A stretch of DNA of 34,838 nucleotides from a virus. The DNA is taken from positions 1-34,838 of IMG/VR virus record IMGVR_UViG_3300046642_001282. The stretch is one strand, 5' to 3'. Position numbers and translations under genes: made by a program. Under the pieces are notes generated by a model. That model was not told the origin of the DNA. It was given only the letters and a program-made list of their open reading frames with translations, and did not search any database. Below, piece by piece: positions 1-34,838 of this stretch. Each line of letters starts with the position of its first letter. The first letter of the stretch is position 1.

Positions 1-3000
1 CCGGTCGTTGTCATCAGCGTCGTGACGGTGTCTGGGACGAGCCCCATCTGATCGGCCAGGGCCTTCGCCTGCGCCGTCGGGATGCCCATGCCCACCGCGA
101 GTTGGATGGCCTTGGCGCGAGCCCGCTCCATGGACGCCTGGCTCTTGTCCATGGCCTCCGACATAGGCAGCAGGCTCTGTTCAGCCGCCTCCTTCGCCCT
201 GGTGGCCATGCTGAGCATGGAGTCGCGGAGTTCCGTGAGTTGAGAGTTCAAGGTCTGGCCGTTGCGGCTGGCCGTGTTGACGAGGCCGTCGCTGTCGACG
301 AGGGCCTTACCCCAGCCGTCGGACCGCTCGATGTTGCCCTTCATGGTCTCGTCGATCTGCAACATCACCGAGTTGAGCTGGGCGGTAGCGTCGTGGAACG
401 ACTGACTGTTGCCGCTGAGGGCGTCCAGGGCCTTCTTCAGAGCGTCGACGCGAGTGTCCGCCGACTGCGTCTTGTCGCTGAACCCCTGCACGGCGGCCGA
501 TAGCCGGCTGTAGGAGTCGGTGCCCGTGGCACCGGCGGTATTCATGGCGTCGGCAGCTTCCTTGCTGTCGCGCTGGCTCTTCTTCAACTCCCCGTTGAGG
601 GAACCGAGAGCGTCGGCCGCGTCCTTGTACCGCTGACCTTCGTCGGTGTATTCGAGCTTGGATGCCTTGTCGCCGGCGTAGTTCACGTACTCCCGGTTGG
701 CGTCGGCGAGCGCCTGCAGTTTCTTCTGCAGACCGTCGACACTGCCGCCCTGTTCCAGGTAGGCGTCGGTGAGCGTCTTGAGTCCGACGTCCGCCTCGCG
801 CATGACGTCGACGAGCTTTCCTTTGCCGTCGGCGAGTTCAGTGTCCTGGAGGATCTGCACCGCATGGGCGCGGACATTCGCATCGATGACACCGTTGGAA
901 TCGGCCAGGGCCTGCGCGAGGGACTGGATACGCTCTCGGTGGGCTTCGGCAGCGCGGGCGTTCTCCTCCTGCTTGGAGGCGAGCAGGCCAAGGCCGATCG
1001 TCGCCGCGGCGATGGCCAGGCCGAGCGGTCCACCGAGCGCCGTGGTCATCCCGCCGATTGCGCGGGAGGCAACCCGGTTTGCCGCACCGACACCGCGCAA
1101 CGTGCCGGACAACCGGCCGCCCTCGGTGGAGGCCCCCCGGTAGGCGAGCCCCATGCGCTGCCACAGACTGATCTGGGGCCCCATGACACCGGCGCCCAAG
1201 GAACCGCGCACAGTGGTTCCCAGCGTTCGCATAGAGCCCGCGGAAGTCACCGCCGAGGCGCCGAGGGTCCGCAGCATCGTGGCGACGCTGCTGACCACCT
1301 TCAGGGCGAGCACGGTGCCGAGGAACACGGCCAGGCCCGTGTTGGCCCCTGGGATCACGCTCATGAGCGTGTTGAAGACTTGCAGCAGGCCGTTGAAGGC
1401 CATCAGTAGAACACCGAGCCCGCTGCCCGCAGCCGACAGGTTGCCGACGGCCGTCGCGATATTCGAGATGACGCTGATGATCGCCGGGCCGACGCTCTCG
1501 CCGAGGGCACTGAAGAAGGCCCCGAGGGCGGGCATCAGCTCCGTACGGATCTGGCGGATCAGGTCGGTGACGCCGCCGTCCCGCATGGTCCGGCCGAGGC
1601 CGCGGACGAAGTCCCCGACGAGCGCGTTCAGTTCGTGGAAGGCGGGAGCGGCATCCGAGAAGAACTGCCGCATCACCTTCTGGCCGACACCGGAGTTCGC
1701 CCACCGCTCGAAACGCTTCATCGCGCCCTCGAACCCGTCGAGGAGAGCGTTCCCGGACTCCATGGCGGCGGTGCCGACGCCACCGAGCCCCTTGATCAGG
1801 CTGACCGTGGAGCGGCCGAGCTGGGCCGCCTTGTCGCCCGCGTGATCAAGAAACTTCGCCAGGCTGCCCGTCTCGCGGCCAGCCTGGACAGACGCGCGAG
1901 CCCACTGCGTGCCTCGCTCGACTGCTTCGCCGACCCGCTTGACGAACGGACCGGACGCGACGAGGAAGTCGGTGGTGGCATGACCGAGGTTGGCGAGGGA
2001 GTCGGTCATGTTGCCGACGACGCTGGAGCTCGTCGCGGCGATCGTCTTGAAGTCCTTGCGGAAGACGCTGGACTTCATGAACTGGGCGCCCCGCTCGGCA
2101 AGGGAACCCATCTGGGCGGCGGAGTCTCCGAGCGCGCTCTTGAGGAGCGGAAAGACGGAGTCCGCCAGCGGCTTGACGTCGTCGGCGATCTTCGAGAAGA
2201 AGCGTTCGCTGACGGACTTCTTGACCTTGTCCCAGGCCGGGGAGAGCGCGGAGACCGCCGAGACGGTTTTCCCCGCAGACTTGGACAGCTTGCCGAGCGC
2301 CTGGTCCAGCTTCTTCTGCTGTTCCTCGGTGACCTTGCCGTCGTCGGCCAGCATCTGCTGGGCCTTCAACGACTCCTTGAGCGCGTCACCGAACCCACTG
2401 AACGCGATCTTCGTGCCGATCGCAGCGCTGCCCGCCGCGGCGATCAGCCCGGGTATCGCACCGAGGACACCGACAGCGGGAGCGGCTGCAGAGACGAGAG
2501 CGGTCAGCCCGCCCGCGTACTGGCCGAGGGCGGCCACAGCGGGCTGGACGAGGGAAACCAGGCTGCCGATGAGCAGCATCCGCAGAGAACGGCGGCCCCG
2601 TGGCATGCGAAACCCCACCGGGACCTGGACGGGGTTGTCGTCAGCCTCGCCCTGGGCCCGGGTCAACCACGAGCGGATACGGCCGAGGAACCCGCCACCG
2701 CCGGAGCTGCCGCCGTCGTCGCTGTCGGTGCGCAGCGGCACGCGGATGTCGCTGCGGGACGCCGTACGCGCTGCGGCGTTCAGCTCTTCACGGAGCCGGT
2801 CGCGGTCGATGCGGACGCCGATCGTCGCCGTGACGCCGGCGGCCGCCTTGTCGACGGCCTTCTCGATCCGCTTCCGCAGGCCCTTGTCGTCGACCTTGAT
2901 CTTGACCTTGACGGCCAGACCCTCCGCGGCCTCCTCGACCTTGGTCCGCAGCTTCTCGGCGAACCCTTCGAGCGAGGCGACGACAGGTACTTCAAGGCGG

Positions 3001-3023
3001 CCGGCCTGCATGCCCTCAGCCAC
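1..3023 (-). CDS. Tape measure protein (C-terminus beyond window)
   Basis: This protein sets tail length, fills the tail tube and is ejected ahead of the DNA. The frame is open from 3023 to the left edge, at least 1,007 residues, so it is 3'-partial. The start is taken as GTG at 3023, with a GAGGA box about 10 nt upstream; it overlaps the stop of the frameshifted chaperone by 8 bases. An in-frame ATG at 3011 has its purine-rich stretch too close. The first 90 residues are charged and Lys/Arg-rich. Hydrophobic stretches rich in Ala, Gly, Leu and Val lie near residues 145-208, 535-580 and 655-683, separated by long Gln/Lys/Ala-rich helical stretches. Length, composition and position directly after the chaperones make the call secure. 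No peptidase or lysozyme motif was seen in the visible part. Confidence 0.93.
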   Translation of the reverse strand, partial: MAEGMQAGRLEVPVVASLEGFAEKLRTKVEEAAEGLAVKVKIKVDDKGLRKRIEKAVDKAAAGVTATIGVRIDRDRLREELNAAARTASRSDIRVPLRTDSDDGGSSGGGGFLGRIRSWLTRAQGEADDNPVQVPVGFRMPRGRRSLRMLLIGSLVSLVQPAVAALGQYAGGLTALVSAAAPAVGVLGAIPGLIAAAGSAAIGTKIAFSGFGDALKESLKAQQMLADDGKVTEEQQKKLDQALGKLSKSAGKTVSAVSALSPAWDKVKKSVSERFFSKIADDVKPLADSVFPLLKSALGDSAAQMGSLAERGAQFMKSSVFRKDFKTIAATSSSVVGNMTDSLANLGHATTDFLVASGPFVKRVGEAVERGTQWARASVQAGRETGSLAKFLDHAGDKAAQLGRSTVSLIKGLGGVGTAAMESGNALLDGFEGAMKRFERWANSGVGQKVMRQFFSDAAPAFHELNALVGDFVRGLGRTMRDGGVTDLIRQIRTELMPALGAFFSALGESVGPAIISVISNIATAVGNLSAAGSGLGVLLMAFNGLLQVFNTLMSVIPGANTGLAVFLGTVLALKVVSSVATMLRTLGASAVTSAGSMRTLGTTVRGSLGAGVMGPQISLWQRMGLAYRGASTEGGRLSGTLRGVGAANRVASRAIGGMTTALGGPLGLAIAAATIGLGLLASKQEENARAAEAHRERIQSLAQALADSNGVIDANVRAHAVQILQDTELADGKGKLVDVMREADVGLKTLTDAYLEQGGSVDGLQKKLQALADANREYVNYAGDKASKLEYTDEGQRYKDAADALGSLNGELKKSQRDSKEAADAMNTAGATGTDSYSRLSAAVQGFSDKTQSADTRVDALKKALDALSGNSQSFHDATAQLNSVMLQIDETMKGNIERSDGWGKALVDSDGLVNTASRNGQTLNSQLTELRDSMLSMATRAKEAAEQSLLPMSEAMDKSQASMERARAKAIQLAVGMGIPTAQAKALADQMGLVPDTVTTLMTTT

Positions 3024-3836
3024 TGCGCACCATTCCTCGTCTGGCCGCGGCCGCCAGTATCTTCTGGTGGCCGCTCATCGGCTTCGTGGACTGCTGCGCC
3101 TCCCGTGGCCCGTCTGTCTCGGCGTGGGCGCCGTTCCAGGGCCGGGCGACCGTCCGCGGCTCATTGCGGCGGTGGTCGGAGGCGAGCAGGGAGATTTCCT
3201 CCACGAGCTGCGCCAGGAGCTCGGTGTGCACGGTCCAGCCGTCGATCAGAGACGACTTGGTGCAGGACTCCGCGGGCAGGCCGTCGAGGAGCACAATCAG
3301 TCGGCGGAGGCCGAGGAATCCGCGGTCTCCGGGACGGAGCCAGACTCCTCGGGCGTCGAGCTGGTGGTACCGGCCGAGGTCGGCTTCGACATCTCCCCAT
3401 CGCTCTCGGAGGAGTCGACCGACCCGAAGAGCTTTCCCAGGTCCACCCCGTAGACCTTGATCAGGCCGGCGGTGAGCCGGACGTAGTCGGGGATGGAGGG
3501 GCGGGCCGCAATGAACGCGGCGAACTGCTGCTCGCCGAGGAGGATCTTGTAGGTCTCCTTCACGGCGTCCATGAACTGCTTCGGTAGCCGAGGCCGTCGG
3601 AACAGGAGCTCGACGATCTCGCCGACCGCGGACCGGCCCTGCGCCTGCACCAGGTCGCCGAGCAGGCCGACCAGGTCCAGGTCCTCACTCAGGATTGGAT
3701 CGAGCGCGTCCGCGGGCAGTTCGGCGGGGAACAGGAACTCCGCATCCTCGGAGAACTTCACGAGGATGCCGTGCGGGAACTGCACTTCGCGGCGTGGCGC
3801 GGCGAGATCGATGACGTACTGGGCGGTGCTGCTCAT
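3016..3836 (-). CDS. Tail assembly chaperone, -1 frameshift product (gpGT-like)
   Basis: If ribosomes slip back one base at GGGAAAG (3438-3432), the first 135 codons join a second frame open to the TGA at 3016, giving about 273 residues. I translated the shifted frame by hand: it has no stop after the slip and starts ALRVGRLLRERWGDVEADLG. A later segment, GFLGLRRLIVLLDGLP, matches the usual actinophage second chaperone domain, with its acidic VEADL-type entry and LRRL..L..GLP core. The GTG at 3294 lies inside that domain and is not a separate start. The product ends 8 bases inside the tape measure gene. The T-like extension is normally needed to bind tail tube subunits during assembly. Confidence 0.88.
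3297..3836 (-). CDS. Tail assembly chaperone, unshifted product (gpG-like)
   Basis: This 179-residue protein is the zero-frame product of the two-part tail chaperone gene, which in siphoviruses coats the tape measure protein and recruits the tail tube subunit. The ATG at 3836 follows GGGAGGA with about 11 nt of spacing. Residues 1-135 are a compact alpha/beta domain, including a run rich in Asp, Leu and Pro near residue 45. The part after the slip site is a Ser/Thr/Glu-rich, low-complexity tail with the character of an unshifted terminus. It sits between the partition cassette and the tape measure gene. A 10-bp late-gene motif and a hairpin precede it, so it probably begins its own transcription unit. 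Confidence 0.9.
   Translation of the reverse strand: MSSTAQYVIDLAAPRREVQFPHGILVKFSEDAEFLFPAELPADALDPILSEDLDLVGLLGDLVQAQGRSAVGEIVELLFRRPRLPKQFMDAVKETYKILLGEQQFAAFIAARPSIPDYVRLTAGLIKVYGVDLGKLFGSVDSSESDGEMSKPTSAGTTSSTPEESGSVPETADSSASAD
3432..3438 (-). other. -1 programmed ribosomal frameshift site, GGGAAAG
   Basis: In the zero frame the codons are CTG GGA AAG, so the heptamer has the form X XXY YYZ and allows tandem re-pairing to GGG AAA. It is identical to the slippery heptamer in the lambda G-T overlap. The shift leads into the only frame that encodes the conserved second chaperone domain. No obvious stimulatory pseudoknot was worked out downstream. Confidence 0.88.
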
Positions 3837-3850
3837 GGGTGTCCGGTCCT

Positions 3851-3874
3851 CCCGGTGGGTGTCAAAGCACCGGG
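3851..3874 (-). promoter_or_regulatory. Leader hairpin overlapping the chaperone ribosome binding site
   Basis: The arms CCCGGTG and CACCGGG (7 perfect pairs, 10-nt loop) lie in the chaperone leader. The promoter-distal arm includes the first bases of the GGGAGGA ribosome binding site, so folding would partly hide it. A regulatory role is inferred only. Confidence 0.45.
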
Positions 3875-3895
3875 AAGGTAGGGGCCCTGATCGCC

Positions 3896-3907
3896 TTACG
3901 TCGCGTG
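3896..3907 (-). promoter_or_regulatory. CGCGACGTAA motif upstream of tail chaperone
   Basis: On the minus strand this reads CACGCGACGTAAGGC. It ends 59 nt before the chaperone start and is one of four intergenic copies of CGCGACGTWA ahead of late genes. It lies just beyond the terminator of the partition cassette, which fits a late promoter or activator site. No clear vegetative -10/-35 pair was recognised. Confidence 0.45.
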
Positions 3908-3931
3908 CTCGCGTGGCATCGGCGCAGCCTC

Positions 3932-3951
3932 GTGTCTCTCATGAGAGACAC
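3932..3951. repeat. 20-bp palindrome, copy 1 of 5 (candidate parS/operator)
   Basis: Perfect palindrome GTGTCTCTCATGAGAGACAC, downstream of the ParA partner gene. Centre-to-centre distance to copy 2 is 49 bp. It differs from the chromosomal parS consensus. Confidence 0.9.
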
Positions 3952-3964
3952 GGCCGGAAGAGGC

Positions 3965-4007
3965 AAAAAAAAGGGGCCTCGTGTCTCTCATGAGAGACAC
4001 GAGGCCC
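3965..4007 (-). terminator. Intrinsic terminator of the ParA operon
   Basis: On the minus strand a 34-base perfect inverted repeat (GC-rich base, palindrome core) is followed at once by a run of eight T residues (plus-strand A-run 3965-3972). It begins 19 bases after the stop of the ParA partner gene. It should end cassette transcription before the tail chaperone leader. Confidence 0.85.
3981..4000. repeat. 20-bp palindrome, copy 2 of 5, extended to 34 bp
   Basis: Same 20-bp core as the other four copies, with flanks that add 7 further complementary bases on each side (3974-4007). This extension makes it the stem of the terminator described at 3965-4007. Confidence 0.9.
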
Positions 4008-4025
4008 GAAGCGCGGGGAGGACGG

Positions 4026-4976
4026 TCAGCTCTTCTTGCTCTTCTTGGGGGCGGGCAGTTGGCTGACTTCTTCAAGGACATCGACGAACGGCCTGATCTG
4101 CTCCAGCAGACGCCGGGCCTCACCAGGGCTCCGCATCAGCAACTGCCGGGCCTTGGCCGGGTCCAGTGTCTTCGCCACCTCGTCCCACCGCTCGACCTGC
4201 GTCTTGCGTTCCTGCTCGGATTCGGTGAGGTCGTCGAGTGCTTCAGCCTCTGGGTCGTTCCAGCCCAGCTTGTCGATGGTCTCCTGTAGACCGGCGGGCG
4301 TCTTGCTCTCCGACTGGGACCAGACGGTGCGTACGGCTTCCTCGCCCACAGCCTCGTCGTCCTTGCCATGCGAGCGCAGTACCGCGAGGAGCAGGGGCAC
4401 CTGGCGGGTGCTGAGCTTGTCGGGGCCCTCTGCCCCCAGGGGGGCGAGCGCCTGCATGACCGGGTACTCGTTGAGGATGCGGTAGCCGTGGGCACGGGAA
4501 ATGCCCCAGACCTCCCGCAAGTAGTCCTTGAACCTGATGAAGGGCTGGCCCGTTGCCTCCGAGATCCGCTCCAGATACAGGTGGTCGAGGTTGATCTCGT
4601 ATAGCGGCCCGCTTGCCCGCTCAACGAACCGCTGGTCGGCTGCGGCGACCGTGTCCCTGTAGAGCTCCCGCTCCTGGTGAACGATCCGCTCGTAGTACGC
4701 CAGCCGGTCACTCTTGGGGGCGTCCGGGGACGGCTTCGGCCCGTAGTTGGGTTCCGCTACCACGACATCGGTGTCCTGCGGTGCAACGTCCTGTTCAGGC
4801 TCGCGGGCCGAAGGGACGACCTCCGTGGTCGGCACGCCGGCATCGGTCGGAGCGGAGGGCGGCAGCTTGAGGAATTCGAAGGCGTCCATCCCGGAGCCTT
4901 CGCCGTTGAACGCGGCCTCCAAGGTCCCCTTCTCGTCAGCCTCGGTCTCCGGGGCGTCGGTGTTCGCGGCGGTCAT
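4026..4976 (-). CDS. ParA partner, putative centromere-binding protein with helix-turn-helix
   Basis: This 316-residue protein is coupled to ParA by an ATGA overlap (ATG at 4976, ParA stop at 4973). Residues 1-90 are acidic and Pro/Thr-rich, probably disordered. Residues 115-205 hold a module seen in plasmid and phage regulators: an LYLERISE stretch, then FKDYLREVWGISRAHGYRI, which has helix-turn-helix spacing around residues 147-170. The C-terminal third is charged and helical and ends in a Lys-rich tail suited to DNA contact. It is not a canonical ParB: I see no GxRR-type nuclease/CTPase motif. Its place after ParA and between palindrome clusters makes it the best candidate to bind those palindromes and stimulate ParA. 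An alternative is a general regulator unrelated to segregation. Confidence 0.75.
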   Translation of the reverse strand: MTAANTDAPETEADEKGTLEAAFNGEGSGMDAFEFLKLPPSAPTDAGVPTTEVVPSAREPEQDVAPQDTDVVVAEPNYGPKPSPDAPKSDRLAYYERIVHQERELYRDTVAAADQRFVERASGPLYEINLDHLYLERISEATGQPFIRFKDYLREVWGISRAHGYRILNEYPVMQALAPLGAEGPDKLSTRQVPLLLAVLRSHGKDDEAVGEEAVRTVWSQSESKTPAGLQETIDKLGWNDPEAEALDDLTESEQERKTQVERWDEVAKTLDPAKARQLLMRSPGEARRLLEQIRPFVDVLEEVSQLPAPKKSKKS

Positions 4977-5869
4977 GCGACCATCTCCAATCGGCTCCGC
5001 ATCCGTAGTAGGAGCGCGGTCGTCAGGTTGTCGTGGGCGTCAGCGAGGTTGCTGATGGTCTCCTCGAACCTCTTGTCCTCGGGACGCTTGAGGGCTTCCA
5101 GCTCCCACACAGATTTCCCCAGTTGGCGGGCAAGTTTCGCCGTCTTGGACGAGGCATGGATGGTCTCGCCGAAGACGTGAGTGCTGCTACCCAGGAGCTT
5201 GCGAGCCTCCATCACGACTTCCTTGTGTATGCCGGACGACCCGTTCGGGGATCCGAAGTGGACGACTCCCAGCAGCTCCAGAAGCTGGTTGATCTGCTTC
5301 GCCGCGTTGAAGGCATCGGAGATGTCGCTGAGAGCGTCCTCCAGACTGCAGACGTCCATCTTCACTGGCGCCACGAGCCACCGGGACGCGCACAGGCACA
5401 GCATCAGGACATTGGGGTTCTCGGGAGGCGCGTCGATCCAGACGACGCCGTACTGCGACAGCAGCGGCTGAAGGCAGGTGGCGAATCGGAGGAGCGCTGA
5501 GAAGGGGCCCTCGCGCTGCGCGATCTCCATGAACAGGGAGTTGATTTGGCGGAACTCCTTGCCGCCGAGGACAACATCCAAGTTGGTGCGCACGTTCTTG
5601 ACCGGGACGAGGGGGGTGCCGTTCTTAAGCGCCTCGTAGAACGCCGTGCCCTTGTCGCCTTCGCCGATGCCGAACTCGCGGCGAAGGTTTCCCTGGCCGT
5701 TGGCGTCGATGGCCAAGGTGGGAATCCCCTTGGCGGCGGTTTTCGTGGCGTTGTTGCCGGTCAGGGTGGTCTTGCCGACTCCACCCTTGCCGCTTGCGAA
5801 GCAAGTTACATGGCTGAATTTGGCGTAGTCGATGCCGAGAGCTTCGGCCGACATGGGCATCATGGTCAC
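4973..5869 (-). CDS. parA: ParA family partition ATPase
   Basis: A 298-residue P-loop ATPase of the ParA/MinD class, which binds DNA nonspecifically when ATP-bound and moves plasmid copies through its partner protein. Visible motifs: the deviant Walker A KGGVGKTT at 28-35, including its signature lysine; the A' region LAIDANGQGNL at 52-62, where the usual DxDPQ has Gly in place of Pro; and Walker B VVWIDAPPE at 142-150. There is no long N-terminal DNA-binding domain, so it resembles the short class in which the partner, not ParA, represses the operon. The start is GTG 5869, with GAAAGGG placed 7 nt upstream; ATGs at 5863, 5860 and 5854 are alternatives. Three palindromes lie upstream, the nearest 103 bp away. 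A ParA inside the tail gene block is unusual. Confidence 0.93.
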   Translation of the reverse strand: MTMMPMSAEALGIDYAKFSHVTCFASGKGGVGKTTLTGNNATKTAAKGIPTLAIDANGQGNLRREFGIGEGDKGTAFYEALKNGTPLVPVKNVRTNLDVVLGGKEFRQINSLFMEIAQREGPFSALLRFATCLQPLLSQYGVVWIDAPPENPNVLMLCLCASRWLVAPVKMDVCSLEDALSDISDAFNAAKQINQLLELLGVVHFGSPNGSSGIHKEVVMEARKLLGSSTHVFGETIHASSKTAKLARQLGKSVWELEALKRPEDKRFEETISNLADAHDNLTTALLLRMRSRLEMVA

Positions 5870-5972
5870 GACGGCGCCCTTTCAAGGCAGCGGCGAACAG
5901 ATCGCTCGCATTCTGCCAGTCAGCCGCGCGCACGGTTACACAGACCCGCAGAACTGGACGCCCCCGCAGGTC

Positions 5973-5992
5973 GTGTCTCTCATGAGAGACAC
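5973..5992. repeat. 20-bp palindrome, copy 3 of 5 (candidate parS/operator)
   Basis: GTGTCTCTCATGAGAGACAC, nearest of the three upstream copies to the ParA start. Spacing to copy 4 is 44 bp. Confidence 0.9.
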
Positions 5993-6016
5993 ACGATCGG
6001 ATGACGGCGAAGGCCC

Positions 6017-6036
6017 GTGTCTCTCATGAGAGACAC
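6017..6036. repeat. 20-bp palindrome, copy 4 of 5, extended to 32 bp
   Basis: Same core, with six extra complementary bases on each side (6011-6042). Unlike copy 2 there is no T-run on either side, so it could form a hairpin but lacks the rest of an intrinsic terminator. Confidence 0.9.
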
Positions 6037-6061
6037 GGGCCTCGGAGGGAACGGGCTGCTC

Positions 6062-6081
6062 GTGTCTCTCATGAGAGACAC
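6062..6081. repeat. 20-bp palindrome, copy 5 of 5 (candidate parS/operator)
   Basis: Same core, 45 bp from copy 4 and only 8 bases beyond the stop of the major tail gene. Two further flanking bases on each side are complementary. Confidence 0.9.
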
Positions 6082-6089
6082 GACATCCG

Positions 6090-6677
6090 CTATGCCGCTG
6101 ACGCGAACGCAGGGTCGTTGGTGAGCAGGTACCAAGCGTCCGAGTCGTCACCACCCTGGATCGCGAGACGCAGCGGGAGGACCGACTCTTTCGCCTTCTG
6201 GAGATCCTTACTGACGCCCTCCATCTGCATGGTTCGCGGCATGACGTACCTGTACGCCTTCGCGCCATCGATGACCTCGATGATCGCGGCGACCTCGCTG
6301 CGCCCGCCGATGCGCGGAGGCGCGAACTTGTAGTGCTTGGCCGTGCCTTCGGTCGGGGTGATCTCGGTGATCGTGCCGCCGCCGTAGACGGCCTGGAAGT
6401 TCTTGCCGTTCCACTGCTGCAAGTCGACCTCGATCGTGGCGCTGTCGGAGGTCTGGAACGTACGGGACGGGAAGTCGGTCTGAGCGGACTTGACCTGCTC
6501 GAAGCTGGGTTCCTCGGTGAACTTGAGGCTGTCCTCGGTGGTCAGTCCGACGCTGTACCAGCCCGTGGGCATGGTGACGGTGGCGTCGGTCGGTGCCGTG
6601 GTGCCGACGGGCGCCAGCCAGACCCGAGTTCGTGCTGGAACGACGATGTGGTTCGCGTTGGTGGTCTCGCCTGCCAT
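6090..6677 (-). CDS. Major tail (tail tube) protein
   Basis: A 195-residue beta-rich protein with the look of siphovirus tail tube subunits. It has a short N-terminal arm with VPARTRVWLAPVG, a segment GWYSVGLTTEDSLKF near residue 42, acidic beta-strands, and a C-terminal part ending AWYLLTNDPAFASAA. It polymerises around the tape measure protein to form the tail tube. The ATG at 6677 has GAGGAG about 10 nt upstream. The gene lies where the tail tube gene is expected, after the terminator-type connector genes. The partition cassette separates it from the chaperones that normally follow directly. A leader hairpin and the late-gene motif precede it, consistent with strong separate expression. 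Confidence 0.9.
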   Translation of the reverse strand: MAGETTNANHIVVPARTRVWLAPVGTTAPTDATVTMPTGWYSVGLTTEDSLKFTEEPSFEQVKSAQTDFPSRTFQTSDSATIEVDLQQWNGKNFQAVYGGGTITEITPTEGTAKHYKFAPPRIGGRSEVAAIIEVIDGAKAYRYVMPRTMQMEGVSKDLQKAKESVLPLRLAIQGGDDSDAWYLLTNDPAFASAA

Positions 6678-6692
6678 GGCGGGTGCTCTCCT

Positions 6693-6720
6693 CGTGGCCG
6701 GGTGCTAGGGCCGGGCCACG
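6693..6720 (-). promoter_or_regulatory. Leader hairpin next to major tail ribosome binding site
   Basis: Arms CGTGGCC and GGCCACG (7 perfect pairs, 14-nt loop) end at the GAGGAG ribosome binding site of the major tail gene. It could protect the 5' end or modulate translation. The role is inferred. Confidence 0.4.
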
Positions 6721-6737
6721 ATGGGGAGGGCGGACGG

Positions 6738-6762
6738 TTAACGTCGCGCGGTGAACTTCACC
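6738..6762 (-). promoter_or_regulatory. CGCGACGTTA motif upstream of major tail gene
   Basis: The minus strand reads CGCGCGACGTTAACC, ending 61 nt before the major tail start. It directly abuts a 13-bp inverted repeat (GGTGAA, one base, TTCACC; 6750-6762) that overlaps the stop of the upstream gene. This is one of four intergenic copies of the motif. Confidence 0.45.
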
Positions 6763-7108
6763 AGGGGTTCGCGAACGAGACGATCGGCGCGGGCGGGAGT
6801 GTGGAGCGGTAGCCGTGCAGGAGGGTCTGCAACAGGCTCTTGAAGTGGCGGTGGCGCAGGTCCTCTTCGATCCGCTGCCGGGCTGTGCGGCAGGCCGGGT
6901 GAGGGGACGGGCCGATCGCGCGGAGCGGCGACAGGACGTCGTGCCATGAGCTGAGGCTCATGAGGTCGATGTCGACCGTCGCGTCGCGGAGGTCGATACG
7001 GAAGCCGCTGACCGCGCCGAGGTCCGTCCAGGCGTCCGGCCCCGCGTCGGGCGGGGTACCGACGGGTGCGACCTGGAGGAAGGTGGGGCCGTGCTGCGGC
7101 AGCGTCAC
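6758..7108 (-). CDS. Hypothetical connector or tail protein, 116 residues
   Basis: I do not recognise this family. The GTG start at 7108 overlaps the preceding stop (GTGA), with GGAGA a few bases upstream, so translation is coupled to the tail terminator gene. The N-terminal half has beta-strand character around AWTDLGAVSGFRIDLRDATV, somewhat like the start of tail tube or tube-associated proteins. The C-terminal half is Arg/His-rich and helical (RQRIEEDLRHRHFKSLLQTL). Its place between the tail terminator and the major tail protein suggests a tail-joining or tube-cap role; this is inference from order only. Confidence 0.7.
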   Translation of the reverse strand: MTLPQHGPTFLQVAPVGTPPDAGPDAWTDLGAVSGFRIDLRDATVDIDLMSLSSWHDVLSPLRAIGPSPHPACRTARQRIEEDLRHRHFKSLLQTLLHGYRSTLPPAPIVSFANPW

Positions 7109-7548
7109 TGTGTCGTCTCCTGGGGCGGGTGAATCGTGGTCAGCAGGCCGAACAGATGCCGCGGTTGCCCATCAGCAAGAGGTGAGTCGATCAGGACGCC
7201 CGAGGGCCGTACGGAGCTGACGACGGGTCGGCCGGGCTCGGCCGGCTGGTCGACGAGCTCCTTCGCGGCCAGCGCACACACCAGGGCGATGCGGCGCAGG
7301 GCGGCCGGGCCGGGCCAGCCGGACGGGTCGCCGTACACCTCCAGGACCACCTCCGGTTCGGTGGCCCACTCCAGGGTTCGTAGATCGCCGCCAGCGCCGG
7401 GGATCACCCGAAGGTGCGGCCACGGGGCTTCGCGGACGCCGGATACGCGGCCGGGTCCGCCGAGCGCTTCCGTCACCTTGGGGTGGTCGGCGAGCCAGGC
7501 CAGGACGACGGCGACCGGATCGGCGTCCGCGATCTCGGTGCCGGTCAT
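7105..7548 (-). CDS. Tail terminator-like protein
   Basis: A 147-residue protein. Its N-terminal stretch DPVAVVLAWLADHPKVTEAL matches the helix that opens many siphovirus tail terminator (minor capsid gpU/gp37-like) proteins. It is followed by beta-strands around WPHLRVIPGAGGD and VVLEVYGDP, then a helix rich in Ala and Leu, then a final strand. Such proteins form the ring that stops tail tube growth and joins it to the head connector. The ATG at 7548 overlaps the previous stop by ATGA and the gene overlaps the next by GTGA, so it sits in a coupled run. Position four genes after the adaptor supports the call. Confidence 0.75.
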   Translation of the reverse strand: MTGTEIADADPVAVVLAWLADHPKVTEALGGPGRVSGVREAPWPHLRVIPGAGGDLRTLEWATEPEVVLEVYGDPSGWPGPAALRRIALVCALAAKELVDQPAEPGRPVVSSVRPSGVLIDSPLADGQPRHLFGLLTTIHPPQETTQ

Positions 7549-7799
7549 GCGCGGATGCGTGCGATGTAGCCGCTGTTGCGGAGCTGCCGGGCGTACTCCG
7601 GCGCGACATGCGCGGTCTCGCCGGGCTTGACCTCCCTGCCGTCGATTCGCAGGTGATGGGCGAAGGTGACCAACTCGGCAGTCTGGCCTGGGCGCAAGGG
7701 TGGGCCGAGTACGGAGACGGCGTCGGCCGCCTGGTCCTCGATGGCGGGCGCGTCCGCGGGGGTGGCGGTGGCGGTCTTCTTGGCGGTGTTGGTGGTCAT
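7545..7799 (-). CDS. Small hypothetical protein, 84 residues
   Basis: The first 30 residues are Ala/Thr/Lys-rich and look disordered. The rest forms a small basic beta-rich domain including AELVTFAHHLRIDGREVKPG and ends in Arg. The start is the ATG at 7799; no good ribosome binding site precedes it, and the frame is open further upstream, so the start is tentative. It is followed by the tail terminator gene with an ATGA overlap. Position suggests a small head-tail joining accessory protein. I do not recognise the family. Confidence 0.65.
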   Translation of the reverse strand: MTTNTAKKTATATPADAPAIEDQAADAVSVLGPPLRPGQTAELVTFAHHLRIDGREVKPGETAHVAPEYARQLRNSGYIARIRA

Positions 7800-7840
7800 G
7801 GCGCGCAGGGTGCAGACCTGTGTGCCGTAGTGTCGCGTCC

Positions 7841-8374
7841 TCAGCGGCGGGCCGCGACCGTGGCCGCGGCTCGTGCCATGTAGAAGGCGCCGACGGCTTC
7901 GAGGTTGCCGGGGTACACGGTTCCGACCTCTGCTTCGACGACGAACTGGCCGGACACCACGACCTTCGCGGTGACGGTGCTGCCGGTGATGACCGGCGGC
8001 AGGGTGCGGATGTTGCGGGAGATGCCGTCCGGGATGGTGTGCACGCTGCACCGACAGTTCTTGATGTTGGCGACCGCGCGGGATGACTCGTCGCGTGGCT
8101 CGTTCATGTAGGTGATGGGGCCGACGCCGCGGTGCTTGCGGTCCCAGTCCATGCTGTTGATCTCGAAGCGGAGGTTCTCCGGCCGCTCCTGACCGTGGGC
8201 TTCGACGTGGGTGGGTCGGACTCGGTCGTCCGCGACCGTGATCCACCTCTTCGTCGGCGGGGCGAAGCGCTTCGCCGCCCGCTCGACCTCCCGGGCGATC
8301 TCGTGAACCTGGGGTGCGACCATCAGGGCCACCATGCGCTCAAGCCCCGGCGTCGGATGGAACTTGGCCGCCAT
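7841..8374 (-). CDS. Minor head protein with MuF-like motif
   Basis: A 177-residue protein starting at the ATG 8374, which shares one base with the previous stop (TGATG). Residues 43-62 read RWITVADDRVRPTHVEAHGQ. This closely follows the W.T..D.RVR..H...DGQ signature of the Mu gpF / SPP1 gp7 head morphogenesis domain, and the paired cysteines CRC at 108-110 also match the end of that domain. Such proteins bind the portal or connector and aid head assembly or DNA ejection. The usual MuF gene is longer and sits next to the portal; here the domain is short and placed among connector genes. It could instead be a connector protein that has borrowed the fold. Confidence 0.65.
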   Translation of the reverse strand: MAAKFHPTPGLERMVALMVAPQVHEIAREVERAAKRFAPPTKRWITVADDRVRPTHVEAHGQERPENLRFEINSMDWDRKHRGVGPITYMNEPRDESSRAVANIKNCRCSVHTIPDGISRNIRTLPPVITGSTVTAKVVVSGQFVVEAEVGTVYPGNLEAVGAFYMARAAATVAARR

Positions 8375-8703
8375 CAGGGCACCTCGGGCGGGTTCAGTGA
8401 GGCGGTGACGGCGACGTAGTCCGCGGCCCCGTACCCGGGCACTCGCTTGGGGAGGGCGGTCGTCACCGTCCAGGTGTTGGTGCCGTCGCTCAGGACGTCG
8501 CCCGGTTTGAGCGGCCACGCCTCCGGGTCGACCCGGAGGGTCCACGTGCCGTCGATCTGCTCGGTGGCCGCGCCCGGCCACGTGCCGCGCGCCGTCGGGA
8601 GGGCGTCGGGTGGAGGCGGCACGGGCGTACCGAGTGCGTCCCGGGCCCACGGGTGCCCGAGAACGTACGCGGTCAGCTCCCGGTCCGGGAGGACAACAGT
8701 CAT
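8374..8703 (-). CDS. Head closure (stopper)-like protein
   Basis: A 109-residue protein, ATG at 8703 preceded by GAGAGG. The pattern of a loop rich in Pro (VPPPPDALPTARGTWPG) followed by beta-strands (GTWTLRVDPEAW, PGDVLSDGTNTWTVTTA) resembles head completion or stopper proteins, small beta-barrels that seal the connector after DNA packaging. It lies directly after the adaptor and before the MuF-like and tail terminator genes, the expected order adaptor-stopper-terminator. The function is mainly from order and size. Confidence 0.7.
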   Translation of the reverse strand: MTVVLPDRELTAYVLGHPWARDALGTPVPPPPDALPTARGTWPGAATEQIDGTWTLRVDPEAWPLKPGDVLSDGTNTWTVTTALPKRVPGYGAADYVAVTASLNPPEVP

Positions 8704-8724
8704 GAGTGTCTGCCTCTCGGACGT

Positions 8725-9591
8725 CTACCAGCGTCGCCGGTAGCGGCGGCCGCCGTACGGCCAGGGGGTGGTGGTGGCCGTGGCGATGGTGCGATAGAGG
8801 CGTGGCCGGTAGGTGCTTAGAGAGTCCAGGGTGGGCAGTGCGCCCACCTGGCCAGCCTGCGGCGCGGAGTCGTACGAGATCGACTGGCCTTCGGCGGACA
8901 CGGAGGTGACCCGTCGAGTGGCGGACTCCGGGGCGGTGGGGTCGTTACGGATCGCCTCGGCAGCGTGGGCGATGACGTATCGAACGATGGGCTGTTCCGC
9001 GGCCGCGTCCAGGCCGACGAGGAGGTCCACGCTGTAGGTTCCGTCGAGGTTGGCGACGTACCCCTGCACGGTCACGATGTCGTCGTACTGCTGGATCGGC
9101 CAGGCCTGCGGATCGGTGAGCGCGTACCCGTACAGCGGTGTCACCTCCAGGAGTTGCCGCGGGGTGGGGACGAGCGGCCGGCCAAGGAAGTTGGAGACGT
9201 CCGCCTGCGCCGCCTGGATCTTCGTCCAGTACCGCTCGCGCTGCACGGCAGTCAGGGGCAGCGTGACGCCGAGCTCCTCGGCTACCTCCTCCGCGGAGGC
9301 GATGAGGCCAGTACCGCGCGGCAGGTCGACCTTCACCGTTCGGTCCGTGAAGGTCTGCGTGGCGGACGGCTTGAAGGTGACGGTGCACCAGTACCGGCCG
9401 TCAGCCAGGGTGTCCGGGAGCGTGAACCGGTACACCGACTCGCGCACGCGGACAGCCGGGCCAGCCGAAGCCGCAGGCGTTCCAGCGCGCTCCGGGCTGT
9501 CGTACAGGTCGATGCGGTCGACGCTGCCACCAGCGGCCGCCGGATCGCACATCGCTCCGGCCCACACCGGCCGGTAGTCGTACACCGTCAC
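8725..9591 (-). CDS. Head-tail adaptor with N-terminal beta domain
   Basis: A 288-residue protein starting at the GTG 9591 after GGGAG. Residues 97-140 (SAEEVAEELGVTLPLTAVQRE, then TKIQAAQADVSNFLGRPLVP) match the helical head-tail adaptor found in HK97 gp6-like and actinophage connectors, which binds below the portal. Later segments ending around QPIVRYVIAHAAEAIRNDPT also fit the adaptor. Residues 1-92 are extra: a beta-sandwich-like domain with VYRFTLPDTLADGRYWCTVTF, unusual for an adaptor and possibly exposed at the neck. The C-terminus is Arg/Tyr-rich (WPYGGRRYRRRW), suited to nucleic acid or portal contact. Confidence 0.82.
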   Translation of the reverse strand: MTVYDYRPVWAGAMCDPAAAGGSVDRIDLYDSPERAGTPAASAGPAVRVRESVYRFTLPDTLADGRYWCTVTFKPSATQTFTDRTVKVDLPRGTGLIASAEEVAEELGVTLPLTAVQRERYWTKIQAAQADVSNFLGRPLVPTPRQLLEVTPLYGYALTDPQAWPIQQYDDIVTVQGYVANLDGTYSVDLLVGLDAAAEQPIVRYVIAHAAEAIRNDPTAPESATRRVTSVSAEGQSISYDSAPQAGQVGALPTLDSLSTYRPRLYRTIATATTTPWPYGGRRYRRRW

Positions 9592-9603
9592 CAGACGTCT
9601 CCC

Positions 9604-10134
9604 TTACTCGGCGGCCGGGGCTGTATCGAGCTGCTCGCGCAGGTGAGTCACGATCCGGTCGGCCTGGGACGTCTTCAGTTCCGCGCCGACCGGGACCAGG
9701 AGTCGGGTGGTGGGCGTCTTGTAGACGCCCATCCCGACGTTCTCCACCAGTCGAACGGTGCAGCGGGCCCGCTCCCCGTACAGACCCACGGTGACGAACA
9801 CCCCGTCAGGGTCGGGCGGGATCTCACCGGTCGCGTCGTCGACGATCTGGCCTTCGAGGTCAGCGGGCAGGAGCTGTTGAGCGGTCGTCAGCGTGTCGGG
9901 GTCCGGGACGGGCGTTGGCGGGGCAGCCGGAGGTTCGAGCGGGGCGACGTCCGGGACCTTCGTCTCGACGTCGGCGGCAGGCGCCGCCTTGTTCTCGGTC
10001 TGGTCGGAGAGCAGCGTGGTGCCCTCGGTGGCCTGCTCCGAGGCGGGCTCGGTGGCGGTGTCGGACGTCGAGGTGTCGGCCGGTGCGGTGTCGGTCTGCT
10101 CGGTGCTGGCGGTCTTGCGGGTGCGGGGCGGCAC
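9604..10134 (-). CDS. Ala/Pro/Thr-rich structural-module protein, 176 residues
   Basis: The start is the GTG at 10134, with GGAGG 6 nt upstream. Residues 1-100 are low complexity, rich in Ala, Thr, Pro, Glu and Asp. Residues 100-176 form a beta-rich domain around GVFVTVGLYGERARCTVRL, then a helix. I do not recognise the family. Its place between the decoration protein and the adaptor points to a head-associated or connector accessory role. Its leader carries both the CGCGACGTWA motif and a segment complementary to its own ribosome binding site, so it may start a transcription unit. Confidence 0.75.
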   Translation of the reverse strand: MPPRTRKTASTEQTDTAPADTSTSDTATEPASEQATEGTTLLSDQTENKAAPAADVETKVPDVAPLEPPAAPPTPVPDPDTLTTAQQLLPADLEGQIVDDATGEIPPDPDGVFVTVGLYGERARCTVRLVENVGMGVYKTPTTRLLVPVGAELKTSQADRIVTHLREQLDTAPAAE

Positions 10135-10136
10135 TG

Positions 10137-10170
10137 GGTCCTCCAGGGGTTGGACGTTGGCGGAGGAACC
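10137..10170 (-). promoter_or_regulatory. Anti-ribosome-binding-site pairing in leader
   Basis: TCCTCC (minus strand, 10167-10162) can pair with GGAGGA (10144-10139), which is the ribosome binding site of the 176-residue gene, with flanking pairs extending the stem. Folding would hide the site. The role is inferred. Confidence 0.45.
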
Positions 10171-10188
10171 TTGGACCGCCCCGCGGCC

Positions 10189-10200
10189 TAACGTCGCGGC
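10189..10200 (-). promoter_or_regulatory. CGCGACGTTA motif upstream of the 176-residue gene
   Basis: The minus strand reads GCCGCGACGTTAGGCC, starting 9 bases after the stop of the decoration gene and ending 54 nt before the next start. One of four copies. Confidence 0.45.
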
Positions 10201-10209
10201 GCGAACGGA

Positions 10210-10692
10210 TCAGGCGTAGGCGAAGCCGCCCGTCTTGGTGACGCTGCCGGCGTCGTCACCGACGACGACGTTGACGGCCCCGGCCGTACCCGCGGGGGTG
10301 GTGACCTGGAGCTTGCCGGACGAGAGGATCTTGAGGTTGGTGCCCGCGGTGGAACCGAACTTCACGTCGGCGACGCCGTCCAGGTTGGTGCCGGTGATGG
10401 TGACGACGGTCCCGCCGGCGGCCGGGCCGGTGGCCGGGCTGATGCCCGCGATCGTTGCGGCGGGGAACAGCGCGTCGACCTGGGACTGGCGCAGGATCGC
10501 CCCCGCCCGGAAACGCAGCACCTTGATCGACCCCTCGGGAACGGAGTCGCGGCTGTCGGTGGGGCGGGAGCCCTGGTCGTGCGGGCGCGTCTCGTACACG
10601 TCCGCGGTGACCTTCAACAGGGGGTCGCTGACGGCGGAGGCGGGGAAGGCCGTCTTCGTGATGCGTGTGCCGGACTCGGTGTAGAGGCCCAT
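10210..10692 (-). CDS. Head decoration/fibre protein with IPT/TIG domain
   Basis: A 160-residue protein, ATG at 10692, with AAGGGA upstream. Residues 1-72 look like a small head-binding domain (VLRFRAGAILRQSQVDALFP). Residues 75-160 are an IPT/TIG immunoglobulin-like fold: IAGISPATGPAAGGTVVTIT, then GTNLDGVADVKFG and a closing VNVVVGDDAGS stretch. Such Ig-like domains decorate phage capsids or fibres and can bind cell-surface sugars. It is the first late gene after the plus-strand insertion and is divergent from it, so its promoter must lie in 10693-10784. A capsid decoration role is inferred from architecture and location. Confidence 0.8.
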   Translation of the reverse strand: MGLYTESGTRITKTAFPASAVSDPLLKVTADVYETRPHDQGSRPTDSRDSVPEGSIKVLRFRAGAILRQSQVDALFPAATIAGISPATGPAAGGTVVTITGTNLDGVADVKFGSTAGTNLKILSSGKLQVTTPAGTAGAVNVVVGDDAGSVTKTGGFAYA

Positions 10693-10750
10693 GGTGTGTG
10701 TCCCTTCTCAAGTGGGTTGAGGAGAGGGAAGGGTGATGGAAGAGGGGCCC

Positions 10751-10777
10751 TTGAGTCGCGGTCACACCTCGTACGCT
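10751..10777 (+). promoter_or_regulatory. Leaderless-type promoter of the HEPN gene
   Basis: TTGAGT (10751-10756) and TACGCT (10772-10777) form a -35/-10-like pair with a short 15-bp spacer. The -10 ends 7 bases before the ATG at 10785, the distance typical of leaderless actinobacterial transcripts. No ribosome binding site precedes the ATG. Confidence 0.5.
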
Positions 10778-10784
10778 GATCGCC

Positions 10785-11438
10785 ATGGGGCGCAAGAAGA
10801 GCGGCAAGTACGCCGCCACCAAGTTCAAAGAGACCACGCAGCGCATCCGCGATTACCTCGACGAGGTGGATCAGCCTGGGCTGAGCGACCAAGCCATCAC
10901 CTGGGCGTACGAAGCAGCGCTGATGAAGACCAGCGTGGCCTTCGAGCACCTGATGGAAGAGTGCCTGATAGTGGCGCTGAACAACGACTCCAAGCCGTTC
11001 AGCGACACCACCAGCATCACCTTCCCGAAGCACATGACAGAGAAGGTCTGCCAGTACCTCGTCACCGGCGGCAAGTACTTCGACTACAGCGGACGTGGCG
11101 GACTGCTGGGCGATATCGGGAAGTTCACCGGCGGCAAGACGGCCAAGCACTACCTCTACGTGGCCGTGCAGAACTCCAAGTACCACCACGCCCTTGAGCT
11201 GTTGATCGCCCTGCGGAACCATGCCGCACACGAGAGCCCACAGAGCAAGCAGACCATGCGCAAGGCGATCGTCGCCCACCGGCTGGGCATCACATCCAAT
11301 CTGACCAAGGAGCAGATCGCGGGAACGAATGCGCCCACAGCGGCAGGAGCGTGGCTGAAAGGGAAGGGACGCTTCACGTACATCCTCGACCGGCTAGACG
11401 CCCTGGCGGACGAGATCCACCAAGGCGCCCCCTACTGA
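10785..11438 (+). CDS. HEPN-domain protein (putative RNase, moron gene)
   Basis: The only plus-strand gene, 217 residues. The N-terminus is Lys-rich; the rest is mostly helical. Residues 136-152 carry LELLIALRNHAAHESP, matching the HEPN active-site signature R-x4-H (R144, H149, with polar N145). HEPN proteins are often RNases in toxin-antitoxin, abortive infection or RNA-repair systems. The helix pattern recalls the RiboL-PSP-HEPN or MAE_28990-like groups, but I cannot choose between them. It has no partner gene. It ends 3 bases from the convergent metallophosphoesterase stop and has its own leaderless-type promoter, so it could be expressed during lysogeny. The opposite strand and isolated position mark it as an acquired moron. 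RNase activity is inferred from the motif. Confidence 0.8.
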   Translation: MGRKKSGKYAATKFKETTQRIRDYLDEVDQPGLSDQAITWAYEAALMKTSVAFEHLMEECLIVALNNDSKPFSDTTSITFPKHMTEKVCQYLVTGGKYFDYSGRGGLLGDIGKFTGGKTAKHYLYVAVQNSKYHHALELLIALRNHAAHESPQSKQTMRKAIVAHRLGITSNLTKEQIAGTNAPTAAGAWLKGKGRFTYILDRLDALADEIHQGAPY

Positions 11439-11441
11439 CGG

Positions 11442-12689
11442 TCAGAGGATGCGCAAGTCATCCCAGCCCTGGGTAGTCACGGAGAAGACCAGCAGGCCGG
11501 GCTGGGATACCTCTCCGGAGCGCATGACCCACCAGTCGGAGCCGTTATCGAGTGTGGGGGCCTGAACCCAGAGACGTCCGTTGCCGAGTTGCTGCGCGCG
11601 GAAGTGGTGGAAGTGCCCAGAGACAAGGATCTTGGCGTCGGCGATGGGCTGACGGCCGAAGGACTGGCCCTTCCACCAGTCCGGCGCCTTCTCCGGACGG
11701 GCGTACTGGTGACCATGGTTGAGGCCCACAATCGTCCCCGCCATGTCGAGCGAGACAGTGTCACGCCAAGGTTCGGGTACCACGAAACTCACATGGCCGT
11801 ACGCGTCGGGATTCCGTCCGTAAGCGTCGGCGATCTGCGACATGATTTCGACTCCCCAATCATCCTCTGGGGGCCCGATGGCGTCCTTCCCGCGCCTGAC
11901 CCGGGCGTGGTTCGAGCCGACGGTCGCGGCGACGACCCGAGGGAACGCCGTGGCGAGGCGATCCAGGCCTTCGAACGTCAACCGCCGGTGCAGCCGGATC
12001 ATCTGCGTGAGGGTCAGATCGTTCGTGAAGGCCTGGGAGGCGACGTTCTCGAACCCCTCGATGCAGTCACCCGCGTCGAGCCAGTACGCGGAGTCGGGTG
12101 CCCGACCCACCTTGCCGAGATCGCGCAGGTGGTCTTGGAGCCGGTCGAACCGGTCGGCGACCCGGGCCACCAACTCCTTCGTGCCACCGTCGCGGCCGAC
12201 CTTGCCGGCCTGCGGGTCGGCGTACACCACGGCGAGCGCACGCGCGGGCTGTTCGGCCGCTGCGCGCGGCTTCCGGCGGCGCCGCATCGCGTCGCGCACC
12301 AGGGTGTTGAGGTCTTCAGCGGACGCCCATCCGGGCACGGACGGCTCGATCAAGTACCGGCAGCGCCACACCGGGCGGGTGACGGCGTCCTCGCCCTGGG
12401 CGTCGCGGTGCCAGGCGGCCGGATCGTGCCGGGCTTCGACGAGCCGCACCCGGTACCCGTCGGGCACCACGAGGCCGAGTTCCTCGACGCGGGCACGCCA
12501 TCCGGTCTCGTCCTGAGGGGGTGCGTCGGCGGCTGGCGCGGTGACGAGCATCGAGCCGCCCTGTTCGTACCGGACTCCGGGTTCCCAGCCCTTGGGGGCC
12601 GTGGCCGCGGGCCGGGTGATCTCCGATGGTGCGGACTGCTCGGCGGCGGCAGGGGCGAGCAGCGCATCAAGGTGGGCGTCGAGGCTCAT
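11442..12689 (-). CDS. Calcineurin-like metallophosphoesterase
   Basis: A 415-residue protein starting at the ATG 12689, which overlaps the previous stop by ATGA. The frame is open further upstream but that part is shadow sequence. Residues 1-150 are Pro/Ala-rich, then a basic patch (RRRRKPR). Residues 151-410 show the metallophosphoesterase order: VVYADPQAGK (156-163), WLDAGDC (203-209), GSNHAR (258-263), LNHGHQY (323-329) and SGHFHH (357-362). The first block has Gln where D-x-H is usual (D158, Q160), and GNHD has become SNHA. The remaining ligands are present, so activity is possible but altered. Family members act as nucleases or phosphatases on nucleic acids; the substrate here is unknown. 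It is usually found among actinophage DNA genes, less often between capsid and connector genes. Confidence 0.85.
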   Translation of the reverse strand: MSLDAHLDALLAPAAAEQSAPSEITRPAATAPKGWEPGVRYEQGGSMLVTAPAADAPPQDETGWRARVEELGLVVPDGYRVRLVEARHDPAAWHRDAQGEDAVTRPVWRCRYLIEPSVPGWASAEDLNTLVRDAMRRRRKPRAAAEQPARALAVVYADPQAGKVGRDGGTKELVARVADRFDRLQDHLRDLGKVGRAPDSAYWLDAGDCIEGFENVASQAFTNDLTLTQMIRLHRRLTFEGLDRLATAFPRVVAATVGSNHARVRRGKDAIGPPEDDWGVEIMSQIADAYGRNPDAYGHVSFVVPEPWRDTVSLDMAGTIVGLNHGHQYARPEKAPDWWKGQSFGRQPIADAKILVSGHFHHFRAQQLGNGRLWVQAPTLDNGSDWWVMRSGEVSQPGLLVFSVTTQGWDDLRIL

Positions 12690-12955
12690 CGTGGGCACCT
12701 GCATCCGTTGGAGCCGCCGCGGCGACGGTGCCGGGCGACAGCAGGCGCTTGGACCTGGTGGCCGCTGCCGATGAGTGTGTCGGCGATCTGCGTCGAGCTG
12801 ATGGCAGGGGTGTCGAGCACGTCGCGGACCTTCTGCGCGGTGCTGGCGTCGAGTTCGTCGAGAATGATCCCGACGGTGCACCGCGGGCCGCGGGGTGCCG
12901 GGGGCGCCTCGGCGAGTTGAGCGAGGGCCGCGATCAGCCCGTTCGTGTCTGCCAC
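12686..12955 (-). CDS. Small DNA-binding-like protein with HTH, 89 residues
   Basis: The start is the GTG at 12955, preceded by AGAGGA. The core VGIILDELDASTAQKVRDVLD is followed by SSTQIADTLIGSGHQVQAPAV and the basic tail ARHRRRGGSNGCRCPR. The middle segment has the spacing of a helix-turn-helix (TQIADTLIGSGHQV, recognition helix after it). The ending with paired Cys and RHRRR is shared, as I recall, by small actinophage HTH proteins, some annotated as regulators or small terminase-like proteins. It is coupled to the metallophosphoesterase and separated from the capsid gene by a strong hairpin, so the pair is probably made at a lower level than capsid. A DNA-binding role is inferred. Confidence 0.75.
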   Translation of the reverse strand: MADTNGLIAALAQLAEAPPAPRGPRCTVGIILDELDASTAQKVRDVLDTPAISSTQIADTLIGSGHQVQAPAVARHRRRGGSNGCRCPR

Positions 12956-12980
12956 GGCAGTCCTCTCTGTACAACGGGGA

Positions 12981-13010
12981 GCGGGGCCGGACCGTGTGGC
13001 CCGGCCCCGC
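12981..13010 (-). terminator. GC-rich hairpin after the capsid gene
   Basis: A perfect 10-bp GC-only stem (GCGGGGCCGG with CCGGCCCCGC) and 10-nt loop lie in the 94-bp gap after the capsid stop. No T-run follows. U-less hairpins can terminate in Streptomyces, and it could also protect the capsid mRNA 3' end or reduce read-through. Confidence 0.55.
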
Positions 13011-13049
13011 GGTGCGTCTCCGGTATGGGCCCGGATCGGGCCGGCCGGG

Positions 13050-14351
13050 TTACACCGGCGTGGTCCAGGTGCCGATGACGAACGACTCCGGCCGGGAGAC
13101 TTCGAGCGCGACGCGCTCGTCGGCACGGAAGGTCAGCACGCCCCGCTCGAAGTTGTCGGCGTTCTCGCTGGAGACGGTGACGCTGACGTTCTCGCGGTCG
13201 TAGAGCTGGGCACCCATGCCGAAGGAGCCGAGCAGGTACTGAGCGTCCGGCATCGCCGTGGTCTCGACGACGTTGATCCTCCAGACCCTCTTCTGCGCGC
13301 CCACGGCGACCTGGAGGGCGACACGGAAGGCGCCGTTGTCGTCGGTCTCGACCTCGACCTCTTCCCACATGGTCGGGCTGAGGACCACGCCGGTCGGCTC
13401 GTACTCGGCCAGCAGCGCCTTAGTCATGGCCCGCCGCATCTGGATCGAGAACTTGTCGGTGTTCTTCCCCACGTACTGCTGTACACCGGGGGTGTTGAAC
13501 AGACCGACGATGGACGTGCCGTCACCGCCCTGGGAGTGGAGGAGGTCGTAGTCCTCCGCGAACTTCACTCCCTCGACGAGGCGGGAGTTGATGAAGGTCC
13601 GCAAGCGCGGCTCGTCCGACAGGATGTTCTTGTGGCCATCGAGGAGGTGGGCGATCTCCGCGATGGGGAACGCCACGGGCTCCAGCTTCAGCTTCGACCG
13701 CGGGGCCTTGGCGAAGACGTCGGTGTCGAGGCCGGTCGGCGAGCTCACGCCGTCGGCTGCCCGCCTCTCCGGGACCTGCGCCGCGTTGTTGACCCACCCG
13801 GTCTCGCGAATGCCGAGCAGGACCGCGGACTTGGTCTTCGCGGAGGGGAAGAGATCGCGGACGTGCCACTTGCGTCGCTGCGCCTCGGTGATACCGAGGT
13901 CCTGGGCGGAGCCGAGGGCCTGGTGGGTGTGGGTGCCAGCCGACAGGGAGAAGATCGACTTCCCCTCGATCTCGGCGCGGATGTACGGCCGTTCCTTGAA
14001 CTCCTGGGCTGCGGCGCGCTTGTAGGCGTCGGACTCGGTGAACAGGTCACCGAGGCTCTTCGCCTCCATGTTGCTCGGGGCGCTGCCGTAGAACTGGCCG
14101 GCTGCGGGGGTGCCCTCGGGGGCGTTGAGGTAGGAGGTGAGGTTGTCGGCGCCCTGCGCGGCGTCGATGAGCCCCTTGATCTCCTGTGCGTCTCGGACGG
14201 TCTTGACGTACGCGTCCCGCTGGTCGGTGCTGACGACGAACTTGCCGTCCTCTTCCTTGAAGGTCGACGCGATGCGGTCGGCCTCCGTGCTCTTCTCCTG
14301 CAGTTGGGTCTGCAGGCTCCGGAGCAGGCTCTTATCGGTAGCCGTAGCCAT
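13050..14351 (-). CDS. Major capsid protein, HK97 fold
   Basis: A 433-residue protein with ATG at 14351 and GGGAGAA upstream. Residues 1-98 are helical and charged (LQTQLQEKSTEADRIASTFK), the delta/scaffold domain of HK97-type capsid proteins. At residues 95-101 MEAKSLGD lines up with the HK97 processing point, where the mature protein begins with Ser-Leu-Gly, so cleavage is predicted after K98. The body (residues 160-430) shows typical capsid segments: YIRAEIEGKSIFSL, VAFPIAEIAHLLDGHKNILSDEP, VLSPTMWEEVEVETDD and the C-terminal NFERGVLTFRADERVALEV. It follows the protease fusion, as in HK97-like phages. A structured 150-bp leader with a late-gene motif precedes it. Confidence 0.95.
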   Translation of the reverse strand: MATATDKSLLRSLQTQLQEKSTEADRIASTFKEEDGKFVVSTDQRDAYVKTVRDAQEIKGLIDAAQGADNLTSYLNAPEGTPAAGQFYGSAPSNMEAKSLGDLFTESDAYKRAAAQEFKERPYIRAEIEGKSIFSLSAGTHTHQALGSAQDLGITEAQRRKWHVRDLFPSAKTKSAVLLGIRETGWVNNAAQVPERRAADGVSSPTGLDTDVFAKAPRSKLKLEPVAFPIAEIAHLLDGHKNILSDEPRLRTFINSRLVEGVKFAEDYDLLHSQGGDGTSIVGLFNTPGVQQYVGKNTDKFSIQMRRAMTKALLAEYEPTGVVLSPTMWEEVEVETDDNGAFRVALQVAVGAQKRVWRINVVETTAMPDAQYLLGSFGMGAQLYDRENVSVTVSSENADNFERGVLTFRADERVALEVSRPESFVIGTWTTPV

Positions 14352-14364
14352 GGTGGTTTGTTCT

Positions 14365-14417
14365 CCCGGTGCTGGGCGTGGCGATGGACATGCGTCGCTC
14401 GCCCGGCCAGCACCGGG
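14365..14417 (-). promoter_or_regulatory. Long-range leader stem covering the capsid ribosome binding site
   Basis: An 11-bp perfect inverted repeat (arms 14407-14417 and 14365-14375; CCCGGTGCTGG / CCAGCACCGGG) frames 31 nt of leader. The arm nearest the start includes the beginning of the CCGGGAGAA ribosome binding site, so the folded leader would restrict initiation at the capsid ATG. Role inferred. Confidence 0.5.
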
Positions 14418-14458
14418 ACGACCCGAAACGCGGGGGCATTGGAGAACACGGGAGGGGC

Positions 14459-14470
14459 TAACGTCGCGCG
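14459..14470 (-). promoter_or_regulatory. CGCGACGTTA motif upstream of major capsid gene
   Basis: The minus strand reads CGCGCGACGTTAGCCC, ending 107 nt before the capsid start and beginning 33 nt after the protease stop. One of four copies; candidate late promoter or activator element. Confidence 0.45.
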
Positions 14471-14503
14471 CTCAACTCGCAGGCGCTGCGCGCGATGTCG
14501 GTG

Positions 14504-16657
14504 TCAGGCGCGGAGGGCGGCGAGCTGCGACTTGACCTCGTCGGGGTCCAGGACGGCCCGGTCCTTGGGCTTGATCGGCGTGTACGGCTCTTCGTCGTCT
14601 TCGCCCTCGCCATCGGAGCCCCACTGTTCGGAGCCCTCCTCGTCGTCCCACAGGTCGACCGGCGGCGTCGATGTCGGCTCGCCTTCTGTGTCGTCCGGGA
14701 GTTCCTCGTCGGCGTCGGCCGGTGCTTCCTCGTCGGGAAGGGGGTCGTCACCGACGTCCTCGTCCTCGTCGTCGTGCGGGAGGTCCTGCTGCTTGGTGGT
14801 GGGGACGGGGGCGCCCTTCTTGGCGAGGACGGCGAGGAGGCGTTCCACGCTCGGCTGGAGCGTGCCGACCTCGTCGGGGGTGGCGTCGGAGACGGTGATG
14901 AGGGCAGTCGCATCGTCGAGGGCCTGCGCGGACGGCTTCATGAACCGGGCGTCGACCTCCTCGTCGGCGCTGGCCGGTCTCTCCTTGCCGTCGACGGGCA
15001 CGGCGACCGTGGCGAGTTCCACGGGCTGCGGCGTTCCGAGGTCCACGTCGAAGCCGTCGACCGTGTAAGAGACGGCGTACGTGGTGTTCTCGCCGCGGTC
15101 ACAGACGACGACGATGGCCCGGTCTGGGTAGGTCGCTTCGACGCTGGTGAACGAGTCCTCGCCGCAGTCGAAGAGGGAGCGGGCAGCCTCCGCGATGCGG
15201 TTGCGGAGCTGCTCGTACGAGTACGGGGTGGGCGCGGGCATGGCGGACTCCAGGGGCAGGTTCTTTGCTTCGAGGACAGCGGCGAGAGCGCTTTTGCTCT
15301 CGGCGGCGTGGGTGGCGGGGTAGATGCCGAGGGCGTCGTGATGGCGGAGGTTGCAGTAGCCCTTGGCGTCTTCGGGCCCCATGTGCTTGGCGGCGATGGC
15401 CACGCAGCGGTCGAAGTCGCCGGGGCTGCCCCAGCCGATGCGGGAAGCGCCGTCGCCGCGCGCATACCAGTCACGCAACTGCTCGGCGTGGCCTCGGCTG
15501 TGGTCGATTCCGCCTGCGGACTTCGCTTCCAGCAGGACGGAGGCCGCGGTCTTGGCCTCCATGCTGGCCTGCGGGGTATCGGCGTCGACGGGCGGACCGG
15601 ACAGCGAGATCGAGGTCTTCTTCGACCCCTGTACGACCACGACTTCGTCGAAGCGCACCGGTATCTGGGGGAACGGCGCAACGCCGGGCAGCCGGTAGCC
15701 GAGGGTGATGTGCGGGGTGAATCCGTGGTCCTCGCGGAACTTGTCCGCGTACACGGAGAGCCGCAGAGCGTCAGCGATCCGCGTGCGGAGTTCGCTGAGT
15801 CCGGCGACGTCGACCGGCACCCAGGTGACCTCGCCTTCCCCCGTGTCCGGGAAACGGCCGACCCCGCCGATGCTGCCCTCCAGCGGGTTGGCATCTGTGA
15901 GCGCGCTGCGCACCAGGTCGGCCAGGTCGTCCGGGTGGCCGCCGAGCGCGGCCGCATCACCCAGGTACGCCAGGGTGATGTGCAGCTCTCGGGGAGGTGT
16001 GCCCTCCGGCTGGGCGATCCGCTCCGCGGAGTCCCGAGGCAGGTACAGGGCGATCATGGCGCCCTGATCGACTTGCTGCTCGGCGTCCTTGTGGTCGAGC
16101 TCGATCGCCGACCAGGTCGACTTGTGCTCGATCTCCTCCCCGGACAGGCCCGACTTGACCTCCAGCGACCGGGTCAGCGGGTGCGCCCCATGCAGAACGG
16201 GACTGACCTCGTACAGGTCCAGAGAGTGAATGATCCGTACGCCGTCGTGCCGCTTGCTGGCCGCGCCGGGCGGCACCTTGTAGCCGATGGAGAACGCCGC
16301 TTCACCGTGCTCGTGCCACTGCCGGACCTGTTCATACACGTCGCGTCCGCGGGCCGTGCGCATGTTGAACTGGACGAGAGCAACCAGCGCGCCGGCCTCC
16401 TTGGGCCACACGGCGCCACCGGGGATCGTTGCGAAGCGCGGGTCTCCGGGCTTCCACTCCTCGATCTCCAGAACAACCCCGATGGGGTCCTTCCACTCGT
16501 GGTGGAAGACGGTCTTCACCCGCCGGGTCGCCAGGGTTCTGGTGAAGGCTCCCGGAAGGATGAGGTCACTGACCTCGTCGACAACACCCGTGACAGCGAA
16601 GATCGCTCGTGCGGTGCCGTGACGAATGGACGGCTTGCGGGGTGGGGGGCTCGGCAC
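14504..16657 (-). CDS. Prohead protease / 2H phosphoesterase / scaffold fusion
   Basis: A 717-residue multidomain protein; the start is GTG 16657 with GGAGG 8 nt upstream. Residues 10-165 are an HK97-type prohead protease: FHHEW at 51-55 supplies the His, AFSIGY at 121-126 the Ser, and LYEVSPVLHGAHPLT closes the fold. Residues 200-345 are a 2H (LigT/2'-5' RNA ligase-like) phosphoesterase with both HxT motifs intact: ELHITLAYLG (H226, T228) and PHITLGY (H316, T318). Residues 383-452 form a module with SPGDFDRCV and KGYCNLRHHDALG, known to me from actinophage head proteins. Residues 560-717 are extremely acidic and scaffold-like, ending VLDPDEVKSQLAALRA. K-S/T/N sites preceded by LEV, MEA or LEA occur at each domain border (after 168, 369, 379 and 465), so self-cleavage is likely. 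Ordinary prohead proteases are near 200 residues. Confidence 0.9.
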   Translation of the reverse strand: MPSPPPRKPSIRHGTARAIFAVTGVVDEVSDLILPGAFTRTLATRRVKTVFHHEWKDPIGVVLEIEEWKPGDPRFATIPGGAVWPKEAGALVALVQFNMRTARGRDVYEQVRQWHEHGEAAFSIGYKVPPGAASKRHDGVRIIHSLDLYEVSPVLHGAHPLTRSLEVKSGLSGEEIEHKSTWSAIELDHKDAEQQVDQGAMIALYLPRDSAERIAQPEGTPPRELHITLAYLGDAAALGGHPDDLADLVRSALTDANPLEGSIGGVGRFPDTGEGEVTWVPVDVAGLSELRTRIADALRLSVYADKFREDHGFTPHITLGYRLPGVAPFPQIPVRFDEVVVVQGSKKTSISLSGPPVDADTPQASMEAKTAASVLLEAKSAGGIDHSRGHAEQLRDWYARGDGASRIGWGSPGDFDRCVAIAAKHMGPEDAKGYCNLRHHDALGIYPATHAAESKSALAAVLEAKNLPLESAMPAPTPYSYEQLRNRIAEAARSLFDCGEDSFTSVEATYPDRAIVVVCDRGENTTYAVSYTVDGFDVDLGTPQPVELATVAVPVDGKERPASADEEVDARFMKPSAQALDDATALITVSDATPDEVGTLQPSVERLLAVLAKKGAPVPTTKQQDLPHDDEDEDVGDDPLPDEEAPADADEELPDDTEGEPTSTPPVDLWDDEEGSEQWGSDGEGEDDEEPYTPIKPKDRAVLDPDEVKSQLAALRA

Positions 16658-16673
16658 GGCGGGGACCTCCAGG

Positions 16674-16696
16674 GCGCGGGGTGATCAAACCCGCGC
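16674..16696 (-). promoter_or_regulatory. Leader hairpin before the protease gene
   Basis: GCGCGGG and CCCGCGC (7 perfect pairs, 9-nt loop) end three bases before the ribosome binding site of the protease fusion. It may insulate or modulate expression from the upstream small genes. There is no T-run. Confidence 0.45.
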
Positions 16697-16716
16697 ACCG
16701 TGCCCCCGCCGGGGCC

Positions 16717-16914
16717 TTACCGTCCCGCGCTGTCCTCCTGGGACCCCTGGGGCTCCTGGGACTGCTGGAAGCCGAGTGTCCAGTAGCGGGCCTTGAAGCG
16801 CTCCTCGGGCTTGCCGTCTGCGTCGTAGGGGCAGTCCGCCTCTGTCTTGCCAGCCGCGGCCGCAGCGTGCGCCTCGGCGGCCACGGCGAGCGCGGTGGCG
16901 CGGTCCATCGCCAC
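16717..16914 (-). CDS. Small hypothetical protein, 65 residues
   Basis: The start is the GTG at 16914, right after the previous TAA, with GGGAGG 7 nt upstream; the ATG at 16908 is an alternative. The N-terminal half is an Ala-rich helix (ATALAVAAEAHAAAAAG). The rest includes CPYDADGKPEERFKARYWTLGF and a Gln/Glu-rich end. The CPY..DG.....RF..R.WV-like pattern recalls a small actinobacterial phage and plasmid family whose role I do not know. It is coupled to the acidic protein upstream and sits just before the protease. Confidence 0.7.
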   Translation of the reverse strand: MAMDRATALAVAAEAHAAAAAGKTEADCPYDADGKPEERFKARYWTLGFQQSQEPQGSQEDSAGR

Positions 16915-17601
16915 TTACTTGCCTCCCTTCTTCGGCTTGCGGGCCCCGGGGAACGGCGCGTCGCCGTTCTCGTCGTCCTCCTCCTCGTCAGGGGACTCTT
17001 CCATATCCGGATCTTCCGTGGCCGACTCCGTCAACTCGTCGCCCTCCTCGTCGGCGTCGGCGAAGGGATCGTCCTCGGAGCCGGCGGTCTCCGCGGCCGC
17101 GGGATCGTCGGCGTACGGGTTCGGCGCTTCGTTCTCGGCTGGGTCTTCCTGCCCGCCAGGAGCGCCGGCCGGGTCTGCGCCCGGGTCACTTGACCCGGGC
17201 TTCGTACTGGTGCGCTGCATCTGCGCGCCGTCGACGTCGAGAGCCCAGGCGGCTTCGTCGCTGTACCGCCACACCTGTCCGGTCGCGTCCCGCACCCAGC
17301 CCGTGACCGTGCCATCCGCAGCGCGGTCCAGCCAGGCCTCCTCGCCGTCCTTGCCGGTGAACGCGGCGAACGCGCTGGCCGGATCGGTCTCGTCACCCTC
17401 GTCGTACGGGTCCCCGGCCCACGGCCGCGAGTCGTCGTGTGCTGGCGGCTGAAGTTCGTCGGAGGGAGCGGGCGGGCCCGGCGGCGCCCCGCTGGCCGGT
17501 TGCGCGGGCAGGGCCTTGATGGAGAACGCGAATCGAGTAGTGGTCACGGCGGGGAGGGTGAAGGGCACGGCCGGCTTGTGTCCCGGCCAGCCGTGCCCCA
17601 A
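16915..17601 (-). CDS. Acidic low-complexity protein, possible scaffold or head accessory
   Basis: Up to 228 residues, very acidic. The start is uncertain: TTG at 17601 lies 3 bases after the previous stop, but GTG at 17568 or 17547 (giving an N-terminus near TTTRFAFSIKALPAQPA) is equally plausible, and none has a well-placed ribosome binding site. A short folded segment around EEAWLDRAADGTVTGWVRDATGQVWRYSDE resembles a small beta-hairpin module; the remainder is Pro/Gly then Asp/Glu-rich with a basic tail (RKPKKGGK). Composition and the place just ahead of the protease fit a scaffold or a capsid-internal protein. Function is not recognised. Confidence 0.7.
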   Translation of the reverse strand: MGHGWPGHKPAVPFTLPAVTTTRFAFSIKALPAQPASGAPPGPPAPSDELQPPAHDDSRPWAGDPYDEGDETDPASAFAAFTGKDGEEAWLDRAADGTVTGWVRDATGQVWRYSDEAAWALDVDGAQMQRTSTKPGSSDPGADPAGAPGGQEDPAENEAPNPYADDPAAAETAGSEDDPFADADEEGDELTESATEDPDMEESPDEEEDDENGDAPFPGARKPKKGGK

Positions 17602-17604
17602 CCC

Positions 17605-17838
17605 TCAACTACCTTGCTCGACCAGGCGGGTTCGCTGGCGCAGCAGCGCGAGCACTGCCTGCGGGGCGCCAGGGTCCAGTTCCCGGCGGGGCCCGAGCGG
17701 GCCAAGCAGCACCTGGTTCCCCGTGTGCTGCTCGACCAACGCCCGGATCCGGGCCGAGCCGACCACTGGCTGGTCGGCCCGGCCCGTGATCTCGACCTGG
17801 TACGGGCAACCGTCTTCAAGAACTCCGGTCGCCAACAT
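17605..17838 (-). CDS. Small hypothetical protein, 77 residues
   Basis: The ATG at 17838 follows a strong GGAGG box and begins 12 bases after the stop of the giant gene, so it is co-transcribed with it. A beta-strand/turn pattern (CPYQVEITGRADQPVVGSARI) precedes a helix (RALVEQHTG) and a second helix (PQAVLALLRQRTRLVEQ). I do not recognise it. Its place between the giant protein and the acidic protein, in the pre-capsid block, suggests a virion-linked role. Confidence 0.7.
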   Translation of the reverse strand: MLATGVLEDGCPYQVEITGRADQPVVGSARIRALVEQHTGNQVLLGPLGPRRELDPGAPQAVLALLRQRTRLVEQGS

Positions 17839-17849
17839 GCGGCCTCCTT

Positions 17850-20800
17850 CTATCGGGTGGCGAGCAGTCCGAGGAGGAACGCCCGAAGGTCGTCGTCCTC
17901 GTACCAGTCGCCGTTGAACAGGGACAGCAGGGCCTGCGGCAGGACCACGTCCGCTCGGTCCGACTCCGCGTTGCTGAACAGTCGCGCGAACAGCTCGTCG
18001 ACGCTGGAGCGGCGAGCACCGACACGGCCCGTGTGGGTGCGGGCGTACCGGTATACCTCCTGGGCTGCCAGAAGGTCCGGCTGCGCCTGCTGAAGGTGCA
18101 CCAAGAGTGCGTACGCGGCCGTACCGAGGCCTCCGTCACCAAGGTCGGCGACGGACACCGTCCGGCTATGCGGGTCGTAGCCACCAACCGCTGCGTCCCG
18201 CGCGTGCACGAGACGCCGGTCCGTCGGGGCCAGCCAGTCCCGAGGGACGAACCGCTGCACGCCGTTCAGCGCTCGGGCAGCGTCACCGTCGCTGCCCGGG
18301 GACATGATCAGCGCCGACGAACCGCTGGGGCCCATCTCCCGCACCGACGCCAACGCATCGGCGACGACGTCGGGCAACGCAGTCGTGTACGCGGCGCGCA
18401 TCCGGTCTGCTTCCACACGGGCATCGGCAGCCTCGGCACGCGCAGCCGCCAACTCCAGCGTGTAGTCCGGGTTCACGCTGTGCCCGACGGGGTGGGCAGC
18501 GAGGTTCCGGGCCCGCCGCTCGGTCGTGTCCGCGTACGCGGCCGCCAGACGCAGGTTGGTGTGGGGGTCGTCGCCGTGATCCGGGAGTACGGCCGCGAGC
18601 CGGGCGTTGATCTCCTGGTCCATGTCGACGCCAGCGGCCCGCAGCGCGGCAAGGTGCCGCATCGCGGTAGCACCAGGGCCCCGGTCCGCAGCCCGGTCCG
18701 GCGCCCAGCGCATGCCGTCTTGTACCGCTGGGAGTTCCCCGGCGGCCAGAGCTCGGCGCGTCGCGCCCTGGTACCAGCGGGCCCGCCGCGACGTCTGCCC
18801 GAAGCGGCCGGGAGCCGGCATGAGCCGCGCCCAGTGCGCGATGCGCTCACCGAGGCCTTCCCCGTCGCCGGGAGCAGGGAGATCGGCGGCTTGGGCGATG
18901 CGGTGCAGTCGCCGTGTCTCCGGCCACGCCTTCACCCGGGCCACCAGGCGCTCACGGAACCTGCGGAAGGCCTCCGAGTTCCACGCTTGCCGCGCGGCCC
19001 GCAGCAGGGCCTGCACCATGGCGATGATGCGGCGGCCGATCCTCATGAGCAGCGCGAGGACCTGCGGCAGAACTCGCTGCCGCGTCGCGGGCGGCAGGTT
19101 CCGGACGATCCGTCGGGCGGTCGCCTGCCGGGTCGCCTCCATACGCCCGGTCAGGACACGGCCCAGCCGCAGCGCGTCCTCGTCGCTCAAGCCGTCGCCG
19201 AAGGCCTGCCGGGCGAGCGTCATCAGCGCGTCGTCGACGTGCCGGGCGATGGTCTCCCCGGTCTCCCCGGTGCCGTCCCGGCGCGCGGCCGGGACGCCGA
19301 TCTGGTCCGGAATCATTCGCAGCAGGTCCGCGGCACGGTTCGCCGTGTCCTGCGCGCTCTCGCCGTCGAGCGGCTCCAGGTCGTTGATGGTGCGCAGTAC
19401 CGCCCGGACCGCGGCCGCGCGGGCGCGTAGCCGTTCGGCCTTGAGTCGCTTGAAGGCCTGCGACCGCTCCGGGCCGGTGATCCCGGCCGCGTTGAGGGCG
19501 TCCACGGCGTCCTGCCGGGCCTGCTGCATGGGAACCAGCAGTGCCTCGGTGGTGACCCGCTCGGCGACCTGCTGGCGCAACTGATGGATGCTGCCCGCGG
19601 GCTCGGTGCCGGCGATGGCCGAGTCGACGACGGCGCGGGCCACCCGGTTGGGGTGCCCGGCCACGATGTCGTCGGTGGAGGGCGCCGGGTTCGGGTCACG
19701 ACGCGGGGCGTCCGCGCCCTCCGGGTCGGGCAGTTCGGGAAGCTGCCACAGCGGCTGATCCCCGGGCAGAGTGCGCGAGTGCGTATCCCCGGCGGCGTCC
19801 CGCACCGTCACCTGCCGCACCCCGCCGAGGAGGTCGTCGATCCCGACGACCGTGTACGTGGAGACGTTGTTCGCGTCGTCCTCGTCGGGCAGGGCGATCG
19901 TGTCGCCCACGCCGAGGTCGTTGACCGTTCCCTGCGCCGAGCGGGCGTTGGTGTCGCTGCTGGTACGGCCGGCCGCCTCGTCCAGATGCGCAGCGGCGCG
20001 GCGGGCCGCGCGCCCTTCCGCAGTGTCCGGGGTCGACGTGGCACGCAACGAGTCGGCCAGACCGGTGGCCTGCCCCGAAGTGACGGGCAGGTCCTGCCCG
20101 ATACGGGTCACGGCCTGCTGCACGTCGGGGTCGTCCGAGGGCGCCGTGCCGTGGTCGGCGATGGCGTCCCGCTCCTCCGGGGAGAGCTGCGGGTCCACGG
20201 TGTCACCGATGACCGGGTCGACCGCCTGCGGCTCCTCCAACACCCGCAGGTCGACGTCTTCATCGTCGACGGCGGGGGCTTGGCCGCCCTCGCCGACCAG
20301 GCGGGTCACCGGAGCGTCCGCCGTGGTGTCGATGTGGGAGGCCTCCCCAGTACGGGTGTCGGCGACGTCGAGCTGAACCCGGTCGCCGTCCTCGTCACGG
20401 CCGATGACGGCCACGGTGCGGGGGCCGTCAGCGCCGTCGTGGACGATGACGTCACCCTCGCTGAGGGAGCCGGCCGTGGCCGGTACGACGTCCGCCGTGT
20501 TCGTACGGTCCTCGGGTTCCCTGTCGCGGACTTCGCCCACGGTACGCAGGTCCGTGACCGGCATGGGCTTGATGCCCTCGCGGGTGGCGACCTGCACGCT
20601 GTCCCCGTCGACACCCTCGACGGTGCCGAGCATGTTGCCGTCCCGGTCGCTGACCACGTGGCCGTTGCGGACACGCTGACCCTCCGGTGTCCAGCCGGTG
20701 GGCCGGGCGGAGCCTCCGTCAGTGACGGTCACCGACGACGGGGCGAGGCCCGTTTCCTGCTTGTCGTCGCCCCAACTCACGGACACCGTAGACGCGTTGG

Positions 20801-23800
20801 CGCCGGTGACCACGCCCTCCCGGCCGCCGTCGTCCTGGACGAGGCTGCCCGGGAACAGGCCGCGACCAGAGCGGTCGGTGGCGATGCGGTCGGCGATGTT
20901 CCCCGTGAGAACGTCGCCCTCCGCACCGGTGACGAGGGAGCTGTCGGCCCGCTCACGCTCGTCGCTTACCTCACCCGTGGCACGGGCGGCCGAGGCGTCG
21001 AGCGGCGTCCACACCGGGGAACGGTCACCGCTGCTGCCGTCCTTGGTCTCCGAGACGAGCGTCATGAACATCTCCGTGCTGCGGCCCTTGCGGGACACAG
21101 CGCGGCGCTGCGGCGCCTGAATGACGTACCCGGACAGGGTGCGCGACTTCCCGGCGCGGGTGGTCCCCTCGATACGGACGACGTCGCCGAGCGTAAGGTC
21201 GCTGACGCTGACCCACTCCGCGGTACGGCCGCCGATCGGTTCCGGCGCGGGCCGCTCCTCGGGCACGTCGACGCCCGGAGAAGGCACATCCTCTGCCGAG
21301 TTGGGCGCTGCGGGCACAGCGGCCCCAGCATCCCGCCCAACGGCTGGCTCGGATACAGCAGGCACTGCCACGCCAGCGTCCTGTCCGACGGCTGCCTCAG
21401 GCGCTGTCTCACCCGTGCGGGGGCGGCGCATGGCACGAGCCCGGACCGGATCGGCGACCCAGTGCACTCCGTGGACCAGCCGCTTGACCTTGTTGCCGTC
21501 CAGGTCGAACTTGCCGCTCTCGGAGTCGTCTCCACCGCCAATGTCGTAGTCACCCATCACGCCGAACGGGAAGTCGAGCCCCTGCCCGACCGAACCGCGA
21601 CTGAGGTAGGCCGGGTGTTCGTCCGCGGTACCGCGCTCCGACCACTCGGCTGGCCCGCCGGGGGTGTCCGGATAGGTGAAGACGTGGAAGGAGTCGACCT
21701 CGTCACCCGCCTGCAGATCATCGGCGTGGTGGACGGGGATCGTGTATCCGTCCCGCTCGGACGTGGCACGCCACTTCGGGTAGTGCTCGTCCAGACGCTG
21801 CTCGTCGAGCAGCAGCAGACGCGCCTTGGTGCGATCGTAGAGCCGGTCCTCTTCGTCGAACTTGTCCACGAGGGCCTTAGCCACAGCCACGCCCAGGTTC
21901 TCGCCGTCCGATCCGATGAACGCGCGGGCCCGCTCGGGCGCGTCAGGGGCATCCCACGGGAACGGGTTGCCGTCGCGGTCTCGGATGCCCTCCAGGGCCT
22001 CGGTGTACGCGATGGCCTGCTCGCGAGTGATGTTGTACGGGTCGAACAGAGAGTTCATCGACCCGGGCGCCAGAATGCGCCACTGGAGACCACTCCGGTT
22101 GCCGTGCTTGAACTTGCCGATAGCAAGCCGACCGCCGGGGCTCAGCTCCAGCGTCTTGCTCTTGATGACGTCGTCCAGGCGCTGACGCATGTCCCAGTTG
22201 CCACCAGGACCGGGATCGTCGAGCTCGCCGGCGTGCAGGTGGTCCCGGAGCGCGGCGACATCACTGAAGCGGGGCTTCGACGCGTCGAACGTGTCGACCT
22301 CCGCCTCCGGCTCGGCGTCGGCGTCTGCCGCGTCCGCAGGAAGTGCGGTCTCACCACGGGCGGCCCGCTGCTGCTCCTCCCAATCCCACCGGTCGAGGCG
22401 TTCGGACTGCCGCTTCTGCTCGCGGAACTGGTTGTAGGTGACGCGACCGCCGTTCTGATCGAACCACTCGATCAGCTCGTCGGACGCGTACCGGCGCCAC
22501 GCGTCATTGGCGGACAGGAAGCCGCCGTTGAAGACGTCGTCCTCGCTGTACCCCTTGCGCTTCCCCTCCTTGTTGAGCAGCGAACCGCCACGCATCGCGT
22601 TGTCGGCCCGGTTCCGGCGCTCTTCGTGCCACATCTGGTATTCGTCGCGAAGCTGCTGGTCCTTCGACGGGCGCTTGGGGCGGACGATCTCCGGCGCGAC
22701 GTCCAACTGGCCGAAGCCCAGGGCCTCGTCCATGGCCTTGTTCTCGGCCTCACGCTCTTCCTCGGTTACCGGAGGCGTCTGCGACAGCACGTCACGAAGC
22801 TGGTCGGCCGGCGGGAACCGGCGGTCCATCTCGGCGGCGTACCGCTCCCAGTCCTCGGCGTTGAAGGCCTGGTGCGGGAACGATTCCAGTTCGAGGTCCG
22901 ACAGGATCGACAGATCCTCTGGCAGCGCGGACGGCTCCTCGCGGGCCTCGTCCGCCTCGAAGGCGTCGCGTTGGGCGCGCATCGCCTCGACCAGGTTCCG
23001 GCCCTGCCCGTCACGCCACCCGCGGACAGCAGCCGAGTCGAGATCGCCGTTCCAGGCGAACGGCGTGCCGTCGGCCCCGGTCAACTGCTCGTACCGGTTG
23101 GCGAGTTCGCGGGCCTCGGGTGCGCTGTACGCGCTCACCGCAGTGTTGCCCGCACCGCCGAATCCGGCTCCGGTGCGAGCGTGGGCGAAGTACCACAGGG
23201 CGGGCTGGCCGTCGGCCAGGGCCTCATGATCGTCAGTCCACGTCACCAGGCCACTGCCCTCGGACTGCGTCAGCGTCGGGTTGTCGGCGAGGCGCTGCAG
23301 GAAGTCCCGGTGCTCCGGGGTATCCATGCCTGCGGGCAGATCGCGGCCCGTTCGGTACGCGTCCCGCAGCCCACCGAGACCGCTGGAGTCGTCATCGTCC
23401 CGGAGATCGCGGTTGTTGCGCTCCGGGATGTGCGGGACAAGCGGGCGGCCCGGACCGCCGCTGTCAGGCCGGTTGCTGCCACGGTTCCGGCGGTCCCGGC
23501 GACGCCGACGACGAGCGCGGTCGTCTGTCCCCTCATCGTCGTCCCCGTCAGGGGTGCCGTCGTCGTTGCGGTCGTTGTCCGGTTCAGGGGTACCGCTGCC
23601 TCCGTCGCCGCTTGTCTCGTCCGGCGCGGCGCCATCAAGGTCCCCACGGTCACGGTCACGGTCCTCGCGGTCCGAGTCGTCCCGGCCGAACTCCTCCTCC
23701 TGGCCCTGTCCTTGGCCGTTGTCGCCGTCGCTATCGTCTCGTTCGCCGGGGCCCGCCGCGTCGTCCTGAGGGCCGCTCAGGCTCGGCAGGCCCTGCTCCC

Positions 23801-26800
23801 GCATTTCGCGGGCGAAGTCGCGCGCCGCCTCCTCGGGCGTGTCGAATCGGCCTTCTCCGGTCAAGTTGTTCGGGTACGGCCGCCACCAGTAGTACCTGCC
23901 TCCCTTGCTCTTGTTCTCCTTCCAGAGAAGAGCTTCGATGAGGCCGTCGACGTAGATGTTGCGGGGGCCGCCGCTCTTCCTCGGCTTGTCCAGCCAGACC
24001 CCGTCTCCGAGGTCGGTGGCCCAGGCGGGCACGGTGACTTCGTCCTCGCCGTCCGGAGCGCCGGCATCGCTCGTGGTTGTTTCAGACTCGTCGTTCTGCG
24101 AGGCCTGACGCTCGTCGTGAGTGGCCACGAGCCCGGCCGTGGCGAGATCCCGGCCGTGCCACGTGCGGCGCTGCCCATCATCGGTTTCAGCGTCGTACTC
24201 CAGCGTCCTCTCTTTGAAGTCGTTGGTGATCCGGCCGACCTCTACGCCATCGACGCTGACACTCCACTCCGTCTTGGCGCCCTCCTTCGCGACCTCATTG
24301 ACCTCAGCGCGGGCCACCAGAGCGGCTACCCGGTCGGGGCCGCCGAGTTCATGTGTCTCGTCGTCGACCGGCACCTCCCAGTTGGTGAAGATGTCGGTGC
24401 GCACCCGAGCCCGTGCCCTGTTGCGTACGACCTGCTCCGGCTTCTCGACGAGCACGACCCACTCATCGGGCCCAACGGTGTCGTGACCGTGGTTGTTGTC
24501 CAGGTTCACGGAGCGGACGGCCCCATCGAGACCGCCACGGTGGAGGTTGATGACGTAACGCGGCGTGTACATCCCGTCGAAGCCGTCGCTCGTGCCCTGC
24601 CGACGATTCACCGTGTGGAAGATGTTCCCCTCGCGGAGTTCGGAGCCCCGAGCCCATCGCATGCCTTTGGGCAGCTCCGCTTCACCGATCTTCAGCTCTC
24701 CGGTGCCCGTTCGAGCATCAGCGACAGGGGACGTCGGAGCACCGATGCTCTCTCGCCGACCGTTTTCCCAGTGCATGCCAGCCCAGTTCGAGCTGTCGTC
24801 CTGCGTGGCCCATCCAGCGAACGCGGACCAGTAGGCGGTCCCGTCCGCGACAGCGGCCTTGAGGGGACGGATGGCTTCAGGGAACTCACCATGGATGCCG
24901 TAGGACTTCTGGTCGGAGTTGTCGCCGCCGACCACACCGATGATGAAGGCTTCTGCCTGCTGTTCAGACAGACCGCGCTCCGCGGCCCCGGCGCGGGCGC
25001 GCGCGATCCGCTCGCGTACCGCCTCCCGGACCTGCTGTATCCGCTCCTCAAGCAACTCGTGGCGCAGCTCCAGAGCCTTCTTCCGCCCGTTCCGGGTGGC
25101 GATGTGGTTCACCAGGATGGGGCGCAGGTCGGTGCGCAGCCCCTCACCCATCTCTCGGACCGAGGACCGCAGATCCTCGGACAGGTCGGTGAGGAACTGA
25201 CGCGCCTCCGAGGGCACTTCATCCAGGCCGCGGCGGGTGTTCTCGTCGTACTGCGCCAAGGGCTCGACGTCGGCCATTGTGGAGATCCAGAACTTGACGT
25301 CCCACGGATCGGCTCTGGCGGACCAGCCGTCATCGTTGTGCGCGACCGCCCGGTCGAGGTACACGTTGCGCACTCCGGCCGGCTGCGGCTCCGCCCACAC
25401 GCCCGCCCACTCTCGGATCGGTGTGGCGCGACCGCTCGTGTCACCGGGGAAGCTCAGTAGAGGCTTGTCGTGCGCGCCGGCGACCACGAGGGCAGCGGCA
25501 TGCGCCGGGTTCTCGAAGTCCTTCTTGCTGGACCACGGATCACCGACTGGGCCGTGCGCATCGTGGTCTGCACGCCACGCCTCATCTCCCTCCGTGTCGT
25601 TGCGCAGGACGGAGCCGATTCGCTCGCCACCGAGGTAGACGGCCCGCCGGACCTCATCCCTGTGGAAGCGGTGCTTGGCGGGGATGACGTGTTCTTCGCC
25701 GATCTCCACGGGCTTGCCGTTGTGCTCACCGACATGCTCCCGGGTCTCCCCTTCGGCGTTGCTGTCGGACGTGCTGACGGGCGCCCCCGGGCTCGGCTGT
25801 TCGCCGTTGAGCGCGTCCAGGCCGTCGCCGCTCGGCGACGTCTCCGGACGGGCGTCGCCTGCGGTCTCGTCCGGTGATGCTGGCGTCCGACGGGCTTCGA
25901 AGTCGGCGCGCGCCTGATCGTCGAGGCGCTGCGCGGTGTCGTCCTCGCTCTGCCGCTGGTCGCGGGTGGCGCGGTGCCTGTCCAGGAAGGTGTCGAGCGC
26001 GCTGAGCAGGTCGCGCAGCGGCTCCTCCATCGTGTTCCGCTCGGTATTCAGCAGGGAGCCCTGCAGAACGGTTGCCTGCTGACGGGCGCTCGCGAGGTAT
26101 CGCTCTGTGTCGTCGTAGTCGTCGTCCTCCAGCGCGGCGATGGCGTTCATGACGCCACGACTGAGTTCGCCGACGGAGTCGGGTATCTCGCGAGGTCCCC
26201 ACGTCGCTGATGCGGCGGTGCCCAGATGTGTGTTGGCCACGTCCACGGGGGCGAGGCCGTCGCGCCACTCCTTGTTGTCGGTGAACGGCTTCGGGGCGGC
26301 TGGCGTTGCAGGGGCAGCGTCCTCGGTACGAGGCGCGGGGGCCCGCCGCTCGTCGCTGCTGCTGGTGGTGGTGTTCGCGGTCTCGTCGGGGCCGCCGAGC
26401 CGGACCTCGTCCGCGGGCCGGAAGAACAACTCCCGGCCTTGCTCCGTGACGACGCGGACGCGACCGCGGCCGGTCTTGTTCGGCGGTTCGGCCACGGTGT
26501 GGGCGTGGCCATCCGAGCCGGTGAACCGGTCGCCCTGCTCCAACTTGTCCGCGCGGCGGAGCTCCGCCTCGCGAAGATCGCTGGTGTCACGGCCTTCGAG
26601 AGCGGCGATCAGATCCGGCGTGCCGAACCCATCGTCGGGCTGGTCGAACGGGTTGTTCGGGTCGGCCGCGGTGCTCCGGCGGGCGGGGGCGGCCGGCGCC
26701 GAGAACAGGCCGTCGTCTTCGCTGCCGTCGCCCTCCACCTGGTCGCGGGTGAGGTCCGCCCAGTTCCCGCCGGGGCCGCTGCGCTGAGGCGTCGGATTGG

Positions 26801-29800
26801 GCGCAGGCTTCTGTTCCGGGCGCTTCCCGGCAAGGCGGTCGTTCTCCGCCTCCAGCGCGGTCAGGCGGGTCTTCGCAGCACCGGTGAGCGGCCCGTGGAC
26901 CATCTCGTGCTCGATGAGCGCCACGATCTCCGCCTGCCGGGCCTCCGGGGTCATAGCCCGGGGGCTGTCCGTCCCGACGGGCGGCTCCGATGCCTCGTCG
27001 TCACCGTCCCCTTGCTGCGGGACGTTCGGGCCGCTCGGCGGCTCCGATGACCCACCGGAACCCGCGTTGTCGCCGGTCGGGCGGATCGACTCCAGGTCCT
27101 CGTCGACTCGGTCGCGGTCGATCGTCACCGTGCCGGTTCCGCCGGTGTTCGAGGACTCACTGCTCTCGTTCGCAGAAGCTGCGCCGGAGCGGGTGCGGGG
27201 CGTGCGGGTGGCGCTCTCGGGCCGCAGTTCAGCGAGGTCGCGTTCCACGTCCTCGGGGTCCAAGGTGACCGTGTCGTTGACCGCGTTGAGGGCGGCGGCC
27301 GCGGCCTCCTCGTCGAATTCCTGCTCGCGCCGGTCCTCAATGCCGAGTTCGCTCTTCAACTCGGCGACTCGGCTCTGGGCCTTCAGATAGTCCTTGTTCT
27401 CCGGGTCTACCTCACGGTTCTTGTAGCCTTTCAGTTTCTCGTTCGCGGTGATCAGGTTCGACAGCAGCGCGACACGACGCTCCTTGGACCGCAGGCGCTG
27501 CCCATACGGCGAGGTGCCGCCCAAGCCTCGCTTCGCGCGTGCGCGCTCGTCCTGCGTGATCTCAAGGCTCTCCTCGGCGTCGGCGATGGCATCGTCGAGG
27601 TTGTTCAGGCGGCGCTCCAGAGAGGCGAGGATGCCGCGGCCGGAGGCGTCGTCGAGCTGGCTGGGCGTGTAGACGCCGCGCGTGTCCGGTTCGGCGGGGT
27701 GCTCCCAGTTCGGCCAGTCGAAGCGGACCTTGGCGACGCGGTTGCCGAACAGGTCGTGGCCGATCTCGACATGGAAGTCGTGGCCACCGAGGCGACCGAG
27801 CGGCACCCGGGCGCCGTCCTGCAGACTCATGTCCCGGGCTGCGGCCCGCACTTGCTGGGCGAGATCGTCGTAGACGTCGGCTCGCTGGTCGAACTCTTCG
27901 TCGCCGAGACGGATGCGGAAGTTGTCGCCAGAGACGTCCTCGCGGCGGGCCAGGGCGTCACGCCAGGCGGGCAGCACCCCGGAGAGGTCGCTGATGATGC
28001 CGTCGGCTGCGGCGACGGTGCGGCGGCGGGTGTCCTGGTCGCGGTGCCAACTGCGGTCCAGGCGCTGCAACTCGACGACGTCGGCGCCCGCCTGGGCGTA
28101 GTCCATGACGGTCATGTCGCCGGTGGCGATGGCTTTCATCTGGCCGAACGACACGGCGATGTCGCCGATGTCCTCCATCTCGCGGGCGTCGAAGTCCTTG
28201 CGGTCCATCTGCGCGATGAACCCGGCCTTGCGCTCCAGCGTGCCCAGCTTGAAGGCGTCGAACGTCTCCTCGGTGACGTAGGAGAGGATCCGCACATCGT
28301 CCGCGGTGCCGGGGATCCCCGGCATGTTCAGGTTGCCCTGGCGCTCGATGCGACCCTCGCGCTGCGCCATGTCGGCCGGCCGCCAAGGGAAGTCCATGTG
28401 GTGCAGGGCGACCGCACGGGCCTGAATGTTGGTGCCGGTGCCCATTTTTTCCGTGGAGCCGACGAGCACCGCGATCCGGCCGTTGCGGGCGTCCTCGAAC
28501 AGCTTGGCCTTGGCCTTGTCCGTCTTCGCCTCGTGGATGAAGCGGATCTTGTCGGCGGGGACGCCGGCCTCGACGAGCTCCGCCTTCATGTACGCGTAGC
28601 CGTCCCACGCGTTCTTCGCCGTCGACCCGGGCGTGCCCGCGTCCATGAAGACGATCTGCACGGAGCCGGGCAGCTTCTGCGGGGTGAGGTCCTCGTCGGA
28701 GACCGGATAGATCCGGTCCTTGTTCTCCTCGTAGATTTCGGCGATCTTGTGGACGGCGGCGTCGATCTTGCCGCCCTCTTCGCCGTGACCGCCGACGAGC
28801 CGCATGTCGATCGCGGCGCGCGAGGCCAGGCCGATCGCCTTGAGTACACCGCCCTGCTTGTGGATCCACGACGCGCTCGGCAGCGCGGTGACGAACGCCT
28901 TCTGCTCGGCGGAGATCGGCACCGTGACGATCTCGCCGCGCTTGCCGTCCTCGCCCGCGCGCACCTTCGGAGTGGGCAGGTTGAGGTCCGCGGCAGTCTG
29001 CACGTCGACGGCGAGCCGGTACATGCGCAGCAGCTCGGCCGCGTTGTGGAAGCGGGAGAACCGGGCCTTCATCCGGAACCCGGACCCGTCGGGGGCCAGC
29101 TCCAGGTTCTGCACGATCTCGCCGAACGTGGCGGCCCAGGAGTCGAAGTCGTCGACGCCGGCGTCTTCCAGGATGTCCGGGCGCAGGAAGCGCTGCATCA
29201 CGTACGCCTCGGTCACCGAGTTCGCGATCGGCGTGCCGGTGGCGAGGGTGACGACGCGACCGCTCTCGTTCCGCTCACGCAGGTACTCGATCTTCATGTG
29301 AAGGTCGGAGGCCCGCGCGGAGCCGGAGATGGCGGCGCCCTCGATGTGAGAGGCGGTGGCCAGATTCTTGTAGCCGTGCGCCTCATCGACCATCAGGTAG
29401 TCGATGCCGGTGTCCTCGAAGTGGACCGCGCCCGAGTCCTTCTTCGACGCCAGCTTCTGCTTGAGCTTGGCTTCCTTGGCCTTGAGCGTCTCTTCCAGAC
29501 GCTTGAGGGTGAGGGACTTACCCTCGCGAGCCTTGGCCCGCTTGATCTCGTCCTGGAGCTTGTCGAGCTCCCGACGCATGTACTTCTCTTGGGCCTCCGC
29601 GCGCATGGGGATCCGCTCGAAGGCGCCCTGCGTGAGAATGACGGTGTCCCAGTCGCCGGTGGCGACCTTGGCGATGAAGCGGCGACGCTTCTTGCCGGTG
29701 AGGTCCGCGGAGGACGCCGTGAGCAGCTTGGCGTCGGGGTACAACTCCAGGTACTCGCGCCGGAATTGGCCCAGCATGTGGTTCGGGACGACGATGGCCG

Positions 29801-32800
29801 GCTTGCGGGCCATGCCGGTGCGGCGCAGTTCCTGCGTACCGGCGACCATCGTCGCCGTCTTGCCAGCACCGACCACGTGCGCGAGCAGCACCGACTTGTC
29901 GCTGACGATCCGGCGGATCGCAGCGTTCTGGTGCGGCCGCATCTTCCACTCGGCGGTCGCGCCGGGCAGAGCCAGCGGGGAGTCGTCGAACTCCCGCATC
30001 ACCAGGTTGTTGAACGTGTCGTTGTAGACCCGGGCCAGGCGCTTCGAACGCTCGCGGTCCTCCCACACCCACTCGGAGAACCGCTCGGCCATCGCCTTGG
30101 CCTTGGCCTGCGCCTCGCTGGTCGCCTCGTCGTCGGTGACAGTGACCTTCTTGCCACCGGCCTCGATCGTGCGGGTGACGACGATCGTGCGCTGCTCCAG
30201 GAGCGCCTTGGCGATCTCCGGGGCGGACTTGGACTTGGTGCCCCAGTCGGACGTGGCGGCGATACCGGTGGTGGGCCCCTGGACCTCCCACATGGACGCG
30301 CCACCACGCTCGGCACGCACGGCCTTGGTGCCCAGGATGTGTTGGAGGAACGCCGTGACGTCCGTCTCCGGGATCCACGGGGCGCCCATCTTGACCTTGA
30401 TCTCGGACGGATCGAGATCACGGGGGATGACGTTCTTCAGCGCGGCGACGTTCGCCCCGAACCGCGGGTCGGCGGCGGCGGCCTTTTCGGCGAGTACCAG
30501 CTTCTCCCGGACGTTCCCGGACAAGTACTCGCCGCGGGAGACGAGCCGGTTGGTGCCGGGTTCGTCGAACGCGAGCGGGCCGATCTCCTCGCGCAAGGCC
30601 TCCAGGTCGTCGACGCGGCCCAACAGGCGGGCGATCGTCGGTAGATGAAGTTCACCGCCGTCGAGCTCCTGCGCGAGGGCGATGGCCTCCTCGGGGCTGC
30701 TGGCCCGGTCGGCGATCTCGCGGGGCGCGAGGACGCGCTGGGTGAAGATGTCGGCCTTCTTCGCCGACTTCGCGGTGTCGTCCCACTTGTCGAGGCCGAA
30801 CACCACGGCGGAGGCCGGGTCGTCCTCGAAGACCTGGAGCGCGGACGGATGCTTCCACGCGTCGGGAACGTCTTTGAGGCCTTCGGCCTTCGCCCGGTCT
30901 TTCGCCTCCTGGGGGCTGAAGAACCGGGTCTGGCCCGGCTTGTCGAGCGGGCCGTGCTGCTTGACGTACGCGTCGTACGCCTCGTTCAACTCCCGGCGCA
31001 GGGCCCGCATGTTGTCGGTCTCGCCGGACTCACGGGTGGCACCTTCGAGCCGGAGCAGGCGGTTGGTGCTCTCCCTCAGGGCGACGAGCTTGCGAAGCTG
31101 CTCCTGCTGAGTCGGGTGGACGTCGAGCGGGATGACCGCGCCGTCCTCGACCTGCGTGAACGAGCCGTCCGAGAGGATGTGCACTGCGCCTTCGTGCTTC
31201 TCCCCGGCGAGCTCAAGGCGCCGGTCGACGGCGTCGATCTCCGGCACGTACCGCATGCGGGTGTTGCCCTGCCCGCGGAGTGAACTGCTGTGGACGCGGG
31301 CCAGGCCCGCCTTCAGCGCGGGGCCGGCGTTCTTGTCGCCGATCACGGTCAGGTCGTGGTCGGAGAACTGGCCGCGGCCCGTGGTGAGTTGCCCGAGGAT
31401 GTTCTGGGGGTTCCGCTGGAAGTAGTCGTTGACCGCGATCTCGTGGCCGTTGACGTTCGTCTTCGACGACCGCGTCCACGACATGTCTATGTCGTGGGTG
31501 TTCTCGTCACCGAAGCGGCGGCGGAACACGAGGACATCGGTGACGACTCCGGTACCGGCCGCGTCCTGGTGCGCGCCGGCCGGGAGACGAACCGCGCCGA
31601 CCAGGTCGGCCATGTAGGACATCTGCCGCCGGGCGGTGTCGTCCTCACCGTCCATGGTGTAGCGGCTGGTGACGACGGCGACGAGGCCGCCGGGGCGGAC
31701 CTTGTTCAGGCTCTTGAGGATGAACGTGTCGTGGATCGAGTGCTTCAGATCCGGGTTGACCTGCTCGTCGTACATCGGGAAACGGCCGAACGGCACGTTG
31801 CCGATGGCCAGGTCGAAGTACGAGTTCGGCATACGGACGTCGCCGAACGAGCCGTTGATGATCCGGGCGTCCGGGTAGAGGAGCTGCGAGATCGCCGCGG
31901 TGGTCGGGTCCAGTTCGATGCCGGTCACCCGCGCGCCCTCGGGGGCGGCACCGATGAAGTTGCCGGAGCCGGAGCCGGGCTCCAACACGTTGCCGCCGCC
32001 GAAGCCGAGGTCTCGCACTAGGTCCCACAGGGGCTGTACGAGCTCGGCGTCCGTGTAGTGGGCGTTGAGCGTGTTCGCCTTGGCGGCGGTCCACTCCTCG
32101 TCGTTGAGGAGCTCCCGTACGGCCGCCCGCTCCTCGGTGAACGATTCCCACTTCTTCAGCGCGCGGGCGTACTTCGCCGGGTCAGGGTTGCCGTCGGCAT
32201 CCCGGAACGCCCCGTCCGTCGGCTCCGGCTTGTCGGCCAGAACGATCGGCAGCGCGCCCCAGCCGGACCAGCGGGCCAGGATCTTCTGCTCTGCGGGCGT
32301 CGCCGGCCGGTCCTCGGCCTGGATCTGCCGGAGCGTCGTGACGGCCGCGACGTTCGCGCGGGCCCTGGCCTTCTCACCCGAAGGCGCCAGATCCTTCTGG
32401 GACTTCGGGCGGAAGGACGGTGCAGCTACAGCCTGCCGTGATCCGGAAGCTCGGCGTTCTCCATCCCGGGCTCGGCCGGCAGGAAGATGTGCTCGGCCAT
32501 CACCAGTTCGCGGGCCTGCGCCGCCGCCTGCATCTTGGCTGCCACCCTGTCCACGAACCTCTCGCTTGTCTGATCCTTCAGGATCTGCCGCGTCCGGTTC
32601 GTGATCTCCTGATCCGCCAGAATCCCGAGCGTCGCGAAGTAGGTCTCCTTCTCCTCGTCCGTCCCCAGCTCCGCGTACGCCGTCGGCCTGTACGTCTCCC
32701 AGTGCTTCCTGGCGATCCGCCCGAGCTTGTTCACTGCCACTGCTGTCGTCTCCCGTGGTGGTGGTGTCGGGGGCGGACTGATTATCCGTCCCCGGCGTGA

Positions 32801-34838
32801 CGGGCGCGGCGGCGGGCTTGGCCGGGCGCTCCTTCTTGCTGTCGCGGCGGTCCTTCAAGGTGGCGTCCAGACGCTGCCCGTGGCGGGTCGCGCGGTCGCG
32901 GATCGCTTCGAGGACACGGCGGTCCTTGCCATACGGGTCGCGGCCCGGCTCGTCGTCGAGCGTGGCGAGGATGACTTCCGCGGAGCGCTGCAGTTCGCGG
33001 CTGGCCTGGATGCGCTGGCGGATGCCCGTGGTGGCTGCGAGGCGGCGGAAGCTGGTGTTGAGGTCGGCCGTGAGCTGCTGGTCCTGACCGTTGGCCAGGT
33101 CACGAGCGAGGTTGGTCCCGTTCCATTCGCCCTGTAGGGCGGCGATCTCGTCCTTGGCCTGGACGTACGTCTTGCCCTCATTCCCGTACGGGGCGTCCGA
33201 CTCGCCACCGGATTCGTCGGTTTCCGCCGCCGGGGTGTCCTGCGCCTGCTGCTCGTCGACGTCGGTCGGGGCCGTCACCGCGGAGGCGTTGGGCTCCTTC
33301 TCCTGGTCGCGGTCGGCGGAGACCTCGGGCGCGTCGACGTCGGGGACGCCCTCGGGCACACCCGCCGTAACGGGTTCCTGCGGGGTGCCGGGGGTACGGA
33401 GTCGGTCTTCGTCGCGGCGGACCTCGATCTGGCGGCCGTCGTCAGCGAACCCTCGTACGAGGGTGTCCACGGCTAGAGCCCGGGTCACCGGGCGGGTGTT
33501 GGAGGTGGTGACGTACGCCTTGGCGCCGTCGGACCACACAAAGCCGGCCTTCCGCATCCGCTTGTGCATGTTGGGGTCGTCCCGATCGACGCCGTGGACG
33601 ACCGCACGGCTCGGCGAGTACTGGATCCAGATCGGATCCTTCTGGCCGTCCGGCTGGCCGGCGAGGGTGTGCTGCCGTGCGGCGTTGACGGCGAAGTCGG
33701 ACTCCGTACGGCCGCTGACGTGCCGGTTGTCCATGTCGCCGACGTACGCGGAGCGGCGGGTGTTGCGGTCGAACACGGACTGGCCGGTGGCGATGCGCTT
33801 GCCGTCCGGCCCGTACACGTTGGTGCCGTCCTCGCCGCGGGCCATGCGGTAGCCGGGGAAACTGGCGAGTTCGGTGGCGTCGTCGGGGACGTCGTTCTCG
33901 TGGCGGCCCGGCTCGTGGCTGGTGCGCCCCGACGTGGTCGCCCGCATCCGCTTTCCAGCGGGAGAGGCGAGGCGTTCGCCGATGCCGTCGCTGTCCCAGT
34001 TGAACGGCTGACCGTTGTCGTCGCGGTAGTCGCCGTACGCGTGGACCCGCGCGATGGCATCGGGCTTGCCCTTGTCCGAGGGCAGGATGGCGATCGGGAC
34101 GGAGGTACCGGCGTGGAAGACGGTCCAGCGCTCCTTGCCCCGGACGTCCATCTTGCCGATGAGGAAGCCGTCGACGACCTGCGGGTCCACGACGAGGTCG
34201 GCGCGCTGACGGGCCACGGACTCCCGCTGCTGCCGCTCGTTGTGGGTCTCGCGAACGCGCGGCACGTCGGGGTTGGTGCGCCAGTGGTCGAGGACCTGGG
34301 CGACCGTCGTCAGACGGCCCCCGGCACCCTCCTGCTGTTCGGGGGTGTCCTGCTGCTCTCCGTCGGCCGGCTCGTCCTGGCCCGCCGGCGGCTCCTCCTC
34401 CTGGTCGTCGTCGCCGAGGTGCGGCTGTTCGACCTCCGGCTTGGGCTGCGCCCGGTCCTGCTGCTCGTTGTTGCCCCGGCTGGAGTCGTGCTCGCGACCG
34501 CGCGCGATGGCGGCGTCGATGCCGTCCCGGCCGTCGGCCATGCCGAGCCGGTCGGCGGCGTACGGCGCGTCCCAGTCGAAGGGGCGACCACGCTCGTCGC
34601 GGGCGCCCTCCAACTCGTTGGCGAAGTGCAAGGCGTCGGGCTTGGAGCGGAACCCGGCCTGGTGGGTCATGATCGTGCCCGACCCGACGTGGTACACGTC
34701 CCACTTGCCGTTGCCATGCCGGGTGACCAGGAAGTTGCCGTCGGACGAGAGCTGCGACGTCCGGGCGAAGTCCATGCCGCGGGTGGCCGAGTAAGTGTCG
34801 AGACGGACCTGGGCCCGCTCCTGCTTGGAAGCCCCCCG
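17850..34838 (-). CDS. Giant polyvalent protein: methyltransferase, SNF2 helicase, MuF-C-like end (5'-partial)
   Basis: The frame is open from the right edge to the TAG/TGA region at 17850. The first ATG (34775) has no ribosome binding site and the 21 codons before it have no stop, so the true start is probably outside the window; residue numbers count from 34775. Residues about 860-1110 are an adenine methyltransferase-like domain (LEPGSGSGNF near 930, GNVPFG near 995). Residues about 1600-2180 are an SNF2-type helicase: VGAGKT near 1635, MVDEAHGYKN near 1800, ATGTPIANS near 1845, and QREGRIERQGN near 2140. Further on lie acidic linkers, an Arg-rich patch, and about five small beta modules (4510-5015). 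Four copies of a module ending RD..G.PF.W occur near 12, 202, 3840 and 4210. The last 260 residues resemble actinophage MuF C-termini. P1 DarB is a smaller analogue. It is probably packaged and ejected to protect or remodel incoming DNA. Confidence 0.88.
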   Translation of the reverse strand, partial: RGASKQERAQVRLDTYSATRGMDFARTSQLSSDGNFLVTRHGNGKWDVYHVGSGTIMTHQAGFRSKPDALHFANELEGARDERGRPFDWDAPYAADRLGMADGRDGIDAAIARGREHDSSRGNNEQQDRAQPKPEVEQPHLGDDDQEEEPPAGQDEPADGEQQDTPEQQEGAGGRLTTVAQVLDHWRTNPDVPRVRETHNERQQRESVARQRADLVVDPQVVDGFLIGKMDVRGKERWTVFHAGTSVPIAILPSDKGKPDAIARVHAYGDYRDDNGQPFNWDSDGIGERLASPAGKRMRATTSGRTSHEPGRHENDVPDDATELASFPGYRMARGEDGTNVYGPDGKRIATGQSVFDRNTRRSAYVGDMDNRHVSGRTESDFAVNAARQHTLAGQPDGQKDPIWIQYSPSRAVVHGVDRDDPNMHKRMRKAGFVWSDGAKAYVTTSNTRPVTRALAVDTLVRGFADDGRQIEVRRDEDRLRTPGTPQEPVTAGVPEGVPDVDAPEVSADRDQEKEPNASAVTAPTDVDEQQAQDTPAAETDESGGESDAPYGNEGKTYVQAKDEIAALQGEWNGTNLARDLANGQDQQLTADLNTSFRRLAATTGIRQRIQASRELQRSAEVILATLDDEPGRDPYGKDRRVLEAIRDRATRHGQRLDATLKDRRDSKKERPAKPAAAPVTPGTDNQSAPDTTTTGDDSSGSEQARADRQEALGDVQADGVRGAGDGRGEGDLLRDARDSGGSGDHEPDAADPEGSDKREVRGQGGSQDAGGGAGPRTGDGRAHLPAGRARDGERRASGSRQAVAAPSFRPKSQKDLAPSGEKARARANVAAVTTLRQIQAEDRPATPAEQKILARWSGWGALPIVLADKPEPTDGAFRDADGNPDPAKYARALKKWESFTEERAAVRELLNDEEWTAAKANTLNAHYTDAELVQPLWDLVRDLGFGGGNVLEPGSGSGNFIGAAPEGARVTGIELDPTTAAISQLLYPDARIINGSFGDVRMPNSYFDLAIGNVPFGRFPMYDEQVNPDLKHSIHDTFILKSLNKVRPGGLVAVVTSRYTMDGEDDTARRQMSYMADLVGAVRLPAGAHQDAAGTGVVTDVLVFRRRFGDENTHDIDMSWTRSSKTNVNGHEIAVNDYFQRNPQNILGQLTTGRGQFSDHDLTVIGDKNAGPALKAGLARVHSSSLRGQGNTRMRYVPEIDAVDRRLELAGEKHEGAVHILSDGSFTQVEDGAVIPLDVHPTQQEQLRKLVALRESTNRLLRLEGATRESGETDNMRALRRELNEAYDAYVKQHGPLDKPGQTRFFSPQEAKDRAKAEGLKDVPDAWKHPSALQVFEDDPASAVVFGLDKWDDTAKSAKKADIFTQRVLAPREIADRASSPEEAIALAQELDGGELHLPTIARLLGRVDDLEALREEIGPLAFDEPGTNRLVSRGEYLSGNVREKLVLAEKAAAADPRFGANVAALKNVIPRDLDPSEIKVKMGAPWIPETDVTAFLQHILGTKAVRAERGGASMWEVQGPTTGIAATSDWGTKSKSAPEIAKALLEQRTIVVTRTIEAGGKKVTVTDDEATSEAQAKAKAMAERFSEWVWEDRERSKRLARVYNDTFNNLVMREFDDSPLALPGATAEWKMRPHQNAAIRRIVSDKSVLLAHVVGAGKTATMVAGTQELRRTGMARKPAIVVPNHMLGQFRREYLELYPDAKLLTASSADLTGKKRRRFIAKVATGDWDTVILTQGAFERIPMRAEAQEKYMRRELDKLQDEIKRAKAREGKSLTLKRLEETLKAKEAKLKQKLASKKDSGAVHFEDTGIDYLMVDEAHGYKNLATASHIEGAAISGSARASDLHMKIEYLRERNESGRVVTLATGTPIANSVTEAYVMQRFLRPDILEDAGVDDFDSWAATFGEIVQNLELAPDGSGFRMKARFSRFHNAAELLRMYRLAVDVQTAADLNLPTPKVRAGEDGKRGEIVTVPISAEQKAFVTALPSASWIHKQGGVLKAIGLASRAAIDMRLVGGHGEEGGKIDAAVHKIAEIYEENKDRIYPVSDEDLTPQKLPGSVQIVFMDAGTPGSTAKNAWDGYAYMKAELVEAGVPADKIRFIHEAKTDKAKAKLFEDARNGRIAVLVGSTEKMGTGTNIQARAVALHHMDFPWRPADMAQREGRIERQGNLNMPGIPGTADDVRILSYVTEETFDAFKLGTLERKAGFIAQMDRKDFDAREMEDIGDIAVSFGQMKAIATGDMTVMDYAQAGADVVELQRLDRSWHRDQDTRRRTVAAADGIISDLSGVLPAWRDALARREDVSGDNFRIRLGDEEFDQRADVYDDLAQQVRAAARDMSLQDGARVPLGRLGGHDFHVEIGHDLFGNRVAKVRFDWPNWEHPAEPDTRGVYTPSQLDDASGRGILASLERRLNNLDDAIADAEESLEITQDERARAKRGLGGTSPYGQRLRSKERRVALLSNLITANEKLKGYKNREVDPENKDYLKAQSRVAELKSELGIEDRREQEFDEEAAAAALNAVNDTVTLDPEDVERDLAELRPESATRTPRTRSGAASANESSESSNTGGTGTVTIDRDRVDEDLESIRPTGDNAGSGGSSEPPSGPNVPQQGDGDDEASEPPVGTDSPRAMTPEARQAEIVALIEHEMVHGPLTGAAKTRLTALEAENDRLAGKRPEQKPAPNPTPQRSGPGGNWADLTRDQVEGDGSEDDGLFSAPAAPARRSTAADPNNPFDQPDDGFGTPDLIAALEGRDTSDLREAELRRADKLEQGDRFTGSDGHAHTVAEPPNKTGRGRVRVVTEQGRELFFRPADEVRLGGPDETANTTTSSSDERRAPAPRTEDAAPATPAAPKPFTDNKEWRDGLAPVDVANTHLGTAASATWGPREIPDSVGELSRGVMNAIAALEDDDYDDTERYLASARQQATVLQGSLLNTERNTMEEPLRDLLSALDTFLDRHRATRDQRQSEDDTAQRLDDQARADFEARRTPASPDETAGDARPETSPSGDGLDALNGEQPSPGAPVSTSDSNAEGETREHVGEHNGKPVEIGEEHVIPAKHRFHRDEVRRAVYLGGERIGSVLRNDTEGDEAWRADHDAHGPVGDPWSSKKDFENPAHAAALVVAGAHDKPLLSFPGDTSGRATPIREWAGVWAEPQPAGVRNVYLDRAVAHNDDGWSARADPWDVKFWISTMADVEPLAQYDENTRRGLDEVPSEARQFLTDLSEDLRSSVREMGEGLRTDLRPILVNHIATRNGRKKALELRHELLEERIQQVREAVRERIARARAGAAERGLSEQQAEAFIIGVVGGDNSDQKSYGIHGEFPEAIRPLKAAVADGTAYWSAFAGWATQDDSSNWAGMHWENGRRESIGAPTSPVADARTGTGELKIGEAELPKGMRWARGSELREGNIFHTVNRRQGTSDGFDGMYTPRYVINLHRGGLDGAVRSVNLDNNHGHDTVGPDEWVVLVEKPEQVVRNRARARVRTDIFTNWEVPVDDETHELGGPDRVAALVARAEVNEVAKEGAKTEWSVSVDGVEVGRITNDFKERTLEYDAETDDGQRRTWHGRDLATAGLVATHDERQASQNDESETTTSDAGAPDGEDEVTVPAWATDLGDGVWLDKPRKSGGPRNIYVDGLIEALLWKENKSKGGRYYWWRPYPNNLTGEGRFDTPEEAARDFAREMREQGLPSLSGPQDDAAGPGERDDSDGDNGQGQGQEEEFGRDDSDREDRDRDRGDLDGAAPDETSGDGGSGTPEPDNDRNDDGTPDGDDDEGTDDRARRRRRRDRRNRGSNRPDSGGPGRPLVPHIPERNNRDLRDDDDSSGLGGLRDAYRTGRDLPAGMDTPEHRDFLQRLADNPTLTQSEGSGLVTWTDDHEALADGQPALWYFAHARTGAGFGGAGNTAVSAYSAPEARELANRYEQLTGADGTPFAWNGDLDSAAVRGWRDGQGRNLVEAMRAQRDAFEADEAREEPSALPEDLSILSDLELESFPHQAFNAEDWERYAAEMDRRFPPADQLRDVLSQTPPVTEEEREAENKAMDEALGFGQLDVAPEIVRPKRPSKDQQLRDEYQMWHEERRNRADNAMRGGSLLNKEGKRKGYSEDDVFNGGFLSANDAWRRYASDELIEWFDQNGGRVTYNQFREQKRQSERLDRWDWEEQQRAARGETALPADAADADAEPEAEVDTFDASKPRFSDVAALRDHLHAGELDDPGPGGNWDMRQRLDDVIKSKTLELSPGGRLAIGKFKHGNRSGLQWRILAPGSMNSLFDPYNITREQAIAYTEALEGIRDRDGNPFPWDAPDAPERARAFIGSDGENLGVAVAKALVDKFDEEDRLYDRTKARLLLLDEQRLDEHYPKWRATSERDGYTIPVHHADDLQAGDEVDSFHVFTYPDTPGGPAEWSERGTADEHPAYLSRGSVGQGLDFPFGVMGDYDIGGGDDSESGKFDLDGNKVKRLVHGVHWVADPVRARAMRRPRTGETAPEAAVGQDAGVAVPAVSEPAVGRDAGAAVPAAPNSAEDVPSPGVDVPEERPAPEPIGGRTAEWVSVSDLTLGDVVRIEGTTRAGKSRTLSGYVIQAPQRRAVSRKGRSTEMFMTLVSETKDGSSGDRSPVWTPLDASAARATGEVSDERERADSSLVTGAEGDVLTGNIADRIATDRSGRGLFPGSLVQDDGGREGVVTGANASTVSVSWGDDKQETGLAPSSVTVTDGGSARPTGWTPEGQRVRNGHVVSDRDGNMLGTVEGVDGDSVQVATREGIKPMPVTDLRTVGEVRDREPEDRTNTADVVPATAGSLSEGDVIVHDGADGPRTVAVIGRDEDGDRVQLDVADTRTGEASHIDTTADAPVTRLVGEGGQAPAVDDEDVDLRVLEEPQAVDPVIGDTVDPQLSPEERDAIADHGTAPSDDPDVQQAVTRIGQDLPVTSGQATGLADSLRATSTPDTAEGRAARRAAAHLDEAAGRTSSDTNARSAQGTVNDLGVGDTIALPDEDDANNVSTYTVVGIDDLLGGVRQVTVRDAAGDTHSRTLPGDQPLWQLPELPDPEGADAPRRDPNPAPSTDDIVAGHPNRVARAVVDSAIAGTEPAGSIHQLRQQVAERVTTEALLVPMQQARQDAVDALNAAGITGPERSQAFKRLKAERLRARAAAVRAVLRTINDLEPLDGESAQDTANRAADLLRMIPDQIGVPAARRDGTGETGETIARHVDDALMTLARQAFGDGLSDEDALRLGRVLTGRMEATRQATARRIVRNLPPATRQRVLPQVLALLMRIGRRIIAMVQALLRAARQAWNSEAFRRFRERLVARVKAWPETRRLHRIAQAADLPAPGDGEGLGERIAHWARLMPAPGRFGQTSRRARWYQGATRRALAAGELPAVQDGMRWAPDRAADRGPGATAMRHLAALRAAGVDMDQEINARLAAVLPDHGDDPHTNLRLAAAYADTTERRARNLAAHPVGHSVNPDYTLELAAARAEAADARVEADRMRAAYTTALPDVVADALASVREMGPSGSSALIMSPGSDGDAARALNGVQRFVPRDWLAPTDRRLVHARDAAVGGYDPHSRTVSVADLGDGGLGTAAYALLVHLQQAQPDLLAAQEVYRYARTHTGRVGARRSSVDELFARLFSNAESDRADVVLPQALLSLFNGDWYEDDDLRAFLLGLLATR

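Follow-up and report, generated by a model that had tools for sequence, protein, structure and literature searches.

The 717-aa open reading frame at positions 14504-16657 (minus strand, GTG start) of the window, which is the whole 34,838-nucleotide stretch of DNA analyzed here and comes from a Streptomyces-type phage, lies directly upstream of an HK97-type capsid gene. It quite probably encodes a self-processing prohead polyprotein, in which an S78 protease and a conserved C-terminal part enclose one or two cargo domains that can be swapped. Since the capsid's own short signal lies between all parts of the fusion, self-cleavage by the protease is very probable, as judged from the sequence. 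An embedded protease is found together with its own predicted recognition sites at the domain borders, which is the pattern of a polyprotein. The features of the fusion are given below, with a slash marking each predicted cut.

14504-16657, minus strand: protease-cargo fusion polyprotein, 717 aa (ORF translation; 40 homologues)
16163-16618, minus strand: S78 prohead protease domain, residues 14-165, with His53 and Ser123 (Pfam/PHROGs, AlphaFold, alignment)
16151-16156, minus strand: predicted cut K168/S169, LEVK/S, in the protease/2H linker (motif, AlphaFold)
16118-16123, minus strand: predicted cut K179/S180, IEHK/S, also in the protease/2H linker (motif, family alignment)
15626-16069, minus strand: 2H phosphoesterase (LigT/CPDase-like) cargo, residues 197-344, with HITL at 226 and 316
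15548-15553, minus strand: predicted cut K369/T370, MEAK/T, in the gap between 2H and Cys/His (motif, AlphaFold)
15518-15523, minus strand: predicted cut K379/S380, LEAK/S, 10 residues past K369 (motif)
15302-15499, minus strand: Cys/His module cargo (phrog_6439), residues 387-452 (PHROGs; in 15/40 homologues)
15290-15295, minus strand: predicted cut K455/S456, AESK/S (motif, AlphaFold)
15260-15265, minus strand: predicted cut K465/N466, LEAK/N (motif, AlphaFold)
14867-15238, minus strand: C-terminal alpha+beta domain, residues 474-597 (conserved in 40/40; AlphaFold)
14549-14815, minus strand: disordered linker, mostly acidic, residues 615-703 (sequence, AlphaFold)
14510-14545, minus strand: C-terminal helix 705-716 with DEVK/S at K709, a candidate detachable encapsidation tag

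The S78 assignment comes from PF04586 (40.6 bits, cut-off 21) and from phrog_80, head maturation protease (E 8.9e-17). The 2H assignment comes from PF13563 (50.4 bits) and two HxT motifs. Profile matches in Pfam/PHROGs span residues 96-163 for S78, 219-324 for 2H, and 388-455 for phrog_6439, and no MuF domain was matched in either database. The 2H block resembles LigT/CPDase structures in Foldseek, with matches to 1iuh (2.7e-8) and drCPDase 5h7e (3.7e-8), and a weaker match is the anti-CBASS nuclease Acb1. Unrelated catalytic domains, S78 with either 2H or NUDIX and in addition Cys/His, are combined in one chain near the head genes. The AlphaFold model of the window fusion, built from 21 sequences, has pLDDT values below 50 at residues 155-195, 356-389, 449-476, and 615-703 and higher values in between, with short helices predicted in places within the linkers. 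The model of one NUDIX member had a mean pLDDT of 42 and was set aside as too poor.

The motif E-x-K/[S/T/N] occurs in the window fusion at K168, K179, K369, K379, K455, K465, and K709, and the six junction sites all fall within the low-pLDDT gaps 155-195, 356-389, and 449-476. Composition-preserving shuffles of the 717-aa chain give an expectation of 0.28 for E-x-K-[STN] compared to the seven observed, and none of 20,000 shuffles reaches seven; the stricter [LMIV]E-x-K-[STN] is found five times against 0.06 expected. K369/T and K465/N carry the rarer P1' residues (T in 20/223 and N in 1/223), a point against the self-processing reading. An earlier note on this DNA had listed five of these lysines, K168, K369, K379, K455, and K465, as lying at domain borders. 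Their positions, and those of the fusion and capsid ORFs, are exact by sequence check, and the Pfam/PHROGs borders and the AlphaFold gaps agree with the placement. However, the list had omitted K179 and K709.

The capsid gene starts 152 bp downstream of the fusion ORF and contains two copies of the motif.

13050-14351, minus strand: HK97-type major capsid protein, 433 aa, presumed main substrate (PF05065, 91.6 bits)
14055-14060, minus strand: predicted capsid processing site K98/S99, MEAK/SLGD (motif, capsid alignment)
13956-13961, minus strand: second capsid motif K131/S132, IEGK/SIF, invariant in relatives, an alternative site

The HK97 processing sequence is K/SLG. K98 is favored over K131 as the predicted processing site, though not proven, because it matches this HK97 sequence, its E-x-K-S is constant amid variable flanks, and the Gordonia cousins, with K/D at the K131 equivalent, still have K/[S/A] near K98. 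E-x-K/[ST]-[LF]-G-[DE] is present at the K98 position in 40/40 capsids with variable preceding residues, and P3 is E and P1 is K in every one of them. On the other hand, HK97 residue 95 stands opposite window capsid residue 128 in the sequence alignment, which makes the structural equivalent of HK97 K103 ambiguous between K98 and K131. The HK97 capsid is cleaved at K103/S104 (PMC10275583), and K131 could be the real equivalent of K103 by this alignment. The MEAK-SLGD that the earlier note placed at an HK97-like position is indeed present at K98, but that position is ambiguous, with K131 as the rival site.

The first genome scan with the full-length protein as query returned no matches, and an alignment of the protease domain was required. 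With it, a scan of IMG/VR gave 59 loci, and 39 of these plus gp52 of Streptomyces phage Gilgamesh make up the 40 fusions. The host of Gilgamesh is S. lividans, and its gp52 is a 641-aa chain with NUDIX as catalytic cargo and predicted cuts after LEVK, LEYK, IEHK, and IEAK, the Gilgamesh capsid being predicted to be cut after IEEK. Where a family member sits in a named bacterial genome, the genus is nearly always Streptomyces. A non-redundant set of 31 fusions (<85% identity) was used for counting the family-wide motif [LIMVAF][ED]-x-K-[STAN]. Automatic calls of Cys/His inside S78, of S78 near residues 340-500, and of a partial Cys/His in locus L030 were removed or discounted as spurious cross-hits.

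Aligning the motif in homologues was a check set beforehand, and the motif is confined to the linkers. There are 160 occurrences in 4,293 linker residues compared to 2 in 13,884 domain residues, with 6 in the tail, and a second set taken from later-fetched genomes, with members <97% identical to the first, repeats the pattern with 54 linker and 1 domain sites. The homologues are related and the counts are thus not independent, but the linkers and cargo nonetheless differ strongly. Five control motifs (K-to-R, reversed, rearranged) occur 0-4 times in the linkers, the K-to-R version accounting for the 4. Counting all linker lysines without motif pre-selection, 179/247 are in [ED]xK[STANG]. The fusions contain 208 motifs per 26,272 aa, whereas the other ORFs of the same loci contain approximately 30 per ~130,000 aa (38 listed minus 8-9 in capsids initially unrecognized), and the idea that phage proteins generally carry the motif was rejected on this count.

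In the 31 non-redundant homologues, 71 linkers between domains are genuine, and at least 69 of them have one site or more. The raw count was 71/73, and two linkers were dropped because the spurious partial Cys/His call in L030 had split one linker between 2H and the C-terminal domain. This coverage, together with the constant E and K of the capsid site, supports the earlier proposal that the coincidence of motif and border points to the protease freeing each domain inside the procapsid. The exception is the distant member at locus L053, which lacks a site in one linker; K/[AST] without the P3 Glu is used among distant members in sister clades, and both observations count against the reading. 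At the level of clades, linker P3 follows the capsid. Where the capsid P3 is Glu in 40/40, P3 of linker K/[STA] is Glu in 258/291; the sister clades often have Gln or some other residue at the capsid P3, and their linker P3 Glu falls to 49/134, which is a single contrast rather than many. V167, K168, E177, K179, and K369 are invariant in the family alignment, and the linkers otherwise vary in length and sequence. Neighboring sites are exactly 10 residues apart in 63/126 pairs. The C-terminal helix with [ED][VM]K[SAT] is present in 34/40 fusions.

The cargo is exchanged between the constant ends of the chain. The catalytic domain is 2H in 22 fusions and a NUDIX hydrolase in 18, and the Cys/His module is present in 15/40 and absent from 25/40. 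On the protease-plus-capsid tree, the catalytic swap represents one change and the Cys/His module at least approximately 10, some of them on weak branches. L087 has no catalytic domain and reads protease, sites, Cys/His, sites, C-terminal domain, and two distant Nonomuraea/Planomonospora relatives have the reversed order protease, Cys/His, 2H. The cut sites are retained at the junctions despite swap, gain, loss, or absence of cargo. His53 and Ser123 of S78 are conserved in 40/40, the Nudix box is intact in 18/18 NUDIX members, and both HxT motifs are intact in 20/22 2H members, L026 and L053 having each lost one. DNA direct repeats flanking the Cys/His cassette found no support as an exchange mechanism (29/60 bases identical). 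The Cys/His module does not always bring E-x-K sites with it, as A3Wally, Cece, GodonK, Forza, and Fizzles have the module without hydrophobic E-x-K-S flanks.

Other arrangements are seen in relatives. The cargo is N-terminal to the protease in Gordonia phages (L006:1584-6485 and L007:4110-6272, with junctions LQYK/AVP and LDYK/AVP), and the close relative Gray lacks cargo; the N-terminal cargo of Gordonia relatives differs widely in length, as gp34 of Gray has 455 aa, gp35 of UBSmoodge 720 aa, and gp27 of DalanDe 1,633 aa. In L060:6535-15174, the S78 protease and a giant protein (>2,600 aa) share one ORF with the junction MEHK/T. An N-terminal E-x-K/A is present on the giant internal proteins of Cantare, DalanDe, and L076 and absent from the other matches. 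One subclade alone has a protein of ~180 aa downstream of the capsid (L022:13735-14277, L023, L034) that contains E-x-K/A three times within the N-terminal third.

Two further genes of the window lie on the other side of the fusion.

17850-34775, minus strand: giant DarB-like polyvalent protein, 5,641 aa, likely head-internal neighbor (phrog_10089)
16915-17547, minus strand: acidic upstream protein, possible extra substrate, start codon inferred

The DarB-like antirestriction protein has methyltransferase and helicase parts, and some stretches of it reach up to ~46-50% identity with Gilgamesh gp48. It was rejected as a further substrate through the motif, as it contains 0 [LMIV]E-x-K-[STN] sites. 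In orthologues of the acidic protein, F-x-[IV]-K/[AT]-LP is conserved near the N-terminus, within a few residues of the start, and resembles a short leader for cleavage or targeting. A metallophosphoesterase/exonuclease-like gene (phrog_284, 11442-12974, minus strand) is located just downstream of the capsid gene and is found in Gilgamesh too (gp55).

Explanations of the motif other than the release of cargo differ in how well they fit these counts. Chance can be set aside almost completely: lysine is scarce in a high-GC phage, and helical linkers rich in E, A, and K (A 20%, E 9%) could yield the motif by composition, but the shuffles and the five control motifs refute this, the rearranged controls being near zero and the second set repeating the pattern. 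The E-x-K-[ST] helices might instead be uncut docking or scaffold motifs that bind the protease or the capsid, with the whole chain injected as a polyvalent protein. The exact 10-residue spacing in half of the pairs and the short predicted helices fit such a role. However, the motif is identical to the capsid processing site, and HK97 is cut after the lysine of its own; in addition, P1' is small throughout, and the K-to-R control is nearly absent, so that docking appears quite improbable.

Less remote, yet still unlikely, is self-destruction, in which the cuts dismantle the protease and the fragments exit the procapsid before DNA packaging, while the enzymes act before or outside the capsid. 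The predicted pieces are small, roughly 7-20 kDa, as this explanation would have it. In contrast, the near absence of sites inside the folded domains, the protease included, indicates that the cuts are not shredding the chain, and the active sites of the cargo are strongly conserved. Release of intact cargo domains by self-cleavage is the reading that we retain.

In the mechanism proposed for self-processing, the fusion would enter the assembling procapsid as a single chain. There, the protease would cut the capsid after K98 at E-x-K/S and its own linkers at the E-x-K motif, which would release each cargo domain. Cutting at both members of a pair, which as a rule are spaced by 10 residues, would strip the linker from the two neighbors. 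That the cleavage occurs inside the procapsid is fairly likely. The constant C-terminal part, with its acidic tail and terminal helix, is the obvious candidate for the encapsidation signal, and this role is somewhat more probable than its absence. It is in line with the packaging of a construct in which GFP is joined to part of HK97 gp4 (cited in PMC11626933) and with SPN3US gp245, which removes its own C-terminal propeptide (PMC10052503). The gp4-GFP construct is man-made packaging, whereas the window fusion would be a natural version with predicted built-in release sites. The freed enzymes could then be retained and ejected into the host, where they would target RNA ends or signaling nucleotides, a step with slightly less than an even chance. 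A role of the 2H domain against nucleotide-based defense or in RNA-end handling is plausible in view of Iyer et al. 2017 (PMC5512222).

Several elements of this scheme are already known, namely the cutting of internal proteins by prohead proteases, injected proteins with multiple domains, and MuF effectors that can be exchanged. As in HK97 gp4/gp5, the S78 protease gene lies directly upstream of the gene of an HK97-fold capsid with an N-terminal scaffold part, and both capsids have a Lys-Ser site, which is predicted in the window. In contrast, the window fusion repeats this type of site at each inter-domain linker, and HK97 gp4 is not known to carry enzyme cargo. T4 gp21 and SPN3US gp245 are prohead proteases that cleave the capsid, themselves, and head-internal or ejection proteins (PMC10052503). 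However, they belong to other protease types that cut after Glu (AxE), and their cargo consists of separate proteins with propeptides, whereas in the window fusion the cargo domains are part of the protease chain itself.

Polyvalent proteins also unite different kinds of enzymatic domain, 2H among them, in a single chain encoded near head genes, and a parallel to viral polyproteins and to embedded peptidases has already been drawn for them (PMC5512222). There, the processing idea mainly concerns zincin metallopeptidases, the assemblin-like peptidase is C-terminal whereas the protease of the window fusion is N-terminal, and a matched cleavage motif was not found in the passages covered. Temperate phages also have MuF polymorphic toxins, which similarly join a constant head protein to exchangeable effector domains (PMC5576092). 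In contrast, the window fusion has no MuF; its carrier is the protease, and its borders are marked by the protease's own cleavage motif. No report of cargo within an S78 protease with the capsid motif at each border was found in the literature covered, which lies mostly outside subscription journals.

A related pattern is observed in the large head proteins with a Cys/His module of the Microbacterium phages A3Wally (L011:3075-7706), Cece (L012:3048-7694), and Fizzles (L015:2874-6071). They contain four, four, and three [VIL][TV]AS-[AG] repeats, respectively, compared to <0.1 expected for a motif that was picked post hoc, and VTASA is also present in the A3Wally and Cece capsids. These repeats possibly represent the same idea with another protease, and this other lineage may follow the same scheme with its own motif.

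If the self-processing reading is true, the maturation protease of an HK97-type phage both carries the enzymes that are delivered at infection and acts as the switch for their release, and the fusion is a DNA-phage counterpart to the RNA-virus polyprotein. It would also provide a sequence rule for finding virion-delivered effectors, probably with counter-defense roles, in actinobacterial phages, which is the presence of linkers with the capsid's cleavage motif. Moreover, it suggests a natural design for cargo loading and release in HK97-type capsids. More tentatively, and with somewhat less than an even chance, the prohead protease of this phage lineage may be a general loading vehicle with the protease as constant front, the encapsidation part as constant back, and the cleavage motif as cassette borders, in which enzymes are exchanged, packaged, freed, and injected. 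If so, it would amount to a polymorphic effector system that rests on capsid maturation.
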